NCBI GenBank assembly: GCA_006503475.1
Contig: RSEH01000163.1
Span: forward strand, 1-64,000
Direction: 5' to 3'
From: Stentor roeselii
Taxonomy: Eukaryota > Ciliophora > Heterotrichea > Heterotrichida > Stentoridae
DNA: 64,000 bases
Position numbers and translations under genes: made by a program. The notes beneath the pieces were generated by a model, which was not told the DNA's origin, did not search any database, and saw only the letters and a program-made list of their open reading frames with translations. Positions 1 to 64,000 of the stretch are shown here, piece by piece. Position 1 is the stretch's first letter. Every line of letters starts with the position of its first letter.

Positions 1-605
1 ATTTTTATATTTCGAAAATTGATCTGGCTAGATTCGAATTCCAGAGACCCTGCATAAAATGTATACACGATGTATGTTTTATATTCTATTTTGTTTTCAT
101 TCATTTTTGACAGTATATAATTATAATTATTAAGTATGCTTGAGTTTAACTTCATCTGATCGCTTTTAAATGTTAATATAATATTACAAGGCTGAAACTT
201 TTCGATAACACTATAAATATTATCACTTAGTAAATTATCAGTTGATATCTTCATTTGAGGTATGAACCCTGGAGTATCTATCAAAAGTGCATTCAATTGT
301 GCTAGTTTTATTGAAAAAAAAAGAATATCTGATGTTATCGTAGAATATCGTGAAACTTGATTAGGATTTGCATTTGTAGTTTCTATTTCTGATGGTACTA
401 TTAGTTCTTTTATATTTTTTTGAAGTAGTAAATTGATAATCATATTGATTAAGCTTGATTTTCCAGCTCCGGATTCACCGATAAAGATGATTTTTATTTG
501 AAAATCTTCATTCAAGGCCTTTGTTTGTGATATTTTTTTATATTTATCAGACTTGTTTTGTTCAGGAGCCTTTGGTACACTATAACCTTGAATCTTGCTA
601 CTCAT
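1..605 (-). CDS. B-type AIG1/GIMAP-like small GTPase (B0), partial at window edge
   Basis: An uninterrupted frame runs 201 codons from the ATG at 605 to the window edge, so the C-terminus lies outside. Walker A reads GESGAGKSS (about residues 43-51), the G3 motif is DTPGF (about residue 113), and the strand where G4 is expected ends in TFYAG, as in the other B and L proteins. It is closest to the gene at 47686-49041 (both have KELV/KELIVP after the P-loop and KSDQ before the last strand). It lies just downstream of a decayed A-type gene, the same order as A1-B1 at 46-49 kb. Seen: open frame and motifs. Known: AIG1/GIMAP-type GTPases act at membranes. Inferred: an intact survivor of an otherwise decayed cassette. 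No clear GTCTA element lies in front of it. Confidence 0.8.
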   Translation of the reverse strand, partial: MSSKIQGYSVPKAPEQNKSDKYKKISQTKALNEDFQIKIIFIGESGAGKSSLINMIINLLLQKNIKELIVPSEIETTNANPNQVSRYSTITSDILFFSIKLAQLNALLIDTPGFIPQMKISTDNLLSDNIYSVIEKFQPCNIILTFKSDQMKLNSSILNNYNYILSKMNENKIEYKTYIVYTFYAGSLEFESSQINFRNIK

Positions 606-674
606 AATTATAATGGCCTGAAATTCTAAAAGTTTAAAAATTTTTAATAACCTATAATTATATCTAATTATTTT

Positions 675-2037
675 TTAAGGATTTCTATTTCCGATTCCAT
701 TTGCTAATCGTTCATAAGTTCTTATAAGTTTTTGAATCTTAATAGGGTCTGCTGTCGAAGTCTCATTTTGTAATTGGTAATTAAGATGATATAAAGCTTT
801 TACCAAATATTTCTAAACTTTATATTGAAGGATATTTTAGAAATCGATGCTTCCACAGTGGCCAATTCTAAGATAAACTCAACTTCTTTTTTATCTAAAT
901 CATCTAAAACTTCTTTTTTTTGGCATTGATTAACATTTATAGACAATCTGCTCATATATTCCACAATAGATCTGAATTCCATTTTAGGTATTTCATGCAT
1001 ATGCATATGATACTATGAGGTGGATATACATACATTACATTTTTTAGTTGAATCCATGCAGGCACAGCCTTGAAAGTTATCAGTTCCGTATTTTTCGTTG
1101 AGACTTTACTAAAATTAAGATGGAAACGGTTTTATGTTCTCTGGATATAGTATTATGGCCTGCGGTTGGAACCCATTCAATGAGACTAACTGTTGCTGTG
1201 GTATTCAATTGGAATAATTCTCTGCACTTATCTAAGTTTTCTATCAAAGTTTGAAATTCAGATAATTTGATATTTAGGTCGTTATGTGCATTGAATAGTT
1301 GAGTGTATTGAACAGTTGGAACATGTTCAAGGTTTCTATTTCCCTCGTGAATTATCAAATCTTTTCCTGCATTTTGTACAATCTTGTAACTGTTGCTTTA
1401 GCTTTTTAGGTTTATCATTATAGTCTTGTTGACTGAGACTAAAGGCTTGATTATTTAATTTCAGTTTATATTTTATTGCAAAGGAAACCACTATTCCTAA
1501 TCCTATAGAGCCTGTATAGAAACTCAATGCTACAATGCATCGATTTTCAAAGTCTTGAGGTATAATTTGAGATACCCTGCATAGGTTATATTCGATTAAA
1601 GGATTAAGTCTATTCGTGCTGCATTTTTCAAGGACAACTATGGTATTGAATGATTTCACTCTTCTCGCAGCATCGATTATAATGTTAACGTTTTCATCAT
1701 CTTCTTGAACACCCCACTTGATGCTAATCCAGGAGTATCAACTACCAGAATAGTTTTATTTTTAGTTAATTGACTTCTGATGTGGTAAAAATGAGCATGC
1801 GTTGTTTGGCTCTTTCCTGAATTGGCATCATTTCTTTCTACGAGGTCGTCTCGGTATTCTGGAGGTACCACTGGATAATTTTTGTTATGATTATTGGCGC
1901 AGGTGGCTTTCTGTTCAATGAAGGTTTACAAAAGTATTTAAAAATGTGGACTTTCCGTTTCCACTGGCACCTAGTAGCAGGATGCTGTAGTCATATGGCT
2001 CCAGAGAATCATTTTTCTTTAATGCCCTAACAGACAT
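675..2037 (-). pseudogene. Decayed A-type AIG1-like GTPase
   Basis: Starting at the ATG at 2037, the reading begins MSVRALKKNDSLEPYDYS and continues with Walker A GASGNGKSTFLN, very close to A1 at 46235. The frame then breaks several times. Recognisable pieces follow in order and in different frames: the GKSQTTHAHFY segment and VDTPGLASSG (about 1720-1850), the STNRLNPLIEYNLCR segment (about 1570-1630), the HNDLNIK segment (about 1270), and a tail reading YERLANGIGNRNP before a stop at about 675. The Cys/His-rich tail is mostly lost: the stretch around 1010-1110 keeps only traces of it. At least four frame breaks or internal losses are visible. It is the middle member of an inverted, decayed copy of the L1-A1-B1 cassette. 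Confidence 0.85.
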
Positions 2038-2197
2038 TTATAATAATCATTTGATAAGAGTCTATATTTTAAAATGCAATTATTATTTAAAATCTATGTA
2101 TTTTATTAAAGATGTCTTTAGAGAATAGATTTTACTTTAGCATAATAAATTATTTGCTTTGAATATTTAGGATAAATTTGGAAATTATAAAAACTTA

Positions 2198-2560
2198 TTA
2201 ATTAATCAGCAAAGAAATTATATGTTGATCTGATATTTCTTCATTAGTGGCTTTAAAAGTATGATCAATAATAATATAATTATCACTTTCACTTAAATTT
2301 ATGCTTTTATTTTTTTTTTTAATTAGTTGAAGCAGTTCACTCTTGGAATTAAAATCACAAGAAACTTCCAAATTGGTTTTACTATATATTCTTGATTTTT
2401 TATCAATAAGAATGAAATTCTTAGATTCTTGTTTAAATATCTTTCTATCGTGCTCACTAACAATGAAACTATCATCCTGCTGAACCCCATCGGACTATTG
2501 TGTTGGTTTTTTAGCATCTTCATTTGATTTATTCCAAGGCCTCCATAACTCATTTACATA
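2198..2560 (-). pseudogene. Remnant of an L-type GTPase C-terminal domain
   Basis: Read on the minus strand, about 110 codons are open and match the last 90 residues of the L proteins. They include FILIDKKSRIYSKTN, then DFNSKSELLQLIKKKNKS, then NYIIIDHTFK, against L1 FAILSKDFRLVCHSKQ, DYNSKRELLSQLSKENSS and DYLIIDHYYK. The natural stop is at 2198-2200. A stop interrupts the frame just upstream, and no P-loop part is found further upstream. Its place directly upstream of the decayed A-type gene repeats the L-A-B order seen at 43.5-49 kb. The 76-residue frame at 2323-2553 is an overlapping false reading. Confidence 0.7.
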
Positions 2561-3350
2561 ATCCTTGAGTAATGAATTGCCAAGATAGTCATTGATATTT
2601 TCAGTGTATAATGAGTTAAGTATTATGAATTTAAATAAACTAATAAGAGATGAAAACGAAACTTGTTAAACGATTTTAGCCAAAAAATATTATTCAAGTC
2701 TGCTTGAGGAACTTTACCTGATGATAAAGATGAATATTCAATGAGAAAGAACTAACAACGAAAGAAGAAAAATACTAGAATCTGCGATTTATTGAGACAA
2801 GCGCGATAGAATATATATTAAAGTGTCTGAATTATTAGTCTGATTTAACAAGCTGTAGTTTCAAGACTTAAAAGTAATATTTTTAAAAGAAATTTGAATC
2901 AAGTTCATCAGAAAGAGGAACAATTTGAAATTAGGGTCTGAAAGAAGCTATGTTGGATAATATGGGGTTTATTACTTAAATATGTTATAGATTTTCAATC
3001 GCAATTTTTTTGTGAATTAAAAACACGGATCTGATTTTATAACTTCGTTAAACATAAACATTACTCTTTTTAGAAACTAATCACCAATTGTAAGGTAGCT
3101 TAGGAAAAGTTTCACTTTTCAGGATAAAGCTCTAAAAAATCCATAAAACATAAAACAATTCACTTAAAGAATGAGTCCAGAATTCTTACTTGAGCAAAAC
3201 TATTAATGAACCTAATCAATTAAAATATATATTATAATATAGCACAAGCAAAAATAAAAAATTATTTTCATCTCTCATATGATTTTTCAAAGAGATCCAT
3301 ATTTTGCTTTATCTAATCCTTAAAGTATCCTCATATTTTAAAATTCATAG

Positions 3351-3370
3351 CCCTGGCCGCGCCGCGCCGG
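3351..3370. other. 20-bp GC island in AT-rich spacer
   Basis: Nineteen of twenty bases are G or C (CCCTGGCCGCGCCGCGCCGG), in surroundings that are over 70% A+T. It is followed by T-runs and, 40 bases later, by an 11-bp hairpin. The sequence is seen directly; its role is unknown. It could be part of a structured RNA, a protein-binding site, or an assembly or adapter artefact. Confidence 0.5.
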
Positions 3371-3409
3371 TTTTTCAAATTTTTTTGTGTTTTTTCTCAT
3401 TAAAAATGT

Positions 3410-3436
3410 TCTCGCTGATCAGAGGGATCAGCGAGA
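3410..3436. repeat. Perfect 11-bp inverted repeat (hairpin)
   Basis: The left arm TCTCGCTGATC (3410-3420) and right arm GATCAGCGAGA (3426-3436) are exact reverse complements around a 5-base loop AGAGG. The stem is far more GC-rich than its surroundings. It could be a terminator-like or small-RNA hairpin, or a binding site for a dimeric protein. There is no coding gene within 2.5 kb on either side. Confidence 0.7.
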
Positions 3437-6352
3437 GTTCAGTGAATATGCAACATTGTGCTATAGAAAAATTTTAAAGTATAATATATATAAACTAATC
3501 ATCTTGCTCCAATAATTTATTCATAAAACTATCAAATTACTCATTTTTCGAATATTTAGAGGAAAAGTGATTAAACCTGAGAATTGAAAGAAAAAAATAC
3601 ACCAGAAATTACATAAGTATAAATTTTTTGCCTTGAAATAAGTAAAATTACTATAATTTATACTTTACATTCTTCATCCTAAGTTCCATGTTGGTCAATT
3701 AGTATTGAATTATATTTAATTATGTTTTATTTTTTCAGATGATCTTTAGTATAATCAAAATATACTTAATATACTGCAACTTAATAAAAGATCGATGGAT
3801 TGTAACTAATAGAATTAGGAATTATCAAAAGAGAGTTACTTTTCGAATTTTTAGTAATGTTTAGAGCTATTTATTTCTTATAAGTTAAACTATATGATCT
3901 AAGGCTATAATTGTTTAGAATAATTTTTTAGTAATTTTATTAGTTGATTAATTTAGGATATTTAAAAACTTCAGACTATACCCTTGATTAAAAATTAATA
4001 AAAACCATAACTCTAATTCACTTTATTCAATAAATTTATATTAGTGTAAATTTTTTTTGGATAAACAATTTGATACTATTTTAACAATTTTCAGGACAAG
4101 ATTTCGCTAGTGACTATAATGAGGTGCAATAATAATATTATTATATATGAATTTCATCAAAAGTATACTTCTCAATACTTTGTACTTACTTTTTTCTTAT
4201 TATTTCATAAATATTTGAAATTTTGAATGATTTTTGAATTCAGTTTCTACTATTTATTCAAGGGTTCATAATTTTCTTACAAAAAGAAAGGTAATTGTAG
4301 CGATTTACTGTTTAGCTAAATTTACTTAGAGTGATTAATGAAAATTTAAATTTTAAGCCTAGAAATTAATTTCACTGTAATTAAGTCTATTGAATAAGAG
4401 CCATGATTTTATAACAATTTATTATCTAGACTTATTTATAAGTAATTACTTATCATAAAATACCTAAATAATATGATTTGTAAACACATTTGAGCACAAA
4501 TATGGTGCATTCATAATCCTAAAAAGTGATTCTAAAAAAAGTCTCGTCTAAATTTTTGGTATAATGTTCTAATGAATTACTTCATCAAGAGAATGATTAA
4601 ACTTAGAGACAATTTTTTATTGTCTTTTTTCGTTTTCCAATTTCCAAAAGTAACTCTGAGGCCATATTTAGTATACATAAAGATCTGTTACTAATAATCA
4701 AAAGAATATAACTAATCATTTAGAGTCTAGGGTAATAAAACGATTATCTTTCTTTGCTTTCAAAATTTATATATTATCAAAACTTTTTAGCATAATTTAA
4801 AAGATTTATTTTATTATTTGATTAATTTTTGAATCTAAATATTTATTTAAATATTATCTTCCAAAAAATATCATCAATTTTTTCTCACAAAATAATGAAT
4901 ATATCTCTCAAATAATTATTCCTTCCAATTTATTATTAAATCAAAGCCTGATAATATTACAATGAAACTGAAAATCTAGATATATTCACCTTGAGGAATC
5001 CTTCAATAATTTGAAACTATTCGATTTTGAGATAGCATGGGTTCACTTTTTTATAATGTCACTCTTCATCCCTTTTTTTGCTAAAGAGTGAGTAAAGTAA
5101 ATAGTGATGAATTTTCTTCCAGTAATTTAGATTCATTCTTTATTGCAGAAAAAATTGCACGAGTCAGTACTTCAAATTAAGTGTTTTGACATAGCGTCAT
5201 CTTAAGTATCTTCGATAATTTTATATTAGATTAATTACTATCTGAAATAAGGATTTCAATCGAAATTAAAGCCCTTACATTGTTCTTGGTTGTTTTCTGT
5301 ACAATTGAAGCAAATATTTTTCGAAATTGAGAATGAATTCTGTTCTTTAAGAATGGGTTAGAGGATTAAAAACTTATAGAGAAGAGGAATTTTTATAGAC
5401 TTGATTATTAGATTTTTCTTGAACTCCTGATTTTCACTTCTAATATATCAAATATAGCTCTTGAATCAATTTATTATACTGGATTTAATCAACTATAGTT
5501 CATAAAGGATAAAAAAAGAGACCAATTTATAATAGCTTCTTCTCACTTTTAAATTTTGATCAGCACTTTTTGATGATCTTGATGAAAAAACTTTATATTT
5601 TCAAGGCATATGAAGTCAATCAAACAATTTTCTTGTGATATAAGAGGGACAACCTTAACTTATTTTAATTACTTTTAAAATTTTATAAAATTTCTCTATC
5701 TAACTAAAAAGCAATTTCTTCTTAAGTTTTTTTAGGGTCTTAGAGGTTATAGTAATATTTTGGAAGAATAAAATCTGTATGAAATATTGGATTTTAACTT
5801 ATATGAAAGAAATTTTTAGTTGAAATATTTACGAATGAAAAGTATTCATTTATTCATTTTTTATTAAAAATTTTGTCTGGAATTTTCATCTGAGAATTTT
5901 TCAAGAGGAAGGGAAACTGAGAAAATAAATGGATTTTTCGGACTCAAAACTATGAATAGTTTGATATTAGAGACATATAAGTGAATAAGGATAATGTTTG
6001 CGAGGATTCTAAATACTTTGATATTTATTTTTAAGATTGGTTTTGAATATGGAAGGTATCGAATTGAGAAAGATATTTAAGTCCTTTCTTCAATGTTTAA
6101 GTTTTCTGAAGATATTTTGTAAGGTTTTATATAGTTGTATTATGTTAATCTCAGCATATAATTAAAGGCTTCTTGATTTATCCTTACAAATATAAATTTG
6201 ATATAAAATATAAAAAAATACAGGAAATTAGTAATGGTTATGAGGAAATACCTGATGAGTGAATTATTATTTCGCATTTGAAATAATGATTATTTTAACT
6301 ATAAAAAAGATTATCCTTAATCAAACACAATTTCTATATAATTCTTAAATTA

Positions 6353-8440
6353 TTACTTCTTTCTTAAATTTGAAGATAAATGAGTTCTTGCAGTTACTTT
6401 TATATAATCTAATTCCGATTTGCAGATTCGTTCAACTTGATTATAATCTAATTGTTGAGCCAATTTATTTTTTGTATCTCCTTGCTTTATATTAGTCCTA
6501 AATGACCTTCCACCGCAGCCTAATGTCCTTCCTTGGCATGCATAATTGCCACAACCTACCCACTTATCTAAAGCTTCATCCATTCTTTGTTCCCAAATAT
6601 TTCCACAATCGGGACACTGATGATAAGCAATTGAGAATACACAAGATTTTACAGATTTATCACAGACCTGATCATAATTATTTAAAAAAACATCTATTTC
6701 AAACTGAGACCAATACATATCATAATATTTTTTTGAGGCAAAGTTCAAAAATCTAAGATCTGATGCTTTAGCTGAATTCGAAAAGTCATCAATAATTCTT
6801 TTATTGTAGGAAGTTGTAGATGTTTCGATATTAGTTATCATATTATGCATACTAATCCTTTCTGTTTCTATCATTTTTATGCAATTATCATGATTCTTTC
6901 TAAGAGTTGATTCATAATATCTGTTACACTCAAGTTTAAAATTCTCTGCGTATTGTCGTATAAGGTTTGTTTTATCAACAACTGGTCGTTTTGATTGAGA
7001 ATAAAAGTTTTTAATAGCTTCTGAAATTTTTGAAACTAACCTCACTTTTAGTTCTTCTATTTTGGCATCTTTAAGTAAAGTAGGTATATCTATTAAATTT
7101 ATATTTTCATTAAAAAATTGATCTTGCTCTGATTTTATAATTTTAAATTCAATAAAGGGTGCTTCAAAGTCTTGACTAAGGCTTTCAATCTTAGTAGTTA
7201 GTTGGTGCTTAATGTTAAAAACTTTTTCTTGATCTAGTGCATCATTAATATACTGAATATTTCTTAATTTTTTTATTGATTCATTTATTTTTCGATCGAG
7301 ATTCACATAGGTCATAGGTTCCCTAGATTTTATTTCTTCGATTATAATTTTTTTTTCATTATCATATATCTTATTAATTTCTGATTTTATTCTCTCATTG
7401 AAAACATCGCCTTTAGACTTTTTTAGCCTTTCATATTCTTGATCGAAGCTTCTAATATAATAATAATTAATAATATCAACATCAAGTTGCAAATTCCTTA
7501 GTCTTATTATTGTCTGATTATAAATATCCTTGATCTTATTTATATATAAATTATAGTTACCATTAAAAATATTCCAATTAGAAGATATTTGATCCATTAG
7601 GTTCTGAATATATTTAATTGATTGATCTAAAGTAATAGCATCAATTATTCTATTTTTACTTGCCATTTCATAAAAAATGTTTAAATTCTTGAAGTTAGAT
7701 CCCAACTTTCCAGGGTTATTTTTATTTTTTATTTGATTTAAAACTTCTTGAACTTCTCTAAGATTGCTTTCATCGATATCTGCTACTCTAAACTTCGATG
7801 ACTCTACAATAATATTATGAATGTTTTCAGTCAATGGTGATAGGACTACAATTTCAATATTTGAAAAATAGTTTCTTAGGTCTTGATTATTGATTAAATT
7901 ATTTCTAAATTGTTGAGCAGTATTTCTAAATCCATTTATAAGTTCTCTAGGCATTCTATTTGCTATGGGGCACAGTATAATAAGTGAAGGTCTGTTTATT
8001 TCATTTGGGTTAGATTTATATATGTTTTTGAGAACATTGAGCTTATCGTTTATCAATGCAGTTATATCTTTAGCACTAAATCTAGAAAATATCGCAGATA
8101 CAATGACAAATGAATGACAAAGACAAAAAAGCGATACAATATCATGTCTATCTGTTGAAATATTATCAGTACCGAGTCCTTCTGTGTCTGCTATTAAAAT
8201 ATTATCTTTCTTGCAAAGTTTTACACCTTTAGATACTCCGTTATCAATTATTCCTGATTCCAGTAAATCAACTCCCATCATCATGTTTATGGTTGAAGAT
8301 TTGAAATTTCCAGCTTCGCCATAAAAAATAATAAGCTTGTAGTTTTTATTAGGCTCGAAGTTTTTTGGATCGCATATAGCATCTTGCAAGAAAGGTCTGT
8401 TATAGTATTCTTGAATTGTGATTGTGCTCCACGAAGACAT
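6353..8440 (-). CDS. GBP-like large GTPase with C-terminal zinc finger (G1)
   Basis: A 695-residue single exon. The N-terminal GTPase core has an atypical Walker A, GEAGNFKSST (residues 41-50), where the usual Gly before Lys is Phe. GVSKGVK follows at 68-74, then ADTEGLGTD (84-92), the DTEG form typical of the GBP/atlastin/RHD3 branch of large GTPases. A long helical, charged middle follows (about 250-600). The C-terminus has a Cys-rich module starting CPDCGNIW (about 608) with further Cys pairs and a GCGG turn to about 655, likely zinc-binding. The neighbour at 8504-10882 lies 63 bases upstream in the same direction. A GTCTAC element sits 28 bases upstream of the ATG. A GBP-type membrane-acting role is known for the family only. 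The paralog at 11789-13612 is about 60% identical by eye. Confidence 0.8.
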   Translation of the reverse strand: MSSWSTITIQEYYNRPFLQDAICDPKNFEPNKNYKLIIFYGEAGNFKSSTINMMMGVDLLESGIIDNGVSKGVKLCKKDNILIADTEGLGTDNISTDRHDIVSLFCLCHSFVIVSAIFSRFSAKDITALINDKLNVLKNIYKSNPNEINRPSLIILCPIANRMPRELINGFRNTAQQFRNNLINNQDLRNYFSNIEIVVLSPLTENIHNIIVESSKFRVADIDESNLREVQEVLNQIKNKNNPGKLGSNFKNLNIFYEMASKNRIIDAITLDQSIKYIQNLMDQISSNWNIFNGNYNLYINKIKDIYNQTIIRLRNLQLDVDIINYYYIRSFDQEYERLKKSKGDVFNERIKSEINKIYDNEKKIIIEEIKSREPMTYVNLDRKINESIKKLRNIQYINDALDQEKVFNIKHQLTTKIESLSQDFEAPFIEFKIIKSEQDQFFNENINLIDIPTLLKDAKIEELKVRLVSKISEAIKNFYSQSKRPVVDKTNLIRQYAENFKLECNRYYESTLRKNHDNCIKMIETERISMHNMITNIETSTTSYNKRIIDDFSNSAKASDLRFLNFASKKYYDMYWSQFEIDVFLNNYDQVCDKSVKSCVFSIAYHQCPDCGNIWEQRMDEALDKWVGCGNYACQGRTLGCGGRSFRTNIKQGDTKNKLAQQLDYNQVERICKSELDYIKVTARTHLSSNLRKK

Positions 8441-8460
8441 TTATAAGTATTTGGAATATT

Positions 8461-8475
8461 TTACAAAGTAGACAG
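8461..8475 (-). promoter_or_regulatory. Candidate core promoter element of G1
   Basis: Minus-strand CTGTCTACTTTGTAA, with GTCTAC 28 bases upstream of the G1 ATG. It is nearly identical in sequence and spacing to the element before G2, and lies in the 63-base gap after the stop of the upstream gene. Confidence 0.55.
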
Positions 8476-8503
8476 TTTTAAATTTAAAGATAACTTAACT
8501 AAA

Positions 8504-10882
8504 TTACTTTTTATGAATACTTATATACTCTCCTTTTTCGTTTATTCTAAAATCAAATCCTTTTGATATAAATTCTTTGACGTTATCAACAAATTCGCAA
8601 TTCTTTGATTTACGTTGATACCAACTCGATTTCTCTTTTTCGCAAATAATACTATAATTTAATACTTTTGAATTTTCATAAATATCAAAAATAGTAATGC
8701 TTTCAACTATTTTATAACTATTAGTTAAAAGACGTAAATTTCCCTTTTCACCACAAGATGGACATACAATAATTCTAAAATTTAATTTAGGAGTCATATT
8801 TTTTGAATATATAATAGTTGACTCGAATTCTTTGAGCCTGCTCTCAACAATATCTAAACATTTTTTTCCTAATGGGCTGGTGTCCCGACAAAAATGATCG
8901 ATTGCACTTTTTTTTAGTTTAGAAAATTTTTTGTCAATATCATAGAAATAATATCTATTTCTGAATTTTATGAGTATTTTATTAAAAATATTATGAAGAT
9001 GTTGAAGATATTCTTTTAATTTTTTCTCATTTTCATTTATTTTTGTATCTATAAATTCATATATAAATTTTTCTATCATTTGGTCTAATTCTACTACATT
9101 GAATCTCTTATTAATATCATGATCTAATAATGTTCTAATATAATTTATAGTTGATTTAATACTCATTTGATCTCTTTTTCCACAAATATCAGCAATTTTT
9201 TCATTTAAAATTTTTTTTATTTTATCTTCATTTTGGAATTTTTCTAACTTTTGCTTATAAATAGCCATGATTTTATCTAGTTTGTTTTTCCGATGTTGCT
9301 TTTTACTCTGAAGCCATTTGTTCAGCATTTCTTTATTTTTACAATATTCATTTAAATAATTTAAGTAATTTAATCTGGCTTCTTGTTCATAATTAAAACT
9401 TGATTGTTCAGTTTCGCCAATATCATGAGTTTCGGAATTTTTAGATTTATTAAATTTCACTTCATTATAATAAAAATGTTCTGATTTCTGATTATAAACA
9501 CTTTTGATGATATTATACTCTCTCATAATCTCTTTTTGTTTAGATACGTTCCAATTATCTAGTGACTCAATAGTTTCAAAATTTTCTTCTTCATAGTCAT
9601 TCAAATAATAGAAATTTTCTTCAATATAGTTTTCATCTTTAGTTTCTTTTTCAGAGTTTTTCAAATTCACTAACTCATTATTCTCAAAATTGATAAAATT
9701 TGAACAATTTATCGGTTCTTTTTCATTTGAATTCAAAAGCTGGTTTTTTTTACCAAATCGATATTTATCATCAATTTCATCAATTTTCTTGCATGTTTCA
9801 TAATTTTCATCAATTTTCTCATGTGTTTCATAATTTTCATAAATTTTCTGATATATTTCATCATTATAATCAAATTTCTGATCAATTTTCTTATGTATTT
9901 CATAATTTTCATCAATTTTCTTATGTGTTTCATTATTTTCATAAATTTTCTGATATATTTCATCATTATAATCAAATTTCTGATCAATTTTCTTATGTAT
10001 TTCATAATTTTCATCAATTTTCTTATGTGTTTCATTATTTTCATAAATTTTCTGATATATTTCATCATTATAATCAAATTTCTGATCAATTTTCTTATGT
10101 ATTTCATAATTTTCATCAATTTTCTGATATGTTTCATAATTTTTCTGAATTTTTTCATTATTTATCTCATATTCTTCAGCTCTTGTTATAGCCTGCTCTT
10201 CCCCTTCACTTCTAGAAAAAGATTCTGAAAAAAATGTCTCATGATTAAAATTTGATAAATTTTTGCATGCTGATTCTTTAATATCATCAAATTTATTGAT
10301 AAAATAGTCAGACATTGTATCAACTATTACCTTAAATTTCATATAATCAAATTCAATTTCTACTTGATTATTTATCTCTTTAGTAAATAACGGTTCAACT
10401 AAATTTTTTATTGATTTTGATGATAAATCGTCTTTCACGATATTAATACTTATCAAAATTTTTAATATTTTAGATTCTATCATAAGTAATTGCTTTACAT
10501 ATTTTATGCATTCTTTGATGCTGTTTAAATCTTTGTAATCCAAAAAATATATGATCTTAGATGAATAATTAACCAAATTTTGTAAATAATTTTTTTGAAT
10601 ATCAAATTTTATCTTGTTCAATGATGGAGGATTGCACCAAATTAAATATTCTTTGTTCTTAACTTCTTCCAATACTATTGTTACTGTTTTTGGCTCACCT
10701 TGAATGTTATAATCTTGACTAAAATTTTTTAGAATTTGAATTTGATAAAATTCTGTTTTCAAAGAAGCAGAATTTCCTAGAAGTAATATAAATTTGCATG
10801 ATTTTGAGTCTAAGGTTGCGATTTTATTGACTGTATTAACTTCTGGCTGATAGAGAGTATCAGAATAAAGTACAAATTCCAT
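8504..10882 (-). CDS. Charged repeat protein with degenerate P-loop and Cys-pair tail, partner of G1
   Basis: A 792-residue protein. Near the start, ILLLGNSASLKTEF (about 33-46) sits where a P-loop would be but lacks the GK signature (GNSASLKT), so nucleotide binding is doubtful. A further GTPase-like alpha/beta stretch runs to about residue 220. A highly charged low-complexity middle follows, with three 34-residue tandem repeats (about 245-365) rich in Asn, Glu, Lys, Ile and Tyr. The helical C-terminal half ends with a CPSCG motif (about 710) and one later Cys. The layout (core, helical stalk, Cys tail) echoes G1, so it may be a diverged pseudo-GTPase paralog. That is an inference from layout and position, not from strong sequence identity. 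The next gene downstream is G1, 63 bases away. Confidence 0.7.
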   Translation of the reverse strand: MEFVLYSDTLYQPEVNTVNKIATLDSKSCKFILLLGNSASLKTEFYQIQILKNFSQDYNIQGEPKTVTIVLEEVKNKEYLIWCNPPSLNKIKFDIQKNYLQNLVNYSSKIIYFLDYKDLNSIKECIKYVKQLLMIESKILKILISINIVKDDLSSKSIKNLVEPLFTKEINNQVEIEFDYMKFKVIVDTMSDYFINKFDDIKESACKNLSNFNHETFFSESFSRSEGEEQAITRAEEYEINNEKIQKNYETYQKIDENYEIHKKIDQKFDYNDEIYQKIYENNETHKKIDENYEIHKKIDQKFDYNDEIYQKIYENNETHKKIDENYEIHKKIDQKFDYNDEIYQKIYENYETHEKIDENYETCKKIDEIDDKYRFGKKNQLLNSNEKEPINCSNFINFENNELVNLKNSEKETKDENYIEENFYYLNDYEEENFETIESLDNWNVSKQKEIMREYNIIKSVYNQKSEHFYYNEVKFNKSKNSETHDIGETEQSSFNYEQEARLNYLNYLNEYCKNKEMLNKWLQSKKQHRKNKLDKIMAIYKQKLEKFQNEDKIKKILNEKIADICGKRDQMSIKSTINYIRTLLDHDINKRFNVVELDQMIEKFIYEFIDTKINENEKKLKEYLQHLHNIFNKILIKFRNRYYFYDIDKKFSKLKKSAIDHFCRDTSPLGKKCLDIVESRLKEFESTIIYSKNMTPKLNFRIIVCPSCGEKGNLRLLTNSYKIVESITIFDIYENSKVLNYSIICEKEKSSWYQRKSKNCEFVDNVKEFISKGFDFRINEKGEYISIHKK
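9789..10145 (-). repeat. 102-bp tandem repeat, three copies plus partial units
   Basis: The segment beginning TTATGTATTTCATAATTT recurs at 9891, 9993 and 10095, exactly 102 bases apart. The copies are nearly identical, and diverged partial units flank them. The period is a multiple of three, so the host frame stays open with a 34-residue repeat built around KKIDENYEIHKKIDQKFDY. The near-identity indicates recent expansion. False open frames on both strands here are a by-product. Confidence 0.9.
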
Positions 10883-10888
10883 AATTAT

Positions 10889-10901
10889 ATACAGTAGACA
10901 G
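10889..10901 (-). promoter_or_regulatory. Candidate core promoter element
   Basis: Minus-strand CTGTCTACTGTAT, 12 bases upstream of the ATG at 10882. It shares the CTGTCTACT core with the elements before G1 and G2. Confidence 0.5.
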
Positions 10902-10939
10902 TTTAAAAATTTTATATAACTTTGAAAAATGACTACATT

Positions 10940-11400
10940 TATTAAGAGCTATTATAATTTATTGACAGAATATTTAATGTTGTTAATATAATCCTTTTCA
11001 TTAGACTATACTTGTTGATTTTATCTTTTTGCTTTCTCTTGAATAGTTTAATTATATCACTGTAGTTTGCCTGATTCTATAGCTTTATAAATTATATCCT
11101 CTAATAATTCTCTCTCTTATGAGTAACCAAAACAATCGTAGGATTTCCTCCTAATTTTATTACATATTTTTGCCAGAATTCCATATTTGTTTCCTACCAT
11201 TTCATTTTAACGTTTTCAGTTTTTTAAAGCTCACAGCTTGATCTCAGTAATTGATAAGTATTAAAATTCTGTCTAGAGGATTCACATTATAAATTGAAGG
11301 ACTTTGCTAATCATCAAGTTGTAAGCGTTTACAACAAATGCTTCAGAATTGGGATTAGTGTTACCAAATAGTAATAGAACAGTGACTTAATATAAATAAT
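10940..11400 (-). pseudogene. Remnant of an AIG1-like GTPase
   Basis: Minus-strand fragments in different frames resemble one GTPase core. First comes a strand and broken P-loop reading TVLLLFGNTNPNSEAF (about 11340-11390). About 150 bases further on is FWQKYVIKLGGNPTIVL, running into VTHKRE (about 11115-11190). Then, in another frame, LLEDIIYKAIESGK (about 11070-11110). The W..Y...LGG.PTIV..TH pattern is the usual G4-strand region of protist AIG1-type GTPases. Multiple stops and frame changes show it is dead. It differs in sequence from the A, B and L classes, so it is a further member of the superfamily in this locus. Confidence 0.5.
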
Positions 11401-11479
11401 ATATAGATATTCTTATAATAAAATACAATAGCTAAGCATAAATTATCTATTATTTATTCCTCCTTAAACTCAAAGAAAA

Positions 11480-11720
11480 ATTTTCTTTATACTTATTTTC
11501 ATGTAGTCTATTTCTGATTTACAGATTTTTTCGATATCACTGTAAGTTAATTCCAGCGGGAATAATTTCTTATATTTCCACCCTAAATGTCTTTCCCACA
11601 ACACCCTATTGTCCTTCCTTGGCATGCAAAACCACACTAAGACCATATTTTTAAAGATTCACAAGAATTTCTTTCCCAAATATTTCCACAATCTGGACAC
11701 TGATTCTTATTTTAAATTAT
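11480..11720 (-). pseudogene. Decayed zinc-finger tail of G2
   Basis: Minus-strand NQCPDCGNIWER (about 11670-11705) and FACQGRTIGCCGKD (about 11588-11630) match the Cys-rich tail of G1 (CPDCGNIWEQ and YACQGRTLGCGG). They are cut off from the G2 frame by roughly 90 bases of AT-rich sequence with stops, and they contain further stops. G2 has therefore lost its finger, while the DNA for it still lies just downstream. Confidence 0.75.
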
Positions 11721-11788
11721 TTTGGACAAAGGATTTTAATTCATTTATAGAAATTAAATTTTTATTTTATTGTAAATTTTTACTAAAA

Positions 11789-13612
11789 CTAAGTATTAGC
11801 TATTGATAATAAACAAGATCTCACTACTTTATCTTGAATATTATCGTAATTTTTTAAGGAAACACGAGTTTTGAACACTTCATAATACATATCATAATAC
11901 TTTTTTGTAGCAAAGTTCAAAAATCTTGATTCTGATTCTCTTGTTAATTTTGAAATTTCATCGATTATTCTTTTATCGTAGCAAGTTGTAGATAATTCAA
12001 TTTTATTTATCATTTCCTTCATACTAACGCTTTCAACCTCAATGATTCTATTTATAAATTCATGATTCATTTTTAACTTCGATTCATAAAAACTATTGCA
12101 TTCTGTTTTAAAAATCTTAGAGTATTGTTGTATTAGATTATTCCTATTGATAAAAAGAAGTTTTGTTTGATGATAAAAGTTTTGAATAGCTCTTGAAAGT
12201 TTTGATTCTAATATCGCTTTTAGTTCTTCTATTTTAGCATCTTTAAGTGTAGTAGGAACATCTATTGAATCTATATTTTCATTAAAAAATTGATCTTTCT
12301 CTAATTTTATAATTTTGAATTCAATAAAGACAGATTCAAAGTTTTTACTAAGGCTTTCGATCTTGGAATTAATCAGCTGCCTGATTCTAAAAACTTTAGT
12401 TTGATCTAGGGCATCATTAACGTACTGAATATTTTTTAATTTATTTATGGATTCATTTATTTGTTCATCTAAATCCCAATAGGTCATAGGTTTGCTAGAT
12501 TTTATTTTATCATCGATAATAATCCTCTCATAATCATATTTTGAATTAATTAGAGTTATTATTATCTCATTGAAAGCATCACCTTTAGACTTTTTGAACA
12601 TTTCATACTCTTGATCAAAACCTCTGATATAATAATAATCAATAATATCATTCGGGAGTTGTAAATTCCTTATATTTCTTATTGTTTGAGTATAAATATT
12701 ATCGATCTGATTTGTATATAAATTAAAGTCGCCATCATAAATACTCCATCTGCTAGATATATTATCGATTTCCATCTCAATAAATTCTATAGATTTATCC
12801 AAAACAGCAGAATCTATTATTTGATGTTGTCTTGACAATTCATAAAAGATGTTTAAATTCTTAAAGCGAGATCCCAGTTGTCCAGGGTTATTTTTATTTT
12901 TTATACGATATAAAACTTCTTGAAATTCTCTAAGATTACTATTGTCGACTTTTGCTATTCTAAACTTGTCTGATTCATAAATAGTTTCATGAATATTATC
13001 AGTCAATGGTGATATGACTTCGATTTCAATATTTGAAAAATAGCTTCTTAGGTTTAGATTATTGATTAAATTATTTCTATATTCTTGAGCTTTATTTTTA
13101 AATACATTTACAGTTTCTTTAGGTATTCTATTTGCTATGGGGCACAGTATTATAAGCGAAGGTCTGTTTATTTCATTTGGTTTAGATTTATATATATTTT
13201 TAAATGGATTCAATTGATCCTGAATAAATCTAGTAATATCCATGATACCAAATCTAAAAAATATCGGAAATACTATCACAAATGAATGGCAAAGACAAAA
13301 AAGCGCCAAAATATCATGTCTATCTGTTGAAATATCATCAATATTGAGTCCTTCTGTGTCTGCTATTAAAATATTATCTTTCTTGCAAATTGTTACACCT
13401 TTAGATACTCCATTTTCAATTATTCCTGATTCAAGTAAATCAACTCCCATCATCATGTTTATGGTTGAAGATTTGAAATTTCCAGTTCTACCATAAAAAA
13501 GAATGAGCTTATAATTTTGATTAGGCTCGAAATATGTTGGATTACAAATAGCATCTTGTAAGAAAGGTTTGTTGCAGCTTTCTTGAATTTTGATTGTGCT
13601 CCACAAAGACAT
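11789..13612 (-). CDS. GBP-like large GTPase G2, truncated before the zinc finger
   Basis: A 607-residue paralog of G1, colinear with it from the first residue. Walker A is GRTGNFKSST (41-50), again with Phe before the Lys, and the DTEG motif is at 85-88. The helical middle is conserved. The frame ends in LLSIANT exactly where G1 continues into its CPDCG module, and a decayed copy of that module lies just downstream (11480-11720). Either G2 makes a finger-less protein or it is an early pseudogene; the long intact frame with conserved motifs favours recent or tolerated truncation. Its upstream element matches that of G1 in sequence and spacing. It is part of a duplicated two-gene unit. Confidence 0.7.
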   Translation of the reverse strand: MSLWSTIKIQESCNKPFLQDAICNPTYFEPNQNYKLILFYGRTGNFKSSTINMMMGVDLLESGIIENGVSKGVTICKKDNILIADTEGLNIDDISTDRHDILALFCLCHSFVIVFPIFFRFGIMDITRFIQDQLNPFKNIYKSKPNEINRPSLIILCPIANRIPKETVNVFKNKAQEYRNNLINNLNLRSYFSNIEIEVISPLTDNIHETIYESDKFRIAKVDNSNLREFQEVLYRIKNKNNPGQLGSRFKNLNIFYELSRQHQIIDSAVLDKSIEFIEMEIDNISSRWSIYDGDFNLYTNQIDNIYTQTIRNIRNLQLPNDIIDYYYIRGFDQEYEMFKKSKGDAFNEIIITLINSKYDYERIIIDDKIKSSKPMTYWDLDEQINESINKLKNIQYVNDALDQTKVFRIRQLINSKIESLSKNFESVFIEFKIIKLEKDQFFNENIDSIDVPTTLKDAKIEELKAILESKLSRAIQNFYHQTKLLFINRNNLIQQYSKIFKTECNSFYESKLKMNHEFINRIIEVESVSMKEMINKIELSTTCYDKRIIDEISKLTRESESRFLNFATKKYYDMYYEVFKTRVSLKNYDNIQDKVVRSCLLSIANT

Positions 13613-13634
13613 TTATAAGTATTTTACAAAATAT

Positions 13635-13647
13635 CCAAAGTAGACAG
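13635..13647 (-). promoter_or_regulatory. Candidate core promoter element of G2
   Basis: Minus-strand CTGTCTACTTTGG, with GTCTAC 28 bases upstream of the G2 ATG, the same distance as in G1. Confidence 0.55.
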
Positions 13648-13669
13648 TTTTTAATTTAAAGATAGCTAA

Positions 13670-14100
13670 GCTTTTATAAAAGACTTATATATCTACTTTT
13701 CGTTTATTTTAATTTCACATCCTTTCAATATTAATCTTTTAGATTATAAATAAATTCGAAATACTCTTGTGCATTTTTCACTTTTATTTAATTAATCAAT
13801 GATAGTACTCTTTAGTTTCAAAAGTTTATTTATCCAAAAGTTATGTTTTTTGTCGACTTGATTTTTCTTATAATTTTCATGAATGTTCTGATATGTTTCA
13901 TCAATATTCTGAAATTACTCATCAATTTTTTCTTTTACATAAATTCTTATAATTTGGTTTATAAGTGATAAGATTTGTTTCAATTTAATTTAGTATTCAG
14001 CTCTTTTACATTCTCATAAAAAAATAAATAAATCCTGATCCTCCATTTAATTCACTATTGTTAAAAAAGTTTTATAGCCATCATATATATGGTAATTTAA
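13670..14100 (-). pseudogene. Remnant of a second copy of the 8504-10882 gene
   Basis: Just upstream of G2 the DNA resembles the end and repeat region of the gene that lies upstream of G1. The 13690-13760 stretch parallels 8520-8600 (TTCGTTTATT, then CATCCTTT/AATCCTTTT, and AAATTCG). The 13860-13940 stretch holds the TTTTCATGAATGTTCTGATATG type of motif found in the 102-bp repeat. No open frame remains. With G2 it completes a duplicated two-gene unit in which this member is lost. Confidence 0.55.
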
Positions 14101-17100
14101 AAAAAAAATCTTTATAAAAAACGTCAAAATTAAAATTTGGAATACTTTTTCTGTCTGATACTCCTTAAATATCGGAACTAATTTTGGTACAAGATAGGCC
14201 GGCTTTTCAGTAAATTAACTCTAATATTCATTCTTAACATAACAGCTTGTTTAAGGACAGTGATGGAATATAAATTTTTTTCTGAAGTTTATATAATGAT
14301 GTGAGACACTAAAGAAAGTTGAATAAGCAAAATAAGAAAAGGATATTCAATGAAAGATAATATCATCCTAACTGCAGTAAAGACTGTAGTCATTAAGAAT
14401 GCATTGGGAATGTTACAAAGCAAGCAGGAGATTCTTGAGGATAATCAAAATAGGATGCATATTAGTCTTCAATGGGATACTTGGTCAAAAGGTTTAATTG
14501 TAAAAATACTTGAAAACTCTTTATTATTACTTTAGCTACCTCCGGATCTACGAAAGGTTAGCTATCATGTCTCTTAATTTTAGAAATTTTTTATAAATTC
14601 TCTAATATTACTATATAACATCAATTCAATTTCTCAATTCTACAACATGCCAGAGTTTCTAATGAACAAAACGAGCAAAATTACAGAAGGGAAGTCAGAG
14701 GCTCTAAAATTCAATCCCATTATAAAAGAGATTTAACCAGCTTAATATAAATCAATATATTTAAGCGTTTAAACGCATAGTTTATACTTTTTAAGCATAT
14801 TTTATAATTCTTGGCATAGTTGATACCTTTTGGCATAGTTGATAAATTTTTGTCATCTTCCTCGATGATTTAGCAGGTCATAATTGAATGACTTCCTAAA
14901 GAATATCGAATTATTATTGTTCTTTTCTTGATATTCTTTCGTTTATTGTCACTTTTTGAAGTTTTAAAAGCTGAGCAGTAAGGGCAGTTATCTAATTGTT
15001 GCATGGTAGATAAACCTGCTGATTTTCTCTTAGTTGGGATTGAAGAATCTTTTCGAATGCCGTCTTAGAGTTTCTTATATTGAAACTAAAATTGATTTTC
15101 TCTTAATCTTGAAAGACAGGATGATTTAAGAGTAGATTATCAGGTATTCGGACAGTCTTGGGAACTTGGTATGTTTCAACTAGATTTAAGATGAATTTTT
15201 ACTTATATTGGTGTGAAAACAACTTTCCCTTAATATTACTGATATCAATAGATCTGGACTTCTAGAGTTATTTGCTGTCTTACTGTTCTTTCAAGGATAA
15301 AATCAATCTCCTTTCTTTGTCTTGTAGTTTTACCATCAGAGGAAGTATAAAAAGTTTTCAATTACCTCTCGGTTGCTTTTGACTACTTAAAGAATTCATA
15401 TTCCTGGTGGTACTCAATAATTCCTTCTCTTCTAGTATTTTTCCTTCAATATAAAGAAGCTTCTTGGGTTTAGATTAGATGAGGGTGGCAGGAATTTAGA
15501 CTTAAAAATTTCTTTATGATCGAATTTTTCTCTTCATTCAATGGCGAATCAAGTTTTGGTTAACCACCTGAATCAATGAATCATGATATTGGATCAAACA
15601 CTGATGATATTGACTGAAGCTGAAAAGATTAACTCGCAAAAATTTTGAAAGATTTTAGCAAGGCTTCATTTTTAAAAAACTAAGGAATTCACTTTTAAAA
15701 TTATTTTCAGCTTTTGGTATCAAAACTCTGTGCAAGCTGACGCCTTAGTAATTTTTATATATTATAAATCCTATTCAATAGAAGTTTTTTTAAAAATTTA
15801 ATTTATTTATCTACTCTTCGAATATTCACTCGATTTTTTAACAATTAAACCTACCGAAAGCTCTCACAATACTTTTAAGCTTCACAATTATAAAAGCCAT
15901 CATTTTCTAAAATTTGAAAACACTATATTTTATTAGGATTTTCATCGATTCTTCCCTTGAAATTAACCTATTACCATTATAAAAATTTTAATTTAAAGAC
16001 AAAATTCGAGAATCTGATCACAAGGACAACAGTTCTTATAGCTCTCTAGATTTCAAGAATAATGCCAAAGTTTTTTCTTTTATACTTAGGCCTGATAAAA
16101 GAAAATCGAGTTTTAAATGAAAGATTGTTGTCATATTTTTCAGAATATCTCGTCTTTGAAGCCCAATCAGACACAGATGATTTGATTTTTGACGTTTCTC
16201 AATGCTTGCTATGAAAAATCATTATCAAGTTGCTATAAGTTTCCTTATCTATGAAAATCCAGGGTCCAAACTTATTGGCCTATCAAATGTCAATTTTCAA
16301 AAAGAAATTTAAGAAGGCCTTGAAGTGAACGAAATCAATATCATTAAAAACACTTACTTTTCATTCAATTCATTGACAATCCCTTTAGAACCTTTCGAAA
16401 TAGTGAATCTTTGTTTTTTGGGTATGTACTTCTCAGGAATTATTTCGAAATGTTGTAAAATTATATTTTTTTTATGAAAATGGCTTGTCTGTATAACCAC
16501 TATTCGAAATTATCTTTAATTTCGAATTAATTTGGTATTTTTATGATGAGTTTTTGAATTACAAGCCACATAGGACTACAATTAATAACTTTCAAAGAAT
16601 TGCCAAAAGGATGAAATAGAGTAAAAGCAAAGTTGATACTTTTTCTTTCAATTTGATCAATGATCGATTTTATTATTTTGTTTTTAATGTGTATGGCATG
16701 TCAATATTAATAGTTTTCAGCAAAGACCTGCTACTCGAATTGAAGAAGACTTCAGGATGATGATCTAAGTGTCACGTTTTACAAGAGGAACAGTTTTAAT
16801 ATGGAAAGATTAGGCATGAAAACAATCTTTAAAATCATCGAATAGGCTTAAAGTGAGATTATTGCTTGAACTTTGGTTGCTTCATTAAATATACTTTATT
16901 GATTAGTAATTGTAAGTAAATAGATGAATAACCTAAAAATAATCAATTTAAAAATAAACTATTAGAGTTTTTTTGAGTCTTTATGAGAAATGCACCATTA
17001 GTCGATAAAATAATAATAATTATACATCTTATTAAAAGATCTTTGGTATTTATGTCAACGTATATTCCAAAACATAGATAATTTATTATAATATTTAAAT

Positions 17101-17109
17101 TAAACAAAT
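14101..17109. other. 3-kb stretch without intact gene; scattered coding remnants
   Basis: No convincing intact gene was found. On the minus strand between about 14875 and 15360, short open pieces look once-coding: TSSDGKTTRQRKEIDFILER, then VPKTVRIPDNLLLNHPVF, and a piece with NCPYCSAFKTSKSDNKRK. They lie in different frames and are broken by stops. I do not recognise the family. The 61-codon frame at 14350-14535 (+) has no recognisable feature and is not called as a gene. From 15.5 to 17.1 kb I see nothing I can name. Confidence 0.45.
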
Positions 17110-19047
17110 ATGAATCTGACTCCTGCGAAAAAAATCAAAGACTATGTAGTCCAATCCCATGAAACTCAGAGATTATTAGAAGAAAATTTAAATACTATCT
17201 TTAATGAATTCGAAAATCTTATCCAGAGAACTTTAAATTCTTCATCTGTATCTAAACATAAAATCATCTTTCAAGGAATCAATTTAAGCGAAAACGAATC
17301 AGGAGAACTTGAGTTAGATATAGCAGGGTTAACACAAAAAATTACTCCTCATGGAATAACAGAGACTAAACTTAAACAAAAAATTATGAAGAAGAAATTA
17401 AAGATCGATACAATTAAATTAAAATTCGAAAAAATTATTAGTTTTGGAGGAGATATATCTGAGGATCAATCTAATTACTTTAGAGATTTAAGTGATTTAC
17501 TACTAGAAGATAAAAATGAAATTAATGCAATTGAATATAAAAATGAAAACCTTACTGACGATGAATTGAATTTGATTATAAACGAAAGTATTTTAAAAAA
17601 TTTGATTAAGAGAATAGAAAAACTGGACTATTCTAAAGGACATTTAGTGAAAGTGGTTCATAAAAGTCAATCAGGACATGAGGATATTAGTGGATTAAAA
17701 TTTGGATCTTTACTTATAGACATATCTCATGAAAGTCAAAATCTTAAGATTCTAAAGAAGGAGATATCATATTACAAGTTATTGCTAGAGTATTGGAGAA
17801 GCGTCTTAAGAGAAGTACACATCGATGAAAACGTAAGAATTCACGATTACTTTAAACCAAGTGATAAAGGATTACCCAGATATTATACTTCTGAATTTTT
17901 TAACTTAACAGGCTTTTATAAAGATGATGAATGGATTGATTGCATTTACGAAGATGTAAGAGGATCTTATATTATCGGAAAATTTATAAAAGGTGAAATG
18001 TTTGGTGAAGGAAAGATTGTTTACAGCTTAGGAAATTATTTCATCGGTGAAATATTTGAAGATAAAACTTCTATTGGAGAATATTTTCAGGAGATAGATG
18101 GAGTGGTTATATCAACCAGTCTTAAAGTTAAAAAAAATCGAGGGCGATTCTTTTATGAAAAGGGAGATTACTACAAAATTTATGAAAATGGGTGCTTAAT
18201 TCGTGAAGGTAAGTATTTTGGATCTAATTTTACAGGAATTGTTTATGTTTCTGGAATTTACTATGATCGAGTCTGGTGTAAGGGGAAATTTCACGCAATA
18301 TCTTATAGTTATGAAGGGAATTACTTAAATGGAATGTTTCATGGAGAAGGAATCTATAAGGAAAATAATGGGTTTACAATTAAACAGGGAAAATTTTTCA
18401 AAGGGAAATTTATTGAAGGGACTTTGGTAATTGGAGACAAATGTTATTCAGGAAAATATAATTTTTCAGGTGATATTGAAGGTCATGGAGAATTTAAATC
18501 TCCAGAGTTAGAATACAAAGGAAATTTTAAAAACAATAAATTTGAAGGAAATGGAGAGTTGAAAATAGCTAATGGCACTACTTGTGAAGGTATATTTTAC
18601 AGAGGAGAGTTTATTAATGGCAATCAATTCACTGAAAATTATAAATGCACAGGAAAATTCAAAAATGGTAAAATAAATGGAAGAGGAAAAATGACTTTCA
18701 AGGATGGGATGATATTTGAAGGAATTTTTTTAAATGGAGATCCATCAAAAGGAACATTAATTATCGGAGACTCTATTTTATCTGGTTCATTCAATTCAAA
18801 GTTCGAGCTTGAGGGGGATGGTAAATTAACTACAAATGAATATATTTACACAGGAAGATTTCATAATGGTAAAATGAATGGATATGGAAATTTGAGGTTT
18901 AATAATGGTGATACTTATAATGGAAGATTTTCCGAAGGAGCTTTAAAAAGAGGAAGTTTAATGTGCTCAAATTTCACATTTATTGGAGAATTCACAAGTG
19001 ATTTTCAACCTTTAAAAGGAATTTATAAAAAACCTTCCCTTTATTAA
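17110..19047 (+). CDS. MORN-repeat protein with M-family N-terminal domain (M1)
   Basis: A 645-residue single exon. Residues 1-250 form a domain shared with M2 and M3. Its conserved parts include SKHKIIF(Q/G)GINL, TQKITPHG, a helix with LKLKF..(I/L)I.FAGDISE, AIEYKNEN, and YYKLLLEYWR. From about residue 290 to the end there are many MORN-type units of the G.F..G...G.G pattern (for example GKFIKGEMFGEGKIVY, GRFHNGKMNGYGNLRF). MORN repeats are known to bind lipids or act as scaffolds under membranes. It lies upstream of and opposite to the K gene group. No consensus GTCTA element was found; CATAGATAATTTATTATAA is the nearest AT-rich element. The N-terminal domain is not one I recognise. Confidence 0.8.
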   Translation: MNLTPAKKIKDYVVQSHETQRLLEENLNTIFNEFENLIQRTLNSSSVSKHKIIFQGINLSENESGELELDIAGLTQKITPHGITETKLKQKIMKKKLKIDTIKLKFEKIISFGGDISEDQSNYFRDLSDLLLEDKNEINAIEYKNENLTDDELNLIINESILKNLIKRIEKLDYSKGHLVKVVHKSQSGHEDISGLKFGSLLIDISHESQNLKILKKEISYYKLLLEYWRSVLREVHIDENVRIHDYFKPSDKGLPRYYTSEFFNLTGFYKDDEWIDCIYEDVRGSYIIGKFIKGEMFGEGKIVYSLGNYFIGEIFEDKTSIGEYFQEIDGVVISTSLKVKKNRGRFFYEKGDYYKIYENGCLIREGKYFGSNFTGIVYVSGIYYDRVWCKGKFHAISYSYEGNYLNGMFHGEGIYKENNGFTIKQGKFFKGKFIEGTLVIGDKCYSGKYNFSGDIEGHGEFKSPELEYKGNFKNNKFEGNGELKIANGTTCEGIFYRGEFINGNQFTENYKCTGKFKNGKINGRGKMTFKDGMIFEGIFLNGDPSKGTLIIGDSILSGSFNSKFELEGDGKLTTNEYIYTGRFHNGKMNGYGNLRFNNGDTYNGRFSEGALKRGSLMCSNFTFIGEFTSDFQPLKGIYKKPSLY

Positions 19048-20055
19048 TAAATATAATTCAATAGAATCATTTTATTAGTCATGAGATATTGAATCAATTT
19101 ATAGTAATTCCCTATTTTACCTGTTTCTTAATCTTATACTTTCTCACTCGAAAACCATTACTATTGTGAAAAAAATTTGATAGAAATTATTGATTGCTTT
19201 ATTTGAAGTTTATTCATAAAGAAGTAAACATGCTGATTTATTAATAGATTGATTATCATTTTTCGAAATAATATGAAATGATCAAACTGAAACAAACCTT
19301 ATAAAAAGGGTAGAAGATAAATAATAATCCGAAATACATGTAAAATTATGTCTTTCAAATCTTTACTTAAAAACTTTCACAAATTATTACCTAATCAAAT
19401 AAATATTATTTGTTAATTTTATAATAAGATAATTAACTATATTCCAACCATGTATTGCTTCATTCAATATAGTCTTTCTTGCTTTATTATTCCCTAATTT
19501 TAGCATATCTACAGTGATACATTCTTTAATTATTACCCAAATTAATGTTATTCTCATTTTATAATTCTTAACAGGTCATGTAATTTTAGAAGTTCTACAA
19601 ATCTTTATTGATAAATTTTTATATTTTTGAAAATCTATCTTTTCAATAATTGTCCTACAATTTTTTTTTTTTCTACAAAACTTTATTGACAAATTTTTTT
19701 TTTCTACAAATCTTTATTGACAAATTTTTATTTTTGAAAGTCTATCTTTTAAATAATTATCCTACATTTTTTTCTAAAAATACTTGAACCTCAACAAAGA
19801 CAATCAAAATCATCTCTAAATAATAATTTCAAGTAGAGCCTTTAAATCAATTACCAAATTTACTCAAACGGTTTGATTATATAGAAGAATTTGGAAACTT
19901 TCAAGTAATTAACATTTAAACGATCAGAATTTACAAAAATTAGTTTTATTGGTCATTTTTTATTAAGTTAAACTTTTACAATATATATCGAAGTTATAAG
20001 TTTCATTAGTAATTATCAAATTATATGTCCTTAAATAATCATAAAGTTTATTTAT
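19048..20055. other. Intergenic region between convergent M1 and K1
   Basis: About 1 kb between the 3' ends of M1 (+) and K1 (minus). Apart from the AT-rich repeat at 19593-19773 I see no gene or structured element. Confidence 0.5.
19593..19773. repeat. Diverged AT-rich direct repeat (about 72-bp unit)
   Basis: A unit beginning TTCTACAAATCTTTATTGA, followed by a T-run, then TATCTTTT.AATAATT.TCCTACA, occurs at about 19593-19665 and 19702-19773. A shorter copy of its first half lies between, starting near 19671. Part of the unit (GTCTATCTTTTAAATAA, about 19739) looks like the candidate promoter element but faces no known gene. Confidence 0.65.
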
Positions 20056-21735
20056 TTAAAAGACTGAGCACCCACATCCACGACTAGAGCTTTGCCTACT
20101 AGAAGAATATTGTATTCTTGCCCTTGCAGCTTCTTCTTCTAATCTCCTTTGATTATCTATTCTCTGCTGTTCTAGGATTCGCATTCTTTCTTGATATTCT
20201 CTTTCTATTCTCAATCTTTCTTGCCTTCTTCTTTCTTCTTCTTCTCTTTGTTTTCTTTCTAATTCTTCTTTTAACCTTCTTTGTTCATTTTCATATCTTA
20301 TTTTTTCTTTCTCTTTTTCTTCAATACTTTTCATAAGCTCTTGAATTTTTAGTTCATTTTGTTTTGAACTTTCCATCATTAATCTTTTAGAGCGTTCTTC
20401 ATATTCCTTAGCCTTTTTATTCAGTTCTTCTATTTCTTTATTAATTGTTGATATTAAGTGATTATTTTTTTCTTTTAATTCTTTCATTTGGATTTCTAAA
20501 CGCTTATCATCGTTATTTCCTGAAATTTTCAAAGAATTAATTTCTCTCTCAGATATTAGCCTTTTTTCATCTCGTTTGAACACTATTTCAGCTTTGAATA
20601 ATGCAAATTCTTTCTCAATTTTCATTCTTTCATTCTCTAATTCAATGAATTTTTTTATCGCTAGTTGCTGAGATTCATGTTTTTTTTCTTGACTGAATGA
20701 ATCTATTTCTTTGGATGCTTTTGCCTCTTCTATATTTAATAATGCTTTTTGTCCTTGTTTTGATTCTTCAAGACTATTTAATTTCTTATTTTTTTCAATT
20801 TCACATTTAAGTTCAATTTCCTTCTTTAGTGTTTCCATGGAAATCCCTTTGAGTTCAAATTTACCTTCTGTAACAGATTTAATAATTCCTCTTCTATCAA
20901 ATGTGATTACTGGTTTTTCTACTTTAAGTGTAAGATTCCCAGCACGTGTATCGATAAGCACTAAGGCTGAATTTAACATATTTTCAGACTTTTCTTCATG
21001 TTCTTTATTTATTAATGATAATTTTTCATGTGAGCAGATTTCTAATTTTCTGGATTTGTTATTAATATTTTCATTTATTACAATTTCATCGGGATTTTTA
21101 GTTGAATTTACTGTCTCTTCTTTTATATTATTTAATGAGTCATCTTCAAAAGTTTCTTGAGCTTTATGATTAGTTTCTTGTATATGAGAGTTTGTTTCTT
21201 CATTTCTTAAAGGTGATGAAGCCCTCAGTCCTAAAGAGGTTAAGATTGATAATTCATCTTCAACTTTTTTTCCTGTAATTACAACTGAAGTATAATCAAT
21301 TAGTTTTATATCAACTATTCCACTATAAAACATCTTATTTAAATTCACTAATATTTCTATCGGATAATTATACCCCAGCTCAATACGAGTAGGTAGACAT
21401 ATTAAATTTTCATTTTCTGATATTGTAAACCCGGAAATGAAAATTTTTTCATGATAATATATTTCCAATTTGCTCAAACCATAACTTAAATCCAAAATCA
21501 AAAAATATGATGTATCAATATGAAATTCAAAGCATGTATCAAATTCTTGCATGGTTAGTCTGCTTTTTTTAGAAAAAATTATGATTATATCTTTAAGGAT
21601 CTCAGTATTTTCTTTATCATGCTCAAAATCAAATTTGCATTCTTTTATCGATCCTTCTTCTCTTGATGCATAATATTTTGAATTATTGATCACGAACTTG
21701 ATTACTTGGTCACTAAGTATAATCTGAAACTCCAT
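20056..21735 (-). CDS. Coiled-coil protein with CaaX-like end (K1)
   Basis: A 559-residue protein. The N-terminal 170 residues look beta-rich and globular, without a family I can name. A linker follows, then a short strand segment (about 260-300: LKVEKPVITFDRRGII, then EGKFELKG) that has counterparts in K2 and K3. A very charged coiled coil (about 305-540) ends in runs of EERRRQERLRIEREYQER type. The C-terminus RGCGCSVF has extra cysteines and ends CSVF, a possible prenylation (CaaX) site, so the protein may sit on a membrane. It is the last of four same-strand K genes and begins only 37 bases after the K2 stop, with its own promoter-like element in that gap. Confidence 0.75.
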   Translation of the reverse strand: MEFQIILSDQVIKFVINNSKYYASREEGSIKECKFDFEHDKENTEILKDIIIIFSKKSRLTMQEFDTCFEFHIDTSYFLILDLSYGLSKLEIYYHEKIFISGFTISENENLICLPTRIELGYNYPIEILVNLNKMFYSGIVDIKLIDYTSVVITGKKVEDELSILTSLGLRASSPLRNEETNSHIQETNHKAQETFEDDSLNNIKEETVNSTKNPDEIVINENINNKSRKLEICSHEKLSLINKEHEEKSENMLNSALVLIDTRAGNLTLKVEKPVITFDRRGIIKSVTEGKFELKGISMETLKKEIELKCEIEKNKKLNSLEESKQGQKALLNIEEAKASKEIDSFSQEKKHESQQLAIKKFIELENERMKIEKEFALFKAEIVFKRDEKRLISEREINSLKISGNNDDKRLEIQMKELKEKNNHLISTINKEIEELNKKAKEYEERSKRLMMESSKQNELKIQELMKSIEEKEKEKIRYENEQRRLKEELERKQREEEERRRQERLRIEREYQERMRILEQQRIDNQRRLEEEAARARIQYSSSRQSSSRGCGCSVF

Positions 21736-21758
21736 CTTTATTAAGTTAAAATATGAAT

Positions 21759-21770
21759 AAAAGGTAGACT
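21759..21770 (-). promoter_or_regulatory. Candidate core promoter element of K1
   Basis: Minus-strand AGTCTACCTTTT, with GTCTAC 29 bases upstream of the K1 ATG and 3 bases after the K2 stop codon. It suggests that K1 has its own start of transcription despite the 37-base gap. Confidence 0.55.
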
Positions 21771-21772
21771 TA

Positions 21773-22519
21773 TTAAAATCTAATACTATTTAGTTTATTT
21801 CTATAATTTTGGAGATTTTGATTTAGTTCTTGCTCAAACTTAGTCATTTCTCTTTGAACTCTTTCATTATTTAGTTGGTTCCTGTTTTTTTCATTATTTA
21901 ACTGTTTTTCTTTTTCACTTAGTAAACTATGCGCATCTTTTCTGGCATTTTCAAGTATTTTTATGTTATCTTGTACTTTTTTATTATATTTTTCTCTTTC
22001 TTCATTCAATCTCTTCTCTATTTCTTTTTCATTATCTTTATTTTCTTGCAATAATTTTAGTTTTTGGGATTCATGAAAATTTATAAGTGAGAGTTGATTA
22101 TCTTTGAACTCTTTTTCCTTTACAAGATTTTCCTCATAATGTTCCTTGGCGATTTTTTTCATTTTTTCTGTTTTCTCATTGTTTATCATAATTAAAGAAT
22201 TTTTTTTCTCTTCTTCAAGATCATTTAGCGCTTGTTGATGCTCTTTATTTAGCTGTTCTAAATAAATATTTGTTTTCGCCTTGAATTCAACTATATCTTT
22301 CGAATCGACAACGATTGTATAAGAACCTCCTATAACTTCGATTTCACCGTTTCTCTTAATTTTCATTTTTGATCCTGTACTTGTGAGAGTTGCCTTGTGC
22401 CCCTGACTTGTAAATTTTTCAAGTGCTCTAGATTCTTCTTCAGTCGTTGAAATTTGAACTAAAATACTTGGAATGAGAGAAATATCTTCGTTGAACTCAT
22501 TATGGGCTTCAGAATCCAT
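21773..22519 (-). CDS. Small coiled-coil protein (K2)
   Basis: A 248-residue protein. The short N-terminus includes strands reading KMKIKRNGEIEVIGGSYTIV and VDSKDIVEFK, similar in place and character to segments of K1 and K3. From about residue 85 to the end it is a continuous coiled coil with many Glu, Lys and Asn. It ends NKLNSIRF, with no cysteine, so unlike K1 and K3 it has no prenylation-type end. No known family is recognised. It sits third in the minus-strand K4-K3-K2-K1 row. A GCCTATCCTATTT sequence lies just upstream of the ATG, a weak match to the promoter element. Confidence 0.7.
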   Translation of the reverse strand: MDSEAHNEFNEDISLIPSILVQISTTEEESRALEKFTSQGHKATLTSTGSKMKIKRNGEIEVIGGSYTIVVDSKDIVEFKAKTNIYLEQLNKEHQQALNDLEEEKKNSLIMINNEKTEKMKKIAKEHYEENLVKEKEFKDNQLSLINFHESQKLKLLQENKDNEKEIEKRLNEEREKYNKKVQDNIKILENARKDAHSLLSEKEKQLNNEKNRNQLNNERVQREMTKFEQELNQNLQNYRNKLNSIRF

Positions 22520-22675
22520 TTATTATTGTAAATAGGATAGGCGTCTATCAATTCGAAATATGATAATGTATGTATACAGTTTTTAATTATGTTGAAATTT
22601 TGAGTTTTTATTGAAAATTTCCTGAAGATTGATTATTTTTATAATTACTACTAATAAGTTAACTGTTATTTCTCT

Positions 22676-23980
22676 TTAAAAAGTGATACAAGTACCAGTT
22701 TTTTTATTTATTCTCGCTCTTTCTATTTCTGCTTCCTCTCTCATTTGGGCTATCCGCAAAGAATTTTCATTGTTTTCTCTTTGCATAGATAATTGATGTG
22801 ACCTTTCTGAAGCTTTCATACTAGACTCATTAGCAGCCTTAAACTTTTCCAACTCTGTTTTATTATTAAGCTCTCTCTCCTGGAGCATATTTTCGTGTGA
22901 CAATTTACTTTCAGTTAAATTTTTTTCATGTTCAAGCTTGAACTGTGTTAAAAATTTATCATTTTCAATTTTCATTACACTTAAATCTTCATCATGCTTC
23001 AATTTCTTTTCAATCGTTTGTTTTTCATGTTCTAATTTATCATTATGTGCCTTTTCTTTAAAAGCTAGAGCCATATTATTCAATTGTTTTTTGTTTTCCT
23101 CTTTTAAATGTTCAAGTTTAAGATCTCCTTCCTTAGAATATCTATCAAAATCAAGTCTTGCTTGCTCAATTTGCATCATATTGTTCATTTTCTGTGTTTC
23201 AATCTGGCACATTAAATTTGCTTGAAACTTAGCTAATTCCATCTTATTATCAGATTTATGTTTTTCTATCTCAGCTATTTTCAATTGAGTATGGCATTCA
23301 AATTCTTTTAATTTTAAGTTGTTTTCATGTTTAAGTATTTCAGTCTCTCTATTAATATTTGCCAGGGTTAGCTGCATACCAGTATTTATTTCAGTAATTT
23401 TTTCTTGATGTTTATTTGATAATTCTGCTAATTTAGTTTCTTTTTGTAATTCAAGAGTTTTCAGAACTACTTTCTCACTTTCCACCTTACCTTTTATGCT
23501 ACCTTCGTCTACAACTACAAGCTGTCCATCAACTTTATCATATTTTTTTCCAACTACTTCAAAGCTCCAGTTCGACGAGTCTTTTGGTAAATTCTCAAAA
23601 AAATTACTTAATTGAGTTTCTAAATTAGTATTTGATGACCTGATAGGTGTTAGTTGACTTTCCTCTTTAGGCCTCAAAGTTTCTAGTTCGCTTTTTTCTT
23701 TAGACTTATTACTTTCTTTTTCTCTTTTAGGTGTTTCGGCGAGGGCTCTTTCTAAGATATTATACACCTCTATATAGCCTTCTTCTGGATAAGATTTTAG
23801 ACCGAGTTGCTCTAGTTTATTCAATTGGTCAAGTGTGCTTACCAATTCACTGTCATCAGGCATTTTTCGAAATTGTATTTTCAATAAAATTTTGTTATTG
23901 TTCATAATCATATAGTACTTATCAGCTTCTTTAATGATCTCAGCATCAACTGACACAGATTTACCCAAAGAGACAGACAT
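22676..23980 (-). CDS. Coiled-coil protein with CaaX-like end CITF (K3)
   Basis: A 434-residue protein. Residues 1-95 form a mixed globular segment. After a charged linker comes WSFEVVGKKYDKVDGQLVVV (about 143-162), the strand segment shared in style with K1 and K2. A long coiled coil (about 175-425) is rich in KLEHE and LSHENMLQE units. The end KKTGTCITF has the form of a CaaX prenylation box (CITF). The shared plan of head, strand segment, coiled coil and lipid-anchor end suggests that K1 and K3 are paralogs that may assemble at a membrane. That role is inferred. Confidence 0.75.
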   Translation of the reverse strand: MSVSLGKSVSVDAEIIKEADKYYMIMNNNKILLKIQFRKMPDDSELVSTLDQLNKLEQLGLKSYPEEGYIEVYNILERALAETPKREKESNKSKEKSELETLRPKEESQLTPIRSSNTNLETQLSNFFENLPKDSSNWSFEVVGKKYDKVDGQLVVVDEGSIKGKVESEKVVLKTLELQKETKLAELSNKHQEKITEINTGMQLTLANINRETEILKHENNLKLKEFECHTQLKIAEIEKHKSDNKMELAKFQANLMCQIETQKMNNMMQIEQARLDFDRYSKEGDLKLEHLKEENKKQLNNMALAFKEKAHNDKLEHEKQTIEKKLKHDEDLSVMKIENDKFLTQFKLEHEKNLTESKLSHENMLQERELNNKTELEKFKAANESSMKASERSHQLSMQRENNENSLRIAQMREEAEIERARINKKTGTCITF

Positions 23981-24301
23981 TTTTTATAAGCCATTTATTC
24001 AAAATAGATATACTCTAAATATAGACACTATTTATAGACTTAAAAATTCTAATGAAACTTAGGAGAGGATAATACATATCAATCCGTTAATCTTGATTCG
24101 AAACCTAAGTACTTTATTCACGAAAAATTCCTTTCTAAAAATTTACCAGTTTTTATCCTAATATGTATATATATTTATTTGGCATAGAATGACTTTTAGT
24201 CTGAGTTCTATATTTGTGATTTTAATTTAATGATTAATTTGATGCCTGTATCAAATAATCAAATAAGGATTATTCATATAAACAAATAAAATTTAGCTAA
24301 A
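23981..24301. other. Spacer between K4 and K3 with promoter-like elements
   Basis: A 321-base gap. It holds the doubled GTCTATA elements at 24019-24040 upstream of K3; otherwise no gene or structure is seen. Confidence 0.5.
24019..24040 (-). promoter_or_regulatory. Two GTCTATA elements upstream of K3
   Basis: On the minus strand AGTCTATAAATA is followed at once by GTGTCTATA, giving two copies of the candidate promoter core 40 to 59 bases upstream of the K3 ATG. Confidence 0.45.
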
Positions 24302-25201
24302 TTATTCGTTAGTTCTTGAAAATAATCTAGAAAATAAACCTTTAGTTTTGGGTTCATTCGAAGCTTTTTTCTTTTTAGCAGCCTCTCGACGCATCTCTTC
24401 CATTTTTCTATCAAACTCCTCCTGCTCTTTTTTTAATTGTTGCTCAAATAAATAATCCTGTAGATATTCATTTTTTTCAGCTTCTGCTCTAATCCTTTCT
24501 TGTTCAAGTCTATTTTTTTCTTCTAATTGCTGAATGCTGATCTGATTTTTATAATATATATGATCTAACTCTCTCTTTTGTTCTTCTTCTTTCCTTCTTT
24601 TTTCCTCTTCATTTTTATTTCTCATTGCTCCTAAAGCCTCTTCGTTTTTCCTTTTCATTTCATTCAAAGTATAATTATTATTTTTCTTATTTGCCTGGTA
24701 ATCATTATTTATTTGATTTTCTCTTTCCTTCTCATAGGCCCTGTTACGTATTTTTTCATTTTCGAGTAATTCTTGCTTTTCTTGAATAATTTTTAGCATG
24801 GCATTATGCTGATTCTTAATACCCTCCATACGGGTTTGAAACTCTTCCCTCACCTTTACTGCTCTTTTCGTAATTTCATCTATTTTCCGATGATAACTTT
24901 GATCATGGCTGTCTACATTACTTTTATAGGAGTTGATAATTGCATCAATTTTACGTTTATACTCTTGCTCAATATTTTCCTTTTCGATTCTAATTTTTTC
25001 AGCTGCTTCATAAGAAAAAGTACTTGATTGAGCTTCACTTTGCTCTCTAATCCTCGTGTTATCTTCATCCCTTTTTTGCCTTGCTGATGCAATCTCTGAA
25101 TCTAAAAATGCCAAATATTCTTCTTCATTGATATAAATAACTTCAATACGGTCTCCAACTTTAGAAAATGAGTGAACTTTTAAATTACCAGGGTTTTGCA
25201 T
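24302..25201 (-). CDS. Coiled-coil protein (K4)
   Basis: A 299-residue protein. A short N-terminal piece (LKVHSFSKVGDRIEVIYIN) is followed by an almost unbroken charged coiled coil (about 30-280) with many Glu, Lys, Arg and Gln. The basic tail ends GLFSRLFSRTNE, with no cysteine anchor. It is the first of the four K genes on the minus strand and is divergent from M2, with only 87 bases between the two ATGs. No family is recognised beyond a coiled-coil protein. Confidence 0.7.
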   Translation of the reverse strand: MQNPGNLKVHSFSKVGDRIEVIYINEEEYLAFLDSEIASARQKRDEDNTRIREQSEAQSSTFSYEAAEKIRIEKENIEQEYKRKIDAIINSYKSNVDSHDQSYHRKIDEITKRAVKVREEFQTRMEGIKNQHNAMLKIIQEKQELLENEKIRNRAYEKERENQINNDYQANKKNNNYTLNEMKRKNEEALGAMRNKNEEEKRRKEEEQKRELDHIYYKNQISIQQLEEKNRLEQERIRAEAEKNEYLQDYLFEQQLKKEQEEFDRKMEEMRREAAKKKKASNEPKTKGLFSRLFSRTNE

Positions 25202-25238
25202 TTATATATCAAAATAAAATATGGCATAAAATATCCAA

Positions 25239-25252
25239 TTAAAATATAGATC
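25239..25252 (-). promoter_or_regulatory. Candidate promoter element of K4 (bidirectional region)
   Basis: Minus-strand GATCTATATTTTAA, about 38 bases upstream of the K4 ATG. It stands back to back with the M2 element five bases away, so 87 bases appear to serve both genes. Confidence 0.5.
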
Positions 25253-25256
25253 TCTC

Positions 25257-25273
25257 AAGTCTACATTTAAAAA
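25257..25273 (+). promoter_or_regulatory. Candidate core promoter element of M2
   Basis: AAGTCTACATTTAAAAA, with GTCTAC about 30 bases upstream of the M2 ATG. It is one of the best matches to the shared element. Confidence 0.6.
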
Positions 25274-25288
25274 TTCTAAAAATAATAA

Positions 25289-28069
25289 ATGGATGCCCTT
25301 ATCCCTAATTCAAGAGAAAAGATTAAAACTCAAATATTGGCTGATACCGAAACACAAGAACTATTAGGAGAGGTATTTGCTAGTGTGTACTCAGAAATAC
25401 TAAATATAGTCAATAGCTCAGTATCAGCCTCATCCACATCGAAACATAAGATTATTTTTGGTGGAATTAATCTTAATTATAACGAATCTGATGATTTAGA
25501 AATAGATGTATCAGGATTTACTCAAAAAATCACTCCTCACGGGCTCGCTGAAAATAAACTAATAGAAAAATTATCTAAAAAAAAAATGAAAATTGAAGTC
25601 TTGAAGCTGAAATTTCAAAATTTAATTAGGTTTGCAGGTGATATATCAGAAGAGATGTGCGAAGATTTAAGGATATTAAATGATCTACTGATAGCAAAAT
25701 CTAAGCCACAGAATGCAATAGAGTATAAAAATGAAAATTCTACATGTTGTGAATTAAGTACGATAGTTAGCACACAAATAGAAAAAAATCTATATAGCAA
25801 TATTAAAAATCTTAAATCACAAAATGGACAACTGATTACAATAAAATATAATAATCAATCAGAAAATGCACAATCAAATGGATTGAGTTTTGGAAACATT
25901 GAAATTGATATTAATCAAGAAACAGAACAACAGAAAATATTGAGGACAGATATAGAATATCACAAGTTACTATTAAACTACTGGAGAAAGGTATTGCTAG
26001 AAGTGAAAGTAGATGAAAATACTAAAATTCAAAGATATTCAAAAATATGCGAAAAAGGAGTACCTTTATATTATTCTTCTGATGAGTTTACCTTGATTGG
26101 ATATCACAAAGATGATGTATGGTATGATTGTATTTATGAAGAATTTAATGGAACTAAGATTTTTGGGAAATTTATAAATGGTGAAATATATGGTAAAGGG
26201 AAGAAAATGTTAAGTGAAGGCGATTATTTTTCTGGTGAGCTATTTGAAGATAATACTGCAGTTGGTAAAATAGTTAAACCGAGTCAAGGAATAAAAATTG
26301 TATCTAAATTTATTATAAAAAGTGAACAAAATCAAAATATATATTTAAGAACTGGTTATTATAAAATTTTTAAATTTAAAAAACTTACAAAGGAAGGAGA
26401 GGACAATGGAGAGATATTCTCAGGCACTATTTATGAAAATGAGTTATATAAAACAGGAACCTGGAAGAATAATAAACCTATAAAGGTAGTTGTTCATTAT
26501 TCTAAAGAAAAAAAAATGGAGGCTGAGCAAAAAGAAGAAAATCTTTGGTATTACGTAAAAAAAAATAATGATATTATAGAATCTTATTTTTATCTAGATG
26601 AAAATAATGACTATCAAAAAGAATATTATTCACTTGAGAATAATAAAAAAACCTGGAAAAGGTATGCAAATGGAAAATTAACTTGGATTAAATATATTGG
26701 TAAAAATGTGAAAAGTTTTGAAGTAAATGTAGTGGATAATAAATTTCATGGAAAAGGAAAATATAATTGCAAGGAATATAGCTATGAAGGAGACTATGAA
26801 AACGGGGATTTCAACGGTAATGGAGTTTGCATTTACAAAAAATCATCTCAAACTCAAACTGGAAAATTTTTAAATGGACGAATAGTAGAAGGGACTTTAA
26901 AGATAGGAGATCGTGAATATACAGGAAAATTTAATAATAAGGGAACAATAGATGGATATGGTGTGCTTAAGGGTCCAGGATATAAATATGAAGGACACTT
27001 TAAAGAGAGCAGATATAATGGTAAAGGGAAATACGATTCCGAGGAGTACAATTATGAAGGAGACTATGAAAACGGAGATTTCAATGGTAATGGAGTTTGT
27101 ATTTTCAAAAAATCATCTCAAACTCAAACTGGAAAATTTTTAAATGGACGAATAGTCGAAGGGACTTTAAAGATAGGAAATCGCGAATATACAGGAAAAT
27201 TTAATAATAAGGGAACAATAGATGGATATGGTGTGCTTAAGGGTCCAGGATTTAAATATGAAGGATACTTTATTGAGAGCGAATATAATGGTAAAGGGAA
27301 ATACGATTCCGAGGAGTACAATTATGATGGAGACTATGTAAACGGAGATTTCAATGGTTATGGAGTTTGTATTTTCAAAAAATCATCTCAAACTCAAACT
27401 GGAAAATTTTTAAATGGACGAATAGTAGAAGGGACTTTAAAGATAGGGGATCGCGAATATACTGGAAAATTTAATAATAAGGGAACAATAGATGGATATG
27501 GAGTGCTTAAGTGTCCAGAATATAAATATGAAGGATCATTCAAAGAAAGTGAATTTGAAGGCGAAGGAATAAAGATTGTTACAAATGGCCCGACATATGA
27601 AGGAACTTTCAGGAATGGGTCATTTGTTACAGGAAAACAATATAGAAATAACTATATTTATACAGGAGGTTTTTTGAATGGTTCAAGGAATGGAAAAGGA
27701 ATATTAGTTATCGATTCAAACTTTAAATTTGAGGGAAATTTCGTAAATGGAGTTCCATCAAGTGGAGTATTAATAGTCAATGATAGAACAAGAACTGGAA
27801 CATTCAATTCAGATTTTGAACTTGAAGGTCAAGGGGTACTAGTTGCTCCTAGTTTTACCTATAATGGAGGATTTAAAAGTGATCAATTTAACGGGCATGG
27901 AACTTTGAGATTTTCAGACGGTCGGACTTATGAAGGTTCTTTTTCAAATGGGGTTATAACAAATGGAACTGCAAAGATTTCAGATGTTACATTTACGGGA
28001 ACTTTTTCAGATTATAAGCCTTTGAGAGGAATACTTTCAAAGAATGGAAGCTCGTTTAATTATCCTTAA
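25289..28069 (+). CDS. Long MORN-repeat protein with recent internal triplication (M2)
   Basis: A 926-residue single exon. Residues 1-250 are the M-family domain (SKHKIIFGGINL, TQKITPHG, FAGDISEE, AIEYKNEN, YHKLLLNYWRK). MORN-type units start at about residue 285 and fill the rest. Between about 488 and 757 three 90-residue blocks are almost identical, each with YEGDYENGDFNGNGV or a close variant, then TQTGKFLNGRIVEGTLKIG, then YTGKFNNKGTIDGYGVLK. M1 has one counterpart of this block, so the extra copies arose in M2. The product is probably a membrane-lipid or scaffold-binding MORN protein. It is divergent from K4. Confidence 0.8.
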   Translation: MDALIPNSREKIKTQILADTETQELLGEVFASVYSEILNIVNSSVSASSTSKHKIIFGGINLNYNESDDLEIDVSGFTQKITPHGLAENKLIEKLSKKKMKIEVLKLKFQNLIRFAGDISEEMCEDLRILNDLLIAKSKPQNAIEYKNENSTCCELSTIVSTQIEKNLYSNIKNLKSQNGQLITIKYNNQSENAQSNGLSFGNIEIDINQETEQQKILRTDIEYHKLLLNYWRKVLLEVKVDENTKIQRYSKICEKGVPLYYSSDEFTLIGYHKDDVWYDCIYEEFNGTKIFGKFINGEIYGKGKKMLSEGDYFSGELFEDNTAVGKIVKPSQGIKIVSKFIIKSEQNQNIYLRTGYYKIFKFKKLTKEGEDNGEIFSGTIYENELYKTGTWKNNKPIKVVVHYSKEKKMEAEQKEENLWYYVKKNNDIIESYFYLDENNDYQKEYYSLENNKKTWKRYANGKLTWIKYIGKNVKSFEVNVVDNKFHGKGKYNCKEYSYEGDYENGDFNGNGVCIYKKSSQTQTGKFLNGRIVEGTLKIGDREYTGKFNNKGTIDGYGVLKGPGYKYEGHFKESRYNGKGKYDSEEYNYEGDYENGDFNGNGVCIFKKSSQTQTGKFLNGRIVEGTLKIGNREYTGKFNNKGTIDGYGVLKGPGFKYEGYFIESEYNGKGKYDSEEYNYDGDYVNGDFNGYGVCIFKKSSQTQTGKFLNGRIVEGTLKIGDREYTGKFNNKGTIDGYGVLKCPEYKYEGSFKESEFEGEGIKIVTNGPTYEGTFRNGSFVTGKQYRNNYIYTGGFLNGSRNGKGILVIDSNFKFEGNFVNGVPSSGVLIVNDRTRTGTFNSDFELEGQGVLVAPSFTYNGGFKSDQFNGHGTLRFSDGRTYEGSFSNGVITNGTAKISDVTFTGTFSDYKPLRGILSKNGSSFNYP
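26751..27560 (+). repeat. 270-bp tandem repeat, three copies, inside M2
   Basis: Units start at 26751, 27021 and 27291, exactly 270 bases apart, with only a few differences between copies (mostly in the first 30 and last 40 bases). The period keeps the reading frame and adds 90 MORN residues per copy. The near-identity points to very recent expansion or gene conversion. Confidence 0.9.
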
Positions 28070-28928
28070 TGATGAATAGCTTTGGAATAATTAAAGTTTC
28101 TTTAATAGATAGGATTTTCGTGAATTATTATGATATATTTAAATTTGTAATATTAGCTCTAGTTTTAAATGTTTTTTGAAATTCTTATCAATTTCTTGAA
28201 TTGTTTTTATTAGAGATAGAAAGTCTATATTTGTAATTAAGTAAACTAAATGGAAACTAAAAAATTATCTTAATTAGGAAAATCGAAAACTTTATCAAAA
28301 TAATCCCTAAAACCCAAGAATCGACCAATGAAAATATGAAAACCTTGTATATGAAACTCTATAATATGATCACTCAATCGATAAATTCATTAGTTGCATC
28401 TTGGTTTTATTCTGTCAAGACATATTTATTTGAAATACAGCATGCTTATATATAATATAGATCTAAAGATAGACTCTAAAATAATTATATCGAAAGACAT
28501 CATATATATAAAGATATAAATTTTTGTTTTTTCGATTAGTTCATATTTTCTTACTAACTATTACGATTATGTGTAACTTATTAAATCATTATAGAAATAT
28601 ATAGATATATTCCAAAGACCTTGTTAAGTAATCAAGCCTGTATTTCATATACAATAGATTTAGAAACTGATTAAATTATTTATCAAATGTAGACTCATAT
28701 AATTAGAGTTTGTTAATTAATTGGGTAATTAGATAAAAATATAGTTTTGTATTAAATTTTTACAATTTGACTTTAAGTGCCTATTTCTAAAGCACCAAAT
28801 ATGACTCAATGACTCTAAAAATCAATTTCCAAGCATAAAGTTTTCTAAGTTTTTTTTAATTAATATTATATTATCCAAATCTACCTTTTACCTAACTAAG
28901 AGATGCTTACTTTTTATTATATCATAAT
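28070..28928. other. Intergenic region
   Basis: About 860 bases between M2 and the WD40 gene. I see only AT-rich sequence and the promoter-like element at 28879-28890. Confidence 0.5.
28879..28890 (+). promoter_or_regulatory. Candidate core promoter element of the WD40 gene
   Basis: ATCTACCTTTTA, 50 bases upstream of the ATG at 28929. It resembles the K1 element GTCTACCTTTT. Confidence 0.45.
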
Positions 28929-31900
28929 ATGAATAAGGAAGAAACAAATTTGAACGAAGAATCTATTCCCGAAAGCAGCATTGACTCTAAATTTTTGGAT
29001 GATGAAATCGAAAATAATCAATTCATAAAACATAATTTTTTGAAATATTCTAAAAAAGTGACAATTAGTCAATCGATAAATCACTCTTGGCCGTTGAAAG
29101 CTTTAGAAATAACTAAAAATAATACATGTGGCATAAGATATTCAGCTTGTGGTAAATTTATAGCAACTTCCGAACTCAACTTTATTAATATCTGGAATGC
29201 AAAAGAATACAATAAAATGTTTTCTCTTTATGGCCATTTAAAAAAAGTTTCTTGTCTTTCTTTTAGTCCTAATAGAAAGTATTTAGCATCTGGTTCTCAT
29301 GATAAAGCACTTAAAATTTGGAACATGCACCAAAAGAAAGAAAAGTATACCATCTATGGCAAAAGCAAAATAGTTGACATATCGTATTGTCCGAAGGGTA
29401 TATATTTGGCTTCATGCTCTGCTGATAAGGTTATTATAATATGGAACTTATTGGACAAAACAGAAAAAATTATATATAGAGGAGACTTAGCTTCAACTAT
29501 AGAATATTCTCCTGATTCACTTTATTTAGCAATAGGGTTACAAAATAGTTGTTTTAAACTATTCAAATTAGAAACAAAAGAAAATTTTTATTTAAAAGAA
29601 CTCTTATGCATCTCTTTTGCGCCAGATAAAATTCATATTGCTACTGGTACTGTTGACCAGAAAATTAAAATCATGGATATTAATAATTTTAATGAAGTTT
29701 TAACATTTAAAGGACATTTTTCTTTGTGTTTATCATATTCATTAGAGGGTAATCTACTTGCTTCAGGACAATATGATAAAAGTGTTATCCTTTGGAATAT
29801 AAAGAAAAAGGGAATAGAATTCATTTTTTACGGTCATTTTTCACAAGTTACGAATATTTCTTTCAGTCCAAATAGCCGTTTTTTCGCAACATCATCTTTA
29901 GATGGAAATATAAAAGTTTGGAATATCAAAGAAAAAAAAGAAGAATCAAATCTAAATGGCCACACCTCAGCAGTGTCTTGCATTTCGTTTAGTCCGAATG
30001 GACTCATGTTGCAACAGGATCATTTGACAAGACTGTAATAGTTTGGAGGTTGAAAGATAGAAAAAAACTATTTATTCTAAACGGACACACTGATCGTATT
30101 TATTCATTAACATATTCCAGAGAAGGTAATAAACTAGCAACAGGATCAATTGATAAATCTATAATTATTTGGAATATGAATAAAATAGGAATTTATATTA
30201 AACTAAAGGATCATTCATCAACTGTGACTGGGCTTGATTTTAGTATTAATGAAAAACTTTTGGGTTCGTGCTCATGGGATAAAAATGTTAAAATTTGGAA
30301 TGCTAATAGCGGAGAAAAGATACTCAATATTAATTGCGAGCATCAATTAAATGGTTTATTATTTTTACCTGATATGAATTATATTGTAATTATTTCATCA
30401 GACAAAAATATAATAGTCTGGAATATAAATAAGAAAAAGGAAGAGTATATACTTCAAGGTCATCGATCATCAGTAGTTTGTGTGAAACTCTCACCAAATG
30501 GAAGATATATTGCAACAGGATCTGAGGATAAAACAGTAAAAATTTGGGATTTGAATGAAAAAAAATCTATATCGACATTTGAAGCGCATTTTTCAACAGT
30601 ATCCACAGTAGCTTTCTCACCTAATGGAGTTTTTTTAGCATCAGGATCATGGGATTGTAAGATAAAAATTTGGAATATCATAAAAAAAAGGCAAGAATCT
30701 ACCCTTAATAGCCATTCTGATATTATCAGTAGTTTGGCATATTCTGTAGATGGATGTTATCTAGCATTTGCTTCTTCAGCAAGTAACTTGGAGATATGGA
30801 ATATTCAAGAATATACTGAAGAATATGCTTATGATGGGTTTTTTAAATTGGCATATACGAAAGATGAAAATTGTTTTAATATGACTTCTAGAACAGGTTT
30901 AAAAAACCTTGGATTTTACACAGAAATAAGAAATTCGGATTATTCTTCTCAAACCAGATTTTTATGCTCCTTTAGTGGTAGATTCTTTGCTAGTTATTCT
31001 CAAAATAACGGAATAAAGATTATAAAACTCTCTGAACCTTTTGATGAATTCTTCTTCATTCATAAAAATTGCGAGTTTAATCACTGTTTGTGTTTTTCTT
31101 ATAATGAAAAATATATTGCATTAGGATGCTCTACAATTGTAAGATGTTGGAATATTCATGAAAAAACTTTGGATTACACTTTTGAGGACCACTCAGATTT
31201 AATAACATGCATATCATTTTCTGTAAACAATGATTTACTTGCTGTTGGCTGCACTAACAAGGAAATAAAAATTTGGAGAATCTTTGAACAGAAGGTGGAA
31301 AAGGTATTAAAATTAAATGAATTTCAAGTTGATTCATTGTCTTTTTCTTCAAATCATATTCTTTTTACAGCAATATCTCATAATAAGGGTTTGCTTATTT
31401 GGAATCTATCATCAAATGAATTAATTTTTAATATTGAAAGTAAAATAATGTGCTCTAGAATTTGTCCAGATAATATTTTTTTAGTTGTTGGATATAAAAA
31501 TGGGAAAATTGTATTTTATAATATATTAACAAAATCGAAGGTTTTTGAATTATCATACTTTACATTAGTAAATCCATGCATTCATTTATTATTTACACGT
31601 GATGGAAAGTTTATTTTAGCTTCAAACAAAGATGAAACATACCAAATATCTTTTATAAAAAAATTAAGTTTCTTACTTGATGAATATTTATCAATCAGCG
31701 TACGAAAAAGGAAAAACATTAAAAAATTGCATAAAGACTCAAAGGTTGTAGTTATTCTTAATAGCCTACTCAAAAAATATCCAAAAAGTAAATTTGAGTT
31801 AGAAAAAAGTTATTCTAAGCTAGTATCTAAGTTACTAGTGAAAGATGATTTTAAAAATTCAAATTCTCAAGCAAAATGTATTTCTAGTTATTTTTTTAAA

Positions 31901-32995
31901 TTTATTGAAATGGGAATCAGACTTAACTTTATAAGTTTCAAAGCTAGACAAGTTTTATATGATTTTTTTTTAAAACACGAAGATACTGAATTTAACACTG
32001 AAGATAAATATGAATTACAAATTTTGATATATTTGATGCATTCAAATCTAAATGCAAATATCAAATCGAAAATCAATATTTGTATCAAGCGATTATTCAA
32101 AAAAGAAATTTTTGAGTTAAAATTAGAGCAAAATTCAAATTTTTATTCGTGTTTTCACAGACAGAAGCTAATAGATTTAAAGGATATGCAATTAAATAAA
32201 ATAAAAACAACTAAATCAGATGGATTTTACATTCATCATTATAGGTCAAATAATTCACAATATGCTATACTTATAAAAAAATATGTTTTAAAAAAAGATT
32301 TAAATGTAAATTTTCGAGAAAAAATAATACAAGAAATTATTAAAGAAGCGAATTGCTATGATGTACTCAACAGAAATACACCAAAAGAATTTTTTATATG
32401 CAAATATTTTGGATGTAATAGCTCAAAGAATAGCTTTTCAGTTGTCATACAAGACTATGGGCAAAATTTAGTTGATTTTATTAAAGAAAACAGAGAAAAT
32501 AAATTTTCTTCAATCATAAATACAAAAATATATAGTATCATTAAGAGTTTGCTAAATTCTTTTATATTTATGGAGACTAAAAATATTTTGCATCGACGAA
32601 TTTGCCCTTCTTCATTTCAGATAGATAAAAACTTTCAGCTAAAACTTAATGATTTTTTATATTCAGCGATAAAACAAGATAATCAATGGCATGAATCTAA
32701 TAAAGCATTACTACCTAAAGGTAACAAAAATTACTTATCCCCAGAAGAAATCAGTAATATAAATGTTTTAAATTTGGAGCAATGTGAAATTTATTCACTG
32801 GGACTAGTGCTTCTTGAACTGATATTTTCTAGGGAGATTTCAGAAATGGTAACAAAATTAGATGATTTATTGGATGAACTCAGAAATACAAAAAATCTCA
32901 AGGGTCTGAAGAAAATTATTAAAATTATGCTATCACCAAATCCAAAAAATCGTTTGAATTTTAGGCTGATTTATGATTCATTAGTAGCATTCTAA
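28929..32995 (+). CDS. WD40-repeat protein with C-terminal pseudokinase; one frame break near 30006
   Basis: About 18 WD40 units (WNI/WNA/WNM ends with LASGS.D) run from about 29110 to 31540. Two frames make up the gene: the first stops at 30036-30038 and the second is open from before 30010 to 32995. The join lies inside one WD40 unit. The text CISFSPNG in frame 1 continues as VATGSFDKTVIVW in the other frame, consistent with one missing base near 30004-30008. The rest is intact, so either a sequencing or assembly error or a very recent break is likely. A protein-kinase fold follows (about 32230-32990): a candidate Lys in YAILIKKY, HRD replaced by HRR and its Asn by Ser (HRRICPSS), DFG replaced by DFL, and LSPEE for the APE region. 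Lack of the catalytic Asp suggests a pseudokinase. WD40 arrays are protein-binding platforms. Confidence 0.75.
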
Positions 32996-33710
32996 TCAAA
33001 TATTAAAGTATAGGGCTTATTGATGCTTTTTCACACTTTAGACTTTAAGATTATGATAATACAATTTAATTTATAGGTTTAAGTATTTTAATAGTGAATT
33101 CATACTAATCATTCATCAATATAGTGAGACTCAATAGAATATATCATCGAAAAAGTATATTTTTTATCCTCTAATAAGTCTCATCGAATATTTACTTAAA
33201 TTGATTGTAATATTCACTATAGATTTCGAGGATGGTATTCTTTCTTATTTAAATAGCCATCTATTCATTTCTCTAATAATTGATTTATGTTCATACTTGA
33301 ATTATGTAAACTAATCACTTAATTGTATTGCTCTTCTAGTAGTTTTATTGTTTTGTTAATCATAGATTTGATCATCAGTATTTTTCGTGTCTTATATATT
33401 ATAAAAATTACATTATCGTATTATTTATTCTATTCTATTAAAAATTACAGATAATTAAGCAGATATATTCTTTTTTCAATGAAAATTAACTTTGCTATCA
33501 ATGTGTTTGCTTTAATCATTTTAAATTCTTTATGGATACTCTAAATATAAAGGCTTGATTTGGATGACTTTTATAGTATCCCAAATTTATCATTGAATGA
33601 ACAATTAAATTTATGATGATCAAACATAGATGTAAGTTGAAATAACAATAAGATAATATATTAATTTTAAAATTTATATAGGTCTATCTTTTAAATTTTA
33701 AAATATATAA
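32996..33710. other. Intergenic region
   Basis: About 700 AT-rich bases between the WD40 gene and M3. I see nothing beyond the promoter-like element before M3. Confidence 0.5.
33681..33695 (+). promoter_or_regulatory. Candidate core promoter element of M3
   Basis: GGTCTATCTTTTAAA, with GTCTAT 29 bases upstream of the M3 ATG. Confidence 0.6.
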
Positions 33711-36700
33711 ATGAATTGTGCCATTTCTTATTCATCAGAAAGTATAAAGAACTTCATCTTACACAGTCCTGACACCCAACGTTTAATAAACGATAAATTG
33801 AATTATACAATCTCAGAAATTAAAAGTATAGTCACCATATCAGTGAGATCCTCAGTTGCATCGGAAGATATTATAAGTTTTGGAGGGATTAAACTTTTCT
33901 ATGACGATTCACTTGATTTGAATGTAAATGTTTCTGGATTGAATCATAAAAAACAACCTTGTGAATATAATGAAAAAAAACTGATACAACAAATATCTGT
34001 ACAACAAATTGAGATTGACACACTCAAGTTGAAATTTGAAAAATTGATTACATTTGCAGGATATTTGTTAGAAGAACAGTGTGAATACTTACAGAGATTG
34101 AGTGATTTTATGATTTCAAGCTCTAGTCCAATTAAAGGAATAAATTTTAAAAATGAAAATCCTACAAATGATGATTTTAGTTCACTTATAAACCATATTA
34201 TTCAAGAAAATTTAGTAGAAGGTTTAAAATCTCTTTTAAAAGAAAGCGAACACGTAATAAATATTACACATAAAAAAAATCAAGAAAATACAGCTTGTGG
34301 ATTGCATTTTGGAAATATTGAAATTATAATTATTCAAGAAACAGAACAACAAAAATTATTAAAAAAAGAAGCAATTTATTACAAGTTATTATTAATATAT
34401 TTAAAAACAGTACTTAAAGAAGAAATAAATACCGATTATAATGCTACAATAAAAAAATATTTTAAAATTTGTGAAAAAGGATTACCTTCGTGTTATTATA
34501 CTGATTTTGTTTCCATAATTGGCTATCAAAATGATGCAATGCTATTTGAATGCATATACGAAGACTTCAAAGGTAGCAAAATTGTAGGAAATTTTATTAA
34601 AGGTCAGATTATTGGTAAAGGAAAGAATTATTTAAGTGATGGAAATTACTTTTGTGGAGATATAATTGAAAATTGCTCTGAGATAGGAAAGATTGTTGAT
34701 TCGAGTAAGAGGATTAGAATAGATTCAAATTTTATTATTGATGAAACCGAACTTTTGGATACTGCTAATCGAATATATAAACTCATTTCTCTTCAAGAAG
34801 AAAGTCAAGTCAATAATAATTACTATGTCAAATCATTAGCTTATTTTTACTATTTTGTTAATCAGACAATCAAAATCACTACTAATTCAAACTTTAGTAA
34901 ACTTCTCAAGTATATTCACAGAAAACTAAATAAAATGCATCTAGCCAAAAAAGAGCTATTCAAAATGATTAATATTTTAATGGAAAGAAAATCAAGAAAA
35001 AAAGTTTTAAATTTAGATCCGAAAGACTATAAACCTATTGAAAATTTAAATAAAGATTTTTGTAATAAATTTGTAAAGACCTATTTGAATCTAAGCACCC
35101 AAGAATTTTCCTCTCTACATAAGCTAAAAAGGGATTTAAAAAATGACTCTAGATATTTAATGATAATTATAAAAAAAAATCTGTCTACTTTTATAATTGA
35201 ATCAATACTTAAAGAATATAATAAAGATTTTAAGCTTCTTACTAAAGAAGGTTTTAAAGAAAATAATAGCCACCAAGAAGAGACTTTTACTTATTTAAGT
35301 TCGATAATCAGAGATGCTGAAGCTGGAACTTCTTTAATTTTTTATGAAATTGATTTTATTTATAGCTCTTTAGATGATTTATTTAACCAAAAATTTTCGG
35401 CTGAAGGAGAAAATGAATACTGTCAAATATTACTCAAAGATTCTCTTTATAAAAAATTCTTAGTTCACAAAAATTTCAAAGTTGTAGTTATAATCAATGA
35501 TGATGACACTATTAATAAGGTGGACTCGCAATTGTTCAACCTTTTTGAAAAACATTACATCGGAATAAATGATATACTTGGAGATGAAAAGTACAAAACT
35601 ATTTCAGATGATCTTAATAATTGGATTAAGCGAATTTTTAATATTTCCATAACAAGTCCAGTAAACGTGACTAGTGTGATTCCTACTTTAAGTAATGATA
35701 CAATATACTTCATGACTCAGCTAACTATAGAAGAAATGAAAAATAAACAGAAAAAATATGAAGATATTTTTCCGATAATTAAGTCAAAGATTATAGAAAT
35801 GTCAAGCTTTGAAATTGTTTTATTATGTAGAGAGAATAAATTAAACAAAGATGAAAAAAAATTCATAATTAGTGAATGGAATAAAAAGAATAATATAACG
35901 TTAGAAGAAAGACTCAAATCTGTCAAGTATAATGACAATAAAAATTTAATTGTCATGACATATGATAAAAGTCTTATTTCGGATAAACTCTCTGAAAATC
36001 TAGGAAAATCATTAAAAATAGTTCAATTAAAAATGATCAATTCTGACCAAGAGTTCAATAAAATTTTAACTTCGTTTGTTGATTCAGTTATCGAAAATAT
36101 TATGCTGCTCGAATTAGATTATTCAAAAGAATATTCATCATTATATAATTTATTAAATATAATTGAATCAGCCATATCAAAATCACATCAAAGAAAAACT
36201 TGCTGTTTCATTCTAAGAATGAGAGTAAATGATAAATTAAGGGATCCGATAAGTTATTTGAAAAATTGGAAATGCATTTTTTATGATTATTTATCTGAAT
36301 TCAATTTAAATATCAATGAGAAATACGTATCAATAGATATACTTAATATAAGGAATATATTAAATTTTTTGAATTTTCGCGAACTTGTTGCTTGTACCTT
36401 GATTGATGCTTTTTCATGCATTAACTATGGATTTTTGAATTACAAAATGCAGTATGAAATAAATTTACATATTAGTAAAGTATGTACAATTCTTAAAAAT
36501 GATCCAGATTTATTTACATGTTTAGTCGATAGAACTTATAGAATCATTTCAGAAGATCAAAATAAATCTATGAATTGGACAAAAAGTATCTTTCAAAATA
36601 AACTTGCTGTTGATGAAGAAGAAAATTCAAAAAAATGTTCTTCATTATTCTTTAGAGAAGAAATTTTGAAATATTTGGCATTATTAATCTATTCTATTGA

Positions 36701-39700
36701 ATCAGACTTAGGGTTTAATTTCATGAAATATACCTCTGATGAAATACCAATACATTTGATTAAAATCATCTGGAAAAAAAAGTTAGAAGCTAAAAATATT
36801 ATCACTCATAAGATATTTACATTAAGAGAACCTACTTTATTAGTCCACACACAGCCAGATATTATCACCCCATTTATTATTGATGAAAGAAAATTATTCG
36901 ATTCATTTTTTGAAAGAAAATTGAAGCAAGGTTTAAATATAAATTTTGATCTTGAAAATGAATTGAATTTTTATATTGAAAGAAATAGCATGATTCTTAA
37001 TATCGAAGAAATAAGAAATTCTGAAGAAGTTTTAAAAATATATATGAAAGACTTTTTGAAGGCTTTGCTAAAATTTAATAATCTTAATGGATATTTGATA
37101 AATATTATTATACAAATACTGTTCAGTTCTAACAATATCCTGAATAATACTAAAAAAATCATTTTTATAAAGGATCATCTTAAAATAATTGAATTATTGA
37201 ATAAAATATATAACAGCATCGATAATCTTGCATTTACTGAAAAAATCTCATTTGAAAAAATTGATAATTTAGTAATCAACTCGGAAAATGAAATAAATGA
37301 AATGCTGAGGAATCTTTTAGAATTATCTTTAGAAATAATATTAGATTCTCAACATGATAAAAAAATACATGAAGCTTATAAAAAAGTTCTTGTTGAAATT
37401 AAGGATCAGATAATCGAAAACAATTTGAAATTAAAGCAAAATATTCTTAAAAAATTGAACTTTTGGATTAGGTTTTTAGACTTTTGTAAAGAAAAAGTTG
37501 ATATTTTGAAGCTATGCGAGGTAATTAAAGATAAAGAATATTTCAAGAATCAAGTTTTTCAATACTTTGTGCATCAAATAATAAATTCTTCAGAAACAAA
37601 AACAAATGAAAAATATTTTCAGTTTTACTTCTACGAACTGATAATGGAAGAACAAGAATATAACTTTAATATCATAGTTTCAAAAATAGAATCGAATGAT
37701 TCATGGAAATTTTCAAATAATCTTATAAAAAAAATTCTAAAAATATCAAATTTGAGTGAAACAATAATAAAATTTGAAATGAATCAAGGTAAAGTTGATT
37801 TATTTACTTCAAATGACTTTAAAGCGCTGGCCAGGATTGATCAGAATATATACATTTCAAAAAGGAACATTTTCAGTGTTTTATTAATGAACGAAATTAA
37901 AAAAATTACTTTAAATGTTAAAACAGATAAAATTATAATACTTTTTAAACGATATTTAATTATACTTGAATCAAAAAATCTTCGATTCAAAGAATTAAGT
38001 CAACTAATCGCATTATCTAGGATTAAATGTATTCTTGATTTTCTTTGCGAAATAATTATAAAAAATGATTGTACTGAAGAAGAAAGTAGTTTTATTCAAG
38101 AAATTATTTTTGTTTTGAATGAGAGAAACATGAAATTATTCTATCTTTATATTGTTAAAATACTAAAATCAAAAAAGAAACTTTCTTTATCAAAAATCGA
38201 AAAAATGATGAATAGGCTTGGGATTAAATCATCTTTAGACTCAGAACATAAATTACCAGAAGATATCGAGATATTTCCTTATTATGATGATGAAACTCAT
38301 GATTTTGAAAAATTAACTGAATATTTAAGAAATATAGAAAAAAACTCAGAATTGATTATTGAGATGATTGAGGACGATTGCAAAAATTCAAAAAAAAGAT
38401 TTATTATTTTGACTGCATTTTTAAATGAATTTTATATCAAACATAGAGAAATTGATTTTAAAAATGAATATACTATAAATTGGTTTAGAGCAAATAAGGA
38501 TAGATTTAGAAAAGCAGGAAATATGTTTGTGGAATTAATTTCAAGGTTAATTCAAAACTTCCCTGATAATTCACCATTGTATTTAAAAATAGAAGAAAAT
38601 TCAAATGAATTCATTAAAAAAATATCAATATGTTTTTATTTGTGCTTTGTTATTGCTTTCAGTACTGATTTAAATCCCTTTTCAAGTATAGTAATAGACA
38701 CAAATGGTTTCGCTAATCTCGAATTATTAAATTCTTATTACATAATCGGTATAGAATCTAATTTTTTATATCAATACCATAAATTTCTTCAGGAAAAATT
38801 TGAATCATATCAAAATAAAGGAGATTATAATTCAGGAACACAGAGTGAAAGTTTTGTAATATGTTCATTCGAATGTGAATTTATTTATGTAATTTCGAAT
38901 TGTGATGGTCCAATAAAGGTAGATATTTGCAGTAACTGTTTTAAAAATATTGGTGGAATAAGTAATAAACTTTGTGAAACAGACAGAGGACACAGATATA
39001 TTACTAAAGAAGAAGCTAAGAGGATAAATAATTCTGTTATTTCAAGAAATCAATCAAATCCTGAAAAAGGATATTTACTAAATATAAATAGTCTCGAGAC
39101 TGTTAATAGAGAGTTAAAAAACCATCTATCAAATGATATATTACTTTTATTTTGTCATTCATTTTTATCTTACTTGTTTTACTCTGATTTTATAGATAAA
39201 GATGCTTTAAAACTACTTATTTCATATAAAGGAGATCAAATGGAAGATGATTTAAATAAAAAAACAGATTCATTATTTTGTAATCTAATAAGATACTTTG
39301 AAGAAAATACCTATTCTCAACTGCTATCAATTATTTCAGAATTACCTAATTTCATAAAAGATTATCCACATCCTTTCTCAGAATTTATAGATAGAGATAA
39401 TTTCGAGAAAAACTTCGAGGATCATTTCTTTAATCCTCATTATATGCACGAGATAAAAAATTCCTACAAAAAGAAACATTCAAGAAAAAGTTACTTTCGT
39501 AAAATTATTGAAGAAAAAGAAATTCCTGAATATGAATTTGCAAGTTATTTCAACATACTATCGGATCCATCTTTAATAAACTTTAACATGAATTTGATTC
39601 CGAAAGAAAAAAGTTTGCACATATTAAACTTTTTCCTTGAAAATAAATCTGGCATTGAATCCTTGAGATTACTTTACCCAATCCTCGAATTTAGTAATTA

Positions 39701-40940
39701 TGCTGTTAAAAAGTTTTCTCTTACTTTATCAAGAAGAGAGTCAGAGGCTAAATCAATAAAAGAGTATATAGATTCAGATGAAAAGCTAAGAACTTTATTC
39801 ATTAAATTTAAAGAATGCTGGAAAATTTTGGATTTGGATTTACAAATTTGTTGTCATCGAATAGAAAAATCTAAGAAGATACAAATCACTGAAAATACAA
39901 AGCTTTGCTATCTTCTCTGTGATCAATATTCATTTGAAGTTTATCAAATATTTGCTGCTATTTCAACATTGATAGAAATTCACAATTCAGTTGTTTCTCT
40001 TGTAAAATCAGATAAAACATCTATGCTGTATTTAGACAACTTGAAGCATGATGATATAGTATCATTTCCTTCAGACCTTGAAAATATATTATCTGAAAAT
40101 TCAATAAATCATATTGAGTATGGAAGGGGCAATGAAATAATTTATAACTTTTATGATTTAAATGAAACTTTTAAAGAACTGATTATCAACAAAAAATTTA
40201 TTGATGAATTCAGCATTCCTTTTATATGTTACGGCTTTGAATTACATTTTATTTATTCTGATCTAATCACAGAAATGAGAAACAGATATCAACAGGAAAA
40301 TCTGAATGAAGATGATGAATTAAAAATAAGAAAAATATCTAAAAATATACTCAAATCCAATACTCAAGATGAAAGTGAAGTAAATTTATTTAAATATTAT
40401 CATATACTTGATAGACTTATAATCTATTTGAAAAATACTGAAGTTAATAGAGAATGGAAAATTAATCAAATTATTTCACAAATGATTCAATTCTATGTTC
40501 CATTGAAGGCTGATGATTATAAGATTTGTGAAGAGATTGGAAACCTGAATATTAAATATTTGAATCATATATATGAAATTATTGAAGAAGATGTTTATTA
40601 TTTAAAGCTAGATGATATATCTGATTTATATAAAAATAAAATTCCTGATTCAGAATTTGCTCAGTTACAACAGTTTGTAAAATTTATTGCTAAGGATTTC
40701 GGTGAAAATTCTATTAAAGAGTTTAGTAATGGATTGAAAAGGTTTATACTCAGAAACATGAATTTCGAGTTAGCTTGTAGTCATCCGATTGCTAAATTTA
40801 TACTTGAGGCTTATTTCAACATGAATATGGCCTCGAATTTAAATATTATCATTTCTAAGTTTCCAAAAGAAATATTCATCAGCCATATTGTGAGTTGTGT
40901 AACCGCAATCGATAATATTATTAACGATAATTTAGAATAA
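33711..40940 (+). CDS. RNF213-like protein with M-family/MORN N-terminus (M3)
   Basis: A 2409-residue single exon. Residues 1-250 match the M1/M2 N-terminal domain (ISFGGIKL, LKLKFEKLITFAG, YYKLLL), then a few MORN-like units to about 345. From about 480 it follows RNF213: IFYEIDFIYSSLDDLFNQ and VVVIINDDDTINK, then LFNLFEKHY (about 540-617), correspond to NLYESLYDALNQ, LIVIEEKDVVYK and LINRLEKHY of the AAA4/5 part. At about 1718-1760, CSFEC, then NCDGPIKVDICSNCFKNIGG, corresponds to the RZ zinc finger (CPNGH, then ECGRPMEQSICIDCHAPIGG). The last 640 residues also follow the RNF213 C-terminal domain, ending FPKEIFISHIVSCVTA. The earlier AAA units with Walker motifs and the RING finger are not seen. 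The RZ His is Cys, and GH further on is GY. RNF213 is a ubiquitin ligase that coats bacteria and lipid droplets. Comparison is from memory, by eye. Confidence 0.8.
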   Translation: MNCAISYSSESIKNFILHSPDTQRLINDKLNYTISEIKSIVTISVRSSVASEDIISFGGIKLFYDDSLDLNVNVSGLNHKKQPCEYNEKKLIQQISVQQIEIDTLKLKFEKLITFAGYLLEEQCEYLQRLSDFMISSSSPIKGINFKNENPTNDDFSSLINHIIQENLVEGLKSLLKESEHVINITHKKNQENTACGLHFGNIEIIIIQETEQQKLLKKEAIYYKLLLIYLKTVLKEEINTDYNATIKKYFKICEKGLPSCYYTDFVSIIGYQNDAMLFECIYEDFKGSKIVGNFIKGQIIGKGKNYLSDGNYFCGDIIENCSEIGKIVDSSKRIRIDSNFIIDETELLDTANRIYKLISLQEESQVNNNYYVKSLAYFYYFVNQTIKITTNSNFSKLLKYIHRKLNKMHLAKKELFKMINILMERKSRKKVLNLDPKDYKPIENLNKDFCNKFVKTYLNLSTQEFSSLHKLKRDLKNDSRYLMIIIKKNLSTFIIESILKEYNKDFKLLTKEGFKENNSHQEETFTYLSSIIRDAEAGTSLIFYEIDFIYSSLDDLFNQKFSAEGENEYCQILLKDSLYKKFLVHKNFKVVVIINDDDTINKVDSQLFNLFEKHYIGINDILGDEKYKTISDDLNNWIKRIFNISITSPVNVTSVIPTLSNDTIYFMTQLTIEEMKNKQKKYEDIFPIIKSKIIEMSSFEIVLLCRENKLNKDEKKFIISEWNKKNNITLEERLKSVKYNDNKNLIVMTYDKSLISDKLSENLGKSLKIVQLKMINSDQEFNKILTSFVDSVIENIMLLELDYSKEYSSLYNLLNIIESAISKSHQRKTCCFILRMRVNDKLRDPISYLKNWKCIFYDYLSEFNLNINEKYVSIDILNIRNILNFLNFRELVACTLIDAFSCINYGFLNYKMQYEINLHISKVCTILKNDPDLFTCLVDRTYRIISEDQNKSMNWTKSIFQNKLAVDEEENSKKCSSLFFREEILKYLALLIYSIESDLGFNFMKYTSDEIPIHLIKIIWKKKLEAKNIITHKIFTLREPTLLVHTQPDIITPFIIDERKLFDSFFERKLKQGLNINFDLENELNFYIERNSMILNIEEIRNSEEVLKIYMKDFLKALLKFNNLNGYLINIIIQILFSSNNILNNTKKIIFIKDHLKIIELLNKIYNSIDNLAFTEKISFEKIDNLVINSENEINEMLRNLLELSLEIILDSQHDKKIHEAYKKVLVEIKDQIIENNLKLKQNILKKLNFWIRFLDFCKEKVDILKLCEVIKDKEYFKNQVFQYFVHQIINSSETKTNEKYFQFYFYELIMEEQEYNFNIIVSKIESNDSWKFSNNLIKKILKISNLSETIIKFEMNQGKVDLFTSNDFKALARIDQNIYISKRNIFSVLLMNEIKKITLNVKTDKIIILFKRYLIILESKNLRFKELSQLIALSRIKCILDFLCEIIIKNDCTEEESSFIQEIIFVLNERNMKLFYLYIVKILKSKKKLSLSKIEKMMNRLGIKSSLDSEHKLPEDIEIFPYYDDETHDFEKLTEYLRNIEKNSELIIEMIEDDCKNSKKRFIILTAFLNEFYIKHREIDFKNEYTINWFRANKDRFRKAGNMFVELISRLIQNFPDNSPLYLKIEENSNEFIKKISICFYLCFVIAFSTDLNPFSSIVIDTNGFANLELLNSYYIIGIESNFLYQYHKFLQEKFESYQNKGDYNSGTQSESFVICSFECEFIYVISNCDGPIKVDICSNCFKNIGGISNKLCETDRGHRYITKEEAKRINNSVISRNQSNPEKGYLLNINSLETVNRELKNHLSNDILLLFCHSFLSYLFYSDFIDKDALKLLISYKGDQMEDDLNKKTDSLFCNLIRYFEENTYSQLLSIISELPNFIKDYPHPFSEFIDRDNFEKNFEDHFFNPHYMHEIKNSYKKKHSRKSYFRKIIEEKEIPEYEFASYFNILSDPSLINFNMNLIPKEKSLHILNFFLENKSGIESLRLLYPILEFSNYAVKKFSLTLSRRESEAKSIKEYIDSDEKLRTLFIKFKECWKILDLDLQICCHRIEKSKKIQITENTKLCYLLCDQYSFEVYQIFAAISTLIEIHNSVVSLVKSDKTSMLYLDNLKHDDIVSFPSDLENILSENSINHIEYGRGNEIIYNFYDLNETFKELIINKKFIDEFSIPFICYGFELHFIYSDLITEMRNRYQQENLNEDDELKIRKISKNILKSNTQDESEVNLFKYYHILDRLIIYLKNTEVNREWKINQIISQMIQFYVPLKADDYKICEEIGNLNIKYLNHIYEIIEEDVYYLKLDDISDLYKNKIPDSEFAQLQQFVKFIAKDFGENSIKEFSNGLKRFILRNMNFELACSHPIAKFILEAYFNMNMASNLNIIISKFPKEIFISHIVSCVTAIDNIINDNLE

Positions 40941-41199
40941 TAAGCTTAGATTTTGTAATTGAATAGAATGAATTAATAGAGATTGGGTGAATATTTGTCT
41001 AATATATTTTAATCATCTAAATAGTTATATCTGAAAGTTATACTGAATTCAAAATATTTATGCAAGTAGCATGGATGGGTTGATTTAAAACTCCGAGCAC
41101 TTAATAAGGCCTCTAAATGATCCTATGATACAAAATTTCAACTTCAAAACTTAAAATTTATAATAAAGAAATGAATTGATGATATTATCGAGAAAACCT

Positions 41200-43250
41200 T
41201 CAAAGTTGTATCAATATTGAAAAACTTATCAAGCATTTCAATAAAATCTTTAAGTAAGATAAATTGCGAAAGAAATATATTTTAAGCTGAATCTCTTCAT
41301 AAAAAAGAATTTCTGAGTTAATTAAGCAAGCCGACTTAATATCTGATGAAATAAAAATATACTTTAGTTATGAAATAAACAGTTTCAATGAAGAAATACT
41401 AAAAAAATCAAAAAAGTGTATGAAATAAACATAGAACTTAAATATAACAAGAATCTGTCGATTTTACTACAAAATGAAAAAGAAGATCTAGATAATCAAA
41501 AGAATCAGAAATCTTTAAACTAAAAGAAGTTATAACTAACAAAGATAATCAAATTAATAAATACTTATAAAAAATTCAAAGTGAAATGTAAACAACAAAA
41601 CTAGAAGATGTTTTTTAACATCATAATCAGAAACTTAAATCTGATCTAAAATTTTATGAAATATAATTGAAGAGCTTGTGGTGATATTAATTTTACTCAA
41701 AGAACTTATCTGTAATAATGAAATAATTCTTTATATCAACCTTCGTAAATCAATGCAGACTTTAACTCATAGATTAGGTAGCGTTAAATTTTTTGTATTT
41801 TTTCCCTCTTTAAGTTGGTAATTGTAATAAAATGTGCGAATGATCTAAAATAATCTCGCTTTTAAAAAGTAAATCGAATTTATAAAGTTTTTTGATGAAA
41901 GAGAATCACAATTGAGTTTAAGTCTCAATATCAGATGCTCATAGCATTTATAAGAACTATTAAAAATAATTAGTTTTATCAAAGATCGAAGCATGCCTCT
42001 TGACAGATGTCCGAAGATTCCGAAAACTAACAAAAAATATATTAATAACATAGTGGGGGCTTAAAAAGATGTGCTTTTCCGGATTTTATTTATAGGGCCT
42101 AATTATCAAGGAAGTGGTAAAAAATTTCACTAAAAGATTGAATAAAATTGAATTTAAAGTTTAATTAGTTACTAGAGTGTTTTATTCAAAGATATGACAT
42201 CCCTTTTAAAACAATATTTGAGATCTTTATCAACTGATCAGCAATCAGCAGACAATTCATTCGGAAAATAAAGATTTTTTTTTCAAGTTACTCGATCTTA
42301 GATTTTTTAATTTTGATTAAAATATACTATTTATAAAAGAAATACCTAAAAATTAATTTGAAGAAAAGTAAAAGAGTAAAAAGATCGCAGTACTTTAGCC
42401 ATTAATATGGCATGAGAAAATCTAAGAGCCTCTATTTTTGGTAAATCGAATACGTTGATGGTTTAGATTATAAATTTGCAAATTTATCATATACCTTCAA
42501 ATCAAACAACAAGTGGTAGATGACATCAAGCATAATTGAAGACTGGCCAATGACAAAAACAAAAAATTAAAAAGACAAACATGGAAAGAGCTTGTTTCTA
42601 GATGTTCTTCAACGCATATCTCTCTAGATCTATTTAGAATTGGGTTAATTTTCATTCCTTTGAATACATATAATCTAATTAACCACAAAATCTGGGGAAT
42701 ATGAAACAATTCAATCCTCACTATCGAAAATATCTTAAATTGTTACTCGTAAAGATAATTTAAATAATTTAAGAGGTTATAAATGTCAATACTGGATAGT
42801 ATTTTATCGATTTTTGATGTATTTGATTGACATTAAATAAAGAATGCATAAAAACTTTTCATAAGCGGGATTTAGTCAAGATAGTATAGAACAGGCCAGC
42901 CAAAGAATGAGAAATTTTTGAGATAGTAAGTATATCCAAAATATTAAAAGTTGTGAGGGCATCTCAGTAGAAAACTTTCTTTCTTTTGATGATGATATGA
43001 TTACTTGAAATTTAATTGATAAAGTTTTAATTAATACAAAATAATTATAAAAGAGCACTTGGATTTTAATAGCAGAGGTACTTAATCCAAGTCAGAATAA
43101 TGATTAAGCTCATATCATTCAGACAAAGAACAAGATTCTCATCCTTAATATTCCTTCATTTACAGCAAAAGTAGCATATATAATTTGCGTAAAATTAGCT
43201 TAATTGAAGTACCAAAACCAGTTTCGTCTATGAGTCTGATTGAAAGTCTA
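41200..43250 (+). pseudogene. Decayed kinesin-14-like gene (coiled coil then motor)
   Basis: Plus-strand pieces in shifting frames follow the order of a C-terminal-motor kinesin. First is coiled-coil text (LKYNKNLSILLQNEKEDLDN, about 41435-41500). A motor entry follows, NLRKSMQTLTHRLGSVKFF (about 41745-41800), like the kinesin-14 neck ..LRG.I.V..R.RP. Then come FFDERESQ (about 41890), a P-loop-like GPNYQGSGK (about 42100), SQRMRNF (about 42900, like the AGSERM switch 2) and ILILNIPSFTAKVAYIICVK (about 43135, like ..LMLVNISPS..N..ETICSLKFA). Stops are frequent in every frame. The individual pieces are weak; the order is the main support. It is clearly not functional. Confidence 0.45.
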
Positions 43251-43513
43251 TTCGCAAAAAGATTATTCTAGAAAGCATCAATCCAAGCAGAATCAATAAT
43301 TACATGTTTTAAGAAATAGTCAAAAGTAATCATTTAAAAAAATTATTAATTCATCAACTCTTTAATATTCAACTAATGTAATTATAAATTCTATTTTCTA
43401 ATTTGATCACAAATTATAGTTACAGTAGAATTTCAAAGCTTCTAAAAATCGGATTAGGTAGTATCTACTCATAATTATAATATAAAAGGAAACAATTGAC
43501 ATATTTTTAAGAA

Positions 43514-43528
43514 TGTCTATATTATAAA
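43514..43528 (+). promoter_or_regulatory. Candidate core promoter element of L1
   Basis: TGTCTATATTATAAA, with GTCTAT 21 bases upstream of the ATG at 43536. It is identical over its core GTCTATATTATAAA to the element before L2. Confidence 0.6.
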
Positions 43529-43535
43529 TTCAAAG

Positions 43536-46055
43536 ATGATTAGAGAACTTGCAAATTTTTTTTCAGATTATGATAAAGATATTAAGATTGTGTTGATTGA
43601 TGAATATAAGTCGAACAGGCAACAATTTTCAATTTTTATGGTAAAAACTATATAGAGTAATTATTCATATTCTGATAGCACCAGGCTTTTATATAATTCC
43701 GAAGTTTTTTCAAGAGATCAAGATGAATCAAAAATCAAATTAAACAGAAGCGATATTGATGAAGATCAAAATTTAGTTATTTCATGCTGTTCAATGAATC
43801 TATCAGACTTTTGTGAAGAAATAGCTGATCTAATTGAAGAAAGAAGCAATGAAGTATTGACAATTTTTATATTTGAATCTAATAACTACCAAAAATATAT
43901 CACCGAAAAGATTGAACTATTAAAAAAAGCTGAAAAATTAATAGTAGTTTATGAGGATAATAACTTTTCTGATTCAAGAAAGCTCTCGATAAAAGATTTT
44001 TGTGAATCAGATGATCTAAATTTCAAAATATTAAAAAAGAAAATACTCAAGGATCCTCATAAATTTTTTAATCAGATACTTTCAAATTATTTAAAATTTG
44101 ATAGTACGAATACAGATCATTCAACCTTGAAAAACTTATCTAATTACTCGATAGAAGAAAATAAAACAAACTATGATTTTGATGATAAAAATAATGTTCA
44201 GATTAGTTTTCTAAATTCGATAGAGCAAAAAGATAAAATTGAAAACCTAAACGTAGATGAGAGCATTTTAGAAAAATTCGAATACTGCACCCAACAAAAA
44301 AGAAGCGTATCACCTTTGATTATTAATTGTTCTAAGGATGCTGAATTAATTAAAGAAAGTTTTATAGATTATTCAAACAAACAGTTAACTCTATTACCAG
44401 AAAATTTGAGTCAAAATAAACTTTTAGACATGGATAGATATGAAAGCTATATTAGCATTGCAAATGACGATGCTGAACTTAGGCAAATTCTTATAGTAGG
44501 AGAAAATGGGAGCGGAAAAACAACATTTATAACAAGACTTTTAAACCTTCTGACAGATAATAATATAGAAAATCAAAAAGATATTGATGAATTATTAAAA
44601 AATAATGAAATTTTCAAGAAGGAATTCAGTTTTGGAATATCATATTTTTACTTCGATAAAAAAACATCAAAACACTATGAAATTATTGAATCTCCAGGAT
44701 TGATACCCTTACTAGGAAATAAACAAGATATAGGAAACATAGAAAAAATAATCCAAGGTATTGGATATTTGATTAAAAAAAACATTAGTATAATTTTCAT
44801 TCAAAAAGCTGACTATTTTCATTCATGCAGTTCTATTTCAACTGTTCAGAATTTTATTTTGAATCATCAGAAGGATAAGACTAATAATAAATTACGGATC
44901 TATTATGTTTTTACTTTTTATGCAGGTGAACTGGTTTTCAACTTAGATGATTTAGAATTTGATCCAATAATGCATGTAAAAGTTAATCTTACGAAATCTA
45001 AAGGAGTAGGTATTAAAAAACTTGATAAATATAGGAAAAATTGGAATCAATCTTATTTAAAAATAAGTAAACTAATTAATAATATAAATCAAGAACTTTC
45101 TGAAGAGGAATTTTGTTTACAATTTGAGAATAGATCTAGCCCTAATAAACAGATAATGAAATTAATCAAGGATTCTGCAAAATTAATAGCGAAAAAGTAT
45201 AAGAATAACCATGAGTTTAAAATTGAAAGCACAAATACCTTGCACATATATTGTCTGAATAATAAATATGAAATAATTGAACTATTGATAAAATTTATAT
45301 TCGATGAGGAACAAATAATTGAATCACAAAAAGAATTTTTAAATGCCTATAATCAACTCCTAAAGAAAGACAAAATGATTGTTACCACTCAGAAACTATG
45401 TGAGAATTATAAGGATCATTTAGTTAAACCAGTTCCATACTTTTGCATATTTGACAATATAAAAGTCATCAATTTTTTAACGAATTTGAAAAAGATAGAG
45501 AGTGATAATTATTATTTAATTAATGAAAATTTGGAAAAATGCTCAGAGAAAACTGTTACTGAATGGAAAGAATGCAATGGTAATTTATCATGGCCTTTTA
45601 TAAGAAAAAAAAAAAATTCAGTTTTTAAGTGTTTAAAATGTAAAGGCGACTCACAAAGTCATTTTTTAACACGAATCAAATACTTTGATCAATTCGATGA
45701 TCAAATATTTCCTAAGTGTGTAAATCCCAAAGACCATTCCACTTTATTAGATAATCAGTGTAAAATATATATAAAAATACAAGACCCTGAAATTTTAGAA
45801 TCAAAAATAAACTCGGAATTTACTCTAAGAAAAGAATTGATTATAAAACAAAGTATGCACTATTTTGCTATACTAAGTAAAGATTTTAGATTAGTATGCC
45901 ATTCAAAGCAGATAAATATACTGGATTACAATTCAAAAAGAGAATTATTATCACAATTGAGTAAAGAAAATAGTAGTATTGATATAAGCAAGGACTACTT
46001 AATAATAGATCATTATTATAAAAACAACTTTGAAAAGAAATATTTTGCGTTTTGA
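43536..46055 (+). CDS. L-type large AIG1-related GTPase (L1), one 15-nt intron
   Basis: Exons 43536-43640 and 43656-46055 give 834 residues; the intron GTAAAAACTATATAG (43641-43655) removes an in-frame TAG. The start MIRELANFF aligns with the L3 and L4 starts. The N-terminal domain (1-150) shares VLIDEYKSNRQQFSIF and the CCSMNLSDFCEEIADLIEER pattern with its paralogs. L1 lacks the CCHC finger and coiled coil seen in L2-L4. The GTPase core has Walker A GENGSGKT (about 314), G3 with Glu for Asp (ESPG, about 377), FIQKADYFHSC, and TFYAG (about 453) in place of a standard G4. The C-terminal part has a Cys/His module (CLKCKGDSQSHF, about 665) and a final domain (DYNSKRELLSQL). It ends with TGA and leads the L1-A1-B1 cassette. 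Confidence 0.8.
43641..43655 (+). other. 15-nt intron of L1
   Basis: GTAAAAACTATATAG lies in phase 0 between ATG and AGT, after the conserved RQQFSIFM. Removing it joins two conserved parts of the L N-terminal domain. The position matches the introns of L3 and L4. Confidence 0.85.
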
Positions 46056-46210
46056 GCGTTCAATAAGTTAATGCTTATTATAATTTAGCATTGAATTATA
46101 TTGATTTATTTATATATTGTTGAATATTTATATAATAAACCAAATTCAACTCATTTAAATCTGATGCAGTCTTACTATATAATCTATATAAAAATATATA
46201 TTTAAACAAA

Positions 46211-46227
46211 TGTCTACTATAATAAAA
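46211..46227 (+). promoter_or_regulatory. Candidate core promoter element of A1
   Basis: TGTCTACTATAATAAAA, with GTCTAC 23 bases upstream of the A1 ATG. Confidence 0.55.
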
Positions 46228-46234
46228 ATTGTAA

Positions 46235-47620
46235 ATGTCCATAAAAGCCTTAAAAACAAATGAGCCTATTGAACCATACGACTACAGCTTATTACTTATA
46301 GGAGCAAGTGGGAATGGAAAATCAACATTTCTGAATACTTTTGCCAATTTTAACCTTTATAAAACTCCAATAAATCTAGTTCCGATTATATCATGCAAGA
46401 AATATCCTATAGTTCCATTTGAATATCAGGATGATCTTCCTGAAAAGAATGATCCTCAAACAGGCAAAAGCCAAACAAAGCATGCTCATTTCTATAAAAT
46501 CAGAAGTAAATACACCAAAAATAAAACCATTTTAATTGTAGACACTCCTGGACTTGCATCATCAGGTGGTGTAAATGAAGATGACTTGAATGTAAATACA
46601 ATAATCGATGCAGCTAGAAGAGTGAAAAGCTTCAATGCAATAATAATTCTAGAAAAATCCAGCACTAACAGACTGAATCCACTAATCGAATATAATCTGT
46701 TTAGAATCTCAGAGATCATACCTTTTGATTTTGAAAATAGATGTATTCTTGCTTTTAGTTTTTATACTGGAGATATTCTGTTTGAGGATGAATGGTTTCC
46801 TTTTCCGATACAATTTAAAATAAAATTAAACAACTCAATATTTTCTTTGTCAGGACAAGAATATAAAAATAAACAGAAAAAACTTAATGAGGCATTAATT
46901 ACATGGAAAAATCTTAAAAAATCATTCAAAAAATTTCTGTTGAAATTAGAAAATTTAAATAGCATCCCAACTGAGCAATACAAGGAATTGTTCAGGGCTC
47001 ACAATGAACTCAATATAAAATTTGCTGAGTATAAAGTTTTGATTGAAAATATCGAAAAAGTAAAACAATCTATTACCAGTAATCAAACCGAAAGAATAAA
47101 ATTAATGAGTTGGGAAACTACTGATTATTACAATACAATGTGTCGTGAGCATAAAGTTATATGCCATGAGCGCTGTCATTTGAGTTTAAATGAACAAAAT
47201 GGTACTGACTATTTTAATAATTGTGCATGCATGAATATTGATAAAAAATGCAGAGTATGCAATTGTGGGTCATTTACTCATTTTCACATATTTAAAAAAC
47301 CTACAATCCAGTCAAGAACTATTGAAGAATTTCTGGGTAGTTTATCAATCAATCCTAGCGTTAATACAAAGAATGAAATAGATCAAGCACTTAATGCAAA
47401 GGAAACGGAATTGATTTTTGAATTAGTCAAGGTAGAAACTTCAATATCAAGAATTTCACCAAATTATAAAATTTCAGACTATGTTAAGAAAGCGATTCGT
47501 CATCTTGATTATACTATAGAGCTAAATAAACCCGGAACAAATATTGAAGATGTATTAATTCAAAAAAGAGTTTTTGAAAGACTGGCAAATGGATGGGGAA
47601 AACAATTTCAAAGAACTTAG
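46235..47620 (+). CDS. A-type AIG1-like GTPase with Cys/His-rich tail (A1)
   Basis: A 461-residue single exon. Walker A is GASGNGKSTFLN (about 24-35). A G2-like segment GKSQTKHAHFY (about 76-86), G3 VDTPGLASSGG (about 101-111) and STNRLNPLIEYNLFR follow, then SFYTGD with FEDEWFPFP (about 173-188) in the G4 region. A helical segment leads to the tail (about 305-355): CREHK, CHERCHLSLNE, CACM and CRVCNCGSFTHFH, which probably bind zinc. The short CxCG..TH end of this tail resembles the C-terminal modules of B1 and the L proteins. Intact paralog: A2 at 49375; dead paralog: 675-2037. The next gene, B1, begins 65 bases after its stop in the same direction. Confidence 0.8.
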   Translation: MSIKALKTNEPIEPYDYSLLLIGASGNGKSTFLNTFANFNLYKTPINLVPIISCKKYPIVPFEYQDDLPEKNDPQTGKSQTKHAHFYKIRSKYTKNKTILIVDTPGLASSGGVNEDDLNVNTIIDAARRVKSFNAIIILEKSSTNRLNPLIEYNLFRISEIIPFDFENRCILAFSFYTGDILFEDEWFPFPIQFKIKLNNSIFSLSGQEYKNKQKKLNEALITWKNLKKSFKKFLLKLENLNSIPTEQYKELFRAHNELNIKFAEYKVLIENIEKVKQSITSNQTERIKLMSWETTDYYNTMCREHKVICHERCHLSLNEQNGTDYFNNCACMNIDKKCRVCNCGSFTHFHIFKKPTIQSRTIEEFLGSLSINPSVNTKNEIDQALNAKETELIFELVKVETSISRISPNYKISDYVKKAIRHLDYTIELNKPGTNIEDVLIQKRVFERLANGWGKQFQRT

Positions 47621-47670
47621 ATTATTTATAAATGGATTCGCTTTATACAAAATATTTCTTATTAAATTTT

Positions 47671-47685
47671 AAATCTATAATAAAA
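47671..47685 (+). promoter_or_regulatory. Candidate core promoter element of B1
   Basis: AAATCTATAATAAAA directly precedes the ATG at 47686. It supports that ATG over the upstream one at 47632, whose extra 18 codons would overlap the element. Confidence 0.45.
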
Positions 47686-49041
47686 ATGAACAAAAGTACT
47701 CCTCCAGAAACGCGCTTCTCTCGACTGAATAATAATCAAATCAGTCTATCATCTGATGAAAATTTCATGGTTTCAGAAGATTATGTACAGAAAAGCCACT
47801 ACGATAAAAAAATAATGATAATAGGAGAGGCTGGCTCGGGGAAATCAAGTCTTTTAAACATGATAATTAATTTAAGTAAACAAAAGAAACTAAAGGAACT
47901 GGTTAAACCTGCAATCAACGAAATGAATGTTAAAGATAAAATAAGTGGTAAAATAAAAACTATAACAAAAGAAGTTCAATATTTTGAAATTGAATACAGT
48001 GGTTTTAAATTTCTTTTAATTGACACTCCTGGCTTCGAGGCAAACTTGATTGAATCATCCGACAATAGGAATATTGAAGCAATATTAAAAGTTGCTACAA
48101 TTTTAAGCACTTTATCCATATTTCTTGTAATAAAGAGTGATCAAATTTATCTTAACTCAAGTATATCAAAAAATATCAAAGATTTACTTCGATCATTTGA
48201 TCAATTTGAAATAAAATATGATATATATTTGGTTTTTACTTTTTATGCAGGTAATTTAGAATTCGAAATAAATTCATTACAGTTAATGAATCTTAAAAAA
48301 AAGGAAATTAAAATCAATAATAAATTTTTCAATATAAACAGAACTAAACTTGAGAGAGGAAATTTTGATGCTGATTATGAAAATATATTGAAATCAATAA
48401 AAAAATTATTAGATAACTTTTATGAACCTGCAACAGAGCAAAAATTTAGAATCAAGATCATGTCTATAGGGGAAAATCCTGTGATAAAGAGATTAATTAA
48501 AAATCATAAAATTGAAATAGTAGAACACAAGAACTTATTATGTATTAACTGTGAAACTATTTGTCAATCAAAAATTCAAGTAAATTCATCAGGATGCTTT
48601 CCAGAAACATTCCAAAATAATTGTAAATGCGGGCATAATGAAGAAACTCATTATATTACAGATATAAAAATAAAGAAAAAAAATGATATAAAACATGAAG
48701 AGATAAATAAAGGACAAAAATACTCAGAAAATAGTATGCATATCATTAATTCGAATGCCTTAGAACTAGAAAAAAATCTTAAAAATACAATTAAGAATAA
48801 TACAAATGAATTAAATAATTTAAAAAACCCTATAAAAGGAATTATTGAGGCTAGCCCAAATCTTAAAGATAAAATGATAGAATCTAGAAAGGATGATAAA
48901 TCAAACTATCATAAATCAAAAATTGATAATCAAATGAAAAATAATACTCTCAATCAAAACAAAAAAATCGAACCTATAAATAAAATGATCGTAACCAAAA
49001 AAATTAAACCTAGCACTCCACAAAAACCAAAAAAAAAATAA
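47686..49041 (+). CDS. B-type AIG1-like GTPase with long polar tail (B1)
   Basis: A 451-residue protein from the chosen ATG at 47686 (MNKSTPPETRFS). The 18 upstream codons from 47632 are not preferred, because they would cover the promoter-like element and B0 has no such extension. Walker A is GEAGSGKSSLLN (about 46-57), G3 is IDTPGF (about 111-116), and KSDQ is followed by FTFYAG (about 186-191). A Cys/His module (CINCETICQ, then CKCGHNEETHYI, about 285-325) parallels the tails of A1 and L2. The last 110 residues are low-complexity Asn/Lys/Ile. B0 at the window start is its closest relative. It ends the L1-A1-B1 cassette. Confidence 0.8.
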   Translation: MNKSTPPETRFSRLNNNQISLSSDENFMVSEDYVQKSHYDKKIMIIGEAGSGKSSLLNMIINLSKQKKLKELVKPAINEMNVKDKISGKIKTITKEVQYFEIEYSGFKFLLIDTPGFEANLIESSDNRNIEAILKVATILSTLSIFLVIKSDQIYLNSSISKNIKDLLRSFDQFEIKYDIYLVFTFYAGNLEFEINSLQLMNLKKKEIKINNKFFNINRTKLERGNFDADYENILKSIKKLLDNFYEPATEQKFRIKIMSIGENPVIKRLIKNHKIEIVEHKNLLCINCETICQSKIQVNSSGCFPETFQNNCKCGHNEETHYITDIKIKKKNDIKHEEINKGQKYSENSMHIINSNALELEKNLKNTIKNNTNELNNLKNPIKGIIEASPNLKDKMIESRKDDKSNYHKSKIDNQMKNNTLNQNKKIEPINKMIVTKKIKPSTPQKPKKK

Positions 49042-49374
49042 TGCCTTCGAGCTTTTATTATTATCTAATATAATTTTATACCTCTTAAATTTAATTTATG
49101 ATTAAAGATTGTTGTGTTATTATCAAGACATATGCTCATGATTTCATAATATCAATTTAATCCAAGAATTCTACTGTTCTTATCATAACATCAAACTATT
49201 AGTATCATGATTTATTATTTTCATTAAAATCCTATATAAAATATAATTATGAAGATTACAAAAATAATCTTCATTAGGATTGAAGATAATTTTCCATCCC
49301 ATATAATATTCCTAGGATAATATAAATATTAAGAATCCTTAATAAATGTTTGTCTATAAAGATTAATAATTATT
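49042..49374. other. Spacer between convergent B1 and A2
   Basis: 333 AT-rich bases between two 3' ends. No gene or structured element was seen. Confidence 0.5.
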
Positions 49375-50754
49375 CTACTTTGACTTTTTAATTGATTGAT
49401 GCAATTCGTGATATAACTTAATATCCTTTTTTATCTTGTCTAAGATTTCGGGATCTTTTTCTTTCTCAAGCTGAAATCTTAGATTTTCAATAGCTCTAGG
49501 TAAATATTCTGAAATTCTATATTTTGGGGATATTAGATGCATATCCTTTTCAGTATTTAATAATGTTAATATAACTTCCTGCTGCTTCATTTCTAATTTA
49601 TGGATAATCTCTTCGGTACTTGTGTTTAAGCTTATTATTTTCATTTCTTCCAATATCCCATTAATATCGCTTCTCTCTGACAATGGTTTCTTTTTCATGT
49701 GTACATGCTGTTCAGAACTACATTGGCAAACTCTGCATCTTTTCTCAGCTCTTATCATGCAAAAACAATCTTCAAAGTATGCTGTTCCTGATGTTTCATT
49801 TAGTGCCAACGCACAGTCTTCATGACATAAAGTTCTATGCTCGGAGCATATTGTATTATAATAATCAGTCGAAACCCATCCGATAGTCATTATTGTTGAA
49901 CTTGGATTTGATGAGGATAAAGCATTTTTACATATTTCAATGTTTTCTAATAAGGTTTTGAATTCTGTAATTTTTTTCATGTTTATATTATATTGCTGAA
50001 ATAAAAGAGAGTATTGAATAGCGGGAATACTATTCATTTGATATAAATTCAATAAAAATTTTGTAAATTTTCTTTCGCTTCTTACCCACATATTAAAATG
50101 ATCATTCGCCTTTCCAGGTTTACTTCTTTTAGTTTTATCAATTGAGAAAAGTAAGTTATTTATCTTAATTTTATATTTTATTGGAAATGGAAACCATTCA
50201 TCTTCAAATAATACTTCACCCTCATTAAAAGTAAAAGCCATGACAACTCTAGATTCAAAATCTTTGGGAATAACTTGAGATATTCGGCAGAGATTGTACT
50301 CAACTATTGGATTCAATCTATTAGTACTTGATTTTTCTACGACTATAATCGCATTGAATCTGCCAATCTTAGTTGCACAATCTATAATAATTCCAATGTT
50401 CATATCATCTTCACTAATACCGCCAGTTGATGAAATTCCTGGAGTGTCTACAATTAATATTGTCTTATTATCAGTAACTTTTGAACATACTTTGTAATAA
50501 TGAGCATAAGTAGTTTGACTTTTCCCTGTTTTTTGGTCATTTCTTTCTTTTAAGCCATCATCAAATCTTGGATCTATATTCGGATAATTTTTTGATGCAA
50601 CAGCTACAACAAAATTTTCAATTTTATTCCCTAGTAAATAATTAATAAAGCTATTCACAAATGTAGACTTTCCATTTCCACTTGCACCAATTAGGAGAAT
50701 ACTAAAATCAAATGGCCCAAGCGTCTGAGTATGCGGAATAGCTCTTGCAGTCAT
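49375..50754 (-). CDS. A-type AIG1-like GTPase (A2)
   Basis: 459 residues from the ATG at 50754 (MTARAIPHTQ), which matches the A1 start (MSIKALKTNE). The frame is open further up to 50796, but only from a TTG. Walker A is GASGNGKSTFVN, the G2-like segment is GKSQTTYAHYY, G3 is VDTPGISSTGG, and the G4 region reads TFNEGEVLFEDEWFPFP. The tail has the full Cys/His set: CSEHR, CHEDCALALNE, CFCM, and CRVCQCSSEQHVH. The helical C-terminus (about 370-459) has no recognised domain. It is inverted relative to its neighbours and lies between two L-led groups, which suggests an inversion or a separate duplication. No correctly oriented GTCTA element was found. Confidence 0.8.
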   Translation of the reverse strand: MTARAIPHTQTLGPFDFSILLIGASGNGKSTFVNSFINYLLGNKIENFVVAVASKNYPNIDPRFDDGLKERNDQKTGKSQTTYAHYYKVCSKVTDNKTILIVDTPGISSTGGISEDDMNIGIIIDCATKIGRFNAIIVVEKSSTNRLNPIVEYNLCRISQVIPKDFESRVVMAFTFNEGEVLFEDEWFPFPIKYKIKINNLLFSIDKTKRSKPGKANDHFNMWVRSERKFTKFLLNLYQMNSIPAIQYSLLFQQYNINMKKITEFKTLLENIEICKNALSSSNPSSTIMTIGWVSTDYYNTICSEHRTLCHEDCALALNETSGTAYFEDCFCMIRAEKRCRVCQCSSEQHVHMKKKPLSERSDINGILEEMKIISLNTSTEEIIHKLEMKQQEVILTLLNTEKDMHLISPKYRISEYLPRAIENLRFQLEKEKDPEILDKIKKDIKLYHELHQSIKKSK

Positions 50755-51066
50755 ATTTTTTATAATAATACAATAGAGTAGTAATAGCTGTATCAAAAAT
50801 TTTAATTATATAGTCTATAGGATTATAAAAAATGTTTATTATTAGCAAGACTAGATTTATTACTTCAATATATGAAAAGATCAACAGAATACTCGATAGA
50901 ATTAAACAATTCTTGTAAGGCTTATATAAATTATTTCCTCAGTAGAAACTCTCTGTAATATTCTACCCTCCATATCGTTAATCTTTTCCCATACAATTCT
51001 AATCAAATAAGATAAAGGTACTTAACTAAAGAAATAATATAAAATTATATAAGTCTATATTATAAA
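50755..51066. other. Divergent spacer between A2 and L2
   Basis: 312 AT-rich bases. The only element noted is the GTCTATATTATAAA directly before L2, plus a lone GTCTATAG at 50813 that points away from A2. Confidence 0.5.
51052..51066 (+). promoter_or_regulatory. Candidate core promoter element of L2
   Basis: AGTCTATATTATAAA ends directly at the ATG at 51067. The same core stands before L1. If it is a promoter, the in-frame ATG at 51079 is the better start, as it leaves room for a short leader. Confidence 0.55.
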
Positions 51067-54000
51067 ATGAGCTTAAAAATGATAGAATCATGCAGAGAGC
51101 TTGATGAATATGTAAAAAAATACCATGATCCCGCACTTCAGATATTTTTGGTAGAGGAAAAATCAACTGAAAATATTCAACTATCAGCCTTCATGATCAA
51201 TTTTTATGATGAGTTTAATCTGCGCTGCAAAACATCCTATGATATTCAAAAAATAATTCAAGAAGGTATCAAAAATTATTATGTTGGAAGAAAAATACAT
51301 ATTTATAAAACTAATTCTTCTAAGATGAAAGATTATATAGTTGCAAACTGCTATACAATAGATATGGATGCTTTTGATCATAATATTTCTGAATTAATTG
51401 AAAACTTAACCAATGAAGTACTTGTAGTTTTTATTCATCGAAATGAAGTTAATATATCTAATAAATTGAATTTATTGACTAAGGTAGAAACAATTAGTAT
51501 TATTTTCGATAATTATTCAACATATGATAATATAAAATTAACTTATCATATATACATAAATACGTACTCTCAATATTTGGAAAAAATCAAAAAGATTATC
51601 GAAGCTATACATATAATATTTTCAAAAAACAAAGAAAAAAATACTGAATACATGAAAAAAAATATTCATAAGCATAACTGTTTGATTGATTGTATAGATG
51701 AATTTATAGAAAAGAACTTTAATATGCATAATTATTATGAATACCACATTAATGAAGAAAATTTTAATATATACAATCCTGACTATTTTAAAAAAGATTT
51801 ATTTCCGAAAATATCTTATAATGGTCCAAAATTAGTAGGTTGCTATCAAAATTGTTCAGATAAAGATTCACAAAATCTTTTTTTATTTCTTGATAAATTT
51901 ATTGAATCTAAAACAATCTGCCCTAAATGTAATACACCTATTTCAGATCATATATTATCACCGTATACAATAAAACCGTGCTCTCTGATAATCACCTCTA
52001 TGTATTTAATAAATAAAAAAAATTCTTTGATTGAAAGATTAAAAACTAGTTCGTCAGAACATGAAGAATCATACAATAAATTAAAAAAAGAAATTGATGA
52101 ATTACAGGTAAAACTTTATAACTTAAGTAATAAAAGTGATCAAAACGATAGATTATATCAAAAAAATGATAAAATAAGAGAAGTAAAAGATGAATTTATT
52201 AATGTGATTAAAGAAAAAGATTCTGAAATTGCGACCCTTAAAAAAGAAAAAATCGAATTTATGAAGGTAATTGAAGAAAAAGATTCTGAAATCGCAACCC
52301 TGAAAAAAGAAATATCAAAACTGAAAAAAAATAAAATTGAAAATTTTAAAATACATGGAACTGAATGTAATCAAGAAAATTTAGAAACAGATAAAGCTTC
52401 AAAAAATAATAAAGAAGAGGAGCTAAATGATAAGAAAACCAATAATGTCTTGAAACCTACGCAAGTAGAAAAGACAAATAATAAATTTAGACAAATAGTT
52501 TTAGTAGCGGATGCAGGAAGTGGAAAAACAACTCTTATAAATCAAATAATAAATATTTTAATGGATAATGATATACATGATCAATTTGGAATGAAAGAAT
52601 TAATAGAACAAAAAAAGATTTCATTCAAAAGTTATGAATTTGGAGATTCTTACAAATTCAAATCTATGAATGATCAAATATGTTATGAATTTATAGAAAC
52701 AAAAGGATTCATTCAAAAATTGGGAAATACTATTGATCAACAAAATGTATCTAAAGCAATTCAAGCGATTGAATATATTTCAAATGGAACAATAATTTTT
52801 GTGCAAAAATCTGACACTTACAATTCAAGTTTATCAATTTTAGAGATTCATAAACATATTCTTAACCTAAAAAGTAATACACACAATTTTAAATATCGAT
52901 TGTGTTATGTATTTACATTTCATGCTGGAGATTTGATATTTATTGTAAAAAACTTAAATTTTATACCAGATATACAAATCAAGGTTAATATAACTAAGAT
53001 ATGTGGAATGAACAAAAATAAAATTGAAAAAATTCGAAAACACTGGGAGAAATCAAAAAAATGTATTTTGAAATTAATAAACAAGGTGAATATTGGCATG
53101 ACTGATGAGGAAACTGAAAAACAATTTAATGTTATGAATAAAAATCGTTATGAAAATGAAGAGCTACTTTCAATTATTAATGAATCTAAGGAAAATATTT
53201 GTATGGTATTAGGCAACAATATAGAATTTAAATCTGGTAATAATCAGGCATTTTTTGAGTATAGGATTGAGAATAATGTTCCCATTTTAATATCAAAGAT
53301 ATTAATTGATGAAGAAAACAAAGAGAAATCCTTTCAATATATAATAAACTATATAAATTATAAAAAAAGTAAAGAAAGTAATCAATTTTATCTCACAGAC
53401 CAAGAGCTGAAAAATCAAAAAAAATCTAAGCAATTAAAAAATATTTTATTATTTACATTATTTCAAGAAGAGAGAATTGAAGAAAATTTGAGAAAATTAA
53501 CAGCGAAAAAATCTGAAAAGTACTTCTTATATAATAAAGCAAATATGGAAATCTGTCATATTCTTGATTGTGATCAACAATATGCAGAATCAGAAGGATC
53601 TTGGCCTATTTGCAATTCACAATATGCTCACTTTTGTTATACTTGTCATTCGAAAATTCATGATACCCATTATATTTCTAATATTCTAATATATGATCAA
53701 TTGAATAATGAATTTGTATTGCAAACTAAGTCCAACACAAGCAGTTTAAAGCAACTCTACAATCCTTCCAACAAACGGAGAATTGAACAAAATGATGAAG
53801 AAGTTATCAATTACATTGAAAAGAATATAAATATCAAGAAGGAAGTTCTTAAAGATGAATTTATAATATTAACAAAAGATTATGAATATGTGTGCAGAAC
53901 AGATAAAATTGATGAGATGGATTATAATTCTAAAGAAGAATTAATCGATATTATTAGAAGTAAAAACAAATTGGGATATGATTTTGAAAACCATAATATA

Positions 54001-54081
54001 ATTATTCAATGCATTTTCAAAAGTAATTTTGGAGGAGAATATTTCACTAGAAGTAAGAATAGAGCTAAAATTGGGGTCTAA
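51067..54081 (+). CDS. L-type large AIG1-related GTPase (L2), intronless
   Basis: 1004 residues from 51067. The ATG at 51079 (MIESCRELDEY) aligns with the L1, L3 and L4 starts and may be the true one. The N-terminal domain is conserved, but where the other three have a 15-nt intron L2 has none (NIQLSAFMINFY). A CCHC-like finger CPKCNTPISDH, then IKPC (about 285-305), precedes a coiled coil (about 320-450) in which EKDSEIATLKKE occurs twice. The GTPase core has Walker A ADAGSGKTTLIN (about 478) and the most diverged G3 (ETKG). FVQKSDTYNSS and TFHAGD follow. Near the C-terminus are CYTCHSKIHDTHYIS and the final domain (DYNSKEELIDII). It heads the L2-B2-B3 group. Confidence 0.8.
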   Translation: MSLKMIESCRELDEYVKKYHDPALQIFLVEEKSTENIQLSAFMINFYDEFNLRCKTSYDIQKIIQEGIKNYYVGRKIHIYKTNSSKMKDYIVANCYTIDMDAFDHNISELIENLTNEVLVVFIHRNEVNISNKLNLLTKVETISIIFDNYSTYDNIKLTYHIYINTYSQYLEKIKKIIEAIHIIFSKNKEKNTEYMKKNIHKHNCLIDCIDEFIEKNFNMHNYYEYHINEENFNIYNPDYFKKDLFPKISYNGPKLVGCYQNCSDKDSQNLFLFLDKFIESKTICPKCNTPISDHILSPYTIKPCSLIITSMYLINKKNSLIERLKTSSSEHEESYNKLKKEIDELQVKLYNLSNKSDQNDRLYQKNDKIREVKDEFINVIKEKDSEIATLKKEKIEFMKVIEEKDSEIATLKKEISKLKKNKIENFKIHGTECNQENLETDKASKNNKEEELNDKKTNNVLKPTQVEKTNNKFRQIVLVADAGSGKTTLINQIINILMDNDIHDQFGMKELIEQKKISFKSYEFGDSYKFKSMNDQICYEFIETKGFIQKLGNTIDQQNVSKAIQAIEYISNGTIIFVQKSDTYNSSLSILEIHKHILNLKSNTHNFKYRLCYVFTFHAGDLIFIVKNLNFIPDIQIKVNITKICGMNKNKIEKIRKHWEKSKKCILKLINKVNIGMTDEETEKQFNVMNKNRYENEELLSIINESKENICMVLGNNIEFKSGNNQAFFEYRIENNVPILISKILIDEENKEKSFQYIINYINYKKSKESNQFYLTDQELKNQKKSKQLKNILLFTLFQEERIEENLRKLTAKKSEKYFLYNKANMEICHILDCDQQYAESEGSWPICNSQYAHFCYTCHSKIHDTHYISNILIYDQLNNEFVLQTKSNTSSLKQLYNPSNKRRIEQNDEEVINYIEKNINIKKEVLKDEFIILTKDYEYVCRTDKIDEMDYNSKEELIDIIRSKNKLGYDFENHNIIIQCIFKSNFGGEYFTRSKNRAKIGV

Positions 54082-54286
54082 TAAATAATGAGTAATAAGA
54101 TATATAAATATAGTCTAGTTAAACTCTTGATATAATAATTATGAATCTAATTCATTATATATAAAATAATTTTTTCTAGTATGAATAAAATACAAGTCTA
54201 ATAATTCTTGATTGATAATATAATGTCATTACTCTTCTTGAAAAACTATTGTTTGAAGTATATTCAATTTTTAAGTGAAATATAAT

Positions 54287-55198
54287 ATGGGGTTATGTTG
54301 TATTAAATCAGAATCTGAAGATGAAGAGCATATTGTTGAAACAAAAAACAACAATCGTAAAGATTCTAATGCTATATCTCCACCTAAAATTGTCGAAATG
54401 AAGAATATTGAGGATGATAAAAAGAATATAATTCAAGAAGAACGTAAACAAATGAAAAAAAATGAACAAAAACTAGTAATTCCTTCAAATTTATCTGAAA
54501 AACTAAAGCAGGCTGATAAAACTTTAATAGTTTTCGGAGAAGAAGGATCGGGAAAAACAGATTTAATCAAACTATTACTAAATTCAATTGAAAATAATTC
54601 TATAGAAAATATTCGATTTAGTGCTGGAAAAAATGTAGACTACCTCTTAGATTGTCAATTTTTTATTGAAGATCCAGAGTCTAATCTTACAATTGATAGG
54701 AATAGATCAGTTTCGACTAGAGGATTAAGATTTTACTTTCATGATAATGTTTTATTTGAGGACAAAAAAACAAATAAGTTACTGATTATAGATACACCAG
54801 GGATTATTATTGATAGAACTGCTAATAAAGATGAGGAAGTAATTCAATTAATTGTAAAATCATTAGAAATTAGTAAAAAACCAATCATGCTCTTTGTTCA
54901 GAAATCAGATTCGAATTGCTTATATCATTCAGTTTATTCTTCTTTGGATGAAATTTCAAAATATCTGAAGAATAAAGATTGTCCTATTCTTATTGCATTA
55001 ACATTTTATGCAGGATCTGCAGTATTCACTAAAAAAAGTTTGCCCTTTGATCCTAATTTAATTAAGAAAAAATTTAAGTTCAACAATTTAATTTTTTCAT
55101 GTCTAGATAATCACAAAAAACGTATGAAATTTGCTTCAGAGTATGAAAAATCCAAAAAAAAGGCTTATAAACTTTTGAATTATGCATTTTCGTTATAA
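54287..55198 (+). CDS. B-type AIG1-like GTPase with MGLCC lipid-anchor start (B2)
   Basis: 303 residues from the ATG at 54287; four upstream codons are open but lack an ATG. The start MGLCCIKSE has Gly2 and two cysteines, the usual form of N-myristoylation plus palmitoylation, so membrane attachment is likely. After a charged linker come Walker A GEEGSGKT (about 86-93), IDTPGIIIDR (about 169), FVQKSD and LTFYAG (about 243-248). The protein ends soon after the core and lacks the Cys/His tail of B1. It is a close tandem paralog of B3 (both have NVDYL..C, then RGLRFY(F/Y)H). Confidence 0.8.
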   Translation: MGLCCIKSESEDEEHIVETKNNNRKDSNAISPPKIVEMKNIEDDKKNIIQEERKQMKKNEQKLVIPSNLSEKLKQADKTLIVFGEEGSGKTDLIKLLLNSIENNSIENIRFSAGKNVDYLLDCQFFIEDPESNLTIDRNRSVSTRGLRFYFHDNVLFEDKKTNKLLIIDTPGIIIDRTANKDEEVIQLIVKSLEISKKPIMLFVQKSDSNCLYHSVYSSLDEISKYLKNKDCPILIALTFYAGSAVFTKKSLPFDPNLIKKKFKFNNLIFSCLDNHKKRMKFASEYEKSKKKAYKLLNYAFSL

Positions 55199-55366
55199 TT
55201 ACATCGAAATATAATATTAAAGTAATTACTTAAAAAGTGTTAACTGTTATTTATATATTTTTATTATTTTTTAGAAATAGACTACCTACTAAGTTTTATA
55301 ATTATTCAAAGAAACAAATCGATCATCAAATGTATAAATTTTATATGATTATTAATTATCTTAATA

Positions 55367-56329
55367 ATGAATTGCAAAAGACTTTTACATATTCTGAGTT
55401 GTGGTCTATTGTATCCAAAGCTTCAAGATTCAGCATCAGATAACGAGAAAACTTCTTTGATTGAATCCCAAAAAACTGAATATTACGAATCTTTAGGAAA
55501 AGCAGAAAATACTGATGAAATAAAAATTCAAGGTGGCACTGAATCTCTTAGAAATGATCAAAGGGATTTCGAGAAAATGTTGCAAGAAAATAAATTAGAA
55601 ATCGATCAGAGAATACTATTGAAATTAAGTGAGGCAGATGCTATTATTCTTATAATTGGAGAGGAAGCATCAGGTAAAACAACTTTAATAAAAGCCATAC
55701 TTAATGCAATCGAAAATACAACTCTAGAGACTGTTAAGTATATTTTATGCCCAAATGTCGACTATTTACCTGATTGTAATCAACTTCTGCAGAGTGAAAA
55801 TGTTGAATTAAATTATAATTCTAAAAAAACAACTTTTACGAAAGGATTAAGATTTTATTATCATGAAGATTATATTGTTTCAAATGATACGGAATTCCAA
55901 AAGAAAAAAATCTTGATTATTGATACTCCAGGAATTTTAATAGACAGAGATAATACTGTTGATTATGAAACTATTTTATTGCTCAAGCAGTCCCTTGATT
56001 TATCCGATAAAATTAATATATTGTTTACTAAAAAATCAGATGAGAAAGACTTTTATCCCTCAGTTATGAAGTCTTTAAATGAATTGGCTCCTTTTATAAA
56101 TAAAAAACAGTGCCCAGTGTATATTGCATTAACATTTTACGCAGGTACTAAAGTTTTTAATGAGGATTTTCTTCCTTTTGATAAATATCTTATAAAAAAA
56201 GTATTTACTTTTGAAAATTCAATCTTTTCAGTAGAAAATAATATGAAGCAGATAAAAAATAAATCAGGAAAGCTTGATAAAGGAGCTTATAAGGCGAAAA
56301 AACTTTTAAATACCATCTTAACTAATTAA
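55367..56329 (+). CDS. B-type AIG1-like GTPase (B3)
   Basis: A 320-residue tandem paralog of B2. Walker A is GEEASGKTTLIK (about 99-110), G3 is IDTPGILIDR, and LTFYAGTKVF marks the G4 region. KGLRFYYHED and NVDYLPDC match B2. The G4-preceding QKSD of B2 is TKKSD here. The start MNCKRLLHILSCGLLY aligns only loosely with MGLCCIKSE of B2. It has several cysteines but no Gly2, so a myristoyl anchor is not expected from this ATG. No Cys/His tail. The gap to B2 is 168 bases. Confidence 0.75.
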   Translation: MNCKRLLHILSCGLLYPKLQDSASDNEKTSLIESQKTEYYESLGKAENTDEIKIQGGTESLRNDQRDFEKMLQENKLEIDQRILLKLSEADAIILIIGEEASGKTTLIKAILNAIENTTLETVKYILCPNVDYLPDCNQLLQSENVELNYNSKKTTFTKGLRFYYHEDYIVSNDTEFQKKKILIIDTPGILIDRDNTVDYETILLLKQSLDLSDKINILFTKKSDEKDFYPSVMKSLNELAPFINKKQCPVYIALTFYAGTKVFNEDFLPFDKYLIKKVFTFENSIFSVENNMKQIKNKSGKLDKGAYKAKKLLNTILTN

Positions 56330-57531
56330 AAGTATTCATCTTTGGAAGGTAGGTTAATTCATTTGATTTATTCTTAATCTTATATCCATTTCCATATGAA
56401 ATAGCCCATCTGCAGTTAAGATAACATTAAAGCCTATTAATATTTCAACATCTAGAAGTGATTTAAGTTTTTTCAGTCTTTTGAGAGGAAGTTTTATAGT
56501 TTTAATCGATAAATTAAAGTTACAACTATTGGATAGAGTGTATCATTATATTATTCCGTGTATATTAATTATAGTGAATTTTCGAATATAAAAACACCTA
56601 ATCAAGAAAAAAAATTTTTTGAATCTTAAACATTTAAAGGGCTATAAAATTTTGTAGATCAAAATTGTAGGTCAATTGTAAAAAAGATAGACTTTGTGAT
56701 TTTATTAAATTTCGATTGAAAAAAACACAAAATTTGTAGATCGATTATGTATATTGTAGATCCTAAAATTTTTATATTTTTAAGCTAAATAAAAGATCGA
56801 ATATAAAAAGTAGGACCTGAAATTTATATATTTTGCAAAATAAATTAACCAAATTGGAGGTCAATTACAAAAAGCATAGACTTAGAAATTTAAATTTTTT
56901 ATGCCAAGAATAATCGATTAGATCATAATTCAAAAATAAATCAGAAATTTATATTTAGATTCATTTGAATGTCCAATATTCAGTAATCATAGTATGAGTT
57001 GATAATGGCTAATTAAAATTTCTTTCATTCTTAATAGATTATTTCAGATTATTCAGACAAAGTTTGAGAACCCTAAACAAAAGTTGATACTGATTTCAAG
57101 AATATAAATAGGAATATATATTACAACAGGTTGAAATTCTAAATTATTAATGATATTTAAAAAAAAATACACCAGTAACGATTGAATTAACTCAAAGTAT
57201 GAAAATGAATTAAATGATTGAATAAGATGACTTATGAACCGATTCTTATAAAATTTGAAATTTAAATCAATCAGGATAATATATATTTTACTCTTTATAA
57301 TGTATTGTATTAAAAAATATACTTAAAGATTAGTTTGTAATTACTGGGGTTATAAAATTACTATAAAAAGGTTTTAATTGACAAAATTACTTTATAAATG
57401 AATTTTTTTAGTATGTTTTAATCCAATTGCTATGATTAATTTTAGATATAGAAATTATCTAAGGTTTATTGTAAACTTAATTATCTCTAAGTTTTAAATA
57501 AAATATATAATTTAATATAGTTCTTCTGAAA
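56330..57531. other. Intergenic region with diverged AT-rich repeats
   Basis: 1.2 kb without a gene. Between about 56640 and 56960, short motifs recur at irregular spacing of about 50-80 bases: TTGTAGATC, TAGGTCAATT or GGAGGTCAATTA, and ATAGACTT followed by A/T-rich text. They look like old, diverged tandem units. Nothing else was seen. Confidence 0.45.
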
Positions 57532-60500
57532 ATGATTGAGAACTGTGAAGAATTGAAGCACTTTTTCAAAAATTTAACAAGCCCAGTATTACAAATTGTT
57601 CTTATAGATGAATTTAAAAAGAATAGACAACAGTTTTCTATATTCTTTGTAATATTTATTTAGAGCAATTCCTTGGATTATTCTACGATGAAGATAAAAA
57701 ATGAGGATGAGAGCTATTCAGAAAAAACAACAATTTCTATACACAAATCAAATTTCATAGAGGTTGTTTACAATCATTTTCATATACCTATGTCTTTTTG
57801 TATAATCGACCTTTCAAACTTTTGTGAAGATATAGAAAAAATTATAGACAGTAGATGCAATGAAACCATAGTCCTTTTTATTCACGGAGATGATGATATA
57901 CATAAACCTTTATATTTAAAAAAGCCAAATTATTTAAATATATTTTACAGAAAGAAGTTAAACCAAAATGATGATCTATTTGAAATTAACGATTGTTATA
58001 ATAATGATCCTCTCAGCAATTCCTTGAAGAAATTTAGACAAAATTGTTGTATCATGGTCAATAAATTATTTCAAAAAATATATACTAAGAAAATATTTTA
58101 TAATCCTCAAGATAATTATAGTCTTAATGATTCAATAGACATTATTGACAAAGATTTAAGTATAAGATTTTATAAATTCATTGAAGAAAAATTGCAAGAG
58201 AAGGAGTATTACAGAATTTCAAAAGAAAATTATGAGTTTGTTTATGGAAATGATGGTATTGACCCATGCTTTCAAAAGGAACATTTAAATGAAAGCAATT
58301 ATAAAAAAATGTCTTCAACCGATTGGTTGAAATGTGATGAGAGTTGTCCGAAATGTAATTTACAAATAAACTTGCATAAAATTTCCTGCTTTCATATCAC
58401 CAAATGTAAGAATATTTATGAGAATTTTGAAATATTACAATTCATGTATCAAAAAAAGTGCAAGAATAAAAATAATCCTTTGCGAAACTATGAGAATTTA
58501 ACTCGAAATCATCAAATCAAAGAAGAAAATACTGAATTTTCTGAACTTCATTCAAAATTCAAAAAAATTAGTTCAAAGAATAAAATACTTAATAATAAAC
58601 AAAAAAGATATAAAAGTCAAATAAAAAAACTTGATGAGAGCAATTCAAAACTCATAAGTAGTTGTAATCAAAAGAAAAATAAAATTTATACAATGAAGAA
58701 AAAATTAAGATTATGTTTAGATGAAAAAAATCAGAAACAAATAGAAAATGATTATTTAAAAGAAGAAAATTTAAAATGCTATTCCTTGTTAGAAAAAAAA
58801 AAAAAAAAAATAAAAGAATTGAATGAGAAATTGATAAAATTAAAAGAAGAAAATAGGAATTTAAATTCGATACAAAATGTGCCTGTAGAGCATGTCTCAG
58901 TGTGTAAAACTAATAATTTTACTGAAGAAAGCATGATTAAAGATAAAATATCAGAAAAATCTGAAAAAATTGATTCTATAATAACTTCAGATAAGATTGA
59001 AAAAAATTCTGGTCATAAGGAACTTAAAACACTAAACAAAAACAATAAATTAGAATCTTCTCTAGAAAAAAATGTTTTTTTAGATGAATTTCAAATAATC
59101 CCTCCTGAAAATAAAACAGGTCTAAAAATTAGTAAAGATTTTTATCTTCTGATTTCTCAAGAAATTGAAAATAAACGTAAATTACCAGAAAAATATAAAA
59201 ATGACTCTCGGCTAAAACAATTGATATTTATTGGAGAGAGTGGAAGCGGAAAAAGTTCGTTAATTTTACAAATTATTAATATTTTGATGAAATCTAAATT
59301 AGAAACTCAATTTGGATTTCCAAAATTCTTGGAAATTGATAAAATTTATTCAAAAATACATAATTTTGGTATTTCTTATTACTATATTGACGAGCAAGCT
59401 AATGATTTTTACGAGTTTATTGAAGCTCCGGGAATTTTAGTATTAAGAGAAAGTTTGCAAGATGAAGAAAATATCAAAAACGTGATAAATGGTATTAACT
59501 ACATGACGATGCCAGATAGTAACATAATTTTTGTACAAAAATCAGATTCTTACCACTCTTGTTCATCAATAGTAGCATTATATAACCATTTTTTATTACT
59601 TAAATCTAATGAAAAGCATATAAAATTCAGAACTTTTTGTGTTTATACATTTTTTGCTGGAGATTTGATTTTCTTGACTGAAAATTTATGCTTTAATCCT
59701 ATTGTTTCTATCAAAATTAATAATAAAAATTTACTTGATGCCAAACAAAAAAAGTTAGATAAATTAAAAAGTAATTGGATAAAATCTAGGAATAAAATAG
59801 AGAAGTTGCTTAATTCTATTAACAATGAATTAAGTGAAGTTGCTTATCAAAATCAATTCATATTAAAAAATACTAAAATAACTGAACAAGATGAAATTTC
59901 ACCAAAAAATATTTATGAAAAACCAGCAAGTTTTGAAAACTACTTTGAAGTAATAACTAAATATGTTTATGAATCTAAACTAAAGATTATGAATTATACC
60001 AATAGAAAAGATTTATTTAAAAATATTCCATCAGGATCATATTTTTTTTACAAACAAGAAGAGGAAAAATATTACTTAAAACAAAAATTTATCATCGATG
60101 AAGATAATTGTCAAGAATCATATAAAATAGTTTTAAATACTTTAAAGGAATCTCAAACTCTCTACATTTTAGATGAAGAATTGAGCATTAGTGTAAGTAA
60201 AAGCCATGATTTCAAGCATAATATCAAGTTTCTATCAAATAAATTAATTCAATTTATGATAGGTCAAGTTTATAAGAGAGATTCTGAATCAATATACCTA
60301 ATAAATAAGAATAATTTATCAATATGTCAAGAAATATTACCAGATTCAAGAAATACATTAAGTTGGAGCTTCAAGAAAAAACACCATAAGTTTAAATGTA
60401 AAACCTGCAAAAAATATAAAGCTGCTCATGTTATGACCAAAGGTATTTATATTGATGGAATGGGAAATGAAATATTAGACAAGTCTAAGTGCAAGACTCT

Positions 60501-60801
60501 TGAAAACAATGCAAACAAAAATGAAGTAAAAATTGATGAAATAGATTTAACAGAAGAAATAAAGTTAAAATCTTTATATGAAATTCAATCTCATCCTTAC
60601 CTAACAATTTTCAACAATGAGTTTAAATTTATTGGTATGGTACCTGAAATAGACCCTTTAAGATATAACTCTAAAAATGAACTACTTTCCAAAATCAAGG
60701 ATTCGTATAATTTAGATATAATACACGATGAAAAATATTATATTATAGATTGCTTTTACAAATCAGAATCTGGTAGTGTAAAATTTCATAAATATCCTTA
60801 G
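57532..60801 (+). CDS. L-type large AIG1-related GTPase (L3), one 15-nt intron
   Basis: Exons 57532-57648 and 57664-60801 give 1084 residues. The intron GTAATATTTATTTAG (57649-57663) removes an in-frame TAG. The first exon begins MIENCEELKHFFKN and ends RQQFSIFF. The N-terminal domain continues through FIEVVYNHFHIPMSFC. A CCHC-like finger CPKCNLQINLH, then ITKC (about 242-262), and a long coiled coil (about 280-440) follow. The GTPase core has Walker A GESGSGKSSLIL (about 560), EAPGIL as G3, FVQKSDSYHSCSS, and TFFAGD. The C-terminal part has CKTCKKYKAAHVM (about 940) and the last domain (RYNSKNELLSKI). It is the longest L protein and is convergent with L4. Confidence 0.8.
57649..57663 (+). 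other. 15-nt intron of L3
   Basis: GTAATATTTATTTAG, in phase 0, directly after RQQFSIFF. It has the same position as the introns of L1 and L4. Confidence 0.85.
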
Positions 60802-61057
60802 GTCATATATAAATTTAAAAATTTTAGTTAGATTTGTTAATATATGAGAAATTGATTGACTGCCATGCATGTAATTATTTTTATTAAGTTAAATTACATA
60901 TTTTGAATATATTGTCTTAAGATTTAACAAGATGTTAAATGAATTTAAGTTTTATACCTACATAAATTGATATTAAATGTTATTGCATTTTATTCATGTT
61001 AAGACTATTTAAGAAAAGTGAAATTCAATTATTTTTGAGTATCTGTAATAATTATTT

Positions 61058-63034
61058 TCAGTGTTGCTTAGGATCTTTTTCTTCTGAGTCTTTTGTCGCT
61101 AAATCTATCAAATTCTTTAGTTTGATTTGAGTTTTTTGAAGAACAGAATAAAATTTTTCTTTTTTTTGAGACTTCAGGGAATTCACATCAATGTTATTAA
61201 TTTTTATAGTTTTATATGGTTTAAAAGGTAATAGATCTGTTTTGAATACTAGATTTCCAACATAGAACGTGAATATATAGAAAATTTTGAATTTATAATT
61301 GATGGACATTATGTAATCATGAATCGACGAAATTGACTTACATGCATGTAGATAATCTGATTTTTGAACAAATATAATGCTGCAAGCAGAACGGTTTATT
61401 TTATCTAGGTTTTTAATGCAAATAGCAATATTTTTATCATCCAAATCATTCCCTAACAATGGTAAAACTCCAGGAAGTTCAATAAATTGATAAGTATCTT
61501 TAAGAAAGTAATGTTTTACCATATCATCACTTTTACAATATACATTTTCTGTGAATAAGAGGCTATCTAAATCAAAAGTTTCGTTAATTTTACAGGATAG
61601 TAGAATTCTTATTATATTTAAGATTATTGAAGTCTTACCACTTCCACTTTCACCAATAAAAATGAATTTCTTATAATTATTCATATATAGATCTATATCA
61701 TTTAGTAACTGTTCTTTCTTCTTTTGAGATTCAGAGATTTTTTGTATCGAAGCATTATCGATTTCGGGATTATATATTTTTTTTTCATATCTATCATTTT
61801 TTGGCATTTTTTCTAATGAATCACAATAATTCTTTAAATTTGATCCATCATTCAATTTTTCGTTTTTTTTTTGGAATATTAATATTTTTTCAGGTAGATT
61901 TTGTATTTCTAATTTACCAACTTTATTTAAAAGTATGTTTTTTAATCTAGCAATTTCTGATTTAGCTTCATCTAATTGTTTCTTTAAATCTTTTGTCTTT
62001 TTATACACATCATGATTTAGTTGGGTCTTATATTTTTCTATTTCATATTTAGCTTCATCTAATTGCTTTTTTAAAATTATTGTCTGTTTATACATATATT
62101 CATGTAGTTGATTTTTATATTTTTCTCTTGAGCATTTAACTAGACAATAATCATTTACTGTATGCATTTCAATTTTTCTATTACATTTAGCACAATTCTT
62201 TACAGAATTAAGCCATTTAAATATTGGATATATTTGATATATATTGTCGTGTAATAATTTTATTTTATAGCAATATTCTTTATTATCTTCATGAAAAATA
62301 TAAATTCGATTTTTCTTCTTGTTGATTCTAAGTAAGTTATTGTTATAATATTGTTCCTCTATGTAACTATGAAATTTTTTTGATAGTATTTCATTTTTTT
62401 CTTTATAGGTATCTTTAAGATCCTTAAGATATTTTTCTGGTGAGAATACTAGGTTGTTAATCAAAGTATCAAATATTATTTTAATTGCATTATTGCAATC
62501 AGTAATAAACTTTTTTTCTTTTGATTGTAAGCAACTATAGGTTTTATTTTGGAAAAAGTCTTCTATTGTTAGATGCAATCCATCTCGATTATCATTTTCT
62601 ATATAAACACAGTGAATGGGTTGTATTTTATTGAAGTAATTTAATTTTTGATTGTTATCAGAATTTTTAGAATATATAAGAATCACATGTGTCTCAAAGT
62701 CTCGTTCCTCTATAAGTTTAGCCATATTTTCATCGAATCTTATCATATCTACAACACAACAAGAGAATGGTAAAAATATATTCATCTCTGGCCTCTTTAT
62801 TAAAATTTTTTCAGTGTAAATAGGTTTAAAATTATCGTTGTTTGTAGTCAAGTTCTTAATATTATCTTTTATTTCCAGTCTTTTACAATCGAAGTCATTC
62901 GTCTAAATAAATTTTACAAAATATGTTGAAAATTGTTGTCTATCTTGAAGAAATTCATCTATAATGATTAATTCTAGTTTTGGTATAGTAACATTATTGA
63001 AAAAGTTGTTAAGACCGCTAGAATCTTTGATCAT
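61058..63034 (-). CDS. L-type large AIG1-related GTPase (L4), shortened C-terminus, one 15-nt intron
   Basis: Exons 63034-62918 and 62902-61058 (minus) give 653 residues. The intron GTAAAATTTATTTAG (62917-62903) removes an in-frame TAG. The first exon begins MIKDSSGLNNFFNN and ends RQQFSTYF. The N-terminal domain includes IFLPFSCCVVDMIRFDENMA. A CCHC-like finger CAKCNRKIEMH, then LVKC (about 215-240), and a coiled coil with QLDEAK repeated follow. The GTPase core has Walker A GESGSGKTSIIL (about 451), ELPGVL as G3, FVQKSDYLHAC, and FTFYVGN. It stops about 30 residues after the core, so the Cys/His module and last domain of L1-L3 are absent. The 256 bases to the L3 end hold no trace of them. 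It may be a stable short form. Confidence 0.75.
62903..62917 (-). other. 15-nt intron of L4
   Basis: Minus-strand GTAAAATTTATTTAG, in phase 0 after RQQFSTYF. It differs from the L3 intron (GTAATATTTATTTAG) at one base. Confidence 0.85.
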
Positions 63035-64000
63035 TTAAAAATCTTTTATATTAAAAGTTATCCTAAGTATGTAATAAGGTAATTTTATATTTCTTAGAGA
63101 CTAATATAAATTAATAGATTAACTCAATCGTTTATATAAGGGCGTATATCCCAATTAATTATCAAGGCAATTCGATGATTATAAATCCATTCTTTAGCAT
63201 CCAAAATATAAAGTCTAAAATATTCATAAATTATCATAATAATTATATACTTTTGATTAAATTTTGAATAGTAGATTTGACTTTGTATTTATGTGATATT
63301 ACCTGAATGCCTTTTGAGTTCAATAGACAAGAATTCTCAAATATGTAATCAGAAAACTTACGAAGAAAATAATTTTTAGTCTATATTTACTATTTACAAG
63401 TAAATGAAATAGGATTCGTGGGTTTAAACGACAATAAATCATTTTTGTAGTTCATAAACGTAAGTTTAAATAAGCTAACAAATTTTCTTAGATATAAATA
63501 TATATAATTTCTTAGAATTCTTTAATTCCTTGCTATATTCAATGTTGCCAATATAAAATTATAAAATCAAAGCTAGCACACCACCAAACCTAAAAAGTTC
63601 CTCCACACTCTGTTATTGAACAATATATTCAATATCTTGAAAACATAGGTCTCAGTGTTGATGTTTTATCAGAATTAGATGATCAAACATACAAAATATT
63701 CATAAAATAGTTATTAAACAATAGAAGATGAATACTTTCAAGTATTTTTAGATTTAAAACAAGAGAAGAAACGAAAAAATTACCTTCGGAATTCCGAAAA
63801 ACTAAAGAAACTGAATCTTACTTAAACAATTTAAACTACTATGCTTTAGCTTCGAAAATTTACAAAGAGTCTTGAAAAATATTTTTATGATTGAATCAAG
63901 ATCTAAATTCCCAACTCACTCCAGTACAAAAGCTTATTTTGAACCTCTATTTCAGGATCATAAGCTACAGAAGTTATAGAAAATGAAAAAAACAAAGTAA
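63035..64000. other. Region upstream of L4; coding-like remnant near the edge
   Basis: 63035-63560 shows nothing recognisable. From about 63600 on the plus strand a coding-like piece reads HSVIEQYIQYLENIGLSV, DVLSELDDQTYKIFIK, then after stops and frame changes FRKTKETESYLNNLNYY and ALASKIYKES. No 15-nt intron explains the stops. I do not recognise the family; it is probably a decayed gene that may continue beyond the window. Confidence 0.45.

What the first reader, a model, noticed from the sequence alone, without database searches (positions are those of the whole stretch)
33711..40940. RNF213-like protein fused to a MORN-family head, lacking RING and ATPase motifs
Seen: the first 345 residues belong to the local M family (as in M1 and M2), and the rest follows RNF213 from the AAA4/5 segment through the RZ finger to the C-terminus. 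The Walker-bearing AAA units and the RING are not visible. In the RZ finger the His of the CPNGH-type pair is Cys (CSFEC), and the GH position further on is GY. Inference: a new head, possibly lipid-binding, replaces the dynein-like motor. Zinc binding could be kept as a four-Cys site, while the altered GH position may change ligase activity.
Basis: partly seen in the sequence, partly recalled or inferred. Interest (0 to 1): 0.85.

Follow-up and report, generated by a model that had tools for sequence, protein, structure and literature searches.

The report
Motor-less RNF213 ligase with swapped head
A single-celled eukaryote carries a gene in which the ubiquitin-tagging half of the giant antimicrobial protein RNF213 has lost its ATP motor and one catalytic residue and been joined to the front end of a neighbouring gene, a natural experiment on what that ligase half can do alone.

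Summary
The fusion is real: one 2,409-aa frame (33711-40940). Residues 1-343 are the head of a family for which a whole-genome search found three places, all in this window. Residues 344-2409 are 50% identical to the C-terminal part of a full-length RNF213-like paralogue, C187. Family profiles of the matching segments hit RNF213 (E 2.8e-38 for AAA4-lid to AAA6; 2.4e-15 for RZ to CTD). The join lies just after AAA4's catalytic motifs, so N-arm, AAA1-3 and the ATP sites are gone. The missing RING and the Cys-for-His zinc ligand are not special to the fusion: the paralogues examined share them. Special, and missed before: the RZ catalytic dyad is broken (Cys1731 kept, base His replaced by Asn1752); the AAA4-lid/AAA5 remnant changes much faster than in C187 (36 vs 4) while the rest does not (54 vs 49); the canonical one of C187's two CTDs is absent. 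Best reading: a selected, ATP-uncoupled RNF213 E3 scaffold with a new head that may still accept ubiquitin but transfers it poorly: regulator, decoy or slow ligase. Lipid binding is unsupported. No expression or assay data; head fold unknown.

The parts
33711..40940 (+). Fusion gene P1, 2409 aa, single open frame
33711..34739 (+). M-family head (residues 1-343): non-MORN domain ~1-270 plus, by eye, about two degenerate MORN units ~280-326
   Evidence: model of low confidence
34740..35639 (+). Eroding motor remnant: AAA4 lid and AAA5 (residues 344-643; domain names inferred from the alignment to human); GLRD motif deleted between S393 and N394
35640..36320 (+). AAA6-like region (about residues 644-870), not accelerated; boundary approximate
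36321..38846 (+). Hinge plus E3 core region (about residues 871-1712), no RING seen; boundaries inferred; most of this stretch does not itself align to mammalian RNF213
38847..39005 (+). RZ finger (about residues 1713-1765): zinc-ligand positions C1718, C1722, C1740, C1743; nucleophile position C1731; N1752 in place of the general-base His; RGH kept
   Evidence: residue roles from PMC12075652 and PMC11549300 passages
39006..40937 (+). E3 shell and divergent CTD copy (CTD1); ends where C187's second, canonical CTD would begin
25289..28069 (+). M2: same head plus a long MORN array, 926 aa
17104..19047 (+). M1: same head plus MORN array, about 645 aa

Best explanation
A copy of the C-terminal part of a C187-type RNF213 gene was joined in frame to the front part of a tandem M-family gene, within its first few MORN units. 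The product is an RNF213 E3 scaffold without N-arm, AAA1-3 and the AAA4 catalytic motifs, so it cannot be switched by ATP as mammalian RNF213 is. Its RZ finger can probably still fold around zinc (four Cys) and still has the Cys that takes ubiquitin from the E2, but lacks the His that helps pass it on. It most likely acts as an attenuated, ATP-independent ligase or a ubiquitin/E2-holding regulator placed by the M head (with M1/M2 or their partners), perhaps tuning the full-length RNF213 paralogues. Shown: the fusion, its ancestry, the missing ATP sites, the broken dyad, the uneven rates. Inferred: zinc binding, E2 loading, reduced transfer, the head's role, the regulatory purpose.
For: Single frame with dN/dS 0.29 (tail vs C187) and 0.45 (head vs M2). 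Tail 50% identical to a full-length paralogue that has Walker A and B; P1 starts after them. Family link to RNF213 over two parts. RZ: zinc-ligand positions and Cys1731 kept, His to Asn1752; in mouse RNF213 C4462/H4483 is the dyad, H4483A lowers autoubiquitination, RING is dispensable for auto- and LPS ubiquitination, ATP binding activates (PMC12075652 passages). At family-conserved columns 36 P1-only vs 4 C187-only changes in residues 344-643 against 54 vs 49 in the rest (Fisher 1.6e-5; permutation over any segment p=0.0018): the orphaned motor erodes, the rest is held. E3 branch lengths 0.49 (P1) and 0.44 (C187).
Against: No expression, protein or assay data. The 344-643 window was set after seeing the profile, although the permutation test allows for any segment; with C106+C511 as the outgroup pair P1 also leads in the rest (33 vs 14), with the other three pairs hardly (49:40, 42:41, 47:37). 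The RZ itself changed faster (8 vs 1, p=0.04 uncorrected), which may mean loss of ligase function, and so did the head (68 P1-only vs 36 M2-only columns). The E3 model is too weak to check the active site (mean pLDDT 63, pTM 0.39) and RNF213 was not among the 50 matches shown. H4483A in mouse lowers rather than abolishes activity, and C4462S kept autoubiquitination, so the broken dyad may cost less than supposed. P1 lacks C187's second, canonical CTD, which could remove E2 docking altogether.
Confidence: 0.5

Rival explanations
1. Pure pseudo-ligase: P1 no longer moves ubiquitin at all and works as a scaffold or dominant-negative partner of full-length RNF213-like proteins.
For: Broken dyad; 8 vs 1 changes in the RZ; canonical CTD missing; by ungapped reading four other RZ regions lack both dyad residues and two more lack the His, so altered RZ fingers are kept in this genome.
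Against: Cys1731 and the four zinc-ligand Cys are kept, unlike in C96, C57, C65a and C65b, which lack a Cys at the nucleophile position.
Confidence: 0.25
2. Fully active, constitutive ligase: another residue (for example the RGH His1761) supplies the base, and the head targets it.
For: Gly-His of RGH is invariant in the 8 aligned sequences; P1's E3 part evolves at about the paralogue's rate.
Against: Six of 13 RZ regions keep the canonical His; no structural support for His1761 near the Cys.
Confidence: 0.15
3. Assembly chimera of an M gene and an RNF213 gene.
For: Only one assembly; no reads available.
Against: A search with 2647 residues of C187's N-terminal frame found no other N-half at C187-like (about 50%) identity: outside the widely conserved AAA3/4 part matches are 23-28%; no MORN tail is left over downstream of P1; the join is in frame; the faster change of the motor remnant suggests an old separation.
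Confidence: 0.05
4. Decaying pseudogene that happens to be still open.
For: Some motifs lost (GLRD, His); head, motor remnant and RZ all change faster than in the relatives.
Against: 2409 open codons at ~49% amino-acid divergence with dN/dS 0.29 (dS 1.26, near saturation).
Confidence: 0.05

Closest known systems
RNF213 (mysterin), mammalian AAA-E3 ligase (PDB 6TAX, 8S24)
   Same: Homologous AAA4-lid to AAA6, RZ finger, E3 shell and CTD through family profiles; nucleophile Cys and zinc-ligand positions
   Different: No N-arm, AAA1-3, ATP sites or RING; general-base His is Asn; zinc His is Cys; foreign head
Own-genome paralogue C187 (5139-aa frame, C187:3909-19328)
   Same: 50% identical over 2086 columns
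   Different: C187 has the N-terminal half with Walker A and B, an intact Cys/His dyad and a second, more canonical CTD
M1/M2 MORN proteins of this window
   Same: Head, 38-45% identity
   Different: They carry MORN arrays where P1 has the RNF213 tail
ZNFX1-type RZ proteins
   Same: RZ finger (relation as stated in PMC12075652 passages)
   Different: P1 has the RNF213 E3 shell around it; no helicase family in its Pfam scan

Membership tests
RNF213 giant AAA-E3 ligases | Homologous E3 part with RZ finger, shell and CTD | tested here: met
RNF213 giant AAA-E3 ligases | Dynein-like core with ATP-competent AAA3 and AAA4 | tested here: not met
   No Walker A; tail begins at human ~2907, after the AAA4 Walker B (E2845 by PMC11549300) and the ISNW stretch; GLRD deleted
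RNF213 giant AAA-E3 ligases | N-arm | tested here: not met
   replaced by M head
RNF213 giant AAA-E3 ligases | RING domain | tested here: not met
   by sequence only: no RING family in 8 of 8 tails by Pfam at E<=0.1; no CxxC in the 1000 residues before the RZ in 7 of 7 (C511 not among them). Fold test inconclusive
RNF213 giant AAA-E3 ligases | RZ catalytic Cys/His dyad | tested here: not met
   Cys1731 present, His position is Asn1752
RNF213 giant AAA-E3 ligases | RZ zinc ligands (C, H, C, C) | tested here: inconclusive
   four Cys at the four positions; binding not testable
RNF213 giant AAA-E3 ligases | ATP-activated ubiquitin ligase activity | not testable with these tools
   needs assay
MORN-repeat proteins | MORN repeats recognised by the family model | tested here: not met
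   0 Pfam families in residues 1-345 at E<=0.01; M1 and M2 do have them; weak MORN1 profile matches E 0.056-0.23, below an unrelated mannosidase at 0.0064
MORN-repeat proteins | Lipid or membrane binding | not testable with these tools
   no assay; literature doubts membrane binding (PMC7725318, abstract)

The most novel reading that the evidence does not exclude
A protist has evolved a natural ATP-uncoupled RNF213: the E3 scaffold was cut loose from its dynein-like motor, given a new locating head from a local gene family, and its transfer chemistry changed from a Cys/His dyad to Cys alone, as one member of a large RNF213 repertoire with graded RZ decay (intact, Cys-only, neither) that works as a set of ligases and their regulators in cell-autonomous defence.
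Probability: 0.2. Interest if true: 0.8.

Novelty: new variant of a known kind. Interest (0 to 1): 0.57.

Why it matters
[quoted passage not shown] A natural RNF213 tail whose E3 part stayed under constraint after the motor was lost, while the motor remnant changed faster, suggests that the E3 part has a use of its own and gives a smaller protein to test it on. The graded loss of RZ catalytic residues across one genome's RNF213 set may mark which positions matter.

Tried and rejected

Rejected: assembly chimera, pseudogene, two genes read as one (no stop between; the first Met of the tail lies inside it), lipid-binding head, RING loss as a result of the fusion. tblastn of C187 against the window without composition correction gave many hits of mostly about 19-26% identity to unrelated genes, read as composition noise. 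YN00 dN/dS failed in 4 of 4 pairs. Rows dropped: C460 was left out of all alignments because its RZ lies in a 443-aa frame and its longest frame (2100 aa) has no Walker A; C511 was left out of A6 and missed by the regex, and is read. Three of seven extra paralogue stretches (C310, C138b, C185) showed no RZ; they may have been cut at the wrong place and are not counted as losses. C65a has another Cys a few residues from the lost nucleophile position. Organism: no alveolin match; the L3 protein's best PDB hit 5xxb is, as recalled, Toxoplasma; a 15-nt intron-like insert in an EF-G gene suggests a heterotrich ciliate, but a length scan gave only 1 case at 15 nt against 0 in the control, and 2 at 14 nt against 0, so this stays tentative. 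Papers: searches; the RNF213+ciliate search (the word also matches 'ciliated') listed all 15 papers found, none on RNF213 of ciliates by title and abstract start. Seen: PMC7311170, PMC11549300, PMC12440826, PMC12075652 and PMC9942806 as passages only; PMC7725318 abstract and outline only.

Full report
WHAT IS THERE. Window 33711-40940 holds one 2409-codon frame from ATG to TAA under the standard code; TAA, TAG and TGA all end other frames here. The genome is a 44.4-Mb, 522-contig assembly; the window has 23-31% GC in 2-kb steps. With 8.8% stops per random codon an open frame of this length is not chance.

HEAD. Residues 1-344 as a query match three places in the genome at E<=0.001 (8 candidates scored), all in this window: P1 itself, M2 (45%) and M1 (39%). 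M2 and M1 go on into MORN arrays; P1 leaves the alignment at about residue 343, after roughly two MORN-like units judged by eye. Pfam sees no family in P1's head at E<=0.01, and only weak MORN1 and radial-spoke profile matches fall on residues ~286-323 (E 0.056-0.96, below an unrelated mannosidase at 0.0064). The rest of the head has no named fold (model mean pLDDT 47.8; no PDB match at E<=0.001).

TAIL. Residues 344-2406 align to residues 2786-4863 of the product of C187:3909-19328 (numbered from its first Met), with 1048/2086 identities. The genome has 13 places where one open frame of 4173-5139 aa matches both the tail query and the C187 N-half query (C185, with frames of 4301 and 3739 aa reported for its two parts, is not counted, and C54 and C231 matched only the N-half query). 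Among tail matches in frames over 1000 aa, P1's is the only one without an N-half match on the same contig. All 7 full-length products inspected carry a Walker A. A profile of 8 tails hits RNF213 structures at E=3e-78 in two stretches. Restricted to columns that P1 has, residues 344-1000 (7 rows) give E=2.8e-38 and residues 1150-2349 (8 rows) E=2.4e-15, the latter over RZ, shell and CTD only. The first corresponds to human about 2907-3451, after subtracting the 40 extra residues of chain 8s24, an offset I inferred from chain length. P1 alone or with C187 alone gives no such hit. The tail starts just behind the AAA4 Walker B and the ISNW...NR stretch (arginine-finger region, label recalled).

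WHAT IS NOT SPECIAL. No RING model matches any of the 8 tails at E<=0.1, and no CxxC occurs in the 1000 residues before the RZ in 7 of 7. In 13 RZ regions read (P1, C187, C9, C36, C138, C154, C106, C511, C460, C96, C57, C65a, C65b) the second zinc position, His in mammals, is Cys in 13 of 13. In mammals deleting the RING did not affect ubiquitylation of two bacteria, though it partly impaired that of T. gondii vacuoles (PMC11549300, passages); autoubiquitination does not need it (PMC7311170, passages).

WHAT IS SPECIAL. (a) The dyad. Mouse C4462/H4483 (human C4516/H4537) are nucleophile and general base; H4483A lowers activity, mutation of C4462 abolished it, but C4462S kept autoubiquitination (PMC12075652, passages). 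P1 has Cys1731 and Asn1752. Of the 13 RZ regions, by ungapped reading, 6 have both (C187, C9, C36, C138, C154, C511), 3 have Cys only (P1 Asn, C106 Tyr, C460 Ser), 4 lack the Cys and the His (C96, C57, C65a, C65b). C511 lacks the fourth zinc Cys (CPYD). (b) Uneven rates. At columns where at least 4 of up to 6 other paralogues agree, residues 344-643 show 36 changes in P1 only and 4 in C187 only; residues 644-2409 show 54 and 49 (Fisher p 1.6e-5). A permutation test that lets the segment lie anywhere gives p=0.0018; with four outgroup pairs the remnant gives 34:4, 33:4, 15:2 and 32:5, the rest 49:40, 42:41, 33:14 and 47:37, so one pair shows an excess in the rest too. The region is the AAA4 lid and AAA5 (inferred from the alignment; borders from PMC7311170 in mouse numbering). 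In it P1 has lost part of the family's DFYGLRDFY stretch, by position the AAA4 sensor-II motif (inference). The RZ shows 8 vs 1 (p 0.04, uncorrected). The head also changed more than M2's: 68 vs 36 columns with M1 as outgroup. In the E3 part branch lengths are alike, 0.49 and 0.44, with the P1+C187 pair at 100/100 (C511 is a long branch, and the letter make-up of P1 and C36 departs from the model). (c) C187 has two CTD copies; the second is nearer to five other paralogues (24-32% against 17-23% for the first; the reverse, 22% and 25%, in C511), and P1 ends where it would begin. In mouse the CTD docks the E2 (PMC12075652).

CONSTRAINT AND ORIGIN. dN/dS is 0.29 for the tail against C187 (dS 1.26, near saturation) and 0.45 for the head against M2 (NG86). 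No N-half with C187-like identity was found elsewhere (outside the widely conserved AAA3/4 part 23-28%), and no MORN remnant lies downstream of P1. So the join looks clean and, by its divergence, old. M1, M2 and P1 lie within 24 kb in a window with other diverged gene copies.

HOW IT PROBABLY WORKS. Mammalian RNF213 is switched on by ATP binding in the AAA core (PMC12075652, abstract and passages). P1 has no site for that. With the zinc-ligand positions and the nucleophile kept, it may still take ubiquitin from an E2; without the base, and without the canonical CTD, hand-over should be poor. Together with a conserved scaffold this fits a regulator, decoy or slow ligase placed by the M head. 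A dead pseudo-ligase is the main rival. The lipid-binding idea rests on the MORN name; the MORN1 study reports no evidence of membrane binding, interaction with single phospholipids, and dimerisation (PMC7725318, abstract), and P1 has hardly any MORN left.

LIMITS. No transcript, protein or assay data. Structure models were too weak to test the active site or the absence of a RING by fold. Domain borders in P1 are approximate.

VERDICT. A real gene fusion and a new variant of a known kind: RNF213-derived by descent, not an RNF213 AAA-E3 by architecture.

Noticed in passing
window 43656-62902: Nine ORFs (43656, 46235, 47632, 49375, 51043, 54275, 55349, 57664, 61058) are linked by BLAST into one diverged array. 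Of three scanned, one (47632) passes the MMR_HSR1 and GTP_EFTU cut-offs, the other two have only sub-threshold P-loop, AIG1, septin or dynamin matches; 46235 has no PDB match at E<=0.01.
   Followed up: partly
window 6353-8440 and 11789-13612: Two ORFs 66% identical to each other; a weak AIG1 match in the second only.
   Followed up: no
window 28896-32995: Two overlapping frames (28896-30038, 29993-32995) look like one WD40 protein interrupted by a frame change at about 30000; by eye the end looks kinase-like (recalled motifs).
   Followed up: partly
C187:3909-19328 (L021, L022): Full-length RNF213-like paralogue with two CTD copies in tandem, the second nearer to five other paralogues.
   Followed up: yes
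G000 contigs C9, C36, C57, C65, C96, C106, C138, C154, C187, C310, C511: Large RNF213-like set in one genome: 13 frames matching both halves, with graded loss of RZ catalytic residues in those read.
   Followed up: partly
C304 (1601-7499), C501 (6118-7572): RNF213-like fragments, short or with stops, probably decayed copies.
   Followed up: no
L037 (C157:39042-39878, minus): EF-G-like frame interrupted by a 15-nt GT...AG stretch holding a stop: possibly a tiny intron as in heterotrich ciliates.
   Followed up: partly
G000, many contigs: MORN repeats are very numerous: 1302 first-look candidates, 150 scored, 150 matched.
   Followed up: no
P1 residues 1845-1919: Weak sequence match to RAD51C (E 0.13 alone, 0.00086 with C187 in the profile); taken as chance.
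   Followed up: no
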